Shown here: one piece after another, positions 1 to 64,000 of the stretch
Layout: every line of letters begins with the position of its first letter
Numbering within the stretch: the first letter of the stretch is position 1
NCBI GenBank assembly: GCA_019914945.1
Contig: CM034106.1
Span: 3,472,001 to 3,536,000 of the forward strand
Length of the DNA: 64,000 nucleotides
Direction of reading: 5' to 3'
Source of the DNA: Typha latifolia
Taxonomy: Eukaryota; Streptophyta; Magnoliopsida; Poales; Typhaceae
Made by a program: the position numbers and the translations under genes
The notes under the pieces: model-generated
Databases searched by the model: none
The model's input: only the letters and a program-made list of their open reading frames with translations
What the model was told of the DNA's origin: nothing

Positions 1-440
1 ACTTGCACTCCGATGTTATTTGTCCAGAACTCCAACTTCCTCATGGTGAGTTCCAGTATCCATCGTCTGCTCCACTTCCTGATGTCAATGAATATGCTAG
101 TACTGTGTTAATCAAAGGGGAACGTTGGAAGGGCAACATGATGCCTCATGCGAAACTGACATTAGTGGCTCGCATTCTTCACCTGCTTTGTCTATACAAC
201 GTCACCCCTAAGAGTTCCCACTCCAATATTAGTCCGGATCGTGCCTTCCTCCTTCATGCGATGTTGTCGGGAGTTTCTGTTGATTTGGCTGCGGTGATTT
301 ATGATTCTGTTAGGTTTTTATTTGTTGGCAATTGTGTACAGAATATTCTAAGTATATTTTTTCATATATATGAGCTTTAGACAAGTCTAGAATATCTCTG
401 GTTTGAAGAATTGCAAGATTATTGGAGAAAAGCCGTCGAG

Positions 441-633
441 TTCACACCGCGTTAACAAACGCGTTTGAACGCGGGCACTGCGTTCACATAGACCGAGAGC
501 AGCGTTCACAAACGCGTTCGAACGCAACGTGAAGAATTCAAGCTGTTGCGTTTGAACGCACTTGGGCCCGTTCGAACGCACCTGAGATCAAGTCAGGCCG
601 TTCGAACGCACACGGGCCGCGTTCGAACGCACC
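441..633. repeat. GCGTTCGAACGC palindrome array in LTR U3
   Basis: A cluster of exact and near-exact copies of the 12-bp palindrome GCGTTCGAACGC (exact near 511 and 619) is interspersed with half-sites such as GCGTTCACA. It lies immediately upstream of the TATA box of this LTR and is rich in CpG and TTCGAA, against an AT-rich background. Confidence 0.9.
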
Positions 634-703
634 TATGAAGTTTGCAATTTATTGGATTTTCGTGAGTACGAATATAACTTGGATTTGGCTCTATCTTGGA
701 GAT

Positions 704-714
704 CATATATAAGG
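704..714 (+). promoter_or_regulatory. LTR TATA box
   Basis: CATATATAAGG lies about 70 bp downstream of the palindrome array and is conserved in position in all six Sirevirus LTRs in the window (2444, 14053, 34741, 58663, and on the minus strand 59842-59852). It is the likely core promoter of the LTR. Confidence 0.7.
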
Positions 715-1604
715 ATAGTGTTGCCCTAACTTAAGGGTGGGGGAAGAAGATTATTTAAGGAGACTTTTTGGAGGCTACATCGCTACTTCAACAAACAAGG
801 TCATTCGCATCCATAGATCTTAATCTTTCGTCTTAAGGGCTATCTAGACGAAAGATCAATCTCGAGGGCTACTGAGATTGGACTTCAATCACGAGAAGCA
901 GTGAATCATGGGTTCTAGCGATCAAGACTGAGAGGAACAAAGTCGTTTGGATCGACGCGTTGTTTTGTGAGTCAGTCTTGTAACTGCTAATATTTTAGTG
1001 ATTGGTTTTGATCCGAGTTTGGATCCGTGGTTTTTTCCTGTTTGGGTTTTTCCATGTTAAAATCTTGACGTTCATCTCTGCCTTCGTTTTTAATATTTCT
1101 TCCAATGTTTACTTAAGCAAACGAAAAATATCATTGCCTAGTGTTTAGATACATACGTGTGTCTAGGGGTTTTTTCAGATTCCATTCTAACAGCTGCACA
1201 AAAAGAAGCGCCCCGTGAAGGGTTGCCGTTTGGCATATTTATTACCAATTTGTGCACTCAGAGTGGGGTGCGAGTGGATGCCTCAGAACCTTCCCTTACT
1301 CAGAGCGGGGTGCGAGTGGATGCCTCGGAGTCAAGCTCATGATCAGTCGTCTCCTCTCAAGCCGTCCTCTTCCGCCGCTGGACGTTCATCACACCTCGAC
1401 ATTTCTGACGATAGTTCAGACGATGACTCATCTCACACTGAGGGGGAGTTACCACAGTTCTCTGACCGTTTCGATTAGCTTAGCACTCAGGTGCAGGACC
1501 TCCATTCGGTCGTGAATGATTTACGAGTTGAGCAAGCTCGTAAGGGGACCGTACTTGACTCCGTGTTGTCGATTCTTCATCGTCAGTTCCCTTTGAGTTC
1601 CTAG

Positions 1605-1972
1605 TCTTTTGCATTTGTGTCAAAAAGGGGAAGAGTGAGTGTGAGTTTAGACGTGTGTTTGGAGTTTAGGAGTTTACTGGTGTAAGGAGAGTAATGGCGT
1701 AGGGGGAGTTTACTAGTTTATGTTTACTGCATAATAACTTTGCATGAATACTGTGAACTTTGTTTGCTTGAGTACTTGTGAACTGCTTGCTTGATAACTT
1801 GTGTTTGGATTCTTATTCATTTCAAGTTACTTTCACTTGATCTTGGTTTGGTATATTTTTATTTGCAGGGATTGATGTGCTAAAAGTACTAGACTTGTTG
1901 AATGCTCATTTTGAATTCTTTGTAATATCTTGTAAACTAGATGTTTTGTCATAAATAGCTAAAGGGGGAGAT
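1605..1972 (+). other. Sirevirus 3' noncoding region with several polypurine tracts
   Basis: There is no open frame. Three purine tracts occur: AAAAAGGGGAAGAG near 1622, AGGGGGAG near 1701 and AAAGGGGGAGA at 1961-1971, two bases before the LTR. Repeated polypurine tracts downstream of the last ORF are a known Sirevirus trait. The same layout appears at 33904-34243 and, reversed, at 60356-60711. Confidence 0.75.
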
Positions 1973-2919
1973 TGTTAGGTTTTTAATTATTGGCAATTGT
2001 GTACAAAATATTCTAAGTGTATTTTTACATGTATATGAGTTTTATACAAGTCTAGAATATCTCTGGTTTGAAGAATTGCAAAATTATTGGAGAAAAGCTG
2101 TTGAGTTCACACCGCGTTCACAAACGCGTTCGAATGCGGGTAGTTGCATTCACACAGACCGAGAGCTGCATTCACACAAACCGAGAGCTGCGTTCACAAA
2201 CGCGTTCGAACGCGGGTACTGTGTTCACACAGACCGAGAGCTGCGTTCACAAACGCATTCGAACGCAATCTGAAGAATTCAAGTTGTCGCGTTCGAATGC
2301 ACTCGGGCCCGTTCAAACGCACCTGAGATTAAGTCATGGCGTTCGAACGCACCCGGGCCGTGTTCGAATGCACCAACGAAGTTTGAAAATCTTAGACTTT
2401 CATGAGTACGGATAAGACTTGGATTTGGCTCTATCTTGGAGATCATATATAAGGATTGTGATGCCCTATCTCTAGGGTGGTTGAAGAAGCATTATTGAAG
2501 GAGACTTCTTGTGGCTACATCGGTTCTTCAACTAACAAGGTTCCACTCATCATTAAAAAAGTTAATCTTTCGTCTTAAGAGCTATCTAGACGAAAGATCA
2601 ATCTCGAGGGTTACAGAGGTTGGACTTCAATCATGAGAAGTAGTGAATCGTGGGTTCCAGCGAGCAAGATTGAGAGGAACAAAGTCTTTTTGATCGACGG
2701 GTTGTTTTGTGAGTCAGTTTTGTAACTGCTACTATTCTAGTGATTGGTTTTGATCCGAGTTTGGATCCGTGGTTTTTCTCCCGTTTGGGTTTTTCCACGT
2801 TAAAATCTTGAAGTTCATCTCTGCTTTCGTTCTTAATATTTCTACGGACTTTTACTCAAGCGAACGAGTGATATCATTGCCTAGTATTTAGATACATACT
2901 TGTGTCTAGGGGTTTTTCA
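1973..2919 (+). mobile_element. 3' LTR of the left-hand Sirevirus
   Basis: The LTR follows the polypurine tract directly, begins TGTTAGGTTTTTA and ends CTAGGGGTTTTTCA. It is 947 bp long. The element's 5' part lies outside the window, so its duplication cannot be checked; the base following the LTR begins GAGTC. The U3 holds a palindrome array at 2107-2374 and a TATA box at 2444-2454. Confidence 0.9.
2107..2374. repeat. GCGTTCGAACGC palindrome array in LTR U3
   Basis: This array has a repeating layout of palindrome, GCGTTCACA half-site and a CAGACCGAGAGC spacer. It is more decayed than the array at 34375: most copies carry a C-to-T or G-to-A change inside the CpG sites, as methylated repeats tend to. 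Confidence 0.88.
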
Positions 2920-3389
2920 GAGTCATGGGTGGTATTTGGACTAAATGAAAGGTCGTGTAAGGCATAACTTGACAATTGGCTGATCTAAGGTTTAGATGTG
3001 CTAGATTATTAGGGCTAGGGTTGATGTAGGTGATGATGGAACATGGGTAATGGGTAATGGAAAAAAAACTAACAGGAGAGGGAGAGAAATATTTACTAGA
3101 CAATAGTGAAAAATATTAAGAAAGATAAATTTAATTCATAAGCATGCCCAAAATACAAGCAATAAGAACCTATTTATAAAGAAATAAATAATAGATTCAT
3201 AAACCAAATAAGAAACAAATATAAAAGCATATCTAAACTAGCCATTAGCTCTTCCTCAAATTGCAACTCCCTTCTACCTTATGTAGTATTCATATCTGAA
3301 TAAAGCTTGAACATAAAAATTTCACAAAGTCACTGATCTAAACATTTGGTTTACATTATTTGATCAACATCTTTCGCTCATATATAGAT
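2920..3389. other. Unassigned AT-rich stretch
   Basis: I see no credible reading frame, no LTR end and no clear repeat here. It lies between the end of a Sirevirus LTR and the first recognisable chromovirus H codons, so it may be eroded H sequence, but nothing in it shows that. Confidence 0.4.
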
Positions 3390-3521
3390 AGTTGCTAAGA
3401 TTTGGGTGGGAGAGCTTTACAAAGGTAACCCACGCGTCAACCTTCTTGCATAAGCATAACTCCAATACCAACCCTTGAAGCATCACACTTGATCACGAAT
3501 GTCTTCAAAAAATTAGGTAGC
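3390..3521 (-). pseudogene. Chromovirus H, RNase H fragment
   Basis: Read on the minus strand, about 3521-3440 gives LPNFLKTFVIKCDASRVGIG followed by VMLMQEG, the start of a Ty3/gypsy RNase H domain (the first catalytic Asp lies in the CDAS motif). The frame then meets a stop. H is the host of C1, whose insertion duplicated GTAGC here (3517-3521) and at 8757-8761, where H resumes. Confidence 0.75.
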
Positions 3522-3622
3522 TGATAGGCTCTGATATCAATTTGATAAGGCTCTGATACCACTGATAAGCTCTGATACCAAATGATAGGCTATGATACCA
3601 AATGATAGGCTATGATACCAAA
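3522..3622 (-). repeat. Five tandem primer-binding-site-like units inside the LTR end
   Basis: On the plus strand GCTCTGATACCA or close variants recur five times (GATATCA, GATACCA, GATACCA, then two with CTATGATACCA) at about 20-bp spacing. Each is followed by TGATA, the inverted LTR terminus. The complement TGGTATCAGAGC is the site that pairs with initiator Met-tRNA. The flanking duplication GTAGC lies outside the array, so it is part of this LTR. Confidence 0.88.
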
Positions 3623-4189
3623 TGATAGTATCTGCAACTAAAAGATCGGCTACGGAATAATTCCTTAAGATCTGAATTTATTACAGGAAGCAGTCCGTGC
3701 AACCGTGGGAAAATATTTTTCTGATATTCTCCGGTAGTCATAAAATTACGATAGTAATTGGGTTGGATCCATAACTTTCTAATCTACAACTTTTGTATAT
3801 ACACCCTTCGCAGATTTGACTTGTAGCAGGGACGAAAATATGGAATAACGTGGGTGATGGTGGTGGTGACGGGTGGAGTGGATGTTAGGGTTATGGATCG
3901 GTATGGAGATGATGATGGATTGTGGAAGTGATTAAGAGAAGTAGACGAAGGGAAACGAAGTGGTCATGATCCCAAAGAAGAGGGAGGAGGGAGGAGTCTA
4001 GAGAGAAGATAGGAGGTAAGAAATCAAGAATCTAATTCTATAATGAAGTTGGCTGCCATCCACATATTTATAGAGGCTAGCCAACAAGTCCTAAAACAAT
4101 ATGAAACCCTAACAAACCAGCTAAAGCAGTATTCCTTATCTTCTCCGATTACCTCTTGCATTAAGCTTTCATTTTGTCGCAGATAGATT

Positions 4190-4289
4190 CAGAATATGAA
4201 GAATTCATGTTGGTTGTAGATCTAGAGGTTAGCAACCTTCTGAATATAAAGAATTCATGTTGGTTGTAGATCTAGAGGTTAGCGACCTT
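4190..4289 (-). repeat. 50-bp tandem duplication in the C1 LTR U3
   Basis: GAATTCATGTTGGTTGTAGA recurs at 4201 and 4251, and the flanking sequence repeats with it at a 50-bp period with few differences. The right-hand LTR of C1 lacks it. It occupies the part of U3 where other C elements carry the palindrome array. Confidence 0.8.
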
Positions 4290-4402
4290 ATCCAACTAGT
4301 TTAATATTATTTGAATATGTGTAGAATATTCTATGAATATTTTCCCAAAACTGCACAGAGCTAGATTTAACTAATTAAATAAAATTCTAACTAAGTGTAT
4401 CA

Positions 4403-4440
4403 GCCCACCACGCTTCCCCCACCTTGCCCTCAAGGTGAAA
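4403..4440 (-). promoter_or_regulatory. C1 polypurine tract
   Basis: The minus strand reads a purine-rich run (GGTGGGGGAAGCGTGGTGGG) ending at the first base of the 3' LTR at 4402. It is the expected plus-strand primer. A near-identical tract precedes the LTR of E at 37110-37147. Confidence 0.8.
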
Positions 4441-4477
4441 AGTCGAGGAAACGCTCTAAGATATCTGTCTCCAACTC

Positions 4478-4846
4478 TCATGTCGCCTCATCGAATGGCT
4501 TGTCATGCCACTTAACTAAAATCTCCATCTCCAATTTGGTACCATGTTGTTGTCGGCGTCTAGCAAGTACTCGAACTGGCTGTACGATCTCTATCTCCTC
4601 TAATGGCTCCGGTAGAACCTGTCCAACAATCTCATGATCTCTAATATGCTCTCTCAATAATGAAACATGAAAGACAGGATGCACTCTCGATCCCTCTGGC
4701 AGCTCCAAACGATATGCAACCGGAGCAATATGTTCCAACACCTGAATGCATCCGCGGTCTAGCAGCAAACCGCCTCGATTCTCCAACTCTGGATGGCGCT
4801 CCAGATCATCCATCACCTCCTACAATAATCTCAAAATATCAGGATC
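4478..4846 (-). pseudogene. C1 integrase C-terminus and chromodomain-like tail, fused across an integrase deletion
   Basis: The 112-aa frame starts with the spacer that normally precedes integrase (HPELENRGGLLLDRGCIQV) and passes straight into the region after the integrase core (VLEHIAPVAYRLELPEGS). The zinc-binding and DDE catalytic parts of integrase are absent. The tail ends with a chromodomain-like stretch, MEILVKWHDKPFDEAT, the mark of chromoviruses, thought to guide insertion to particular chromatin. The join is in frame, near 4745. Confidence 0.8.
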
Positions 4847-4849
4847 AGA

Positions 4850-6330
4850 TGTACACACATACCTCAGCTCGTCAAGGAAGGAAAAGGTAGAAGATGATTA
4901 GGCTGCAAGCTCGGTGGTATCGGGTTGTCGCGATAGTGCATCCGCCGCTCTGTTTTCCGTTCCTTTCTTGTATTGGATTTTATAATCATATCCCAGCAAT
5001 TTTGTGACCCATCTTTGCTGTGTCAGAGTGTGTATACGCTATCCCATAAAGTAGGGAAGGCTCCTTTCATCGGTTATAGTACCGATTTTGTACAGTTCCT
5101 ATGCCAACACCTGACGCATCACATTCCACAATGAACTCTTTGGTGAAATCTGGTAGCACTAAAACGGGTGCCGTCGTCATTGCTATTTTCAATTTTTCAA
5201 TGGCGTAGTAGCTTCATCCATCCATCTAAACGAGTCATTTTTCAACAAATAAGTGATGGGGGCAGCGATCTTGCCATATCCGGCGATGAATCGACGATAA
5301 TATCCGATCAGCCCCAAAAATCCTCTCAATCAGATGGTAGTAGTAGGAATAGGCTAAGCAGTCATACATGCAACCTTTTGAGGATCCGCCACTACACCAT
5401 CCGCTAAAATAATGTGGCCTAAATACTCCATTTGTGGTACTCCCCATAGGCACTTGGACTTTTTGATTTTCAATTAGTTTTGCTCTAACAAATTCAGCAC
5501 GTCCTCCAAATGCCGCCAATGCTCCGATTTAGTTCTGCTATATACCAAAATATTGTCAAAAAATACCAAGACATACCTTCGCAAGAGACGCTGAAATATA
5601 TCATTCATGAGGTCTTGAAAGGTAGCTAGAGCATTGGTGAGACCAAAAGGCATCACTCGGAACTCGTAATGCCCATCCGAAGTCCGAAATACAGTTTTGT
5701 GCACATCCTCTTGGTGAACTCTAATTTGATGATACTCGGCCCTCAAGTCAAGCTTACTAAATTAGTCGCTTCTGCAAGCTCGTCCAGCAACTCCTCGATA
5801 ACCGGAATAGGATACCGTTCCTTGACAGTAATAGCGTTTAGTGCTCGATAGTCGACACAAAAATGCCATGTTCCGTCCTTTTTTCGCACCAAAAGCATGG
5901 AGGATGAGTATCAGCTGTAACTTGGTTGTATGAGGCCTTGCTCCAACATCTCGGCTACCATCCTTGAAATAACTTCTTTTTGCACATGTGGATACTGATA
6001 TGGCCTCACGTTCGCCAGTGCAGCCCCGAGTACAATCTCTATATAAAGGTCCGTTGCTCTCCTCGGTAGCAACTCCTGCAGCTCCTCAAACAGTCTAGAA
6101 AAGTTATCTAATAAATTAGACAATTCAATGGTAGTACCTAAACTCGTTTGAGGCTCATCTCCTGCTAGTCCTAACTGAAGAAGATAGGCCAAATCATACG
6201 CACAAGGCAGCCCCATCATAAGCTGCATCGTAGGAATCGACGAAAACCGAACACCATCAAGCTGCACATCTTTGTTTCCTTGTTTATATTTCATCCACAT
6301 GCTCCGGAAATCAAATGTGATGAGTTCCAA
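4850..6330 (-). pseudogene. C1 reverse transcriptase and RNase H, decayed
   Basis: From high to low coordinate the minus strand encodes the RT N-terminal part (6330-5911, with PYQYPHVQKEVISRMVAEML and EQGLIQPSYS), the RT core (5746-5474), the connection and RNase H (5519-4850), split by frameshifts and stops. The catalytic YxDD box reads FFDNILVYS at 5552-5575: the second essential Asp is Asn (GAT to AAT), so this polymerase should be inactive even if translated. C3 keeps FFDD at the same place. Confidence 0.85.
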
Positions 6331-6339
6331 ACTCTGTAA

Positions 6340-7830
6340 CCACTAAGCACCAAGGACAATGTCCACTCCTCGCAACGCCAACGGATACAAGTCCACAATG
6401 ATGTCGTGTCCATGCACCCGTATACTGACCTGGCGACACAAGCTCTCCGCCCTAAGCTTCGTGCTATCTCCAATAGCAATGTCAAATCCCGTGGTCGGCT
6501 CGGCATCCAAACCTAATCTCCTCACTAACCTCTTTGTCTAGGAAGTTGTGTGTACTCCGCGAATCAATGAGGATTTGCACACAATACTTTCTAACGAGTC
6601 CGTCTACCCATAACGTACTCAACGCGGAAGTACCCGAATATGCATATATCAATATTTCAGCTTGAATATCTTCCTCAATGCCCTCCACAACGGCCTCCTC
6701 ATAGACCTCCTCTGGACACTCCTCATCATCAACAACCTCATCATCCTCCTCAAGACCATCGATAAGCATGACACTCCCGATCAGTTTAGTACACCGATGA
6801 CCGGGGGTGAAACGCTCATCACATTGAAAGAAAATGCCCTTCACTCTTCGTTCTTCCACCTGGACAGGTGTAAGAGTTCCTACGGGGGGTCTTGTGCATC
6901 CTCTAACATCTGAAGAACATCTAAAAGTTGGTCAAGATCTAGTAGTCACAGCCGCTGTTTTTAAAATCGTAGAATTTTTAGTTGGCGTTCTAGGTGCAAA
7001 CTGCCCATCTCGGTTGCCCCAATTTATTTTCACTGCCATCTTTAGAGCCCTATACTTTTGTTCCATCCTCACAGCCTTCTCAAAGGCCTCCTCAAGAGTA
7101 CTAGGACATAGAGCGCGAATATCCGCTTGTATCTTATCCCGCAACTTTGAAATAAATATACTCACCCAATCCGTTGGATCACTGCCTTGGAATTTTGGAA
7201 AGTCCAAGCGTGGAGTTCTCCCTCGAATAGCGTTGTCAGATTCACGAAAAATCCTTGGTTCAGGTCTAAACCTTTGTGCATGTTGATCACCTTCTCTAAA
7301 TCCTCGAGCACGTAAATCGCTATCTCCATTGGGATCAACCTCATCCTTATAGTGCTAATCCTCCTTATCGACGAAGCGCACTAGTACCGCACGCCTATCG
7401 GGTTCCACCACTGCTGGTGTTGGATTTTGTAACGAAGGTGGGGGATGATGCGAAGGCATAGGTAGGAGAGGATCATTGACACTCATATGATGCACCTGGA
7501 CCTTTGGGGTATCGGTTCTATGGGGTCCCACCGCTGGTCCTTCTTGAAACTCTGTTCGTCGTCAAGGAGATGACGAATCCAATCGATTCACGACATATTC
7601 CTTGAATTCATTGTGATCCTTTTGTATGTTGTCAACTCTATGCAACAATGTTTGAAACATGCCCCCTAGTTCATCCATATTCGAACACATTAGACGTTGG
7701 TTGACTCGGTCCTGCCGTGGTCGCTCCAAAGAAATCGACCTCTCTGTTAGGGTCATCGTGCATTGAGTCCTCCCTTGTCGGTGTGCTCTCCATAGGTCTC
7801 ATTGTTGATGTCATCTTTCTTGTTTCAACC
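6340..7830 (-). pseudogene. C1 gag and protease, rearranged
   Basis: The gag N-terminus is near 7830-7670 and the core at 7207-6932 (MDFPKFQGSDPTDW). Between GSDPTDWVSIF and ISKLRDKIQADIRALCPSTL the central gag part is missing, since other copies have about 80 residues there. A zinc-knuckle remnant (FFQCDERFTPGHRC) lies near 6835-6790, then the acidic linker and protease. The protease box reads LIDSRSTHNFLD: the Gly of the D-S/T-G triad is Arg. Confidence 0.8.
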
Positions 7831-7857
7831 ATTAATAGAGGTTTGAGGTTCACCTGC

Positions 7858-8073
7858 TCTGATACCAATTGATAGGCTCTAATACCACTTTGATAAGCTC
7901 TGATACCAATTGATAGGCTCTCATACCACTTTGATAAGCTCTGATACCAATTGATAGGCTTTGATTCCAATTGATAGGCTCTGATACTAAATTCATAGGC
8001 CCTGATACCAATTTGATAAGGTTCTGATACCACTTATAAGCTCTGATACCAAATGATAGGCTCTGATACCAAA
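7858..8073 (-). repeat. Array of about eleven primer-binding-site units across the C1 LTR/leader border
   Basis: GCTCTGATACCA and variants recur about eleven times at 20-22 bp, each followed by TGATA or TTGATAA. By alignment with the left LTR, about four units (7993-8073) lie inside the 5' LTR and about seven (7858-7992) lie in the leader. The LTR terminus here reads TCATAG, a mutated TGATAG. Pfam-style frames across it, repeating SIRAYQ or NWYQS, are artefacts of the 20-bp repeat. Confidence 0.85.
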
Positions 8074-8756
8074 TGATAGGATCTAGAACCAAAAGATCGG
8101 CTACCGAACAATTCCTTAAGATCTGAATTTATTGTAGGAAGTAGTTCGTGCAACCGTAGGAAAATATTCTTCAGATATTATCTAGTAGTTGAAAAGTTAT
8201 GACACAAATTGGGTTGGATCCGTAACTTCCCAATCTATAACTTTTGTATTTACACCCTTCACAGATTCGAATTGTAGCAGGGACAAAAATACGGAATAAC
8301 GTGGGTGATGGTGGTGGTGACGAGTGGAGTGGATGTTAGGGTTATGGATGGGTATGGAGATGAGGGTGAATTGTCGAAATTATTAAGAGAAGTAGACAAA
8401 GGGAAATGAAGTGGTCGGGATCCCAAAAAAGAGGGGTGACTCGACAAACGAGGGAGATTAGAAGCGAGGAGAAACCTTGCCAATGGTAGATGTGGAAGGA
8501 TGGTGAAGAGGGAGGAGTCTTAGAGAGAAGATAGGAGGCAAAAAATCAAGAATCCAATTCCATAATAAAGTTGGCTGCCATCCACATATTTATAAAGGCT
8601 AGCTAACAAGTCCTAAAATAATATGAAACCTTAACAAACCAACTAAACCAGTATTCCTTATTTTCTCCGATTACCTCTCAGATTAAGCTCTCCGATTACC
8701 TCCCGAAACTACGCAGAGCTAGATTTAGCTAATTAAATAGAATCCTAAGTGTATCA
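7993..8756 (-). mobile_element. C1 5' LTR
   Basis: It begins on the minus strand TGATACACTTAGG at 8756, next to GTAGC at 8757-8761. The inner border is placed at 7993 by aligning its primer-site units with those of the left LTR; a border at 8074 is the alternative if the units are counted as leader. The U3 is shorter than in the left LTR. Confidence 0.75.
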
Positions 8757-8761
8757 GTAGC

Positions 8762-9694
8762 ACCAAAATGGGATTGGAGGTCATAGCAGCCTTCAGCTTC
8801 CCAAATGCAACATGTGTCTTATCCATCTATTACCCTAACCCTTTTATAAATCGATGATAGTAACCTATACGGAAATCACATTGCTTCTTCGAATTCATCA
8901 GCAGTGGCCATCTCATCAAGTTCATGATTTTCTCGGGGTCCTCGAATCCTATGGCTGAAATAATATGTTTAAGATAATCTACATTTTGCTATTAAAGGCA
9001 CTTGGACATCTTCACATGTAGGTAGTGTTGGTGCGACCAATAACACCACCCCTAATATTTTAAGTGGTCATTTTATGTAAAACTTTACACAAAGATATCA
9101 TCAAAACATACTAGATGCAATAAGGGCTTGAAGATATCATTTATAAGTGGAAGATTGCCGGTTCATTGGTGAGGCCAAACGACATCACCAAGAATTCATA
9201 GTATATTGTGTGTGTAAAAAGCCATTTTGTGTACATTCAACAGGTGCACTCGAATTTGATGGTATCTTACCATTAAATCTAAACTTCGAGAACTAGGCCG
9301 CTCTTGATAACTCATCGAACAACTCCTCTATTGTTAGGATGGAATATCACTTTTTTATGATGATGACATTTATTGCTCGGTAGTCTACAAAAAAACTGCT
9401 AAGTCTCATCCTTCTTTCATATTTTGACTTAGACGACTATACACTTCGGCTAGGACAAATGGTCCTACTAGACAACATTTTCATGCTAATTTAATCCTCT
9501 TTTTAGATGTGTAGCTAGCAGTATGGTGATACATTGGTCGATCCTACACCGGCCACAATCTCAATGTGGTAACTGTTAGATCTATTCAATAGTAAACCCT
9601 TTGGCTCTATAAGCACCTTACTGAATTCCTACAATAGGGAATCTAGATCAGCGGGTAATATTGATGGATTGCTCTATTGAGGGTTTGATCATTT
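8762..9694 (-). pseudogene. Chromovirus H, reverse transcriptase fragment
   Basis: The minus strand reads GKLKAAMTSNPILVLL at the left end, continuing the RNase H fragment at 3521, then GYYHRFIKG, then decayed RT finger/palm sequence (MSFGLTNEPATF-like codons near 9160) and the RT N-terminal region. There are many stops and frameshifts. This is the oldest chromovirus copy in the nest by decay. Confidence 0.75.
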
Positions 9695-9762
9695 TGATAC
9701 ACTTAGTTATGATCTTTTCTTATTGCATTAGGTGTTTATTTTTATTAAAATAAAATTCTTGT

Positions 9763-9930
9763 AGGTTGCATTCGAACATAGGTAGAGTCGCGTTCGAACG
9801 CCCTTGTGAACGCCCGCATTCGAATGCTTGTGTCGCGTTTGCAAATCCAGAGAAACAGCTTTTTGAGTGCGTTCGAACGTGATCGCGTGCGTTCGAACGT
9901 GATCGCGTGCGTTCGAACGTGATCGACGGG
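9763..9930. repeat. Palindrome array in the G LTR U3
   Basis: It has one exact GCGTTCGAACGC (near 9791), several variants and three tandem copies of a 21-bp unit containing GCGTTCGAACGTGATCG (9867-9925). It lies just upstream of the TATA box at 9982-9992 (CTATAAATATA). The phrase GTTTGCAAATCCAGAGAAAC here is shared with the D-family arrays. Confidence 0.85.
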
Positions 9931-10250
9931 AATCCTCTAGAATTAGGGTTTCATATTATTTTAGGACTTGTTGGCTAGCCTCTATAAATATATAGATGGC
10001 AACGAACTTCATAATGCTATTGGATTCTTAATTTCTTGCTTCCTACCTTCTCTCTAGACTCCTCCCTCCTCCCTCTTCACCATCCTTCCATCTCTATCGT
10101 TGACAAGGTTTCTCATAACTTCTAATCTCCCTCGACTGTCGAGCCACCTCTCTTCTTTGGGATCTCGACCATTTCGTTACCTTCATCTATATCCCTAAAT
10201 CACATCCACAATCCACCTTCATCTCCATATCCCTCCATAACCCTAACATC

Positions 10251-11699
10251 TGTTGTGATAAATTAAGTAATAATCGCAAGTGCACGAATCTATGGAGTAG
10301 ATCGGCAAGCAAAGTATCGATCCCACGAGGACTTGTTTAAAAACTTGATATGTTTAAAAATCTTAAAAATAATTTTAACCTAATTGGAAAATGGGTTTAG
10401 GAGATTTATGGAGACAGAAAACCTTCTTACAAATTTCTTTTAATTAAGTATGAGAAATAAAGTCTTGGAATCCACTTGTAGATAACACATTTCTATTAGA
10501 TAACATAAATCTCTTCTTTTTCTACGATTCACTAAGAAATCAATCACTAGTGGATTGGAAGATTATCTTTGAATGAACAATTTAATGTTCATAAAAATTA
10601 CATTCTTCCTTCATTTTTAGAAAATATGGAGTAAGAATTTTAAATCATTAGATGTAGTTGTTTTAAAAAAAAACAACTAATATCTAAATTCTAAACAACA
10701 AATTTAAAGTAGAAGAAACAAGAACCTATTTAGCAATTAAGAATACATAAAAGATTTAGAATAAAAGAAATATGTTGTCAACAAGCTTCATCCTCAACCT
10801 TAAGAAAATTAGAAATTTATTTTTGTAATTAATAACACAACTTGAATAAAAGTAAACATGAGATTTAGCACTAGAGAGTTGCAAAATACTTCTTCAAAAA
10901 TAAAATCTAAATCCAAAAACAAGAGATTATGCTAAAAGAAAATGAAAATCTGAACTTTGCTGACTTACAAAGATTGAAATTTCTTCAAATGTGCTCTATC
11001 GTTGCCAATTGAATTAAAACAATTGCAAGTTTGAATGCTGAATTTTAAACTACAACTTCTCAAAAGAAAAACTTAACAGAAAATATACAAGAAAAGATAT
11101 TTTTCTTGGAGCATGAAAATCTGCTCCAAATCGGCTAGAAATCTGCTGTGATTGTGTTTGAAATCTGCTAAATATGTGCATGAAATATAGTGAAAATCTA
11201 CATTAAATATGTTAGAAATCTATCGCATTATGTAGGAAATTTGGTTGGCTAGAATTGCTGCTCAAATATGAATTTGAAATTTATTTACTACTGCAATTAT
11301 TGCTAAAATTTTTCTTGAATTGGAGATGAAAATCTGCTGCATTAGGTGAAGATTTCTTGCTAAAATTCTGCAACTTGATAGAAATTTAATTGCTGAAAAT
11401 CTGTTGCTTGATAAAAAAAAAGAATAAATTTTGACTCATTCTGATTTAGATAAGGAATAAAGTGATTAGTAGATCATAGTTTGACTTAAGCATGACTTGA
11501 AAAATGAGAGGTAGATTCAGTTGATTAGTAGTGACTAAGCCTAATTATGGTTTGAGCCCAAATTTGACCATTTTTAGTGATTAAATGAGATTCAATTGAT
11601 CAAAGGTCTACATATAACTAAAATACATTAATTAGTTAAAATAAAATATTAATATTTAATAATTTGGGGATAACAAATATTGCAATTATGAATTTAACA
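10251..11699 (-). mobile_element. F 3' LTR
   Basis: It starts TGTTGTGATAAATTAAG and ends GAATTTAACA, matching the LTR at 19317-20730 with scattered substitutions and indels. It is AT-rich, with no palindrome array. Confidence 0.85.
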
Positions 11700-12284
11700 A
11701 ATACCCCCAAACCAAGATTTTTGCTAGTCCTCGAGCAAAATAGAAGAACGAAGAATTCGAAAAATAAAATAAAATAAAATTTTAACTCACTTTCACAGGC
11801 ATCGCGATTGCATTTAGCATATGCAACAAGCCTTTAAACCCCTATAAAAATAGAATGAAGAAAATAGGATTTATGCTTCACTTAATCAAAACATCACTTC
11901 GTGTTTGATCCTTGCTTTCTAACCAAATTTACTATGCTATACCACTACATATTCTAAGGAGCAAAAACACATAGAAAAATATCGAAAAGCAAAACATAAC
12001 TACAAGTAACTAGAAAGAAAAGACCTAAAAAGAAGAAAAAATATAAAATTTCACCCCCTAATCTAAATTCTACATTGTCCTCAATGTAAGAAAATAAAGC
12101 ACAAAAAATGGTAGAATTTACGTGAGAAGGATAATTTATACTATAAGCTTTCTCGTGTCAAATGCTGTACATATAATAATAAAAATAAAAAGTCAAATAA
12201 CAATGTACAAAAACAATCTCTAGCAGATATAGAGATCAACCTTGATAATTAGGATCTTCTAGAAGTGTTTCTTCCACTTCTCAA
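11700..12284 (-). other. F 3' noncoding region with polypurine tract
   Basis: There is no open frame. On the minus strand the sequence next to the LTR reads TTGGTTTGGGGGTATT, the plus-strand primer site. Farther in, near 12070-12090, is the phrase ACATTGAGGACAATGTAG, which I associate with the 3' region of Athila/Tat elements. Confidence 0.6.
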
Positions 12285-13456
12285 TTGCGCAATTCTAAAA
12301 ATGATTTAAGCCTTTGGCTATTCACCTTAAATACCTCACATTTTTAGGGTTTTCAATCTCGACAGCTCCACAAGGATAGACAGTACGTATAGTAAAACGG
12401 CCCGTCCACTTCTCAATTTTCCAGGAAAAAGATGTAAACGCGAATTATAAAGTAGGACTTTTTGACCAAGACTAAATGATTTTCTCAAAATGTGTTTATC
12501 ATTATATTGTTTCATTTTATCCTTATAGCTTTTAGCACAGTCATAAGCATCATTTCTAATTCCTCTAATTCATTCAATTATAATTTTCTATGAGCACCTG
12601 CCTTATCAAGATCAAAATTCAGTTGCTTAATCGCCCAATAAGCTCGATGTTCTAGCTCTAAAGGAAGGTGACAAGCCTTACCAAACACAACTCGATATGG
12701 GGACATCCCAATAGAAGTTTTAAATGCAGTTCGATATGCCCACAATGCATCACTAAGCCTTAATGACCAATCTTTCCTAGTGGGGTTAACCGTCTTCTCC
12801 AAAATTCTTTTGATCTCTCTATTGGATATCTCGACCTGGCCGCCAGATTTGGGGTGATAGGGAGTGGCAACCTTATGTATGACAGAATATTTATGCATAA
12901 GTCTTTGAAAAACTTGATTGCAAAAATGTTTCCCTCCATCGCTTATAATGGCACGCGACGTACCAAATCGAGCAAAAATATTGTCTTTCAAAAACTTGAT
13001 TACAACTTTGTGATCATTTGTTCTACAAGCTATAGCTTCAACCCATTTTGAAACATAATCTACAGCAACAAGAATGTACTCATAACCAAAAGAATTTGGA
13101 AATAATCCCACGAAATCTATACCCCAGACATCAAAAATTTCAATAATTAAAATCGGATTGAGTGGCATCATGTTCCTCTTTGAAATGCTCCCTAGTCTTT
13201 GACATCTCTCACAAACTTTGCAATACTCATGGACATCATGAAAGATGGAGGGCCAATACTCATGGACATCTTTTTAGAGCTAAAATGACCCTCACAGGCT
13301 TGATCATGACAAAAAGAAATAATTTTATAAAAATCATCATTAGACACACATCTCTTAATGATTTGATCTAGGCAATACGTAAACAAGTATGGGTTATCCC
13401 AGAAAAAGAACAGGACCTCAAGCTAAAAATTTGGACTTATCTTGCTTGGTCCAATG
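12285..13456 (-). pseudogene. F integrase
   Basis: The zinc-binding part is near 13386-13200 ([14 protein letters not shown]), with a small duplication of MSMS. The 197-aa frame at 13171-12578 holds the catalytic core with all three acidic residues in context: D in WGIDFVG, D in [10 protein letters not shown] and E in [12 protein letters not shown]. After a frameshift near 12570 the C-terminal part continues ([22 protein letters not shown]) to about 12290. It is in the same frame as gag-pol once the solo LTR is removed. Confidence 0.88.
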
Positions 13457-14526
13457 TGTTAGGTTTTTATTTGTTGGCAATTGTGTACAAAATATTCTAA
13501 GTGTATTTTTTCATGTATATGAGCTTTACACAAGTCTAGAATATCTCTGGTTTGAAGAATTGTAAGATTATTGGAGAAAAGTCGTCGAGTTCACACCGCG
13601 TTCACAAACGCGTTCGAACGTGGAATCTGCGTTCACATGGAAAGAGAGCCGCGTTCACAAATGCGTTCGAACGCGGGTACTGCGTTCACACAGACAGAGA
13701 ACCGCGTTCACAAATGCGATCGAACGCGGGTATTGTGTTCACACAGACAGAGAGCCGCATTCACAAACGCGTTCGAACACAGGTACTGCGTTCACACAGA
13801 CAGAGAGCCGCGTTCACAAACACGTTCGAACGCGGGTACTGCGTTCATACAGACCGAGAGCTGGCGTTCGAACGCAACCTAAAGAATTCAAGTTGTCGCG
13901 TTCGAACGCACTCGGGCCCGTACGAACGCACCTGAGTTCAAGTCATGCCGTTCGAACGCACCCGGGCCGCGTTCGAACGCACCAACGAAGTATGATGAAA
14001 TTGGACTTTCGTGAGTACGGATAAGACTTGGATTTGGCTTTATCTTGGAGATCATATATAAGGATTGTGATGCCCTATCTTGAGGGTGGTTGAAGAAGCA
14101 TTATTGAAGGAGACTTCTAGAGGCTACATCGGTTCTTCAACTAACAAGGTTTCACTCATCATTAAAAAGTTAATTTTTCGTCTTAAGGGTTATCTAGATG
14201 AAAGATCAATCTCGAGGCTTACTGAGGTTGGACTTCAATCACGAAAAGCAGTGAATCGTGAGTTTTAGCGAGCAAGACTGAGAAGAACAATGTCGTTTTG
14301 ATCGACGGGTTGTTTTGTGAGTCAGTCTTGTAACTGCTACCATTCTAGGGATTGGTTTTGATCCAAGTTTGGATCTGTGGTTTTTTCCCGTTTGGGTTTT
14401 TCCACGTTAAAATCTTGGCGTTCATCTCTGCTTTTGTTCTTAATATTTCTACGGACTTTTACTTAAGCGAACGAGTGATATCATTGCCTAGTATTTAGAT
14501 ACATACTTGTGTCTATGGGTTTTTCA
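13457..14526 (+). mobile_element. Solo Sirevirus LTR inside the F pol gene, duplication CAATG
   Basis: It begins TGTTAGGTTTTTATTTG, ends GTCTATGGGTTTTTCA, and CAATG flanks it at 13452-13456 and 14527-14531. It splits the F pol frame between RNase H and integrase, and F reading frames on either side come into phase when 1,075 bp are removed. The palindrome array runs 13590-13985; TATA at 14053-14063. Confidence 0.93.
13590..13985. repeat. Longest palindrome array (Sirevirus LTR U3)
   Basis: About seven cycles of palindrome plus half-site plus spacer, each about 55-60 bp, with four exact GCGTTCGAACGC. It contains GCGTTCACACAGACAGAGAA (13682-13701), which matches the chromovirus E LTR at 42375-42394 at 18 of 20 bases on the opposite strand. 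All frames on both strands tend to stay open, so long hypothetical ORFs here are artefacts. Confidence 0.9.
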
Positions 14527-14531
14527 CAATG

Positions 14532-15960
14532 AAGAGGCATTTGACCAGTAGCAAGGTAGTTGACAATATCAGCATACCATGGTAGCTGAGAAGCACTCAT
14601 TAGCTGCTCATCAGGAAAAGTTTCAAATATTGGTTTGGATTCATAAGATGATTCTAGGATAAGCCTAGATAAGTGATTTGCGACAACATTTTTAGAACAT
14701 TTCTTGTCTCTAATTTCAAGATCAAATTCTTGTAGCAACAGAATCCAATGAATTAAATAGGCGTTAGCATCCTTTTTAGAGAGAAGATACTTTAGTGTTG
14801 CATGATCAGAATAGATGATGACTTTAGACCCTAAGAGGTAGGATCTAAATTTGTCTAAAGTAAACACAACTGCTAGCAACTCTTTCTTAGTAGTGGAATA
14901 ATTTAGTTGTGCATCATTCATGGTTTTACTAGCATAATAGATCACATGTGGTAACCTATTAACCCGTTGTCCTAAAACCACTCCAATTGCATAGTCAGAT
15001 GCATCGCACATAATCTCAAAAGGTTCATCCCAATTTGGTGGTTGAATGATAGGAGCAGAAGTTAATTCAGTTTTTAACCGTTGAAAAGCCTTAAGACATT
15101 CTTCATTAAAGACAAATTGAGAATCCTTAGTTAGTAAATTACATAAAGGTCGTGATATCTTACTGAAATCCTTAATAAATCGTCGGTAAAAACCTGCATG
15201 ACCCAAAAATGATCGAATTTCTTTCACAGTCTGAGGTGATGGAAGGTTAGAAATTAAGTCAACTTTAGCCTTATCGACTTCCATCCCATCTTTAGAAATA
15301 ATATGTCATAGAACAATTCCTTTCTTCACTATAAAGTGACATTTTTCCCAATTAAGCACTAGGCTTTTCTCTTTGCACCTTTCTAAGACTAGAGACAGGT
15401 GGTGCAAGCATTCATTAAATTATGATCCAAAGACAGAAAAGTCATCCATAAAAACTTCCAAGAACTGTTCTACCATATCTGAGAATATGCTAATCATGCA
15501 CCTTTGAAAGGTACCAGGAGCATTGCATAACCCAAAAGGCATGGGACGATAGGCAAATGTTCGAAAGGGGCAAGTAAATATGGTCTTCTCTTGATCCTCA
15601 GGTGCCATAGGGATTTGGTTATAGCTAGAATAACCATCTAAAAAATAATAATAAGCATGTCTGGCTAACCTTTCAAGCATCTGATCAATGAAAGGAAGGG
15701 GAAAATGATCCTTCCTAGTTACAAGATTAAGTTTTCGGTAGTCAATGCAAACACGCCACCCTATTTGAACACGAGTGGGTACTAACTCATTGTTCTTATT
15801 TTGCACTACTGTAATGCCAGACTTCTTAGGCACAACATGAATTGGACTCACCAATGCACTATCCGAAATTGGGTAGATAATACCCGCATCTAATAATTTT
15901 AGCACTTCAGCTCTAACAATATCCTTCATCATAGGATTTAACCTCCATTGCAGTTCACGA
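14532..15960 (-). pseudogene. F reverse transcriptase and RNase H
   Basis: RT occupies 15932-15300: APGTFQRCMISIFSDM followed by the box FMDDFSVFG, with both Asp residues kept. A stop lies after FGS, then the connection ([18 protein letters not shown]). RNase H at about 15130-14700 keeps [12 protein letters not shown], the Glu of KKELLAVVF and the Asp of [13 protein letters not shown]. The frame is the same as gag, protease and integrase, so gag-pol was one long polyprotein frame, now broken by several stops. Confidence 0.9.
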
Positions 15961-16088
15961 GATTTTTTTGCATTTTACTCTAAATGGATTCGATGCATAA
16001 CCACATCAGGACTAATTCCCTTGATATCAGCTATGGTCCATCCTATAGCTTCCTTGTATTCTTTTAAGACACTCATAAGTTTTTTCTC

Positions 16089-17051
16089 CTATTCCTTACC
16101 CAAATCAGATGCTATAATAACAGGAAGGGTTTCATAAGAGCCTAAAAATACATACTTAAGAGTATCAGGTAGTGGTTTAAGATCTAACTTTGGAGGTTTT
16201 ATGATGGACGGAGGAGTTGGGAGTGAAGATGGCGGAAGAAGTTCAATCTTGGGCTGCCATTTATTAAAATCAATAAGAGATGCAGACTCTAATAATTCAT
16301 TGACCTCCTCAAAAGAAGTTTCCCAATCAAAATCACTGTCAAAATGTAAAAGACACTTTTCTAAAGGATCCTCAATATTTGCTTGCTCATTTATGCTCTC
16401 TAATAGGCCTTCAATCATGTCAACCTCAAAAATATCATCAGTTTTAAGAGGTTGATGGCTAACATCAAAAATATTTAATTCAACGATCATCTTGCCAAAA
16501 GACAGCTTCATAATCCCATTTTGACAGTGAATGACTGCATTAGCAGTGGCTAAGGATGGCCTTCCTATGATCACAGGGATATGATTGCTCGGGTTTTGGA
16601 CAGGTTCAGTATTAAGGATTATGAAATCCACAGGAAAAATAAACTTGTCTACCTTAATCAGAACATCCTCTATGATGCCTCGAGGATATTTGACAGAACG
16701 ATCTACCAAAGACAGTTTAATTTGAGTTGACTTCAACTCTCCAAGGCCTAATTGCTTGTAAATTGAATACGACAAAAGATTAACACTTGCACCTAAATCC
16801 AAAAGGGCCTTATCAATGACATGATTGCCAATGACACACGAAATAGTAAGACAATCTGGATCTTTAAACTTAGGTGGAATGTTGTTTTGGATGATTGAGC
16901 TTACTTGCTCAGCTAAGAATGCTTTCTTTTGCACTTTTGATTTTCTTTTTTGAGTGCAAAGATCCTTCAAAATTTTGGTGTAAGCAGGAACTTGCTTAAT
17001 GGCATCGAGTAATGAAATGTTAATTTCAACATGCTTAAACAATTCCATCAT
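16089..17051 (-). pseudogene. F protease region
   Basis: The 320-aa open stretch contains the aspartic protease with active-site box ALLDLGASVNLLSYSIY (Asp-Leu-Gly, normal for Athila) at about residues 80-97, followed by RSVKYPRGIIEDVLIKVDKF and the GRPSLATANAVI segment. It is bounded by in-frame stops on both sides; RT follows in the same frame. The linker to RT is Asp/Glu- and Pro-rich. Confidence 0.88.
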
Positions 17052-17099
17052 CTCACTAAAGTTTCTTCCTACTTTAGCCTAAGTTAGTCTTTGGGGAAA

Positions 17100-18600
17100 T
17101 GATGCTTTGGGAATAAAAGTCTGCTCAGATGAATTTCTAGACTTGGGTAGAGACTATCTTGGGTTGCTAGAGTCAAAGGTTATAGTTCCAAATGAACTAT
17201 CATGATTATTTTGTGGGACATAGATTTCTTCACCATCTGAGATAGATTTTTCATGATTTGGCACTTCAACCTTATTGTTGACTAGTTTTCTAGACCGAAG
17301 GGTAATGACTGATTGAACTTGTTCGTTGTGTACACCTGAGGTGGATGGTTGGCTAACCTCATATTGGCCCTTTGAGTTAGGAATGGGTTGACTAGGAAAT
17401 TTTCCTTGTTCTCTCGTACTATCCTTAGATGCTAACTGACCCACTTGATTTTGAAGTTGAGAAATGGCTTGATAATTTTGTATATTTGTAGCTTCTATTC
17501 TTTGCAAATTAGCACTAGTTCCAGTGATAAATTTCTCTATCATCGCTTCTAAGTTGGATGGTTGTTGCTGAGGTACTATAACCGATTGATTAAGAGGAGG
17601 GGCATAAGAGACAGGCTGAGTAGGAGGACGAAATTGATTAAATCCTGGAGGTCCTCCTTAGTTTATTTGAGGCTACTGTGGCCTCCAAGAAAAATTGGGG
17701 TGATTTCGCCAATTTGGATTGTATGTTTCAGAGTAAGGACTATTGAATAGCTTTCTAAATTGATTTAGGGCATTCACTTGTTCATTCAACCCATCTTGAT
17801 ACCCTAAGGAAGGGCAAACCATTGCAGTGTGCATGGGACTGGCACAAACACTACAAACTTCAGATTGCACTTGATTTATAGGTTTTATAGTTTGACTTAA
17901 CATAAGGGCATCAACTTTCCTAGACAAACTATACAGTCATGCATTTATACTCACATTAGGTTGAACTTCATATATTCCTCTCTTAGACTGTGACGTCCCC
18001 CGACTTTCAGTACTAAAATCCCATTGTTGGGAATTTTCAGCTATTCTTTCAAAAAGAGCCTAAGCTTCAGGTGTGCTATTAGTCATGAATGACCCACCGC
18101 TCATGGACTCAACCAAATTACGATTTGTGTTAGTTAAACCATTGTAGAAATACTGGACTAACCACTATTTTTTAAAATTGTGATGAGAGCATTTAATTTG
18201 AAGATCCTTAAACCTTTCCCATGACTCATGAAATTTCTTTTCCTCTTTCTGTTTGAAAGTGGAGATGGCCAATCTATATTGGTTTGTTCTAGGCATAGGG
18301 TAAAATTTGGACACAAATTTATAGTTCAGATCTTTCCAAGTGGTGATTAAGTTAGGCTCTAAGTGATTCAACCAAGCTCTTGCTTGGTCTTTCAATGAAA
18401 AAGGAAAGAGCCTTAGCCTAACAGATTCATCAGAAAAGTTTTGAAATTTGAATGTTGAACAAATATCCAAGAATTCATCAATATGAGAGTATGGATTCTC
18501 ATTTTTCTTATCATAAAAGGCAAGAAGCAATTGAAGGATGATAGGTTTTAATTCAAGATGAGTTGCATTAGTATTAGGTAACACAATGCATTTTCATTAG
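17100..18600 (-). pseudogene. F gag
   Basis: The capsid-like gag domain lies at 18584-18165 (SVRLRLFPFSLKDQARAWLN, YKFVSKFYPMPRTNQYRLA), which is the Retrotrans_gag fold. A zinc knuckle follows near 17860-17815 (CSVCASPMHTAMVC, C-x2-C-x4-H-x4-C). The C-terminal part at 17543-17154 is a Gln/Ser-rich linker. All segments share one frame, interrupted by at least four stops; the true start is lost to a frameshift near 18570-18600. Confidence 0.85.
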
Positions 18601-18639
18601 GGGCAAATCGCTCTTGTAAAGTTATGGTATCATCATGAA

Positions 18640-19293
18640 CCGATTAATAGTTTTCAATCATTTCTTCCCTAGCAAGCCGACTTGAACTATCCCGAACCCA
18701 ACCAATTTCTAAGTTTAAAAAAAAAGCTTCACAAACACAAATCTTACCAAGCAAATCACAGTCAACAGTTTGTGTTTTTAAAGTATAATATGAGAGTAAG
18801 AAATTTTTTTTTTCAATTCTAATCTTGTAGAGAATCACTTCTCTTCTCAACCTCTCTGATTTTCTAAAGATTAGTCTCGATTAGACCAACTATCCCTTGT
18901 GTTTGACCCAAATTTCTCATATTCTCAATGAGACCATTAAATGCCCATCATAGTTCAAGTTTGTTGTCGATGATGCGATAGCCACTAAAAGGATACTGGT
19001 TTTAAAATAAAAGGGGATGATTAACTTAAGTAGGCAAGGAAGTGGTGATTCGTGAGTAGGGTTAAGAAAATTCAAACCTTCCAATCGAGTCCACCGGTTA
19101 GCAATTACTTCGCTGGGAGTAATTTTTAAGTAATTTTCTTTTCTTCAAGCACAATCCTCTGTTGTTCTTTGGTTTCCGTAGAATAATTCAAAACAAGAAC
19201 AAAATTTGGAATTTTTTTTAATTTTTTTAATTTTTTTTAAACAACTAGTAAAAAAGTTAATTTTAAATTTTCAAAACAGTTTTCAACACAACT
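18640..19293 (-). other. F 5' leader
   Basis: This stretch lies between primer site and gag, contains no usable frame, and is AT-rich with a T/A run at 19206-19240. Nothing else is recognisable. Confidence 0.5.
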
Positions 19294-19310
19294 CCCCGGC
19301 AATGGCGCCA
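19294..19310 (-). promoter_or_regulatory. F primer-binding site
   Basis: The minus strand reads TGGCGCCATTGCCGGGG six bases inside the LTR end at 19317. This differs from the initiator-Met site of the other elements and resembles primer sites of Athila/Tat elements. I do not assign the tRNA. Confidence 0.7.
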
Positions 19311-19316
19311 AAAACT

Positions 19317-20730
19317 TGTTGTGACAAATTAAGTAACACTCACAATTGCATGAATCTATGGAGTAGATCGGCAAGCAAGGTATCGATCCCACAAGGACTT
19401 GTTTGAAAACTTGATATGTTTAAAAATCTTAAAAATGAGTTTAGGAGATTTATGGAGAAAGAAAACCTTCTTGCAAATTTCTTTTAATTAAGTATGAGAA
19501 ATAAAGTCTTGAAATCCACTTGTAGATAGCACATTTCTATTAGATAATATAAATCTCTTCTTTTTCTACGATTCACCAAGAAATTAATCACTAGTGGATC
19601 AGAAGATTATCTTTGAATGAACAATTTAAAAATTCATAAAAATTACATTCTTCCTTCATTTTTAGAAAATATGGAGTAAGAATTTTAAATTATTAGATGT
19701 AGTTGTTTTTAAGAAAAACAACTAATATCTAAATTCTAAACAACAAATTTAAAGTAGAAGAAACAAGAACTTATTTATCAATTAAGAACACATAAGAGAT
19801 TTAGAATAAAAAAAATATGTTGTCAACAAGCTTCATCCTCAACCTTAAGAAAATTAGAAATTCATTTTAGTAGTTAATAACACAACTTGAATAAAAATAA
19901 ATATGAGATTTAGCACTAAAGAGTTGCATAATACTTCTTCAAAAATAAAATCTAAATCCAAAAACAAGAGATTATTATAAAAGAAAATCAGAATATGAAC
20001 TTTGCTGACTTACAAAGATTGAAATTTCTTCGAATGTGCTTTATTGTTTCCAATTGAATTGAAACAATTGCAAGTTTGAATGCTGAATTTTAAACTACAA
20101 CTCCTCAAAAGAAAAACTTAACAGAAAATACACAAGAAAAGATATTTTTCTTTAGCTCTCTACCCCTCTATTTATAGACTTCTTGGAGCATGAAATTCTG
20201 CTAAATATGTGTATGAAATCTGGTGAAAATCTGCATGAAATATGTTAGAAATCTGCCACATTAGGTAGAAAATTTGTATAGCTGGAATTGCTACTCAAAT
20301 AGGAATTTGAAATTTATTTACTACTGCAATTATTGTTGAAATTATGCCTGAATTGGAGATAAAAATCTGCTGCATTAGGTGAAGATTTCTTGCTAAAATT
20401 CTGCAACTTGATAGAGATTTGATTGCTGAAAATATGTTACTTAATAAAAAAAGAAGGAATTTTGACTCATTCTAATTTAGATAAGGAAGAAAGTGATTAG
20501 TAGATTATGGTTTGACTTAAGTATGACTTGAAAGATGAGAGGTAGATTCAGTTGGTTAGTAATGACTAAGCCTAATTCTGGTTTGAGCCCAAATTTGACC
20601 ATTTTTAGTGATTAAATGAGATTCAATTGATCAAAAGTCTACATATAACTAAAATATATTAATTAGTTAAAATAAAATATTAATATTTAATAATTTGGGA
20701 ATAACAAATATTGCAATTATGAATTTAACA
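19317..20730 (-). mobile_element. F 5' LTR
   Basis: It begins TGTTGTGACAAATTAAG and ends GAATTTAACA, next to the duplicated ACATC at 20731-20735. It is 1,414 bp and lacks some segments found in the 3' LTR, so the insertion is of some age. Confidence 0.85.
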
Positions 20731-20735
20731 ACATC

Positions 20736-21013
20736 CACTCCACCCGTCACCACCACCATCACCCACGTTATTCCATTTTTTCATTCCTGTTACAGTTCGA
20801 ATCTGCAAAGGGCATAAATACGAAAGTTGTAGATCAGGAAGTTATGGATCTAACACAATTAGTTTCATAATTTTTTGACAACTTGAGAATATCTGACGAA
20901 AATTTTTCCATGGTTGTGTGGACTGCTTCCTACAATAAATTCAGATCTTAAGGAATTGTTCCGTAGCCGATCTTTTGGTTCTAGATCGCATCACTTGGTA
21001 CAAGAACCTATCA
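20736..21013 (+). mobile_element. G 5' LTR remainder and decayed primer site
   Basis: R-U5 sequence continues from 10250 after F. It ends near 20993 (GATCGCATCA), followed by TTGGTACAAGAACC, a primer site with three changes from TGGTATCAGAGCC, and then CTATCA again. One captured primer-site unit is therefore possible here too. Confidence 0.65.
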
Positions 21014-21019
21014 ATTATA

Positions 21020-22286
21020 TTCGAGCAGGTGAACCTCAGACCCCCATTAATGGTTGAAATAAGGAAGATGACATCAACAAGGAAACCTATGGGAAGCACA
21101 CCGACAAGGGAGGACTCAATGCACGATAATCCTAACCGTGAGGCCGATTTCTTAGGAGCGACCACGGCAGGACCGAGTCAACCAACGTCCATAGATTCGA
21201 ATATGGATGAACTAAGAGTTGACAACATACAAAAGGATCACAATGAATTCAAGGAATATGTCGTGAATTGATTGGGTTCGCCATCTCCTTGACAACGAAT
21301 GGAGTTTCAAGAAGGACCAACGGTGGGACCCCATAGAACTGATACCCCACAGGTCCAAGTGCGTCATATGAGTGTCAATGATCCCCTCCTACCTATATGC
21401 CTTCACATCATCCCTCACCTCCATTACAAAACCCAAGACCGGCGATAGTGGAACCAAAGAGGTGTGCGGCACCAGTGCGCTTCGTTGATGAGGAGATTGA
21501 CACTATGAGGATGAGGTTGATCCCTATGGAGTTAGTGATGGACGTGCTCGAGGATTTAGAGAAGGTGATCAACATGCACAAATATTTACACCTGAACCAA
21601 GGATCTTTTGCGAACTTAACAATACGATTCGGGGGAGAACCGCACGCTTGGACTTTCCAAAATTCTAAGGGGGTGATCCAATGGATCGGGTGTTTCAAGT
21701 TGAACAGTATTTTAATTGTCAAGGTACAATGGAAGATGCAAAAGTCCAGATGTCAAGCTTTCACCTCCAATGAACGGGATTGCATTAGTATAGATCGGTA
21801 ATTCGTGGTGGTGGATTTATTAGATGGGTTGATTTTTATAGGAGGATTACACGTAGATTTGAGACAGCGGCATGTAAAGATTTTGCTGCCATATTAAGCA
21901 AGATGGTTCAAAGGACTACCATATTAGAGTACCAAGCTGAGTTTGAAAGAATTAATAGTCGTTGTGAGCCATTATAGCCCAAATGTACATTGATGAGTAC
22001 ATATTTTTCAGAGCTGCGAGAGGAGATACAAGCGGATAGTCGTGCTCTATGTCCTACTACTCTTGAAGAGGATTTTGAGAAGGCCGTGAGGATGGAACAA
22101 AAGCATAGGGCTCTAAAGATGGCAGCGAAAACTAATTGGGGCAGCCGAGATGGGCAGTTTGCTCCTAGAACGCCAGTTAGAAATTCTGCAATTTCAAAAA
22201 CAACAGCTGTGACTACTAGACCACGACCACCTTTGAGACCTTCTTCCGACGTTAGAGGAGGCACTAGACCCCCCGTTCGAACTCTT
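21020..22286 (+). pseudogene. G gag, frameshifted
   Basis: The N-terminal part (MVEIRKMTSTRKPMGSTPTR) starts near 21050. The gag core is spread over frames from 21397, including FVDEEIDTMRMRL and the downstream FAAILSKMVQRTTILEYQ, followed by an open stretch at 21990-22286 ending in SSDVRGGTRPPVRTL, the Arg-rich linker before the zinc knuckle. The knuckle and everything after it are lost where the 3' LTR remnant begins. Confidence 0.8.
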
Positions 22287-22530
22287 CATATCCCTCCATA
22301 ACCCTAACATCCACTCCACTCATCATCACCACCATCACCCACGTTATTCCATATTTTCGTCCCTGCTACAGTTCGAATTTGCAAAGGGCATAAAGACTAA
22401 AGTTGTAGATCAGTAAGTTACGGATCTAAACCAATTAGTTTCGTAATTTTCTGACGACCGAATAATATCTGAAGAATATTTTACCATGGTTGTGTGGACT
22501 GCTTCCTATAATAAATTCAGATCTTAAGGA
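22287..22530 (+). mobile_element. G 3' LTR remnant
   Basis: The sequence from CATATCCCTCCATAACCC to CAGATCTTAAGGAA matches R-U5 of the G 5' LTR. Both ends are truncated: the U3 is missing on the left and about 60 bp on the right. Confidence 0.8.
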
Positions 22531-22665
22531 AGTTATGAGTACTTCCACTATCAATGATAATGCGAACCAAACAATTCTTCACTGTTCCATCCACCTACAT
22601 AGTTCACGTTGCAGTAGATATGCATGTAAGAAGATTTTAGTATGTATATCCTCCTTTAAAGCATT
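22531..22665 (-). pseudogene. Chromovirus H, protease fragment
   Basis: The minus strand reads LVRIIIDSGSTHN, an aspartic protease active site (D-S-G intact), preceded upstream by LHAYLL and CRWM remnants of the standard HAYSGT...LRVDG lead-in. This is the last recognisable piece of H. Confidence 0.75.
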
Positions 22666-23974
22666 CCCAACCCACCGCATGCTTTCCACATAAGGTTGCC
22701 CTCACATAAGGTTCATGCAGAGGTCAATAAGGAGCTCGAGCTAGATAAGACCAAAACAAATAGCAAATGCATAACAAATCCATCAATAGTAAAAAAGAGG
22801 GTGGAGTGCGTGAATACAAGAAAATATGTTAATATATGCTCCAACAAGAGAAACATGCCCCAATACAAAAGTTACAACACAAAAAAAAGAGATAAAGGAA
22901 ACGTAATGCCATACTAAATAAACTGGCACTGAAGTTCTCTTGGCAAGTGTAGTCAATCTAAAATATATATCAAGTATTGATAAGCCTAACGCTTAGCAAA
23001 TAACACTATCTCTAGCATGATTATGCATAAAGAATTTTATAGCAAGACAAGTTTATGTATTTACACCCAACATGACAAGTATATGAATAGACAAAGAAAA
23101 AATATTTGGTCAAGCTATCTTAACCCATCACCATATGATACTCATATAAAGATCAACTAGACACATAACATATGAATGATTTACTTATCCTTAATAATCT
23201 CTATGTACGACATAAGACAGGCATCAAGTTAAATTAGTTAGCACGGTTTGACTCCCAAGCATACTAACTTTTAATATATTCAACAATCACCTGACTCTGC
23301 CGACACTTAGGCCCACCAACTGACACTCGCACAACACCTGGATAAATGTCCTAAATAGGGAGGGTACCCCTAGTAATAAAATCGTCGACCCGTTACCCGA
23401 CAAAACAACAAATTGATTATCTACTACCATAAACTAAGGACTTTAGTCATAGACCCAACACCACAAGTTAGCATCATGCCTTAATGCTACCTAGCTGAGC
23501 TCTCAGCTTTACAGTCTTGCACCACCTATGTAGAAATCATGAGTTACAGCTTAAGGATACCTTGATCTTGCATTATTTGGTACCACTAGATCCACACTAT
23601 CCCACCCTCTTACCACTACTTTAATATATATTATAAATATATAATAAGAATTATATCATGAATGGGCATGTAACAATATCCTCAACCATATATATATATA
23701 TATCTTATGATGAAATCATAACATAACAACACTAAATATAACAACATATGATGTATAACGATCATGATCAAGTGATAATAATTTTAATAGTAATGATGTA
23801 TGATGTATGCCAATCACTCGATAATCATGTATTTAAGTATCTAATATAATATATGTATGTCTCAATTTAATAGCCATCAGTATCGACCTTGAATATTATC
23901 CACCATACTAGACAAAAATACACAGCTTCAAACTTGATAACATCCATACTATCATACCACAAGCTCAAAACATA

Positions 23975-24195
23975 TCATACCATATGCTAAGGGTATCTCT
24001 AAAAGTAATTATATCCTACCATACACTAAGAGTATTTTAATAATCATATTCTACTATACGCTAAGAGTATCTCAATAATAATAATACCTTACTATAAGCT
24101 AAGGGTATATCAATGATAGTTGTATCCTGTCATACACTAAGAATACAATTATCAGTCACAACCATACTCTACCATATGTTAAGAATACATTCAAT
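23975..24195. repeat. Degenerate tandem repeat of about 45-55 bp
   Basis: The phrase TACCATACACTAAGAGTAT and variants recurs at about 23980, 24032, 24053, 24090, 24128 and 24171, with spacers rich in ATAAT. Unit length varies, so this is a diverged minisatellite. Confidence 0.65.
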
Positions 24196-24813
24196 ATCAA
24201 TTCAGACCAGATACCATTCTAGTAATTGCATCACATATATATAATTTTATTATTTTTTTAAATGATAGATCACATGCATTTATCCAGTACTATAAGAAGT
24301 CATGCATATCAAGAATTTATGTGGTAAATAAGTCAAAAAAATATGATACAATGTAGTATCTAATCATATATCCATCACATACTTGCTCATGGTACAAATA
24401 AACTCGTCTAATAAAATATGTACAAGATCAATCTCTAATTATTTTTAAATCATCTACATATTCATGCCCGAGATCAACCTAACAAACGAATGGAAAAAAT
24501 ATGCTCATATCATTTTTATATAGAATCATATAATTATGCTAGCAGGTCAAAACATAATGTGTATCTATAATATGTAAAATATTACACTATGAAAAAGCTC
24601 CCTAGGAGGTAAGAATACTCAGTGCATTTTCTCTTCCTATATTTCCCTCGAGTCCTCTCATATTTATATTTCTATTAGTACGAAATCTGTGAGTAAGGGG
24701 GAAAGATCAAATTAGAAACTCATATCTTACTTCTTATATTTATTCTTATTATTTTTATATGGTTATTTCCTATTTATATTTCTATTCTATTTTCTATTTT
24801 AATAAACTTAGTT

Positions 24814-24909
24814 ATATATATATATATATTTATTTATTTATAATAAAAGATAATTCCAATAATGTGCACATAATTCTTGTGTATTATTCATATGTATATG
24901 AAAACATAG

Positions 24910-24963
<54 letters not shown>
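24814..24963. repeat. TA-dinucleotide microsatellites
   Basis: Two runs of alternating TA, the longer at 24917-24963, carry only rare interruptions. Similar runs are at 25860-25880 and 26638-26684. Confidence 0.9.
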
Positions 24964-25165
24964 GTTTTAAGTAGTTTAGGACATACATTTATAACAATAG
25001 ATGTATACATCATAAGTCAATGCATTTACACATATAAATAAATATAAATATATAACTTAATGGGATTAGTAACTATTAGAATATGGCTATTAATTACTCA
25101 AATAAAATACTTAATTACTTTAACATTCATTGTAATGATTTATTTATTAAACCAGTTGTTACTAA

Positions 25166-25403
25166 AATTAGAATTTGACTAATTACTAAATTATTGGAGC
25201 AGGAAATAAATTAAGATAAATTAAAATGGAAAAATAAATAAAAGAGAGAGTTACTAGGCTAGGCTGGGTTGGGTTTGCCTTAGTAATTAGAATTTGACTA
25301 ATTACTAAATTATTGGAGCAGGAAATAAATTAAGATAAATTAAAATGGAAAAATAAATAAAAGAGAGAGTTACTAGGCTAGGCTGGGATGGGTTTGCCTT
25401 AGT
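25166..25403. repeat. Tandem duplication of 119 bp
   Basis: The sequence starting AATTAGAATTTGACTAATTA at 25166 is repeated head to tail at 25285 with one difference that I can see (GGGTTGGG against GGGATGGG). The near-identity implies a recent local duplication. Confidence 0.9.
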
Positions 25404-27100
25404 CTAAGCTGTGTAAGAGTGCTGGCCCTCGGCCCACCATTACTTACAGCAGCGCAGGGGTGATATGAAGGCCCAGCAATATTTTCGGTTGGAAAACAAA
25501 TCGAAGAGAGAGATAGAACGAGTACAAAATGAGAGAGAGACGGGGGGTGGGCGAAGAGGTGGCAGTTAGAGAAGCGACATGGCCTCGTGGGGAATTCCGA
25601 CTGAGGGGAAGGTGGCGGAGGTGTCATGGTGATGGCATGGTTGTCGGAGGGAGAAGAAGGTGATGGTGGTATAGTGTGAGTTTGTTGACTGGTTGAGGTG
25701 GCGGCGTGGGGGCTGGGGGGGGAGAATAAGAGAGGGAAAGAGGAGAGAGGAGAGTGGTGGTGGTGGCTTTTTGGCGTTGGTTATGGATGGAGAGAAGATG
25801 GAGTGGGGAAGTACTGTTGGTAGTGGCGGTAGATGTGAGAGAGATAAGGGAATATAGGGAATATATATATATATATATATGCGTTTCTTCCGTACCATAG
25901 AAATTTTTTATCAATCATTTTAATGAAGATTTAACGGTTAAGATCTTTAAGGATATAATAGGAATAAAAGATATTACTGATTTAGTAGGTACTTATTATT
26001 TTTTAGATATATAATCTTGCACATTATTTTTTGACAATTATATTATCTTAATATTTTTATTAAGTAAAAGACATATATATCCTTAACTAAGATTAATGAA
26101 TATATATCAAAATAAGGGTATTGATGTCTTTTATAATTAACTTGATGAAAATTTAATTACATTTTATCTATTTGATTATTTTTTATTATTTACATATATC
26201 TCTCATTAGTTTAATTGATTTAATTAAATTTTAATAGATAGAGATAGAGAATTATATTTAAATTGAAGTTTATCACCAAATAATCAAATTGAAATTATTT
26301 AATATTAAATGATATATCCTATAATTAAGGTATAATTATATTTAAGAGAGAAATCTTAACGGAAGAAAAGAACGTGTAGAGCTCTTCTTTCATACCGTAA
26401 AGTTAAGTGTTTATCAATCAGTTTGACGAAGATCTAACGGTTAAGATCTTCATGGGTATAATAGAAAATTTGAGAAGTTAGGCACATGTAATTGAATCTT
26501 CCTGACTAATATATTCTTTTTCTTATGTAACGTGGTTTTGAAACTAGTACCGGAAAACAGGTATCGGGTATGAAAACTGGCTATTATAGCCGTCAGATTA
26601 AGATTATAATTTTTAAAGGGGCATTGAAGTATTTGCCAATATATATATACAGGGGTGTGATATATATATATATATATATATATAAACAGAGAGAGGGAAA
26701 GATGAAGTCGGTTTGGGATAACAAAAAAATGGAGAGAGAGAAGAGAATAAAGAGAGGTGAATTAGAAATAAGTGATCTAATTAATTGGCTTAAGGATATA
26801 ATTATTATAAAATTCATGTGTAGAAATCATTATGTAATTTTTTTCTCTAAGATGTGTAAAATTTAAAAGATAGAAAACTATAATTATCAAAAAGTAGTTT
26901 TCACTTTAGTGATTTTTCTATCATGTATCTACTCTTCTAAGAGAATTTTGTGATATTTACTAAGAACAGAAGATGACGACCATTACAAAAATCATTTCAC
27001 TCTTTATTTCCTTCATCAATGGATCTATATACGTTTTCACAAACCTAATCTTCTTCTACTCATGGTTTTAGCATGAATTTGAAGTATGTTAATTTAGGGA
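25404..27100. other. Purine-rich then AT-rich sequence without a gene
   Basis: 25440-25860 is GA-rich on the plus strand (GAGAGAGAG, GGTGGTGGTGG motifs), which keeps minus-strand frames open but Pro/Ser-rich and low in complexity. 25885-25965 and 26378-26465 are diverged direct repeats sharing TTTATCAATCA and TAACGGTTAAGATCTT. No coding domain is visible. Confidence 0.45.
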
Positions 27101-27289
27101 TTGGACTAGTGATGCGATCTGCTCAGAGGAGATCACAATATAGGGACTTGGGCTCGATGGATGGAGTCTAGTAATCTTATCTGCTTATTTGGTTCAGTTA
27201 AAGTTTATTTAATTAACTAAGTTTAATTTAGTTAATTCCTATGCAGTTTTGGGATAATATTTATAATATATTCACCTGACATCCAAAAA

Positions 27290-27353
27290 CCACTTGGATA
27301 AGATGGAAGATATCTTGATCACCACTTGGATAAGATGGAAGATATCTTGATCT
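27290..27353. repeat. Tandem duplication of 32 bp
   Basis: CCACTTGGATAAGATGGAAG begins at 27290 and again at 27322; the two 32-bp copies are identical by eye. They lie in the presumed LTR of copia J. Confidence 0.9.
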
Positions 27354-28067
27354 AGAACTTTTATATTCAGTGCTTCCTCAGATTTGAAATCTATGGCAAA
27401 TCAAAGAACTAATTTGAGCTAGATAATAAGACTAATTTAGCTTAGTCATGTTTATCTCTACATTATATTTATGTCTAATGTAAGGCCTTAAAGCAAAGGT
27501 GGAGTGCAACCATAACTAAATCAAGGAATGAACTAAGAAAGAATATTGGCTTAAGCCCTTGTCGGCCCTATCTCCTTCCTCAAATCTTAGCCAAAGGTTA
27601 CACCTCCCTCCTTCTTCACCAACTTAGTCCACATTTTCCGTTGGCAACGTCTCAACCAGCTTCTAACCTCTTTCTTTCCTCCTTAATCTCCTCTTCAATA
27701 TCTACTCTCTAATCTACAACCAAGAGGACTTCCAAATTCCACCATCCACGTCCATCCTATCACCACTGACCTTTTGTCATTTTATCAATCATAACCTTTG
27801 ATCTCCCATCCGATCAATGATATTCTAAGTGTTTGAATTCCTTACTTCCCAAAGAATAGAATATCCAAATCTTATCTTATTCCGACGGTTAGATCAACTA
27901 GAATTGCCTTGTAAAGTTTCTTGTCCATATCTATCTAGAACTATTATGAATCGGTTTAAGCCAGTCCGTATTAAATGGTATCCAAGCAAACCCTTGTTGA
28001 AAATCGAGTCTAGTCGGTTTGTTACAACTAGAAACATTTTATGATCTATTAATTAATCTCTAAGAAG

Positions 28068-28080
28068 TAGTATTAGAGCC
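28068..28080 (+). promoter_or_regulatory. J primer-binding site
   Basis: TAGTATTAGAGCC differs by two bases from TGGTATCAGAGCC, the initiator Met-tRNA site, and sits just after TCTCTAAGA, a plausible mutated LTR end. Confidence 0.6.
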
Positions 28081-28353
28081 TAATCCATGTTTAATATCTT
28101 GAATTATTTTATTATATTGAAGATTAATTATGAACAAATCTTTCAGGGTTCAAAAGTTTACATATTTTGAGTTTTTGATTCTTTGATGGTTGTTTTATGG
28201 ATTAAGACTGAGGTTTATATCTAATTTGGATTTACTCTATTATATGCCCATATTCACATATTTTTTTAGAACTATGGCTGTATGGCATATTAAATTCAAT
28301 GTTGGCCTCTTATTTTTTGTAGAATCTATGGATTTGGGTTATGAGGTTATCAT

Positions 28354-28816
28354 AAACATGATCATTAGGTCTGACCCACCCAAACCCGGCCCGAACCCGC
28401 CTGGTTTTAACCGGGCCCGATTTAGGCCCGGCTTGACCCGAGCTTGATATGGTAGTGGGTGGCATGGGCTAAACCTTTCCCCACTCGGCCCGGTCCGAAA
28501 GCCCGATCCACTACTCTCATCTATAGCCCAACCCATAATGTATACATATTTATATAATTATTTTAGTCCCATATTAGATATTTAGTAAACTATATATCAA
28601 TATATATGTATGTTTCAATGAAAGATAACTAAAATATCTTCATATAAGCCCATTAAACTCGGCCCAATAAAATATAATAATTTTTATATTTAATGTATTA
28701 TGTTAAAGCCATTATACCCAACCTAAGCCCAATATGCAATGAGCTAGTGGGCGGTAACAAGCTAGAATATTCTAGCCCGGCTCGAACCTGGCTCGGCCCG
28801 CACGATGATCACGTCT
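28354..28816. mobile_element. Non-autonomous DNA-transposon-like insert with 8-10 bp duplication
   Basis: AGGTTATCAT occurs at 28344-28353 and 28817-28826, and removing the segment plus one copy restores a continuous sequence. The ends are imperfect inverted repeats (ACATGATCATT against ACGTGATCATC). Subterminal GGCCCG/GCCCGAACC runs at both ends resemble many small plant hAT-type elements. There is no transposase. The exact duplication length (8 for hAT, 9 for Mutator) is uncertain. Confidence 0.75.
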
Positions 28817-28826
28817 AGGTTATCAT

Positions 28827-29379
28827 TGGCTTTCAAGATGACATTTGCCATCTTGAACTTGTTTGTAGTGCAATCGCTTGCGCAGCGCCACTGTGTAACG
28901 ACCATTAAAAAAAATTGTGATCGCGGAATCTACTCAGCCATATTTACTTTCATTCAAATGTAGAAGGCTTTGATCTAATAATGTGATTTATTTTTAATTT
29001 TATTTCTATTGATGATGTTTGATAGTTTGATTTGTTTCTCATGTGTCTTTAAATCTAATTAATTTCATGTAATATCTATATTTCAAATTAATTATCTAAC
29101 ACTCCAAATAGGTTGATTGGATGTTAAATAAGTCTAAAGATAGATTTATTATTTGACATAAATTATTGTCAATATTTGATCATTACAACAAAAGTACCAC
29201 TTATAGTTAACATTATTATCCAAAGACTTGATTTTAATATTGTGTTTGGTATCTTAAAATGTTATCATAAATATTTTAACTTTAAAGATTGTTTATTTAC
29301 TTATTTGATGTGAACATACATATATATGATTTTTTGTTCTCTATTCAGCTTTTATGTTTGCTACTTTTATATCTACAAA
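28827..29379 (+). other. J leader between primer site and gag
   Basis: It is AT-rich with no open frame. No feature is seen besides its position between the insert and the first gag codons. Confidence 0.5.
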
Positions 29380-30020
29380 TATGAACAATATTCATATTTT
29401 GAATGCGACTAACTTCAAAGACTGGAAAGAGAATATGTTAATTATTCTCGGCTCCATGGATTTAGCCTTATAGCATTGAGAATGACAAAACCCGCTCCTA
29501 GAGCAAATTTCACAGATGATGTGGTATAATATGAGAAGTGGGAGTGTTCCAATTGCCTGAGTCATGATCATTAAGCATGGCATTCTAGAGGCTTTTAGGG
29601 GTGTGATAACTGATGAAGTTATCAATGCCAATAAATTTCTTACCTAAATTTAAAGATGTTTTCCCCAAAATGGTAAAGCTGAAACAAGCAAGCTTTTAGC
29701 AAGCTTGATTTCAATGAATTATGAAGGCAAGGGTAATGTTCGAGAGTACATCATGGAGATGTCTCATCTTGCTTTAAAACTTAAGGCATTAAAGGTCAAC
29801 TTATCTGATGATTTGCTCTAACACAATTTAATTAGTTTGTCAGTTATAACTACTAGAAAAAGAAATGGACTCTTAATGAGCTCATTTTATTTTGTGTGCA
29901 AGAGGAAGTTGAAGTAAGATGAAACTAAAAGTGCTCATCTGGATGGCACTTCTAAGCATAAAGGCAAACGGAAAAAGAAGAATAGTGAAGTTGATGCTTC
30001 TAAGGGTCTACAGCAAAGAA
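29380..30020 (+). pseudogene. J gag
   Basis: Codons from 29383 read NIHILNATNFKDWKENML then IILGSMDLAL, a copia gag opening. After stops, SLISMNYEGKGNVREYIMEM and LALKLKALKVNLSDD follow near 29700-29815, and a Lys-rich stretch (KHKGKRKKKN) near 29955. A knuckle remnant may lie near 30050. At least eight stops are present. Confidence 0.75.
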
Positions 30021-30125
30021 ATAGAAAACTAAAGTTTGCTTTTTTTTTGTGGCAAGCTTGGACATGTAAAGTAGGAATGTATCAAGTATAGTGCATGGCC
30101 TACTAAGAAAGGTATATTTCTAACT

Positions 30126-30600
30126 TTGGTTTGTTCTAAAGTTAATTTAGCTTTAGTACCTAAAAACACTTGGTGGTTAAATTCTCATACTACTACTCAT
30201 ATTTGTGTTTCTATGCAGGGTTGCCTAAGTTATCGAAAGGCAAGTGAGGCTGAAACATATATCTACATGGGAGACAGCAAGTTGGTGGAACTAGAGGCAA
30301 TAGGGCATTTAAAATTATTGCTCAAAACTGGTTGTTATTTGGATTTGATGGATACTTTTGTTAAACTAGCTTTAAGACAAAATTTGATTTCAATTTTTGT
30401 TTTGGATAAATTTGGTTATTGTTGCTCCTTTAGAAATAATTAATTTACTTTATCCGTGAATTCAAGTATTGTTGGAATTGGTTTACTTAATGTTTATGAA
30501 AATCTATATTTGTTGGAAACTATTTTATCTTATAATAAAATCTTTCATGTGGAATCACGATGTATTAGTTTAAGTGTAAATTAGATAAAGAAAAGTCAGC
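30126..30600 (+). pseudogene. J protease region
   Basis: The 105-aa frame reads NLALVPKNTWWLNSHTTTHI, where functional relatives have D-T-G/A-T-T-H after WW; here the catalytic Asp is Asn and the triad is NSH. It continues with QGCLSYRKASEAETYIYMGD and LLLKTGCYLDLMDTF. A pre-integrase segment with stops follows to about 30600. Confidence 0.8.
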
Positions 30601-30679
30601 CTCATTATAGCACAAACACCTAGGTCATATCTCAGAACTATGGATCTCTTATAACTTATTCATATATATATTTGTGGAC

Positions 30680-31150
30680 CATTTCCTATGGCATCTTAGA
30701 ATGGCCAACAGTATATTATAATATTTATAGACAATTATTCAAGATATGGTTACCTATTTCTTATACATGAGAATCATAGGTTTTGAATGTATTCAAAACA
30801 TTTAAAGATGAAGTTGAGTTACAACTTAAAAAGGATAAAGAGTGTTAGATTTGACTGTGATGATGAATACTATGACAAATATGATACATTAAGTAAACAA
30901 CATCCAAGACTATTTGCTAAATACCTAGAGGATTGTGGAATCATCTCACAATATGCCATGCTAGGGTCACCTAGTATGAATGGTGTATTTGGAAGATGAA
31001 ATCAGACTCTTAAGTATATGACAAGAAGTATGATTAATCATTCTACTTTACTAGAGTCACTCCAAGGTGAAGCTCTCAAAATGGCTAGAATTATCTAGAC
31101 ATAATAAAATTATAATATTTTTATGGGAGGAAGCCTCGAAAGTTACGAAT
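30680..31150 (+). pseudogene. J integrase
   Basis: It reads FIDNYSRYGYLFLIHE near 30735-30775, then KRIKSVRFDCDDEYYDKYDT (30840), IISQYAMLGSPSMNGVFGR to 30999, and after a stop NQTLKYMTRSMINHSTLLES. The second catalytic Asp context (RSDRGGEYY in relatives) is degraded to RFDCDDEYY, and the Glu context (NGVAERRNRTL) is NGVFGR*NQTL. It is inactive. Confidence 0.8.
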
Positions 31151-31281
31151 CTAATGGCTTTAGTTTCACATGATTCTAAGGTCGAATTAGAAAAATAAAA
31201 TTAAATCAGTGGAGAAAGGTCAGAATTAGATAAATTGGTAACTATCCAACATTGCGACAATTGTCGGTGGGTGGTGGACAG

Positions 31282-31525
31282 TGATAGGGTTCCACAGAAT
31301 GATTCCTTCAAGATCTAGATTGATTGCAGAAAGCAGTCCGCGGAATTAAGAGAAAATATTCACCAAATATTCTCCAATAGTCATACAATTACAAAACCAA
31401 ATAGGGGCAATTCGTAACTCCCTGAGTTACGTTTTCTGTATTTATATCATTCAAATTTGAACTAAAACTAGGACGAAATCACGATATAGTGGGGATGAAG
31501 GTGGTGGTGATGGGTGGAGTGGATG
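31282..31525 (-). mobile_element. C3 3' LTR remnant
   Basis: It begins TGATAGGGTTCCACAG on the plus strand (outer end) and stops after GGGTGGAGTGGATG. It is closest to the LTR fragment at 50746-50992, which ends at the same base of the LTR. Confidence 0.8.
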
Positions 31526-32280
31526 TATATTGTATCATTTCTGATTTATTCACTCTCTCGACTTCTATGATAATTATACTGAAATTAATGTAACCATAAC
31601 GTGTGTATATTTTTGAGTGAGCATGACAGCATGAAATTCTTTTTAAATAGCTCACTATTGACCTTGATTTGCACAGTTTGACCTCATGCTTAGTCATCAC
31701 AAATGTGTTCATAAAAGATCAATGAAAAGGGCTACAATGAGTTAGTGTGAAAGCCATCTTGTTTAGAGTCTAGTTTGACTCAGTACATTTCTTGCAAATT
31801 AAATAAATTTTTTTTGCTACTTGTGTATATATTCTCACACATTGTTTGATTTGTACTATAAGAAAAGGGCTACCTACTCATGTGTGAAAGCCATCATTGC
31901 ACCTATATGGTTTATGTATAAAAAAAATAATACAGGAAAAATTCCTGTTCGGTTATGGCGAATAAGTCGAAAAGTGCAAATTTAAATACTAAGTCGGTTT
32001 GACTACTGTGTTGTATCATTGTTTAAATAGGAAAGTTTATTTAAGAAGAATGTTTCATATTATCTATGCTCACCTTGCATATGTATATTGTTATGATCAA
32101 TCAAGATTAATTTAATTTTGAGTGATGCATTAGAATTGATTATAATATGCTCTTGATGATTTGATTGATCTGTGTATGACTTATTTTATTTGATTATCAT
32201 ATTCTATGTCTTGAATCTATTTTGAATTTTCTAGAAGTGCATCTCCAAAAATATTTTTGATTTATTTTAGTTTTAATTAA

Positions 32281-32843
32281 AAAAAAAGGGGCGTTCGAAC
32301 GCAGATTTTTGAGTTCGAATGCGGTGACTGGCGCGTTCGAACGCGCAGACTAGTGCGTTCGAACGCACTCGAGGATTCTTTAAATATTACGTCCGAACCC
32401 AAGGGTTTTCATCTTCCATCTTCCAAACCCTAGAAATCCATCATTTCCTCCCTCTCAAATATTCAAGATCTTGATATTTTTCATCTAATTTCTCACTACA
32501 AACCCTTTTAGAGGGTAGTTCTCCTCCGGATCTTGCATCTTTCGGCCGAATTTCTGAGTTTTTCTTCACTTTTGCGAGGTATGATCATCCATCAATTTTC
32601 CTTATTTTTTATTCAATTAAGTCTTTTGATCTTGATTGATTTCGTGCGTTTTCAAGTTTTGATCACGTTAAAGTTACTATCTTAATGTTTCTTGTGTGAT
32701 TGAACGTGATATCTTAGCGTTTTCAAGTGGATGATGGATTTCATTTAGGGCCTTCATGGTTTCTTGATTTCTTTTTGATTTCTTGTTTTTTTTTGGTTGC
32801 TTTGGGCATGTATTGAAACTTGCATCTTGTTTCTTCCTCAAGA
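32281..32843 (+). promoter_or_regulatory. Candidate internal promoter and 5'-UTR intron of the envelope-like gene
   Basis: Three exact GCGTTCGAACGC (32291, 32333, 32355) and one variant (32313) are followed 13 bp later by TTTAAATA (32379-32386). A pyrimidine-rich leader leads to GCGAG|GTATGA, a good 5' splice site (GT at 32579). The T-rich tract ending TTCTTCCTCAAG (AG at 32841-32842) is a good 3' splice site, one base before the ATG at 32844. The layout copies the LTR: palindromes, then TATA. It is inference from motifs only. Confidence 0.5.
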
Positions 32844-33892
32844 ATGCCTAGGAAAGCTGTAGTTTCCAAGAAACCTAGGCTGCCTTCGTCACCATCTTCG
32901 GCCCCAAAGTTTTCTACTTCAACGGCTGCAGGACGATACAAACATAATTTTGGCACCCGTCCTATTATTTGTGAACGACCCGTGGTCATTTCCGATTTTT
33001 TATCTTTGGGGATCGAACAGATATTTACTGAGCGAGGATGGTTATCGGTGTGTCGGATGAGCGGGACTGCTTATGTGGAAGTTGTTCGCGAATTCTTTTG
33101 TAATGCCACAGTTTTAGAACGATGTATTCGTTCTACTGTTCCTGGGGTGTTTGTATACATGGCCTTTGATGTTATTCGTGCTGAACTTCATCTTCCTGAT
33201 GGTGAGTTCCAGTATCCCACGTCTGCTCCACTTCCTGATGTCGATGAATATGCTGGCACATTACTGATCAAAGGGGAACGGTGGAAGGGAAACATGATGC
33301 CGCATGCGAAACTGACACCAGTGGCTCGCATGCTTCACCTGTTTTGTTTGTCCAACGTTACTCCCAAGACTCGACATTCCAGTATCAGTCTGGATCGTGC
33401 ATTCCTTCTTCATGCAATGTTATCTGGAGTCTCTGTTGATTTGGCTGTAGTGATTTATGAATCGATTCTCATAGCTGCACAAAAAGAAGCACCTCGTGAA
33501 GGGTTACCGTTTGGCATCTTTATTACGAATTTGTGCATTCAGAGTGGGGTGCGTGTGGATGCTTCGGAATCTTCCATTACTTCGCACAAACCGTTGGATC
33601 GGATTACTCTGAAGCGGAGTCAAGCTCACGACCAGTCGTCTCCTCTCAAGCCGTCCTCTTCCGCCGCTGGTCGCTCATCGCACCCCCGACGCCCGATGAT
33701 AGCTCTGACGGTGACACATCTCACTCTGAGGGGGAGTTACCACAGTACTCTACTCGTTTCGATCAGCTTAGTACTCAAGTGCGCGATCTTCATTCGGCAA
33801 TGACTGATTTACCAGCTGAGCAAGCTCGTCAAGGGACTGTACTTGACTCTATGTTGACGATTCTTCAGCGTCAGTTTCCTCCGAGTTCCTAG
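32844..33892 (+). pseudogene. Sirevirus envelope-like protein, nearly intact, one frameshift
   Basis: Translation from ATG 32844 gives MPRKAVVSKKPRL, a basic and possibly nuclear-targeting start, then the PF20167-type domain at residues about 38-240 (RGWLSVCRMSGTAYVEVVRE, FFCNATVLERCI, GVFVYMAFDVIRAELHLP, LPFGIFITNLCIQSGVRV). A Ser-rich linker follows (about 258-280). A one-base shift near 33682 moves to the frame TPDDSSDGDTSHSEGELPQY, ending at the stop after QRQFPPSS (33892), about 350 residues. The C-terminal 40 residues have heptad-like hydrophobic spacing and could form a coiled coil. No clear membrane segment is visible, so envelope function is only a label. An upstream ATG at 32820 lies within the putative intron. 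Confidence 0.8.
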
Positions 33893-34243
33893 TCTTTGGC
33901 ATTTGTGGCAAAAAGGGGGAGAGTGTCTAGGTGTGTAGGGAGGAGAGAATGGTAATAGGGGGAGTTTATTAGAGTCTATCTGTCTTTCTAATCTTGCTTA
34001 TAACTTTGCTTGGAAAAATTGTGAACTTTGTCTGTTTAAATATTTTTGAACTTATGCTCCATTGATAACTTGTGGTTGGACTGTTTATTCATTTCAAGTT
34101 ATTTTCACTTGATCTTGGATTGGTATATGTTTATTTGCAGGGATTGATGTGCAAAATATTCTAGTCTTGTTGATTGCTCATTTGAAGTCTTTGTAATAAC
34201 TTGTAACCTAGGGGTTTTGTCACAAATTGCCAAAGGGGGAGAT
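33893..34243 (+). other. Sirevirus 3' noncoding region with repeated polypurine tracts
   Basis: Purine tracts AAAAAGGGGGAGAG (about 33910), TAGGGGGAGTTT (about 33957) and CAAAGGGGGAGA (34231-34242) lie at the same places as in the element ending at 2919. The last primes the LTR. Confidence 0.75.
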
Positions 34244-35214
34244 TGTTAGGTTTTTATTTGTTGGCAATTGTCTAATAGTCTAAGTGTATTTTTTCATGTA
34301 TATGAGCTTTATACAAGTCTAGAATATCTCTGGTTTGAAGAATTGCAAGATTATTGGAGAAAAGCCGTCGAGTTCACACCGCGTTCACAAACGCGTTCGA
34401 ACGCGGTTTCTGCGTTCACACAGATAGCGAGCCACGTTCACAAACGCGTTCGAACGCGGGTATTGCGTTCACACAGATAGAGAGCCGCGTTCACAAACGC
34501 GTTCGAACGCGGGTACTGCGTTCACACAGACCAAGAGCTGCGTTCACAAACGCGTTCGAACGCAACCTAAAGAATTCAAGTTGTCGCGTTCGAACGCACT
34601 CGGGCCCGTTCGAACGCACCTGAGTTCAAATCATGCCGTTCGAACGCACCCGGGCCGCGTTCGAACGCACCAACGAAGTTTGATAAAATTGGACTTTCGT
34701 GAGTACGGATAAGACTTGGATTTGGCTCTATCTTGGAGATCATATATAAGGATTGTGAAACCCTATCTCTAGGGTGGTTGAAGAAACATTATTGAAGGAG
34801 ACTTCTTGAGGCTACATCGATTATTCAACTAACAAGGCTCTTCTCATCTACAAATCTTAATCTTTCGTCTTAAGGGCTATCTAGACGAAAGATCAATCTT
34901 GAGGGTTACTGAGATTGGACTTCAATCATGAGAAGCAGTGAATCGTGGGTTCTAGCGAGCAAGACTGAGAGGAACAAAGTCGTTTGGTTTGACGGGTTGT
35001 TTTGAGAGTCAGTCTTGTAACTGCTACTATACTAGTGATTGGTTTTGATCCGAGTTTGGATCCGTGGTTTTTTCCTGTTTGAGTTTTTCCACGTTAAAAT
35101 CTTGGCGTTCATCTTTGCTTTCGCTCTTAATATTTCTACGGACTTTTACTTAAGCGAACGAGTGATATCATTGCCTAGTATTTAGATACATACTTGTGTC
35201 TAGGGATTTTTTCA
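34244..35214 (+). mobile_element. Sirevirus 3' LTR with the best-kept palindrome array
   Basis: It begins TGTTAGGTTTTTATTTG and ends CTAGGGATTTTTTCA, 971 bp. The array at 34375-34672 has six exact GCGTTCGAACGC, the most of any LTR here. TATA is at 34741-34751. Confidence 0.9.
34375..34672. repeat. GCGTTCGAACGC palindrome array
   Basis: Four units of palindrome, GGGTACTGCGTTCACACAGA-type spacer and half-site come first, then a tail of palindromes spaced 20-25 bp. There is little CpG decay, consistent with a younger copy. Confidence 0.9.
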
Positions 35215-36228
35215 AGTTGCAACCTCACGAACACTCAACTGTCGATGTCGAACTCCTACTCCCAATGGCTGCAATCATAAACTTGTTTCATACGATTTTG
35301 AGCAAGTTTAACATGGGCACGCAACCTCCTCAATGTGGCATCTCTATCCATCAAAGCTAAGTCCACCTCCATCTGATTAGCAAATGTGACTGGGTCATAG
35401 GCGCGTAATGTCGAAGCCGTGCACCCATATACCACCTCGAATGGAGTTATGCCAATACTACTATGGTGGACGGTGTTCTAAGACCACTCTACCCATGGTA
35501 AGAACTCCAACCATCATTTCGACATCTCTCCAACAAAACATCGTAAGTTCCGCTCAGTGCCTCGATTGACCACTTGGTTTGGCTGTCCGTCTGTGGATGG
35601 TAGGCCGAACTGAAGTTCAATCAAGTTCCCTGTAATCTGAAAAACTCCATCCAAAAGTCACTCATAAATACACGATCATGATCCGAGAGAATCGTGCGCG
35701 GCATGTCATGCAACTGAGCAAAATCTCTAACAAAAATTTCAGCCACTAACTTGGTTGAAAATGGATGTGACAATGCAGAAAAGTGCGCATACTTGCTCAA
35801 TCTGTCAACCACCATAAAAATAATGGAATAACCATGTACCAGCGAAAGACCTTCTATAAAATCCATAGAAATATCTTTCCAAATACGGTCCGATATTGGT
35901 AGAGGCTGTAGTAATCCGACCGGTTTCAATGTGGTTGTCTTAGCCTTTTAACAAATCTCGCAAGCACGGACAAAACTCTTCACATCTCGCATCAGTCCTG
36001 GCCATGTGCAACTCTATGATATCCTCCTATAAGTCCTTAAGACACCCTCATGACCAGCCTCTAGAGTTTGGTAGAAGTCCTCAATCTTCTGCCATAATCC
36101 ATCATTTGCGGGCACCCGAATGTAGCCGTAGTCCAGCAACAAACCGCCTTGATTCTCAAACTCTGGATGGCGTTCCAGATCATCCAACACCTCTTGTAAC
36201 AATCTCAAAACATCTGGGTCAGATGTAC
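35215..36228 (-). pseudogene. C3 integrase
   Basis: The open part at 35929-35621 reads MKPVGLLQPLPISDRIWKDI, SMDFIEGLSLVHGYSIIFMV and TILSDHDRVFMSDFWMEFF: the first Asp (MDFIEG) and second Asp (SDHD) of the DDE triad are present. Continuing leftward, in broken frames, are QVVNRGTE (where Q-T-E-V is expected), CFVGEMS and the post-core part. The N-terminal zinc-binding part lies at 35940-36220. It is cut on the left by the Sirevirus and on the right by E. Confidence 0.85.
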
Positions 36229-37109
36229 TAATAGAGTCTATGGTACCAAATTGATAGGCTCTGATACCAAATTAGGCTACAAAATGATTCCTTCAAACTC
36301 TAGATTTATTGTAGGAAGCAGTCCGCACAACCGAGGGAAAATATTCTCCCTTAGTCATAAATTTACGAAACTAGGTGGAATCGATCTGTATCTCTCTAAT
36401 CTATGATTTTCATATTTACATCCATCGTAGATATGAACTGTAACTAGGATGAAAATATGATCTATTGTGGATGATGGTGGTGGTGACGGGTGGAGTGGAT
36501 GTTAGGGTTATGGATGATAATAGAGATGAGGGTGGATTATTGATGTAGTTTAAAGGATAAAGACGAAGGGGAAGAAGTGGTCGAGATCCCAAGGAAGAGG
36601 GAGGACTCGATAGACAAGGGAGATTAGAAGTAAGGAGAGACTTTGCTAACAGTAGAGGTGGTAGGTTGGTGAAGAGGGAGGAGGAAGATTATAGTAGAAA
36701 GAATTGAGAGAAGATAGGAGGCAAAAAATCAATAATCCAATAGCATAATGATTTTGGTTGCTATCCACACCTTTATAGAGGCTAGCCAACAAGTCAAAAT
36801 AATAATTATTAACCCTAATTCTAGAAGATTCCCGTCGATCGCGTTCGAACGCGCCCAATCGCATTCTAACGCACAAAAGATGTTCTTTGTCAATGCGAAC
36901 GCAATACAAGCATTCAAATGCCACATTCGAACGCGGCCGACCGCATTTGAACGTTCATTTTACGTTCTCTATTTTTATGAACCTGATGCAGGCATTCACA
37001 AATGAGTTCGAACATGCCCCCAACCGCGTTCGAACGCGACCTACAAAAAAATTATTTTAATCAAAATATATAACTAATGCAATAAAAAAGATACTAACTA
37101 AATGTATTG
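36229..37109 (-). mobile_element. E 3' LTR
   Basis: It contains two primer-site-like units at 36240-36272, a palindrome array at 36838-37043 (two exact copies) and the shared LTR body (GGTGACGGGTGGAGTGGATG). The polypurine tract follows at 37110-37147. Confidence 0.8.
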
Positions 37110-37184
37110 GCCCACCACGCTTCCCCCACCTTGTCCTCAAGGTGAAATGTTGGGGAAACACTCCAAAATATCTGTCTCCAACTC

Positions 37185-38420
37185 CTATGTCGCCTCATCG
37201 GATGGCTTGGTAAGCCACTCCACTAGAATCTCCATCTCTAATCCGGTACCATGACGTCGTCGGCACCTAGCAAGTACATGAACTGGCTCTACAATCTCTG
37301 TCTCCTCTACTGGCTCCGGTAGAACTGATCTAATGACCTCATGATCTCTAATCCGCTCCCTCAGCAATGAAACATAGAAAACTGGATGTACTCTCGACCA
37401 CTTCGACAGCTCCAAATGATATGCAACTGGACCAATACGCTCTAACACCCGAAACAGATCGAAGTAGCGATGTGCTAACTTATGGTTTTGCATCGGACAC
37501 AAGGTCACCTGTCAATACGGTTGCACCCTCACAAACACCCAACTACCGATGTTGAACTCCTACTCCTGATGGCTGCAATCATAAACTTACTTCATGCTGT
37601 TTTGAGCAAGTTTAAGATGGGCACGCAACCTCCTCAATGTGGCGTCTCTATCCATCAAAGCTAATTCCACCTCCATTTGATCTGCAAATGCCACTAGGTC
37701 ATACGCGCGTAATGTCAGAGCCGTGTGTCGATACACCACCTCAAACGGAGGCATGCCAATGCTACTGTGGTACGCAGTGTTGTAAGACCACTCCGCCCAC
37801 GGTAAGAACTTCAACCATCGTCTCGACATCTCTCCAACAAAACACCTCAAGTACTACTTATTGCCTCGATTGACCACCATGGTTTGGCCGTCCGTTGGTG
37901 AATGGTAGGTCGAACTGAAGTTCAATCGAGTCCCCTGCAATCTAAAAACCTCCGTCCAAAAGTCGCTCATAAATACACAATCACGATCCGATATAATCGT
38001 GCATGGCATGCCATGTAACCGAGCAACATCTCTCACCAAAATTTCAGCCAGTGACTTGGTTGAAAATAGATGTGACAATGCAAAAAAATGCGCATACTTG
38101 CTCAACCTATCAACAACCATAAAAATAATTGAATAACAACATACCAGCGGAAGACCCTCTATGAAATCCATAGAAATGTCTTCCTAAACATGATCCGGTA
38201 TCGGTAGAGGCTGTAGTAATCCGGCCGGTTTCAATATGGTTGCCTTAGTCCTTTGATAGACTTTGCAAGCATAGATAAAACTCCTCACATCTCACCTCAA
38301 TCCTGGTAACATGGAAGTCTGAGATATCCTCCTATAAGTCCTCAAGACACCCTCATGACCAGCCTCTGGAGTTTGGTGGAAGTGTTCCAACAATTTCTGC
38401 CACAAACTATCATCCGCGGT
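37185..38420 (-). pseudogene. E integrase and chromodomain-like tail
   Basis: The integrase core at 38171-37854 reads MDFIEGLPLVCCYSIIFMVV, TIISDRDCVFMSDFW and a damaged third site (DGQTMVVNRGN, where the catalytic Glu is Met). The post-core part (37850-37587, AEWSYNTAYHSSIGMPPFEV) and the tail (37508-37185, ending MEILVEWLTKPSDEAT) follow in other frames. Loss of the catalytic Glu should inactivate it. Confidence 0.85.
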
Positions 38421-38499
38421 CCAGCAGCAAACCGTCTCGGTTCTCCAACTCTGGATGGCTCTCTGGATCATCCAACACCTCCTGTAACAATCTCAAAAT

Positions 38500-39990
38500 A
38501 TCTGGGTCAGATGTATATGCATACCTCAGCTAATCAAGAAAACAAAAAGTAAAAAAAGAATAGGCTGCAAGCTCGGCGGTATCGGGTTGGCATGATAGTG
38601 TATCCACCGCTGTATATTTTGTTCCTTTCTTGTATTGAATTTCATAATCATACCCCAGCAATTTTGTGACCCATCTCTGTTGTGCCGGAGTGTGAATACG
38701 CTGTCCCATAAAATAAGGAAGGCTCCTTTGATCAGTTCAGATAATGATTCGCCTATCGATCAAATAAGGCCTCCACTTTATCATCGCATGCAGAATTGCC
38801 AATATCTCTCTCTCGTAAGTCGATAATTACTGAGATTTTTGTGATAAAGCTTTGCTAAGGAAGGCAATGGGATGTCCTCCTTGCATTATTAGAGCTCCTA
38901 TGCCATCTCCCGATGCATCACATTCCACAATGAACTCTTTGGTGAAGTCCGATAGCACTAAAACGGGAGCCGTCGTCATTGCTATTTTTAATTCTTCAAA
39001 GGCTATAGTGGCTTCATCCATCCATCCAAAAGAGTTCTTCTTCAACAAAGAAGTGAGAGGAGCAATGAAGCGATGATAATATTCGGTCAGCCCCAAAAAT
39101 CCTCGCAATCTTGTGGTGGTGGTAAGAATAGGCCAAGCGGTCATGCATGCTACCTTTTGAGGATCCGCCGCTACGCCTTCCGCTGAGATGATGTGGCCTA
39201 AATACTCCACTTGGTACTCCCCATAGACACTTGGACTTCTTGATCTTCAGCTGGTTTTGCTTCAACAAATGGAGTATTGGTGAGACCAAAGGGCATCACC
39301 TGAAACTCGTAGTGCCCGTCCGGAGTTCTAAATGCAGTTTTTGGCACATCGCCGGGTGAACTCTACTTTGATGATACCCGACCGTCATGTTAAGCTTGCT
39401 GAATATAGTCACCCCTACATGCTCATCTAGCAGCTCTTTTATAACCGGAATGGGATACCAGTCCTTTACGGTAATAATGTTTAGTGCCCGATACTCAACA
39501 CAAAAATGCTATGTCCCATCCTTTTTTTCGCACCAATAATACGGGCGATGAATATGAGCTATGGCTTGGTTGAATGAGGCCTTGCTCCAACATCTCGGGT
39601 AGCATCTTGGATATGTCTTTCTTTTGCACATGTGGATACCGATATGGCCTCACATTCGCTAGTGCAGCCCCGGGCACAATCTCTATGCGATGGTCCACCG
39701 TTCTCCTTAGTGGCAACTTCTTTGGTTCCTCAAATAGTCTAGCAAATTTGTCTAATAAATTAGACAACTCGATGGTAGTGTCTAAACTCATTTGAGGCTC
39801 GTATCTTGCTGGTTCTAACTAAAGAAGATAGGCCAAATCACTCGCACATGGCAGCCCCACCATTGGCTGCATTGCTGGAATTGGCGGAGTACAAACACCA
39901 TCAAGCTGCACCTCTTTGTTTCCTTGCTTAAATTTCATCCACATGCTTCAGAAATGAAAAGTGATGGGTCCCTTGTAACCACAGAGTGAC
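38500..39990 (-). pseudogene. E reverse transcriptase and RNase H, catalytic box missing
   Basis: RNase H and connection lie at 39210-38500 ([39 protein letters not shown]). The RT N-terminal part is at 39791-39495. Near 39268-39275 the codons [14 protein letters not shown] join directly to the segment PFGLTN, so the YxDD box and about 50 residues around it are gone (compare 5465-5640 in C1). Confidence 0.85.
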
Positions 39991-41790
39991 AAGGACAATG
40001 TTCACTCTACGCAGCGCCAATCGACACAAGTCCACAATGATGTCATGTCCTTATACTCGTATATCGACCCGGCGACACAAGCTCTATGCCTTAAGCTTCG
40101 TGTCGTCTCCAATAGCAACGACAAACCCCATGGTCGGTTCAGCATCCAAGCTCAATCTCCTCACTAACCTCTTGTCTAGAAAGTTGTGTGTACTCTCGGA
40201 ATCGATGAAGATGTGCACACAATTCTTTCCAACGAGTCTGTCTACCTGCAACGTCCTCGACATGGAAGTACCCGAATATGCATGCATCATTATTTCAGTT
40301 TGGATATTTTCCTCCATGCCCTCCTCAACGGCCTCCTCATGGACCTCTTCTAAACACTCTCCATCACCAACAACCTCATCGTCCTCCTCGAGAGCGTCGA
40401 TGAGCATCACACTCCCGATCGATTTGGAACATCGATGACCGGGGGTGAAACATTCATCGCATCGAAAGCAAAGGCCCTTCGTTCTTCGCTCCTCCACCTG
40501 GGTAGGTGTGAGAGTTCGAACGGGGGGTCGTATGCCTCCTCTAACATCAGAAGAAGGTCTCAAAGGTGGTCATCGTCTAGTACTCGCAGCCACTGTCTTT
40601 GAACCCACAGAATTTCTAGCTGGCATTCTAGGCGTAAACCATCCATGATGGTTGCCCCAACTTGTTTTCGCTGCCATCTCGAGAGCCTTTTTTTTTACCT
40701 CCATCCTCACGGCCTTCTCAAAGGCCTCCTTAAGAGTGGTAGGACAAAGAGCATGAACATCCACTTGTATATCTTCTCCCAGCCCTAAAATGAATGTGCT
40801 CATTAATGTCGGTTCGGGCCAAAGTGGCTCACAACAACTGCTGACACTTTCAAATTTAGCTTGATACTAAAAAATGGTCACCCTCTGAACCATCTTGCTT
40901 AATGTGGCAGTGAAATCTTCATATGCCATTGTTCCAAATCTGCGTGTAATCCTCTTACAAAAGTCAACCCAATCGGTAAATCCTCCACCACGAATAACCG
41001 ATCGATACCAATGCAATACCATTCCTTGGAGGAGAAAGCTTGCCATCTGGACCTTTGCGTCCTCCGCTGTCCCTTGATAATCAAAGTATTATTCCACTTG
41101 AAACACCCAATCCATCAGATCACCACTTTGAAAAATCCAAGTGTGCAGTTTCTCCCTCGGATAGCATTGTTGGGTTCGCAAAAGAGCGTTGGTTCTAGTC
41201 TGAACTTATGTGCTTGTTGATCTCCTTCTCTAAATCCTCGAGCAAGTCCATCACCATCTCTAAAAGGATTAACCTCATCCTTAAAGTGCCAATCCTCCTC
41301 ATCGACGAAGCGCACTAGTGTCGCTCGCCTCTCAGGTTCCATCACCGCCGGTCTTGGGTTTTATAACGGAGGTGGGGGATGATGTGTAGGCATAGGTAAA
41401 ATAGGATCATTGATACTAACATGTCACACCTGGACCTGTGGGGTATCGGTTCAGTGTGGTTCCATCGCTGGTCCTTCTTGAGGCACTGATCTTCATCGAG
41501 GAGATGACGAAGTCGATCGATTCACGACATATTCTCTTAAAGCATTATAATCATTCTGCATTGCGTCAACTCTATGCAGCAATGTTTGAAACATGCCTCT
41601 AAGTTCATCCATTAAGCCCATATTCACACCCATGGATATTGGTTGACTCAGTACTGCAGTGGTCGCTCCAAAGGAATCGGCCTCACGGTTTGGGTTATCG
41701 TGGGTTAAGTCTTCCCTTGTTGGTGTGCTCTCCATTGGTCTCCTTGTTGATGTCATTTTTCTTGTTTCAACCATTAATGGAGGTCTGAGG
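39991..41790 (-). pseudogene. E gag and protease
   Basis: The gag parts are at 41882-41493, 41345-41115 and 40803-40570. The zinc knuckle is intact, GLCFRCDECFTPGHRC, near 40480-40435. The protease box reads IFIDSESTHNFLDKRL: the active-site Gly is Glu. An acidic linker (EEDDEVVGDGECLEEVHEE) lies between knuckle and protease, as in all C copies. Confidence 0.82.
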
Positions 41791-41812
41791 TTCACCTGGC
41801 TCTGATACCAAA

Positions 41813-42602
41813 TGATAGAGTCTGTGGTACCAAATTGATAGCCTCTAATACCAAATGATAGGCTACGAAATGATTCCTTCAAAATCTAGATTTATTGTAG
41901 GAAGTAGTCCATGCAATTGAGAAAAACTATTCATCAAATATTATCTTATAGTTAGAAAATTACAAAACTAAGTGGAATCAATCCGTAACTCCCTGATCTA
42001 CGAGTTTCATATTTACACCCTTTGTAGATTCGAAATGCAACTTGGACGAAAACACGATTTATTGCGGATGATGGTGGTGGTGACGGGTGGAGTGGATGTT
42101 AGGGTTATGGATGATAATGGAGATGAGGGTGGATTGTTGATGTAGTTTAAGGGATAAAGATGCAGGGGAAGAAGTGGTTGATATCCCAAGAAAGAGGGAG
42201 GACTTGACATACGAGGGAGATTAGAAGTTATGAGAGACGTTGCTAATAGTAGAGATGGTAGGTTAGGAGAGACCTAGCCAACAAGCCAAAATAACAATTA
42301 CTAACCCTAATTCTAGAATATTCCCGCCGATTGCATCCAAACGCACCCGATCGTGTTCGAATGCACAAAAGACATTCTCTGTCGATGTGAACGCGATGCA
42401 GGCATTCGAACGTCGCGTCCGAATGCACCCAACCACGTTTGAACGCACATTTCCCATTCTCTATTTTTACGAACCTGATGCAGGCATTCACAAATGCGTT
42501 CTAACATGCCCCCAACCGCGTTTGAACGCGACGTACAAAAACTTTATTTTAATAAAAATATATAACTAATGCAATAAGAAAAGACCCTAACTAAATGTAT
42601 CA
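41813..42602 (-). mobile_element. E 5' LTR
   Basis: It begins on the minus strand TGATACATTTAGTTAGGG at 42602. The inner end TGATAGAGTCTGTGGTACC at 41813 is next to a leader primer site (CTCTGATACCA, 41801). Two degenerate units (GTGGTACCA, CTAATACCA) lie inside the LTR. The palindrome array (42333-42533) has decayed copies and includes the 20-bp phrase shared with Sireviruses (42375-42394). Confidence 0.8.
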
Positions 42603-42942
42603 TATACATGCATACCTCAGGTCGTCAAGAAAAGAAAAAGTAGGAGAAGAAAAGGCTACGAGCATGACGGTATCGGGTAGGCGTGATATTACATCCGCTG
42701 CTCTATTTTCTATTCCTTTCTTGTATTGAATTTCATAATCATACCCTAGCAATATTGTGACCCATCTCTGCTGTGTTGGAGTGTGAATACGTTGTCCCAT
42801 AAAGTATGGAAGGCTTTTTCGATCAGTTCGGATAAACAATTGCCTACCGATCAAATAAGGCCTCCACTTTGTCACCGCATGCAGAATTGCCAACATCTCT
42901 CTCTCTCGTAAGTCAATAATTGTTAGGATTATTATGATAAAG
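42603..42942 (-). pseudogene. C3 RNase H
   Basis: The 98-aa frame reads MLAILHAVTKWRPYLIGRQL, FIRTDRKSLPYFM and HTPTQQRWVTILLGYDYEIQ, the Ty3/gypsy RNase H with its third Asp (RTD). It then meets D1 at 42943 and continues at 47297, where KALL codons follow. Confidence 0.85.
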
Positions 42943-43843
42943 TGATACGATCATGCCTCTAGCTATGGAGCTCTAAACCAGCTTGATACGATCTCGTCTT
43001 TTTGGTGAAGGGTCGATCTCTTCCAATTCTTGATCTGGACTAGATCTGGCACGGAACCTTGAAATAAGATCCCGAAATATCCCGCCGTCGGATCGACGTG
43101 AAACTTTGATATGTTTTAATCCCAGGAAAGAGCTTTCCAAAAAATCTAGTTTCAGGCGAATCGGAGTTGGGGATCTCGAGATATCGTTCGTTTAGTGGAC
43201 GAACATCAGGATGCTCTATTTTGGATCCGTGGATGGAGGCACGAGATCCTAGGTAATGGTGGATGGTGGACCGGCGTTAATGTGGTGGCACCGGTGAAAA
43301 GTGATGGTGGAAGGGTTGTGGTTGATGGAAGGATTAGGGCAAGTGTGGGATAGATTGGCCGAAGGGGGAGAAGAGGGCCACCCCTAAGGGACTAGGGTGA
43401 TTAGCCGGACGAGGGAGGTTAGAAGTGGCGTCGCCGGGGATTGATAGAACGGGAGCGAAGAAGACGAAGGAGGCAAGGCAAAACTCAATCTCAATAATCA
43501 ATAACCAATTTGGTTGCCTACCACATCCTTTTATAGGCTAACCAACAACTCAAATTAACCCTAAAAACACAATTTTCGTCGACCGCGTTCGAACTCGCCT
43601 GACCGCGTTCGAACGCACCGAGTTCGCTCTTCTGGATTTGCGAACGCTATGCAGGCGTTCAAACGCGCAATCGAACGCGCTTGTCGGTATTTGCGAACGC
43701 GATGCAGGAGTTCACAGTGCGTTCGAACGCACCGCGTTCGAGCGCATAGTACATTCTCTTCACCACGTTCACAACCCCGTTCACAAACCGCGTTCGAACT
43801 CACTCCACCCGCGTTCAAACGCGACTTACAAAAAACTTATTTT
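42943..43843 (-). mobile_element. D1 3' LTR, U3 start deleted
   Basis: It begins (outer end) TGATACGATCATGCC and contains one primer-site-like unit (GCTCTAAACCA, about 42972). A palindrome array lies at 43581-43820. At about 43844 a filler with one more palindrome (43858-43869) joins it to the chromodomain end, so the polypurine tract and about 100 bp of LTR are lost. Confidence 0.8.
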
Positions 43844-43869
43844 AAAGGACCGTCACAGTGCGTTCGAAC

Positions 43870-44334
43870 GCGTCAGTAGATTTGCCCAGCCACTCAATTA
43901 GCACTTCAGTCTCTAATCTGATCCCATGGCGTCTTCTCCTGCAGCCTAATACTCGGACCAGTTCAGTGGGGCCATCCTACTCCATTAGTTCAGGTAAGGC
44001 CGAACCCACCACATGGTTAGGCCTGATCTGGGCCTTCAATGCTGATACATTGAAGACCGGATGTATCCTGGTTCCTTCAAGTAGGTCCAACCGGTAAGCT
44101 ACTGGACTGATTCGTTGTAGCACTCGGTACGGACCGATACGGTTGAGCTCGAATGAACACCAATTGATCCACCTCAAATTCTCGCTCACGTCGGCCTTTG
44201 TCATGAGTTTGCTTCATGCGGTTTTGGGTTGTGGCTAGGTGAGTCTTGAGCAGTCTCAATGTTTCATCTCGATCAGCAAGCTCCAAGTCAAGCTCGGTCC
44301 TATCCGCCGCCGCGAGTCTATCATAGGCACGCAA
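43870..44334 (-). pseudogene. D1 integrase C-terminus and chromodomain-like tail
   Basis: After a frameshift at about 44355, codons continue LRAYDRLAAADRTELDLELA, THDKGRREREFEVDQLVF, then RIGPYRVLQRISPVAYRLDL and RIHPVFNVSALKAQIRPNHV. The tail (ETEVLIEWLGK-type codons) runs to about 43875 where it meets the filler. Confidence 0.78.
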
Positions 44335-46075
44335 GACAGGGGGAGTGCGCCCATAAGGGGGTCATGCCGATGCTAGAGTGATGAGCCGTATTGTATGACC
44401 ACTCAGCCCATGGAAGGAATTTGACCCAATCCTTTGGTCGTTCCGCCACAAAGCATCGCAAGTATTGCTCCAGTCCGCGATTCGCCACCTCGGTTTGGCC
44501 ATCTGTCTCGGGGTGATAAGCTGAACTCAGGTTGATTTGAGTCCCTTGCAATCTGAAGAACTCGGACCAAAGCTCACTGATGAAGATGCGATCCCGGTCT
44601 GACACTATCGTCCTAGGCATCCCATGCAAGCGTGCCACTTCCCGAACAAAAATTTCAGCAACCCTTTTTGTTGAAAACGGGTGAGACAATGTTATGAAAT
44701 GAGCATATTTGCTCAGTCTATCCACCACAACAAACACCACCGATTGTCCCCGAACCTCCGGCAGCCCCTCGATGAAGTCCATGGAAATATCCTCCCAAAT
44801 ACGCTCTGGTATAGGTAGTGGTTGTAGCAGCCCGCTAGGCTTGAGTGCCTCCGATTTGACTCGTTGGCAGATTTGACATTCACGCACATACTTTTTCACG
44901 TCCGTCTTCATTGCTGTCCATATACAGTTTTGGGCCAGCCGCTTGTAGGTACGTAATACCCCTTCATGCCCTGCTATAGGAGTATCATGGAAGTGTGCCA
45001 TCAATAGTCTCCGTAGCTCTTCGTTACAGGGTACCTTGATTCGCCCGCGCTCTAGTACTAACCCATCGCGCTCCTCGTGCTCGGGGTGGCTTGAGGAGTT
45101 CTCTCTCAACTCCTCCATGAGTTGGACCAGCTCACTATCCTCTGCACTAGCTCTCCGCAGATCTGAGAAGAAAGGAAAGATGGGCGCCGAGAAAGAAGCG
45201 AGCTCCCTTGCGACCCCTTCATTTGGAAGTTCAAGTAGCGGTTGGCTTCCATCTAGCAGCACTCTCTTGTCATTTCTCCAAAACGTCAATGTGAGGCTTG
45301 TAAAATCAAATGTCACGGGCCCCAAGCTTCGAAGCCATTGGGTCCTCAAAACTATATCGGCACCTTGCAAGGCCAACGGATAAAGATCCAATATGAAAGT
45401 TTGGCCTTGCACCTTCAATTCTGCACCTCCACAAATAGAATCCACTCGCAATGTGGTGCCATCTCCAATCATCACATCGAACCCTTCCATGGGTTCCGAC
45501 TCGAGCCCAATCTTCCTAAGGAGCCTCTTGTCAATAAAGTTGTGGGTGGACCCGGTGTCAATCAAGATTCTCACTGTGGTTTTCTTGACTAGCCCGTTCA
45601 CCCGCAAGGTCTTTGGCGTAGCTGTCCCCGAATAGGCGTGGAGGGAGATTTCGGCTATCATGTCCTCCACGGGTTGCTCCTCAGCTTCTTCTCCTTGATG
45701 TCTAGCCACATCTGCACCTTCAGCTGCAAACTCGTCCTCCGCTTCCTCCAATCCATCGATTAGCATCACCGATGCCATCGGTTTAGCACAGCGATGCCCG
45801 GGTACAAACTTCTCATCACAACGGAAGCTTAGGCCCTTGGCTCTTCTTTCTTCTACTTGGGCTGGTGTGAGTGCTCGTCCCGGACCTCTAGGTGCATACT
45901 TCACATCTTGGGATGGCTTCAAGGGTGCTCGAGGAGGTACCACTGTAGTAGCAACCCTTGGTACTCCGATAGTATTTCCCGCCGCTATGTTTGGTTGAGC
46001 TTGATTGCGGCTTCCTTGGCTTGTTGAAGAAGGTTTCGGCCACGCCCGTATTTCCCACAGCATCTCCATCATCAT
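44321..46075 (-). CDS. D1 open frame of 584 codons: gag tail, protease and integrase fused across an RT-RNase H deletion
   Basis: Residues 1-100 are gag linker with a knuckle lacking its first Cys (GLSFRCDEKFVPGHRC). Protease follows with an intact box ILIDTGSTHNFIDKRL (residues 170-185). At residues 281-295 the protease end (LLDGSQPLLEL) passes into the spacer that normally follows RNase H (FSAPIFPFFSDLRRA). Integrase follows: H361/H363/H370 and C400/C403 for zinc, and the full triad D433, D493, E529 (QTEVANRG). It ends by frameshift at residue 573. An open frame of this length with intact active sites suggests selection or youth; translation is unproven. Confidence 0.85.
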   Translation of the reverse strand: MMMEMLWEIRAWPKPSSTSQGSRNQAQPNIAAGNTIGVPRVATTVVPPRAPLKPSQDVKYAPRGPGRALTPAQVEERRAKGLSFRCDEKFVPGHRCAKPMASVMLIDGLEEAEDEFAAEGADVARHQGEEAEEQPVEDMIAEISLHAYSGTATPKTLRVNGLVKKTTVRILIDTGSTHNFIDKRLLRKIGLESEPMEGFDVMIGDGTTLRVDSICGGAELKVQGQTFILDLYPLALQGADIVLRTQWLRSLGPVTFDFTSLTLTFWRNDKRVLLDGSQPLLELPNEGVARELASFSAPIFPFFSDLRRASAEDSELVQLMEELRENSSSHPEHEERDGLVLERGRIKVPCNEELRRLLMAHFHDTPIAGHEGVLRTYKRLAQNCIWTAMKTDVKKYVRECQICQRVKSEALKPSGLLQPLPIPERIWEDISMDFIEGLPEVRGQSVVFVVVDRLSKYAHFITLSHPFSTKRVAEIFVREVARLHGMPRTIVSDRDRIFISELWSEFFRLQGTQINLSSAYHPETDGQTEVANRGLEQYLRCFVAERPKDWVKFLPWAEWSYNTAHHSSIGMTPLWAHSPCLACL

Positions 46076-46302
46076 TTAATTATTGATGGCCATCTGTCTG
46101 GAAAAAGACCCCAACACGGCTTGAATACTAGGTTCTTCCGTATTCCGATTAGATCGGGCGGTTCCATGGGTGGAAGTCCCCGCAACCGTTTCTCCCTCAT
46201 CTATTAGGATAATCTCTTCTTCATCATCTCGCCGTGCAGCCATGGATCTAGTTGTCGTCATTGGAAGCGCTTGTTGGAGGAACGGTGGCTCTGATACCAG
46301 CT
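46076..46302 (-). pseudogene. D1 gag start and primer site
   Basis: The frame in 46504-46076 includes the gag start near 46261 (MTTTRSMAARRDDEEEIILI), the same N-terminus as D2. A stop separates it from the next frame at 46075. The primer site GGCTCTGATACCA (46287-46299) lies between gag and LTR. The capsid core between gag start and knuckle is missing. Confidence 0.8.
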
Positions 46303-47296
46303 TGATACAATCACGCCTCTGGCTATGGAGCTCTGATACCAGCTTGATACGATCTCGCCTCTTTGGTGAAGGGTCGATATCTTCCAATTCTTGATCTGGA
46401 CTAGATCTGGCACGGAACCTTGAAATAAGATCCCGAAATATCCTGCCGTCGGATCTATGTGAAACTTTGATATGTTTTAATCCCAGGAAAGATCTTTGCA
46501 ACAAATCTAGTTTCAGGCGAATCGGAGTTGGGGATCTCGAGATATCGTTCGTTTAGTGGACGAACATCAGGATGCTCTATTTTGGATCCGTGGATGGAGG
46601 CAAACGAGATCCTAGGTAATGGTGGATGGTGGACCGGCGTTAATGTGGTGGCACCGGTGAAAAGTGATGGTGGAAGGGTTGTGGTTGATGGAAGGATTAG
46701 GGCAAGTGTGGGATAGATTGGCCGAAGGGGAAGAAGAGGGTCACCCCTAAGGGACTAGGGTGATTAGCCGGACGAGGGAGGTTAGAAGCGGCGTCGCCGA
46801 GGATTTATAGAATGGGAACGAAGAAGACGAAGGAGGCAAGGCAAAACTCAATCTCAATAATCAATAACCAATTTGGTTGCCTACCACATCCTTTTATACG
46901 CTAACCAACAACTCAAATTAACCCTAAAAACACAATTTTCGTCGACCGCGTTCGAACTCGCCCGACCGCGTTCGAACGCACCGAGTTCGCTCTTTTGGAT
47001 TTGTGAACGCGATGCAGGCGTTCGAACGCGCAATCGAACGCGCTTGTCGGTATTTGCGAACGCGATGCAGGCGTTCATAGTGCGTTCGAACGCACCGCGT
47101 TCGAGCGCATAGTACATTCTCTTCACCACGTTCACAACCCCGTTCACAAACTGCGTTCGAACTCACTCCACCCGCGTTCGAACGCGACTTATAGAAAACT
47201 TATTTTAATGGAAATTAAACACTAAAACATGAAATAAAAACACTCCTAAAGTGAATCCATGCTCGAGATGACGTTGGTGAAGTCCGAATCGTATCA
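46303..47296 (-). mobile_element. D1 5' LTR with one captured primer site
   Basis: It is 994 bp. The inner end begins TGATACAATCACGCCTC at 46303, then GCTCTGATACCA at 46331-46342, then TGATACGATCTCGCC, which is where the solo D LTR at 49506 begins. The LTR is thus one unit longer than that solo LTR. The palindrome array is at 46948-47188, four exact copies, directly upstream of TATAAAAG-like GTATAAAAGG on the minus strand. Confidence 0.85.
46948..47188. repeat. Palindrome array in the D1 LTR
   Basis: Four exact GCGTTCGAACGC plus variants. The spacer CCTGCATCGCGTTCRCAAA occurs twice and also appears in the C-family arrays (CCTGCATCGCGTTCACATCG at about 42385-42404, reversed). Confidence 0.88.
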
Positions 47297-47421
47297 TAAA
47301 GCCTTGCTAAGAAAGGCTATGAGATGTCCTCCTTATATTAGTACGACTCCTATGCCAACTACCGACGCATCATATTTCACGACAAACTCTTTGGTGAAGT
47401 CCAATAGAGCTAGAATTGGTG
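47297..47421 (-). pseudogene. C3 RNase H, central piece
   Basis: It holds codons for KEFVVKYDASVVGIGVVLI-type sequence (first Asp of RNase H) and AFLSKALL, and lies between D1 and the solo C LTR. It joins 42942 on one side and 48339 on the other. Confidence 0.75.
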
Positions 47422-48333
47422 TGATACACTTAGATAGAATCTTTTCTTATTGCACTAGTGTTTATTTTTATTAAAACATAATTCCTGTAGGTCACGTTCG
47501 AACGCCCTTGCGAACGCTTGCATCAATTTCGCAAATACAGAGAACGCATATTGTGCATTCGAATGTGGTCAGGTGAGCTCAAACACCCGCATTCAAATGC
47601 CTGCATTACGTTTGCACATACAGAGAACGTCTTTTAGTGCGTTCGAACGTGATCTGGCGCATTCAAATGCGATCGACGAAATGCTCTAGAATTAGGGTTT
47701 CATATTTTTTTAGGACTTGTTGGCTACCCTCTATATATATGTGGATGGCAGCCAAATTCATTATGCAATTGGATTATTAATTTCTTGCCTTCTACCTTCT
47801 CTCTAGACTTCTCCCTCCTCCCTCTTCACCATCTTTCTACCTCTAGCATTGGCAATGTTTATCCTAACTTCTAATCTCCCTTGACTGTCGAGTCACCCAT
47901 CTTCTTTGGGATCTCGACCATTTCATTCCCTTCGTCTATATCCCTTAATCACATCCACCATCCACCTTCATCTCCATATCCATCCATAACCCTAACATCC
48001 ACTCCACCCGTCACCACCACCATCACCCATGTTATTCTGTGTTCTAGTCCCTGTTATAGTTTATTTGTAGATCAGGAAGTTGCGGATCTAACCCTATTAG
48101 TTTCATAATTTTATGACTACTGGAGAATATTTGACGAATATTTTCCCACGGTTGTGCAGACTAATTCCTGTAATATATTCAGATCTTGAAGGAATAATTG
48201 CGTAGCCTATCTTTGGTTCGAGTATTTATCAATTGGTATCAGAGCTTAACAATTAGTATTAGAGCTTATCAAATTGGTATCATAGCTTAACAATTGGTAT
48301 TAGAGCTTATCAAATTGGTATCAGAGCTTAATA
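47422..48333 (+). mobile_element. Solo C-family LTR containing five primer-site units
   Basis: It begins TGATACACTTAGATAG. C3 RNase H codons resume right after it (GCCATTGTCATTGTTG). The flanks TGGTG (47417-47421) and GAGTG (48334-48338) match at 3 of 5, as expected of an old duplication. The last 105 bp (48229-48333) hold five units of TGGTATCAGAGC or variants. A palindrome array lies at about 47491-47680 and TATA-like CTATATATATG at about 47732. Confidence 0.8.
48229..48333 (+). repeat. Five tandem primer-site units at the end of a solo LTR
   Basis: Units start at 48234, 48254, 48275, 48295 and 48316 (spacing 20, 21, 20, 21): TGGTATCAGAGC, TAGTATTAGAGC, TGGTATCATAGC, TGGTATTAGAGC, TGGTATCAGAGC. 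Each is preceded by TATCA or TAACA, the LTR terminus, and AAT or ATT. Confidence 0.88.
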
Positions 48334-49505
48334 GAGTGCCATTGTCATTGTTGTTTTCAGTTTTTTAAAAGCTGTAGTGGCTTCATCTGTCCATCTAAAA
48401 GAGTCCTTCGTCAGCAAAAACGTCAGAAGAGCAGCGATCTTGCCATACCCAGCGATGAAACAGCGATAATATCCGATCAGCCCCAAGAATCCTCACAATC
48501 CTATGGTGGTAGTAGGGATCGGCCAAGTGGTCATGCATGCTACCTTTTGAGGATCCACCGCTACACCTTCCAATGAGATGAAGTGGCCTAAATACTCCAC
48601 TTGTGGTACTCCCCATAGGCACTTGGACTTCTTAATCTTTAGCTAGTTTTGCTTCAACAAATTCAGCACATCCTCCAAATGCCGCCAATGCTCCATTTCT
48701 ATCCTACTATACACCAAAATATCGTCAAAGAATACCAAGACATACCTTCGCAGTAGAGGCTAAAAAATATCATTCATGAGGCCTTGAAAAGTAGCTGGAG
48801 CATTGGTGAGACTAAAAGGTATTACCCGGAACTCGTAGTGCCCGTCCATAGTCCAAAATGTAATTTTGTGCACATCCGCCAGGTGAACTCTAATTTGATA
48901 ATACCCGGCCCTCAAGTCAAGTTTGCTGAATATGGTTGCCCCTGCCAGCTTGTCTAGTTGCTCCTCTATGATCGGAATGGGATACTGATCCTTGATGGTG
49001 ATAGCGTTAAGTGCCTGGTAGTCGACACAAAAATGCTATGTCTAGTCCTTTTTTCGCACCAATAGTACAGGCGATGAGTAAGAGCTATGACTTAGTTGGA
49101 TGAGGTCATGCTCCGACATCTCGGCTACTATCTTAGAGATAACTTCTCTTTCCATATGTAGATACCGATGCCTCATGTTCACCGGTGCAACCCTGGGCAT
49201 AATCTCTATGTGACTATCCACCGTTCTCCTTGGTGGCAACTCCTTTGGCTTTTCAAACAGTCTAGCAAATTTATCTAATAAATTAGACAAATTAATTATC
49301 GTACCCGGACTCATCATGGGCTCATCTCCTACTAGTTCTAACTGAACAAGATAGGTCAAATAACTCGCACAAGGTAGCCCAATCATTAGTTGCATTGCTG
49401 GAATTGACGGAGACCGAACGCCATCAAGTTGCACATCTATGTTTCCTTACTTAAATTTCATCCACATGCTCCGATGATCATGGCGGGTCCCAAGCTCTAC
49501 AACTA
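48334..49505 (-). pseudogene. C3 reverse transcriptase and protease tail
   Basis: The connection lies at 48622-48395 and the RT core at about 48900-48640, including an intact catalytic box [13 protein letters not shown] (about 48700-48740). The RT N-terminal part is at 49434-49042 (FEKPKELPPRRTVDSHIEIM, HDLIQLSHSSYSSPVLL). The protease end (MWMKFK) is followed by the D solo LTR at 49506. Stops and a damaged finger region make it non-functional as a whole. Confidence 0.85.
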
Positions 49506-50457
49506 TGATACGATCTCGCCTTTTTGGTGGAGGGTCGATCTCTTCCAATTCTTGATCTGGACTAGATCTGGCACAGAACTTTGAAATAAGATCCCAAAAT
49601 ATTCCGCCGTTGGATCGATGTGGAATTTTGATATGTTGTTGCCCTAGAAAAGATCTTTCCAACAAATCACGTTTTAGGCGAATCGGAGTTGTGGATCTCG
49701 AGATACCATCCGTTTAGTGGACGAATATCAGGATGCTCTGTTTTGGATTCGTGGATGGAGGCACGAGATCCTAGGTAATGATGGTTGGTGGAGGACTGGC
49801 GTTAATGTGGTGGCACCGGTGAAAAGTGATGGTGGAAGGGTTGTGGTTGATGGAAGGATTAGGGCAAATGTGGGATAGATTGGACGAATGGGGAGAAGAG
49901 GGCCACCCTAAGGGACTAGGGTGATTAGCCGGACGAGGGACGTTAGAAGCGGCGTCGCCGAGGATTGAGAGAACGGGAGCGAAGAAGACGAAGGAGGCAA
50001 GGCAAAACTCAATCTCAATAATCAATGATCAATTTGGTTGCCTACCACATCCTTTTATTGGCTAACCAACACCTCAAATTAACCCTAAAAACATAATTTT
50101 CGTCGACTGCGTTCGAACTCGCCCGACTGCGTTCGAACGCACCGAGTTCGCTCTTCTGGATTTGCGAACGCGATGCAGGCGTTCGAACGCGCAATCGAAC
50201 GCGCTTGTCGATATTTGCGAACGCGATGCAGGCGTTCATAGTGCGTTCGAACGCATCGCGTTCAAACGCATAGTACATTCTCTTCACCACGTTCACAACC
50301 CTGTTCACAAACCGCGTTCGAACTCACTCCACCCGCGTTCGAACGCGACTTACAGAAAACTTATTTTAATGGAAATTAAACTCTAAAACATGAAATAAAA
50401 ACACTCCTAAAGTGAATCCATGCTCGAGACGACGTCGGTGAAGTCCAAATCGTATCA
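49506..50457 (-). mobile_element. Solo D-family LTR without captured primer sites
   Basis: The ends are TGATACGATCTCGCC and AAATCGTATCA, with AACTA at 49501-49505 and 50458-50462. It splits the C3 protease. It is 952 bp, carries four exact palindromes (array 50107-50351) and no primer-site unit, so it is the baseline form of the D LTR. Confidence 0.93.
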
Positions 50458-50462
50458 AACTA

Positions 50463-50745
50463 CTGAGTGCCAAGGACAATATCTAGTCCTCATAATGCTA
50501 ACGGATACAAGTCCACAATGATGCTGTATCCTTGCACTCGTATACCGACCCGGCGACACAAGCTCTCCGCCCGAAGCTTCATGCCGTCTCCTATAGCAAC
50601 GTCAAACCCCCCAGTCGGTTCAGCATTCAAGCCTAACTTTCTCACTAACCTCTTGGTGTGTTCTCCATTGATCTCCTTGTTGATGCCATCTTCCTTGTTT
50701 TCACCATTAATGGAGGTCCAAGGTTAACCGAGCTCTGATACCAGA
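50463..50745 (-). pseudogene. C3 protease piece joined to gag start, with primer site
   Basis: Protease codons at 50463-50665 (LRKLGLNAEPTGGFDVAIGD-type, just after the active site) join directly to gag N-terminal codons (50666-50730), so most of gag, the knuckle and the protease active site are deleted. The primer site GCTCTGATACCA is at 50732-50743. Confidence 0.78.
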
Positions 50746-50992
50746 TGATAGGGTTCTACGGAATGATCCCTTCAAGATCTGGATTGATTGTAGGAAGCAA
50801 TCTACACAATCAAGAGAAATTATTCACCAAATATTCTTCCATAGTCAGAAAATTATAAAACTAAGTGGGGTTGATCCGTAACTCCCTTATCGACATTTTT
50901 CGTATTTATGCCCTTAGTAGATTTGAACTGAAACTTGGACGAAATCATGATATAGTGGGGATGAAGGTGGTGGTGACGGGTTGAGTGGATGG
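50746..50992 (-). mobile_element. C3 5' LTR remnant
   Basis: It begins TGATAGGGTTCTACGG next to the primer site, matches 31282-31525, and stops at GGTTGAGTGGATG. There is no primer-site unit inside. Confidence 0.8.
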
Positions 50993-51329
50993 TTTGTAAC
51001 AACCCAATCTTAAAAAAAAAAAATTATGGGCACGATGCGATCGGCCACACTGTGGCCGGCCTCGTGCCCATGCAAGTTGCGCATGTAGCTTGCGTGGTGG
51101 GGGCACCACGTGCCCGCTGCCGCTGCCAACGGACTACGGCTAGCTGGTCGCAGCGGGCCCCGGCGCCGCCACAACCTCCTCCACCGCCTCCTCTCTCTCT
51201 CTCTCTCTAAATCTCTCTCTCTATCTATTTATCTCTCTCAGTCTCTCTCTCTCCACTATCTTTCGCTTTCCTTATCGCCGACATCGACCCACCGCCACCG
51301 CCACCTTCCCGAAGCCGCCGCCACCAGTA
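50993..51329. other. GC-rich unidentified insert with a CT microsatellite
   Basis: It starts near TGTAACAACCCAATC, a form seen at the start of some LTRs, then an A run, a GC-rich stretch (CACGATGCGATCGGCCACAC, GGCCCCGGCGCCGCC) and (CT)n at 51189-51260. It separates the C3 LTR remnant from the truncated RT of K. No domain is recognisable; the composition differs sharply from its neighbours. Confidence 0.5.
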
Positions 51330-51840
51330 GAGGCCGAAAATGAGGCCTTGAAAAGTAGTTGGAGCATTGGTGAGGCGAAAGGGCATCACCGGGAACTCGT
51401 AGTCCCCGTCCGGAGTTCGAAATGCAGTTTTGCGAATATCCGTCGGGTGAACTCTAATTTGATGATACCCGGCCCTCAAGTCAAGCTTGCTAAATATGGT
51501 CACCCTTACAAGCTCGTCTAGCAGCTCCTCTATGACTGAAATGGGATGCCGGTCCTTGATGGTGATAGCATTTAATGCCCGATAGTCAATACAAAAGTGT
51601 CATGCCCCATCTTTCTTCCGCACCAATAGCATGGGCGATGAGTAAGAGCTATGACTTGGTTGTATGAGGTCTTGCTCCAATATCTCGACTACCATATTGG
51701 AGATAACATCCTTCTTCACATGTGGATACTGATATTGCCTCACATTCGTCGGTGCAGCCTTGGGTACGATCTCTATGCGATGGTCTGTCATTTGCCTTGG
51801 TAGTGACTCCTTTGGTTCCTCAAACAGTCCATCAAATTTA
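51330..51840 (-). pseudogene. K reverse transcriptase, truncated before the active site
   Basis: It reads [33 protein letters not shown] and [12 protein letters not shown], after which the sequence changes to the GC-rich insert. The YxDD box and everything downstream are missing. The RT N-terminal part (EQDLIQPSHSSYSSPMLLVR) is at 51791-51600. Confidence 0.82.
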
Positions 51841-52378
51841 TCTAATAAGATAACTCGATGGTAGTATCTGGACTCATTAGAGGCTCGTCTCCTGCTGGTC
51901 CTAGCTTAAGAAGATAGGCCAAATCACTCGCACAAGGCAGCCCCACCATCGGCTCCATCGTAGGAATCGATGGAGACCGAACGCAATCAAGCCGCACATC
52001 TTTGCTTCCTTGCTTAAATTTCACCCATATGCTCCGGAAATCAAAGGTGATGTGTCCCCAAGCTCTGCAATCTCTGAGTGCGAAGGACAATGTCCGCTCC
52101 TCGCAGTGCCAACGGATACAAGTTCACAATGATGTCATATCCTTGCACCCGTATTCCAACTCGGCGACACAAGCTCTCCGCCCTAAGCGTCGTGCCATCT
52201 TCAATAGCAACGTCAAACCCCATGGTCGATTCAGCATCCAAGCCCAACTTTCTCACTAAGCTCTCATATAGAAAGTTGTGTGTACTCTCGAAATCGATGA
52301 GGATGTGCACACAATGTTGTCTAACGAATCCGTCCATCCGCAATGTCCTTGGCGCTAAAGTACCCGAATATGCATGCA
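51841..52378 (-). pseudogene. K protease
   Basis: It reads HILIDFESTHNFLYESLVRK: the active site D-S-G has become D-F-E. The downstream fold (GFDVAIEDGTTLRAESLCRR, LYPLALRGADIVL) is well kept. The lead-in HAYSGTLAPRTLRMDG is split from gag by D2 at 52384. Confidence 0.82.
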
Positions 52379-52383
52379 TCGAT

Positions 52384-53139
52384 TGATACGATTCGGACTT
52401 CACCGACGTCGTCTCGAGCTTGGATTTACCTTAGGATAAGATTGAGTTTTAGGATAAGATTGAGTTTTAGGATAAGATTGTGTTTTAGGATAAGATTGAG
52501 TTTTAGGATAAGATTGTGTTTTAGGATAAGATTGAGTTGTTGGTTAGCCTATAAAAGTATGTGTAGGGCAACCAAAATTAGGAATTGATTATTGAGAATT
52601 GAGTTTGCCTTGCCTCCTTCGTCTTCTTCGCTCCCGTTCCCTCAATCTCCCCGGCGACGCCGCTTCTAATCTCCCTCGACAGGCCAATCACCCTAGTCCC
52701 TTAGGAGTGGCCCTCTTCTCCCCCTTCTTCCAATTTATCCATCGCTATCCCTAACTTTTCCATCATCCATAACCCTTCCACCATCACTTTTACACCGGTG
52801 CCACCCCATCAACACCGGCCCTCCACAATCCACCATTACCCAGGATTTCGTGCCTTCATCCACGGAATCCAAAAACAGAGTATCCTGACGTTCGTCTACT
52901 AAACGAACGATATCTCGAGATCCCCAACTCCAATTCGCCTGAAACTAGATCCGTTGGAAAGCTCTTTTCCGGGCCTACAACATATCAAAATTTCACAGTG
53001 ATCCAACGGCGGGATATTTCGGGATCTTATCTTAAAGTTCCGTGCAAGATCGTAACAATCTGGTATCAGAGCCATAGCACCAAAAGAGGGTTCGTATCAA
53101 GCTGGTATCAGAGCCTATAGCCGAGGAAGGATCGTACCA
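52384..53139 (+). mobile_element. D2 5' LTR with two captured primer sites
   Basis: It begins TGATACGATTCGGACTTC. The end is fixed at ...GATCGTACCA (53139) by the matching 3' LTR end at 56677 and its TCGAT flank. Inside it, TGGTATCAGAGCC occurs at 53061 and 53103. U3 carries six 18-bp repeats (52432-52539) in place of the palindrome array; TATA at 52549-52557. Confidence 0.9.
52432..52539 (+). repeat. Six 18-bp tandem repeats in the D2 U3
   Basis: TAGGATAAGATTGAGTTT (A or T at the thirteenth base) repeats six times, ending 10 bp upstream of TATAAAAG. The same block is at 55956-56063 in the 3' LTR. Other D LTRs have the palindrome array at this position. Confidence 0.93.
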
Positions 53140-53142
53140 ATC

Positions 53143-53155
53143 TGGTATCAGAGCC
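53143..53155 (+). promoter_or_regulatory. D2 active primer-binding site (third copy)
   Basis: TGGTATCAGAGCC lies three bases after the LTR end at 53139. Two upstream copies (53061, 53103) lie within the LTR, so this third copy is the one that primed the last round of reverse transcription. Confidence 0.85.
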
Positions 53156-53180
53156 ACCGTTCCTCGGACAAGCGCTTCCA

Positions 53181-54345
53181 ATGACGACCACCAGATCCAT
53201 GGCTGCACGGCGTGATGATGAAGAAGAGATTCTCCCAATAGAGGAGGAAGAGACGATTGCGGGGACTTCCACCGCGGAACCATCCGATCTAATCGGAATA
53301 CGGAAGAGCCTAGCGTTCTATCCATGTTGGGGTCTATTTCAGAGCAGATGGCCATCAACCACCAGATGATGATGGAGATGATGCGGGAACTACGGGCGCC
53401 AAGGGAAGCAATGTCTAACGGGAAGGCACCATCGACCCCACGACGCGAGTCCACCCCCTTGAATCAATCCTCACCGGTTCAGCCTTTGCAACCACAAGAG
53501 CCGCTGCTACCACCACCCTATGGGCAGAGGCAAGCAAGGATGGTTACACCAGGACCAGTTGCGGGTGAACCCATCCGACGAGCGAATCACCATGGAGACC
53601 ACATTGGAGATCAAGATCCATGGGCGGGCCGATACGATCCGGAACCACGGCGAGTTGATCTAAACCGAAGGAGGGATCATCAACCCTTCATGGTGCATCC
53701 TCCGCCGGTTAGACAAGGAGTTGGGCATGATCCGGAACGAGACAACGGCATTCGTGGACAAGTCGTGCGTCTCGAATTCCCCAAGTTCAAAGGTGGCGAT
53801 CCAATTGATTGGTTGTATAGGGCGGAGCAATTCTTTGCATACCAAGGTACGGCGGAAGAATACAAGGTGACGCTTGCAAGCTTCCACCTTGAGGATGCGG
53901 CGCTTCATTGGTTTTGATCAGCCAATGCCATTGAGGCCATCGAAACTTGGGCTGAATTTTGCGCCGATATCACACGGCGATTTGGAGTATCGGGCTATGA
54001 AGACTTTGATGCTCTCCTCTCAAAGACGGTTCAGAAGACCACAGTTGGGTCATACCAAGAAGAATTTGAGAGGATTAGTAGCCGATGTCATCCACCATGG
54101 ACGGATCGGCAACTTCGCGGCACCTTCATCTCCGGGCTGCGGGGTGACATACAAGCCGATGTGAGGGCTTTAAGGCCTAGAACCTTAAAGGAGGCCTTCC
54201 AAGATGCGGTGCTTATGGAAGACAAGCATAGAGCCATGAAGATACACTTTGGAAGCGAGTTGGACAAGCCAAGGAAGCCGCAATCAAGCTCTACCAAACA
54301 TAGCGGCGGGAAACACTAGCGGAGTACCGGGGCATCGTTGTGCTA
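53181..54345 (+). pseudogene. D2 gag
   Basis: It starts MTTTRSMAARRDDEEEILPI at 53181. A shift near 53325 moves to the frame MLGSISEQMAINHQMMMEMM, which runs through a Pro/Arg-rich region to the capsid core LEFPKFKGGDPIDWLYRAEQ and FFAYQGTAEEYKVTLASFH. TGA at 53915 replaces an expected Trp codon. The frame continues after it (AIEAIETWAEFCADITRRFG, SKTVQKTTVGSYQEEF, RALRPRTLKEAFQDAVLMED). The knuckle is mostly deleted (only PGHRCAKPMG is left). Confidence 0.85.
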
Positions 54346-54990
54346 AACCGATGGGATCGGTGATGCTCATCGATGGATTGGAGGAAGCGGAGGATGAGCT
54401 TGCAGCTGAAAGCGCAGATGTGGCTGGACATCGAGGAGAAGAAGTTGAGGAGCAAAACGTGGAGGACGTTATAGCTGAAATCTCCCTCCACGCCTATTCG
54501 GGGACGGCGGCGCCAAAGACATTGCGGGTGAACGGAGTAGTCAAGAAGACCACAAAGTGAGAATCTTGATTGACACCGGGTCCACCCACAACTTCATTGA
54601 CATGAGGCTCCTTAGGAAGATTGGGCTCGAGTCGGAACCCACGGAAGGGTTCGATGTGACGATTGGAGATGGCACCACCTTGTGAGCAGATTCTATTTGT
54701 GGAGGTGCAGAATTGAAGGTGCAAGGCCAAACTTTCACATTGGATCTTTATCCATTGGCCTTGCAAGGTGCCGATATTGATTTAGGGACCCAATGGCTTC
54801 GGAGCTTGGGGCCCGTGACCTTTGATTTTATAAGCCTCACATTGACCTTTTGGAGAGATGGTCAGAGAGTGTTGTTGGATGGAAGTAAACCGCTGCTTGA
54901 ACTTTCAAAAGAAAGGGAGCTCGCTTCTTTCTCGGCACCCACTTTTCCTTTCTTTTCAGATCTACGAAGAGCCGGTGCGAGAGGATAGTG
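54346..54990 (+). pseudogene. D2 protease
   Basis: The lead-in is at 54350-54560 (MLIDGLEEAEDELAAES, HAYSGTAAPKTLRVNG). The box ILIDTGSTHNFIDMRL is intact near 54570-54610, after a frameshift at about 54556. A TGA lies after GDGTTL (54682). The fold continues ELKVQGQTFTLDLYPLALQG to LTFWRDGQRVLLDGSKPLLE, then joins FSAPTFPFFSDLRRA at the shared RT-RNase H deletion (about 54905-54925). Confidence 0.85.
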
Positions 54991-55839
54991 ATCTGGTCCG
55001 ACTCATGGAGGAGTTGAGAGCGAACCCCTCAAGCAACCCCGAGCACGAGGAGCGCAATGGGTTAGTACTAGAGCACGGGCGAATCAAGGTACCCCGAAAC
55101 GAAGAGCTACGGAGGCTATTGATGGCACACTTCCATGATACTCCTATAGCAGGTCATGAAGGGGTATTACGTACTTACAAGCGGCTGGCCTAAAACTGTA
55201 CTTGGACTGGGATGAAGACGGACGTGAAGAAGTATGTGCGTGAATGTCAAATCTGCCAACGAGCCAAATCGGAGGCGGTTTATGGGCGCACTCCCCCTGT
55301 CTTGCGTGCCTACGATAGACTCGCGGCGACGGATAGGACTGAGCTTGACTTGGAGCTTGCTGATCGAGATGAAACATTGAGACGGCTCAAGACTCACCTA
55401 GCCACAAAGACAAAACCGCATGAAGCAAACGCATGACAAAGGCGGACGTGAGCGAGAATTTGAGGTGGATCAATTGGTGTTCGTTCGAGCTCAACCGTAT
55501 CGACAATCCACATTGAAGCCAATTTTGAACCAAAAGTTGGGATACAAGTACTATGGTCCGTACCGAGTGTGCTACAACGAATCGGTCCAAGTAGCTTACC
55601 GATTGGACCTACCTGAAGGAACCAGGATACATCCCGTCTTCCATGTCTCGGCATTGAAGGCCCAGATCGGGCCTAACCATGTAGTGGGTTCGACCTTACC
55701 CGAACCAATGGAGGAAGATGGCTCCAATGAGCCGGTTCGAGTCCTAAGTCGTAGGAGAAGACGCCAAGGATCCAGATTAGAGACTGAAGTGCTGATTGAG
55801 TGGCTGGGCAAACCTGCGACGAGTCTACATGGGAGCTAG
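54991..55839 (+). pseudogene. D2 integrase remnants and chromodomain-like tail
   Basis: The zinc-binding part is present (MAHFHDTPIAGHEGVLRTY, ECQICQRAK, 55120-55270). At about 55278 it jumps to YGRTPPVLRAYDRLAATDRT, which lies beyond the core, so the whole DDE core is deleted. The post-core part (REREFEVDQLVFVRAQPYRQ, YGPYRVCYNESVQVAYRLDL) and the tail ending ETEVLIEWLGKPATSLHGS follow. Confidence 0.85.
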
Positions 55840-55907
55840 AGACAGACATCATGGATCGCTTCCCAAATTTCAAACCTTGAGGACAAGGTTGCGGAAGCGT
55901 GGTGGAT
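55840..55907 (+). promoter_or_regulatory. D2 polypurine tract region
   Basis: TTGAGGACAAGGTTGCGGAA and GCGTGGTGGA lead up to the 3' LTR at 55908, corresponding to the C-family tract at 4403-4440. Confidence 0.65.
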
Positions 55908-56677
55908 TGATACGATTCAGACTTCACCGACGTCGTCTCGAGCTTGGATTTACCTTAGGATAAGATTGAGTTTTAGGATAAGATTGAGTTTTAGGATAAG
56001 ATTGTGTTTTAGGATAAGATTGAGTTTTAGGATAAGATTGTGTTTTAGGATAAGATTGAGTTGTTGGTTAGCCTATAAAAGTATGTGTAGGGCAACCAAA
56101 ATTAGGAATTGATTATTGAGAATTGAGTATTGAGAATTGAGTTTGCCTTGCCTCCTTCATCTTCTTCGCTCCCGTTCCCTCAATCTCCCCGGCGACGCCG
56201 CTTCTAATCTCCCTCGACAGGCCAATCACCCTAGTCCCTTAGGAGTGGCCCTCTTCTCCCCCTTCTTCCAATTTATCCATCGCTATCCCTAACTTTTCCA
56301 TCATCCATAACCCTTCCACCATCACTTTTACACCGGTGCCACCCCATCAACACCGGCCCTCCACAATCCACCATTACCCAGGATTTCGTGCCTTCATCCA
56401 CGGAATCCAAAAACAGAGTATCCTGACGTTCGTCTACTAAACGAACGATATCTCGAGATCCCCAACTCCAATTCGCCTGAAACTAGATCCGTTGGAAAGC
56501 TCTTTTCCGGGCCTACAACATATCAAAATTTCACAGTGATCCAACGGCGGGATATTTCGGGATCTTATCTTAAAGTTCCGTGCAAGATCGTAACAATCTG
56601 GTATCAGAGCCATAGCACCAAAAGAGGGTTCGTATCAAGCTGGTATCAGAGCCTATAGCCGAGGAAGGATCGTACCA
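55908..56677 (+). mobile_element. D2 3' LTR
   Basis: It is 770 bp. Compared with the 5' LTR I see CAG for CGG near 55920, CTTCATCTTC for CTTCGTCTTC near 56157, and an extra GTATTGAGAATTGA. The end GATCGTACCA is followed by TCGAT. Because it includes the two TGGTATCAGAGCC copies (about 56598 and 56640), these are LTR sequence. Confidence 0.92.
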
Positions 56678-56682
56678 TCGAT

Positions 56683-57680
56683 ATTTCAGCTTGGATATCT
56701 TCCTCTGCGCCCTTCTCCACGGCCTCCTCATGGACCTCCTTTAAACACTCTCTATCACCAACAACCTCATTTTCCTCCTCGAGACCGTCGATAAACATCA
56801 CACTCCCGATCGATTTGGAGCACCGATGACTAGGGGTGAAACGTTCATCTCATCGAAAGCAAAGGCCCTTTGCTCTTTGCTCCTCCATAAAGGGAGGTGT
56901 GAGAGTTCGAACGGGGTCTTGTGCCTCCTCTACTATCGAAAGAAGGTCTCAAAGGTGGTCGAGCTCTAGTACTAGTAGCTACTACCTTTGAACTGCCGAC
57001 GTTCTAGTCACAAACTGCCCATCTCGATTGACCCAATTTGTTTTTGCTGCCATCTTGAGAGCCTTGTGCTTTCGCTCCATCCTCACAGCCTTCTCAAAGG
57101 CCTTATCAAGAATGGTAGGACAGAGAGCCAAGGTGGCTCGCAACAACTACTAACTCTTTTAAATTCTGCTTAGTATTCCAATATGGTCGTCCTCTGAACC
57201 ATCTTGCTTAATGTGGCAGCAAAATTTTCATATGCCACTGTCCCAAATTTGTATGTAATCCTCCTACAAAAATCAGCCCAACCGATAAATTCTCCACCAA
57301 GAATAGCCGATCTATACCAATGCGATTCTATCTCGGATAGTATTGTCGGGTTCGCAAAATATCTTTGGTTTAGGTCTAAACATTTGTGCTTGTTAATCTC
57401 CTTCTTTAAATCCTCGAGCACGTCCATCACCATCTCCGAAGGGATCACCATCATTCTCTAAGTGCCAATCCTCTTCATCGACAAAGCGCACCATTGTCAC
57501 ACATCTCTCGGGTTCCACCATCACTGGTCTTGGGTTGTGTATTGAAAGTGGGGGATGATGTGTGGGAATAAGTAAAAGAGGATCGTTGATATTAATATGT
57601 TGCACTTGGACTTATGGGGTATCGGTTCAGTTTGGTCCCACCGCTAGTCCTTCTTGAGGTGCCTCGATGACGAAGCGAAT
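56683..57680 (-). pseudogene. K gag and protease lead-in
   Basis: The knuckle region lies near 56880-56810 (decayed). The gag core is split over frames at 57454-57170, including FIGWADFCRRITYKFGTVAY and FAATLSKMVQRTTILEY, and 57605-57393. The N-terminal gag part and leader are missing: codons near 57665 meet the LTR at 57687. Confidence 0.78.
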
Positions 57681-57686
57681 CAATTT

Positions 57687-58211
57687 TGATAGGGCCTCTA
57701 CGGAATGATTCCTTCAAGATCTGGATTTATTGTGGGAAGCAGTCTGCACAACTGAGGAAAAATATTTACCAAATATTCCTCCGTAGTTAGACAATTATGA
57801 AACTAACTAGAATTGATCCGTAACTACTTAATCTACTTTTTTTGTATTTACGACCTTCATAGATTCAACAGAAACTTGGACGCAAACACAATATAGTGCG
57901 GATGAAGGTGATAGTGACGGGAGTGGATGATAGGGTTATGGATGATAATGGAGATGAGGGTGGATGGTTGATGTTGTTTAAGGAATAAAGATGATGGAGA
58001 AGAGGTGTCAAGATCCCAAGGAAGAGAGAGGACTCAACAGACAAGAGAGATTAGAAGTTAGGAGAGACCTTGCTAACGGTAGAGGTGGTAGGTTGGTGAA
58101 GAGGGAGGAGGGAGATTAAGATAGAGAGACTAGAGAAGATAGCGGCAAGAAATCAATATTCCAATAACATTTTGATTTTGGCTGCCATCCACACCTTTAT
58201 ATAGGCTACCC
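57687..58211 (-). mobile_element. K 5' LTR remnant
   Basis: It begins TGATAGGGCCTCTACGG on the plus strand, with no primer-site unit. It matches other C LTRs through the R region and ends at TTATATAGGCTACC where the Sirevirus LTR starts. Confidence 0.8.
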
Positions 58212-59135
58212 TGTTAGGTTTTTCATTGTTGGCAATTGTGTACAAAATATTCTAACTGTATTTTTATATGTATATGACCTTTATACAAGTATAGAATATC
58301 TTTGGTTTGAAGAATTGCAATATTATTGGAGAAAAGTTGTTGAGTTCACACCGCGTTCACAAACGCGTTCGAACGTGGGTACTGTGTTCACACAGACCGA
58401 GAGTTGCGTTCATAAACGTGTTCAAACGCGGGTACTTGCGTTCACACAGACCGAGAGCTGCATTCACAAACGCGTTCGAACATGGGTACTCACGTTCACA
58501 CTGACTGAGAGCTACGTTCACAAACGCATTTGAACGCAACCTGAATAATTCAAGCTATCGCGTTCGAACAAACTCGGGCCCGTTCGAACGCACCAACGAA
58601 GTTTGAAAATCTAGGACATTCGTGAGTACGGATAAGACTTGGATTTGCTCTATCTTGGAGATCATATATAAGGATTGTGATGCCCTAACTCTAGGGTGGT
58701 TCAAGAAACACTATTGAAGGAGATTTCTTGAGGCTACATCGGTTCTTCAACTAACAAGGTTCCACTCATCTACAAAACTTAATCTTTCGTCTTAAGGGCT
58801 ATCTAGACAAAAGATCAATCTCGAGGGCTACTGAGGTTGGACTTCAATCATGAGAAGCAGTGAATCGTGAGTTCTAGTGACCAAAACTGGGAGGAACAAA
58901 GTCGTTTGGATCGACAGGTTGTTTTGTGAGTCAGTCTTGTAACTGCTACTATTCTAGTGATTGGTTTTGATCCGAGTTTGAATCCGTGGTTTTTTCCCGT
59001 TTGGGTTTTTCCACGTTAAAATCTTTGCGTTCATCTCTGCTTTCATTTTTAATATTTCTTCGGACTTTTATTTAAGCGACTGAGTGATATCATTGCCTAG
59101 TATTTAGATATATACTTGTGTCTAGGGGTTTTTCA
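58212..59135 (+). mobile_element. Sirevirus 5' LTR
   Basis: It begins TGTTAGGTTTTTCATTG, ends CTAGGGGTTTTTCA, and is followed by a primer site and gag. The palindrome array (58350-58595) is heavily decayed with no exact copy that I see. TATA at 58663-58673. Confidence 0.92.
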
Positions 59136-59137
59136 AT

Positions 59138-59149
59138 TGGTATCAGAGC
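59138..59149 (+). promoter_or_regulatory. Sirevirus primer-binding site
   Basis: TGGTATCAGAGC, complementary to the 3' end of initiator Met-tRNA, sits two bases after the LTR end. It is a single copy, unlike in the chromoviruses. Confidence 0.93.
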
Positions 59150-59184
59150 AGCTTCTCTCACCCATTGAGAGAGATCAGATAGGC

Positions 59185-59391
59185 ATGGATTTTCATAGAG
59201 ATGGACCATCATCTATTAGACCTCCTATTCTAGATGGATCAAATTATGGATATTGGAAAGCTAGAATGAGAGCTTACTTGAAATCTATAGACGAGCGAGT
59301 ATGGTTTGCCGTTGTGAACTGTTGGAGTCCACCAATGTACATGGTAAATGAAAACTTATTGAGAAACCGATTGAGTCATGGGATAGGACAG
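59185..59391 (+). pseudogene. Sirevirus gag, cut after 69 codons
   Basis: From ATG 59185: MDFHRDGPSSIRPPILDGSN, then YGYWKARMRAYLKSIDERVW, a copia gag opening (DUF4219/UBN2-type). The sequence is interrupted at 59392 by a minus-strand Sirevirus LTR. The remainder should lie beyond the window. Confidence 0.85.
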
Positions 59392-60355
59392 TGAAAAAAT
59401 CCTAGACACAAGTATGTATCTAAATACTACGCAATGATATCACTCGTTCGCTTAAGTAAAAGTCCGTAGAAATATTAGGAACGAAAGCAGAGATTTTAAA
59501 GTGGAAAAACCCAAACGGGAAAAAACCACGGATCCAAACTCGGATCAAAACCAATCACAAGAATAGTAGCAGTTACAAGACTGACTCACAAAACAACCCG
59601 TCGATCCAAACGACTTTGTTCCTCTCAGTCTTGCTCGCTAGAACCCACGATTCACCGCTTCTCGTGATTGAAGTCCAATCTCAGTAACCCTCGAGATTGA
59701 TCTTTCGTCTAGATTGCCCTTAAGACGAAAGATTAACTTTTGTAGATGAGTGGAACCTTGATAGTTGAAGAACCGATGTAGCTTCAAGAAGTCTCCTTCG
59801 ATGATGCTTCTTCAACCACACTCAAGATAGGGCATCACAATCCTTATATATGATCTCCAAGATAGAGCCAAATCCAAGTCTTATTCGTACTCACGAAAGT
59901 CCAATTTTATCAAACTTCGTTGGTGCATTCGAACGCGGCCCGGGTGCGTTCGAACGGGCATGACTTGAAACTCAGGTGCGTCCGAACGGGCCCGAGTGCA
60001 TTCGAACGCAACAACTTGAATTCTTTAGGTTGCGTTCAAATGCGTTTGTGAACGCGGCTCTCGGTCTATGTAAATGCAGTACCCGCGTTTGAACGCGTTT
60101 GTGAACGCAGCTCTCTGTCTGTGTGAACGCAGTACCTGCGTTCGAACGCATTTGTGAACCTGGCTCTCTGTCTGTGTGAACGCAATACCCGCGTTCGAAC
60201 GCATTTGTGAACGCGGTGTGAACTCGACGGCTTTTCTCAAATAATCTTGCAATTCTTCAAACTAGAGATATTCTAGACTTGTGTAAAGCTCATATACATG
60301 AAAAAATACACTTAGAATATTTTGTACACAATTGCCAACAAATAAAAACCTAACA
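59392..60355 (-). mobile_element. Sirevirus 3' LTR, inverted relative to 58212-59135
   Basis: It begins on the minus strand TGTTAGGTTTTTATTTG at 60355 and ends GATTTTTTCA at 59392, 964 bp. The palindrome array (59925-60235) keeps two exact copies. TATA on the minus strand at 59852-59842. Confidence 0.9.
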
Positions 60356-60711
60356 ATCTCCCCTTTGGCAATTTGTGACAAAACACCTAGGTTACAAGAT
60401 ATTACACAGACTTCAAATTGAGCAATCAACAAGACTAGAATATTTTACACATCAATCTCTGCAAATAAACATATACCAATCCAAGATCAAGTGAAAATAA
60501 CTTGAAATGAATAAACAATCCAAACACAAGTTATCAATGGAGCATAAGTTTGAAAGTACTTAAATAGACAAAGTTCACAATTTCTCAAAGCAAAGTTATA
60601 AGCAAGATTAGAAAGACAGAAAGACTCTAATAAACTCCCCCTATTTCCATGCTCCCGCTACACACCTAGACACCTAGACACTCTCCCCCTTTTTGCCACA
60701 AATGCCAAAGA
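60356..60711 (-). other. Sirevirus 3' noncoding region with polypurine tracts
   Basis: Plus-strand complements ATCTCCCCCTTTGG (60356), AACTCCCCCTATT (about 60635) and CTCTCCCCCTTTTTG (about 60680) are the same three tracts as in the other Sireviruses. Confidence 0.75.
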
Positions 60712-61203
60712 CTAGGAACTCGGAGGAAACTGACGCTGAAGAATCGTCAACACAGAATCAAGGACAGTCCCCTAATGAGCTTGCTCAGCTCGTAAACTAT
60801 TCACTACCGAATGGAGATCCTGCACTTGAGTACTAAGCTGATCAAAACGGACAGAGTACTGTGGTAACTCCCCCTCAGAGTGAGATGTGTTACCGTCAGA
60901 GCTATCATCAGAACTGTCGAGGTGCGAGGAGCGTCCAGCGGCGGAAGAGGACGGCTTGTGAGGAGACGATTGATCGTGAGCTTGACTCTGCTTAAGAGTA
61001 ATTCGATCCAACGGTTTGTGCGAAGTAAGAGAAGGTTACGAAGCATCCACACGCACCCCACTCTGAGTGCACAAATTTGTAATAAAGATGCCAAACGGTA
61101 ACCCCTCACGAGGTGCTTCTTTCTGTGCAGCTGTGAGTATTGAATCATAGATCATCGCAGTCAAATCAACCGAGACGCTAGATAACATTGCATGAAGGTT
61201 TCG
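60712..61203 (-). pseudogene. Sirevirus envelope-like protein, 5' half deleted
   Basis: Minus-strand codons start in the middle of the domain (HAMLSSVSVDLTAMIYDSIL), continue APREGLPFGIFITNLCTQSG, KPLDRITLKQSQAHDQSSPH and end at the stop after QRQFPPSS (60712). A deletion joins this point to the first palindrome upstream of the gene (TTTCGAACGCCC at 61200), removing the candidate promoter, intron and N-terminal half. Confidence 0.82.
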
Positions 61204-62225
61204 AACGCCCACTTTTTTTTTTTAAGTAAAAACAAATCTAAGAAAAAAATCAAAAAATCTTTTTGGAGATGAACCTCTAAAAATTCAAAATAGATTCAAG
61301 ACATAGAATATGACAATCGAATGAAATAAGTCATACACAGATCAATCAAATTATCAAAAGTATATTATAATCAATTCTAATGCATCACTCAAAATTAAAT
61401 TAATCTTGATTGATTATAACAATATACATATGCAAGGTGAGCATAGATAACATGAAACATTCTTCTTAAATAAACTTTCCTATGTAAACAATGATACAAC
61501 ACAGTAGTCAAACTGATTTAGTATTTAAATTTGCACTTTTCGACTTATTCTCCATAACTGAACAGAAATTTTTCCTGTATTATTTTTTATACATAAACAA
61601 TATAGGTGCAATGATGGCTTTCACACATGAGTAGGTAGCCCTTTTCTACTAGTACATATCAAACAATGTGCAAGAAGATATACACAAATAGCAAAAATTT
61701 TATTTAATTTGCAAGCAATGTATTGAGTCAAACTGGACTCTCAACAAAATGGCTTTCACACTAACTCATTGTAGCCCTTTTCATTGATCTTTTATGAATA
61801 CATTTGTGATGACTAAGCATGAGGTCAAACTGTACAAATCAAGTTCAATAGTGAGCTATTTAAAAAGAATTTCATGATGTCATGCTCACTCAAAAATATA
61901 CACACGTTATAGGTGCATTAATTTCAGTATAATTATCATAGAAGTCGAGAGAGTGAATAAATCAGAAATGATACAATATACTACAAGATGACAAAATTGA
62001 CTATAATAACTCATAATCAAGAGAAAAATCATATTTGTATGTCAAGAGTATATTATTAAATCTAGGAGTGCATCAAAATTTTTTTTTATATGACAAAAAC
62101 TCTTGACAGATCTGAAACTAAAACCAAAGAAAATTTCAGAGTAAAGAAAACCTACAAAGAAACGAAAAGAACTCATAAAAATGTAACATGCAAACCAAAA
62201 CACGCAAACCAAAACAAAAAGAAAA
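61204..62225 (-). other. Sirevirus spacer between pol and the envelope-like gene
   Basis: It is about 1 kb, AT-rich and without a frame. 61211-61975 is collinear with 31526-32290, so it is conserved between two copies although noncoding. Short frames such as 62090-62296 are Lys/Thr-rich noise. Confidence 0.7.
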
Positions 62226-64000
62226 TCAATCCAAAGCACAAATTCCTAAAGAAGTACGAAAATACTCAAATATCTGTAAATCCAAAAGTTTTGTGAATAA
62301 ATCTCCCAACTGTTTTTCTGTCTCAACATGTTCTAGTGCTATTGTTTTGTCTTCAACTAACTCGCGTATAAAATGATGTCGGATGTCAATATGTTTTATA
62401 TGCGAATGTTGAACAAGATTTTTTGGTATATTAATAGCACTCATGTTGTCACAATAAAGCACTATAGTATCTTGTTCAATGTCGTAATCTTTGACCATCT
62501 GTTTCATCCATAGTAATTGAGAATAACAACTTCCCGCTGCAATATACTCGGCCTCCGTAGTAGATAAAGATATCGAGTTTTGTTTCTTACTATGCCGAGC
62601 AACCAGATTGTTTCCAATATAAAAACATCCACTTGAGGTACTTTTTCTTTCATCACATGAACCTACCCAATCAGAATCCGTGTATCCAGATATGATAGCT
62701 TCCGAGTCATACGTAAACCATATACCTAAGTCAACTGTGCCACCGACATATTTTATGATACGTTTCACAACAAACAAATGTGTCTCCTTAAGTTCAGACT
62801 GAAACCTAGCACACACACCAACACTAAATGCAATGTTAGGTCTACTAGCAGTTAAGTACAAAAGACTACCAATCATGCTCCTATACAGTGTTTGATCAAC
62901 ACTTTTTCCTAAAATATCCTTACCTAGTTGTACTCATAGGAGTTCTAGCATGTTTTGCATTTTCTAAACCGAATTTACTCACAAGATCCTTAGCATACTT
63001 GGTTTGAGCGATAAATATCTCACTTTCCAACTGAGTAATTTGAAGTCCCAAAAAGAACTTCAACTCACCCATCATGCTCATCTCAAAATGACTATGCATA
63101 AGATATGCAAACTCCTTAGCTAATGATCGACTCGTTGCCCCGAAGATAATGTCATCCACATAAATTTATACCACAACTAAACCCTTGTTTGACCGTCTAA
63201 TGAACAATGTCTTGTCCAGTCCCCCTCGAGTGAACCCCGCATCCACTAAAAAAGTGGTCAACTTCTCATACCAAGCTCTTGGAGCTTGTTTTAGCCCGTA
63301 GAGGGCCTTTTTTAGTTTAAACACATGAGAAGGAAATTTTTGATCTTCGAACCCTTTCGATTGTTCGACATAAACATCTTTATTCAGAGTACCATTCAAG
63401 AAAGCACTTTTAACATCCATTTGAAACAATTTAAATTTTAAGTGACAAGCAATAGCATGCAGTATATGAATAGATTCTAATCTAGCAACAAGAGCAAATG
63501 TCTCATCAAAATCTATACCCTCAACCTGAGTATATCCCTGTGCTACGAGTCTAGCTTTATTTCGAACTATATTGCCATGTTCATCACTTTTATTCTTGTA
63601 AATCCATTTTGTTCCAATGACGTTCACATTCTTAGGTCTAGGAACTAAATACCAAACATCATTCCCAGAAAATTGCTCTAATTCCTCATGCATAGCATTA
63701 ACCCAAGAATCGTCTAACAATGCTTTCTTCACATTTTTAGGTTCAAAAGAAGATGTATAACAAGTAAATGATACCTCACTTTGGATTTGTCATCTTATCT
63801 TAATTGGTTCATTTACGTCTCCGATCACTTGTGACAGTGGATGATCTGATTTCACTCTGGCAGATGGTTCCGGTACGTTGGAGTCATCTTTGTTCATTTC
63901 AACTTTGTCCTCGTCCTGATTCTCAATTTCCAGATCAAGCTCCTTTCCTATTTCTTCGTCATATGTATCTTTCTAGATTTCATATCCAGTCATTTTTATA
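62226..64000 (-). pseudogene. Sirevirus reverse transcriptase and RNase H
   Basis: RT begins in the window with an acidic/Ser linker and FTCYTSSFEPKNVKKALLDD, then WVNAMHEELEQFSGNDVWYL and KLFQMDVKSAFLNGTLNKDV. At 63166-63168 TAA stands just before IYVDDIIFGAT, where relatives have a Gln codon (CAA to TAA fits), so one change truncates RT at its active site. YVDD itself is intact (about 63160-63149). A further stop lies near 62918. RNase H (62876-62226) is open: GYTDSDWVGSCDERKSTSSG, STTEAEYIAAGSCYSQLLWM, HIKHIDIRHHFIRELV. These are Sirevirus forms. Confidence 0.9.

What the first reader, a model, noticed from the sequence alone, without database searches (positions are those of the whole stretch)
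42943..56677. Two D elements share one RT-RNase H deletion: a non-autonomous chromovirus lineage
In both D1 and D2 the protease end (LLDGS-PLLEL) runs into FSAP-FPFFSDLRRA, which belongs after RNase H. The breakpoint is the same apart from a small indel, and the elements sit at different sites in opposite orientations with their own duplications. The deletion therefore preceded transposition and was inherited. The lineage keeps gag, protease, integrase parts and chromodomain but no polymerase, so another element must supply it.
Basis: partly seen in the sequence, partly recalled or inferred. Interest (0 to 1): 0.85.

Follow-up and report, generated by a model that had tools for sequence, protein, structure and literature searches.

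The report
Two half-elements that complete each other
In a cattail genome a jumping-gene family seems to have split into two kinds of copies, one keeping the DNA-inserting enzyme and the other the copying enzyme, which would need each other to move, much like a virus with its genome in two pieces.

Summary
D1 (42943-47296, minus) and D2 (52384-56677, plus) share one in-frame RT-RNase H deletion; target duplications differ and flanks are unrelated. The junction is a genome-wide family (component A: gag-PR-IN-chromodomain). RT copies with matching LTRs exist but are not full-length: they form a reciprocal lineage (component B: gag-PR-RT-RNase H) lacking integrase and nearly all of the chromodomain, also in frame. 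Of the 40 best B1 RT hits, 36 carry the B junction, 1 is an A/B recombinant, 3 are uninformative and none has a whole integrase. Of the 40 best A1 integrase hits, 34 carry the A junction and 6 were not examined. There are two pairs: older A1/B1 (LTR K2P 0.021-0.044) and young A2/B2 (0.0016-0.0116). A2 and B2 are 96-100% alike over LTR, leader and gag; A1 and B1 mostly 88-97%; between pairs 82-94%. Integrase stayed constrained between A1 and A2 (dN/dS about 0.15), as did RT (0.08-0.09) and RNase H (0.18) between B1 and B2. I read this as a bipartite chromovirus whose components complement each other and recombine. A rare unsampled full-length master is the main rival. Closest precedent: complementary endogenous pararetroviruses of rice. 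The host is a Typha (cattail), by protein matches.

The parts
42943..47296 (-). D1, component A1 copy (U3d1-type LTRs); has PR, IN H2C2 and rve; gag core deleted
   Evidence: TSD TAAAG both sides; Pfam RVP_2, Integrase_H2C2, rve
46303..47296 (-). 5' LTR of D1
42943..43901 (-). 3' LTR of D1, with its U3 start replaced
44321..46075 (-). 584-codon open frame of D1: protease fused in frame to integrase
45187..45245 (-). D1 A-junction (RT-RNase H missing), break at about 45215/45216
46035..46060 (-). site of D1's gag deletion (about 690 bp), also seen in L039
   Evidence: D1 internal 267/505 against D2 internal 259/1185; for L039
52384..56677 (+). D2, component A2 copy (U3d2-type LTRs) of the rve-less subtype also seen in L012, L018, L019
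   Evidence: TSD TCGAT both sides
52384..53139 (+). 5' LTR of D2; contains two PBS-like copies before the PBS that follows it
55908..56677 (+). 3' LTR of D2
53140..53160 (+). primer binding site (TGGTATCAGAGCC, the same as in the four B copies compared)
53222..54319 (+). gag of D2 (one stop), Retrotrans_gag
54885..54945 (+). D2 A-junction (RT-RNase H missing), break at about 54909-54918
   Evidence: 40 scored places, 19 of them (D2 included) identical over all 61 bases
55270..55285 (+). site of D2's second deletion (integrase core)
55402..55839 (+). integrase SH3 domain and chromodomain region of D2
   Evidence: SH3_Tf2-1; Chromo itself found in the relative P0002
55880..55907 (+). end of coding region and polypurine tract, also present in B
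36231..42600 (-). cousin chromovirus E with RT, RNase H and IN on one element (LTRs about 84% identical); old, different family

Best explanation
A chromovirus in this Typha genome exists as two reciprocal components. A encodes Gag-PR-IN-chromodomain. B encodes Gag-PR-RT-RNase H. Both keep the same promoter motif, LTR ends, primer site, leader, polypurine tract and Gag. Shown: the anatomy, the two in-frame junctions, insertion of partners at overlapping ages, 5' halves more alike within a pair than between pairs (nearly identical in A2/B2), A/B recombinants, and purifying selection on IN in A and on RT/RNase H in B between the two generations. Inferred: each loss happened once; both RNAs are made together; both polyproteins assemble through the same Gag; RT from B copies both RNAs; IN from A integrates both; co-packaging allows template switching that keeps LTR-leader-gag alike. 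D2-type copies, lacking RT, RNase H and integrase core, would be parasites of the pair.
For: Complementarity: against the full-length relative P0237 (1627 aa), A (L040) covers residues 1143-1627 and B reaches 1171, so together all of pol. RT-selected sample B1: 36 of 40 with the B junction (23 read; 12 by coordinate pairing; 1), 1 recombinant (L041), 3 uninformative (L036, L047, L052), 0 with whole IN. B2: 8 RT copies at 98-100%; 7 lack integrase (4 by RT/junction pairing, two of them read in full; 2 read in L078/L079; 1, L077, reaches the 3' LTR too soon), 1 unresolved (L076). IN-selected sample A1: 34 of 40 with the A junction (17 pair pairs read), 6 not examined. A2: 16 of 22 integrase copies at 98-100% pair with a junction, 6 unresolved. 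Matched pairs: leader A2/B2 99.0-100%, gag L010/B2 98.8 and 99.9%, gag L040/B1 96.0 and 96.6%, against 86-94% for leader and gag between pairs. Ages: A2 15 elements 0.0016-0.0116, B2 0.0045 and 0.0070, A1 0.021-0.044 (3), B1 0.029 and 0.035. Selection: IN 0.15 (range 0.12-0.19, 18 pairs), RH 0.18 (4 pairs), RT 0.08-0.09 (4 pairs; L016 fragment pairs 0.15-0.17); bootstrap upper limits 0.13-0.32 in 7 pairs. Recombinants: L013, L041. Shared cis signals.
Against: No expression, particle or mobility data. Genome searches scored only the best 40 (DNA) or 129-150 (protein) hits, so a rare full-length copy could be missed. Cousin full-length families are present (129 places with RNase H and IN contiguous; RNase H matches lying in open frames up to 472 codons). 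No B frame intact end to end was read: the five B copies read over their coding region (L016, L037, L038, L058, L059) have frameshifts, stops or an insertion; nor was an A frame with gag and whole integrase both intact (the 956-codon frame of L018 lacks the integrase core). A1 and B1 are not homogenised everywhere: in the 3' part of the LTR they are only 79-87% alike, as far apart as the two pairs, and PR is no closer within pairs (91-93.5%) than between A1/A2 or B1/B2 (90-92%). B2 is rare (8 RT copies). The protein lists named Typha angustifolia proteins for A but none with RT (best 120 of 1968, best 120 of 1186, all 39); that annotation may be filtered for RT.
Confidence: 0.65

Rival explanations
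1. A rare, full-length master element with the same LTRs still supplies all proteins, and A and B are two ordinary non-autonomous derivatives of it.
For: This is the usual arrangement described in wheat (Cereba/Quinta, Wilma/Sabrina/WHAM; PMC11302176 and PMC9744471, abstracts and passages). Hit lists were capped at 40, so a few copies could be missed; 6 A1 and 6 A2 integrase hits and 1 B2 RT hit stayed unresolved.
Against: 0 of 40 best B1 RT hits (3 uninformative) and 0 of 8 B2 RT hits (1 unresolved) show whole IN; 0 of 34 examined A1 IN copies have RT-RNase H at the junction. With a master at work, IN in A and RT in B should drift, yet both stay constrained across A1-A2 and B1-B2, unless these modules were exchanged with the master.
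Confidence: 0.2
2. Cousin full-length chromoviruses (E-like families) of the same genome supply the missing enzymes to both A and B.
For: Such families exist, with RNase H joined to IN and some long open frames; E lies in this window.
Against: D1 IN is about 62% identical to E over 210 aa and B1 RT matches window pieces at 34-67% aa; E's LTRs are about 84% alike, so it is much older than A2/B2; 128 of 129 listed RH-IN cousins carry stops in a 306-aa stretch (ranked by likeness to P0237, so not a random sample). It does not explain the constraint on IN in A and RT in B. Ages of other cousin families were not tested.
Confidence: 0.1
3. The two junctions are splice products of a full-length RNA that were reverse transcribed again and again; A and B are not self-maintaining lineages.
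For: The B junction is compatible with a GT...AG excision (A1 reads GAGGATA-GTGAGC at the corresponding donor side; the acceptor side in A2 is GATGAG-TCTACATGG), seen by eye in the sequences.
Against: The A junction shows no GT next to the break on the B-type protease side, by eye. A source element with both modules was not seen among the copies examined, and RT divergence B1-B2 is about as deep as IN divergence A1-A2, as for separate lineages.
Confidence: 0.05

Closest known systems
ePVCVL and ePVCVL2 endogenous pararetroviruses of Oryza (Chen, Zheng, Kishima 2017, PMC5491270; abstract, section 8 and passages read)
   Same: Two structurally complementary non-autonomous elements, no autonomous partner found, near-identical shared regulatory region kept alike by recombination, proposed mutualism.
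   Different: Pararetroviruses, not LTR retrotransposons; the split there is capsid against RT/RNase H, here integrase against RT/RNase H; here both keep gag and protease, and partners are seen at two successive ages.
RLG_Cereba / RLG_Quinta of wheat centromeres (Heuberger et al. 2024, PMC11302176; abstract and passages read)
   Same: Gypsy pair sharing LTR ends and PBS; the non-autonomous partner still encodes Gag.
   Different: Cereba is fully autonomous; only one partner depends on the other.
[quoted passage not shown] passages read)
   Same: Long co-evolution of partners, subfamilies matched in age and, in Angela, LTR sequence; lists five partnership criteria, four of them tested here.
   Different: One partner is autonomous; the non-autonomous Sabrina and WHAM lack RT and IN together.
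BARE-2, SNRE/SARE, TR-GAG, LARD/TRIM elements (recalled; TR-GAG, LARD and TRIM also named in passages of PMC4608283)
   Same: Internally deleted LTR elements amplified in trans; LTR exchange between partners (recalled).
   Different: No reciprocal loss is recalled for them.
Bipartite florendoviruses (Geering et al. 2014, recalled; seen only as reference 18 of PMC5491270)
   Same: Retroelement genome recalled as carried in two pieces.
   Different: Endogenous pararetroviruses without LTRs or integrase (recalled).

Membership tests
Chromovirus (Ty3/gypsy LTR retrotransposon) | LTRs with TG...CA ends and 5-bp target duplications | tested here: met
   20 of 22 non-array elements have an exact 5-bp repeat at the expected ends (13 of 15 A2, 3 of 3 A1, 2 of 2 B1, 2 of 2 B2; L022 and L025 unclear)
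Chromovirus (Ty3/gypsy LTR retrotransposon) | chromodomain at the C-terminus of integrase | tested here: met
   Pfam Chromo E 4e-7 in P0002, the Typha A protein; no Chromo hit in the fetched A frames tested, which stop short of it or are shifted; B keeps only its last residues
Chromovirus (Ty3/gypsy LTR retrotransposon) | PR-RT-RNase H-IN on one element | tested here: not met
   A lacks RT-RNase H, B lacks IN; only A and B together make the set
Autonomous/non-autonomous LTR pair (criteria as listed in PMC9744471) | same PBS | tested here: met
   TGGTATCAGAGCC after the 5' LTR in 7 of 9 elements; L040 and L039 differ from it by one base each
Autonomous/non-autonomous LTR pair (criteria as listed in PMC9744471) | conserved LTR termini and promoter | tested here: met
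   LTR start TGATACGATTCGGACTTCAC in 7 of 9 (L039 and L040 one change each); AGCCTATAAAA in 9 of 9; PPT stretch identical in 6 of 9
Autonomous/non-autonomous LTR pair (criteria as listed in PMC9744471) | overlapping insertion ages | tested here: met
   A1 with B1 and A2 with B2 overlap in LTR K2P; only 3 A1, 2 B1 and 2 B2 elements dated
Autonomous/non-autonomous LTR pair (criteria as listed in PMC9744471) | matching population structure over the genome | not tested
   needs a full census; hit lists were capped
Autonomous/non-autonomous LTR pair (criteria as listed in PMC9744471) | one partner encodes all proteins | tested here: not met
   neither A nor B does among the copies examined; capped samples
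Complementary non-autonomous pair (as in PMC5491270) | reciprocal coding losses | tested here: met
Complementary non-autonomous pair (as in PMC5491270) | shared region homogenised by recombination between partners | tested here: met
   A2/B2 identity 93-100% in windows from the LTR start into PR, then falling; B2 falls among A2 in the 5' trees; recombinants L013 and L041. Weaker for A1/B1: 79-98%
Complementary non-autonomous pair (as in PMC5491270) | trans-complementation in cells | not testable with these tools
   no expression or mobility data

The most novel reading that the evidence does not exclude
An obligately bipartite LTR retrotransposon: integrase and reverse transcriptase live on two separately integrating RNAs that must be co-packaged. 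The split has outlived at least one replacement of LTR and gag in both components together.
Probability: 0.55. Interest if true: 0.92.

Novelty: new variant of a known kind. Interest (0 to 1): 0.82.

Why it matters
Non-autonomous LTR elements are usually read as parasites of a complete element. Here each lineage appears to keep what the other lost, and selection seems to have kept both enzymes. If true, an LTR retrotransposon can split into a two-part genome and persist. That gives a genomic system in which to study how multipartite genomes arise, how partner RNAs are packaged together, and how shared ends are kept alike. It also warns annotation pipelines: RT-based searches see only B, and A passes as an RT-less orphan.

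Tried and rejected
Segmental duplication of D1/D2: rejected, flanks unrelated and duplications differ. Deletion private to each copy: rejected. A full-length helper with matching LTRs: looked for from the RT side and the IN side; not found, not excluded. A first dN/dS run with protein-guided alignment was distorted by frameshifts and is discarded in favour. In one search the RT reference was empty; RT is. The search by likeness to the full-length relative P0237 listed decayed cousins and could not tell whether any is close to A/B. Splicing as origin: not supported for A, left open for B.

Choices that shape the counts. L009-L028 were chosen among the best hits to the D2 junction, so they say nothing about how often A lacks RT; that rests on the IN-selected samples. 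One RT hit (C1:12714937, L053) was uninformative and is counted as carrying the B junction only because one search places that junction 2.1 kb downstream. Array elements (L011, L013, L026-L028) and L017 (3' LTR mostly lost) were left out of the age list. D1 and L039 were left out of the leader-gag tree because of their gag deletion. The rve-less D2 and L018 were kept out of the A2 group in the A1/A2 dN/dS figures. The gag identity table was cut in the output; only the rows for L040, L039, D1 and L010 were seen whole.

Literature: nine paper runs on this topic and one on Typha genomes (59). Listings with the start of each abstract were seen; some were capped (15 of 22, 15 of 34, 10 of 58, 10 of 14 and 15 of 20 papers listed). 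None of the titles and abstract starts listed showed a reciprocal pair among LTR retrotransposons; the library holds open-licence papers only. Abstract, section 8 and passages: PMC5491270; abstract and passages: PMC11302176; passages: PMC9744471, PMC4608283, PMC10230045. The other papers: listing only.
Full report
Host. The window is C8:3472001-3536000 of a 214-Mb genome in 62 contigs. D1's 584-codon frame matches 885-886-aa Typha angustifolia proteins at 90% over 79% of the query. T. angustifolia has 15 pseudochromosomes and 207 Mb (PMC10230045, passages), and the hits listed here lie on contigs C1-C15, with one exception (C38). So the genome is most likely a Typha; which species was not settled.

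The observation. D1 and D2 are separate insertions with their own 5-bp duplications and unrelated flanks. Both join protease in frame to the start of integrase. They also differ: D1 has lost most of gag, D2 the integrase core. The junction recurs: 40 scored hits each for the two forms. Among 20 fetched loci chosen by the D2 junction there are structurally complete forms with gag, PR, IN and SH3/chromodomain (L010, L016, L021, L022, L023, L025; L017 with a broken 3' end) and secondary deletions shared between unlinked copies (integrase core in D2, L012, L018, L019; gag in L011, L013, L014).

The partner. L016 holds an A2 element inserted in an RT-bearing relative with A1-like LTRs whose RNase H runs, after the first residues of integrase, straight into the last codons of the chromodomain. 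The same break occurs, with an RNase H about 90% alike, in the L013 array, a recombinant of A2 with a B. A search with that junction gave 40 scored hits of 475 candidates and a search with the RT 40 of 880. Accounting for all 40 RT hits: 36 carry the B junction, 1 (L041) continues from RNase H into A1-type rve and chromodomain, 3 are interrupted or lost, none has whole IN. Where the frame was read, B ends in the natural C-terminus of the family (...DRFTNFKP or ...DRFPNFKP, stop), in frame (L037 and L038, L059, L078 and L079). Pfam finds RVP_2, RVT_1 and both RNase H models in B frames (L037; RNase H in L059), and Integrase_H2C2, SH3 and rve (near or above its cut-off) in A frames (D1 without SH3 in its frame, L039, L022), with RVP_2 in D1 and Chromo in the Typha protein P0002.

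The reverse test. Choosing copies by A1 integrase core instead (40 scored of 1506), 34 of 40 have the A junction just upstream (17 by pairing, 1, 16 read); 6 were not examined. For A2, 22 integrase copies stand at 98-100%, then a step to 96%; 16 of 22 pair with a junction, 6 are unresolved.

A second pair. The RNase H in L013 led to B2. L058 and L059 are B elements with A2-type LTRs, target duplications GCTGT and TCCTA and LTR K2P 0.0045 and 0.0070. Eight B2 RT copies stand at 98-100%, then a step to 93%: four have the B junction (two read in full, two by pairing), two more have it after a further shared deletion, one reaches the 3' LTR too soon to hold IN, one is unresolved.

Mosaic history. 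Percent identity: leader A2/B2 99.0-100; gag L010 against B2 98.8 and 99.9; zinc-knuckle region A2/B2 95.6-100; LTR RU5 A2/B2 95.8-98.4. A1/B1: leader 87.6-95.4 (L039 and D1 partial), gag (L040) 96.0 and 96.6, U3 93.9-95.5, RU5 88.3-92.5. Between pairs: RU5 82-87, leader 86-92, gag 93-94. PR does not follow the pairs: A2/B2 92-93.5, A1/B1 91-92, A1/A2 90-92, B1/B2 92. The private modules differ between generations by similar amounts: IN_N 91-93 and rve 93-95 (A1/A2), RT 90.5-93.8 and RNase H 90-91 (B1/B2). In windows along the element A2/B2 stay at 93-100% until inside protease and then drop; A1/B1 are at 93-98% over the 5' LTR part, leader and gag but only 79-87% in the 3' part of the LTR. 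FastTree puts A1 with B1 apart from A2 with B2 at support 1.000 for RU5 (15 rows) and for leader-gag-zinc knuckle (11 rows), with B2 among A2 copies. So both components changed most of LTR and gag together while keeping their own enzyme modules and junctions; the older pair is the less clean case.

Ages. LTR K2P: 15 non-array A2 elements 0.0016-0.0116; B2 0.0045, 0.0070; A1 0.021, 0.037, 0.044; B1 0.029, 0.035. Cousin E in the window has LTRs about 84% alike.

Selection. Nei-Gojobori dN/dS between generations: IN 0.15 (18 pairs, 0.12-0.19), RNase H 0.18 (4 pairs), gag 0.27 (A1/A2) and 0.20 (B1/B2), ZK-PR 0.30 and 0.26; RT 0.08-0.09 (4 pairs of L037/L038 with L058/L059; fragment L016 0.15-0.17). 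Bootstrap intervals for seven pairs lie below 0.33. Within subfamilies, where recent and post-insertion changes dominate, values are mostly higher (about 0.2-1.1), with few changes. If A1 and A2 share one A deletion, and B1 and B2 one B deletion, as the common breakpoints suggest, this constraint acted after the losses: A kept a working integrase without having RT, and B kept working RT without having integrase. An exchange of IN or RT modules with an unseen full-length element would weaken this step.

Mechanism. Shared PBS, PPT, LTR ends and TATA region fit joint transcription, one packaging system and one integrase; near-identical Gag would let Gag-PR-IN and Gag-PR-RT-RH assemble together. 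Co-packaging explains the recombinants and the homogenised 5' half. None of this has been shown in cells, and no copy with all its frames intact was read on either side. A2 copies without integrase core (D2, L012, L018, L019), one with a 956-codon open frame (L018), look like parasites of the pair.

Relatives. In the search of 5.8 billion proteins with L018's frame, the best-ranked full-length protein was P0237 (1627 aa, gag to chromodomain, unnamed source) at 55% over 52% of the query. A-type Typha proteins were listed (P0001-P0004; P0002 stands for 35 sequences), but none with RT (best 120 of 1968, best 120 of 1186, all 39).

Verdict. The finding is real and larger than reported. The most likely reading is a reciprocal two-part chromovirus; a rare master element remains the main rival.

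Noticed in passing
window 49507-50459 (-): Solo LTR of the A1/B1 type (93% like D1's LTRs) with duplication AACTA on both sides (by eye).
   Followed up: partly
window 36231-42600 (-): Full-length cousin chromovirus E, apparently inserted between RNase H (42602-42942) and IN (35500-36227) of a related element; D1 sits beside that RNase H.
   Followed up: partly
L011, L013, L026, L027, L028 (C9, C6, C1): Head-to-tail arrays of A2 elements sharing LTRs: unit about 3.54 kb on C1 (six junctions at that spacing), about 2.95 kb on C6, about 3.29 kb on C9; L026 and L027 look like copies of one array.
   Followed up: partly
C14:7735741-7795368: Three pairs of B-like RNase H junctions, about 3.27 kb apart within a pair and 28 kb between pairs, 91-92% like the L013 query: a possible further B array.
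   Followed up: no
ends of the LTRs, e.g. window 53060-53156: The 3' end of A2 and some B LTRs holds extra copies of the primer binding site at about 40-bp steps (3 matches in D2, L012, L015, L019; 2 in L037, L058, L059; 1 in L040), so LTR length may depend on which copy primes.
   Followed up: partly
L031: 3' LTR region made of U3d1 and U3d2 pieces, a possible recombinant between generations 1 and 2 or a nested insertion.
   Followed up: no
P0028, P0043 (contigs of 2582 and 3134 bases, unnamed sources), P0016 (Phoenix dactylifera): PR joined to IN without RT in other plant-like sequences, with other junctions; a sign that RT-less elements recur, or a gene-model artefact for P0016.
   Followed up: partly
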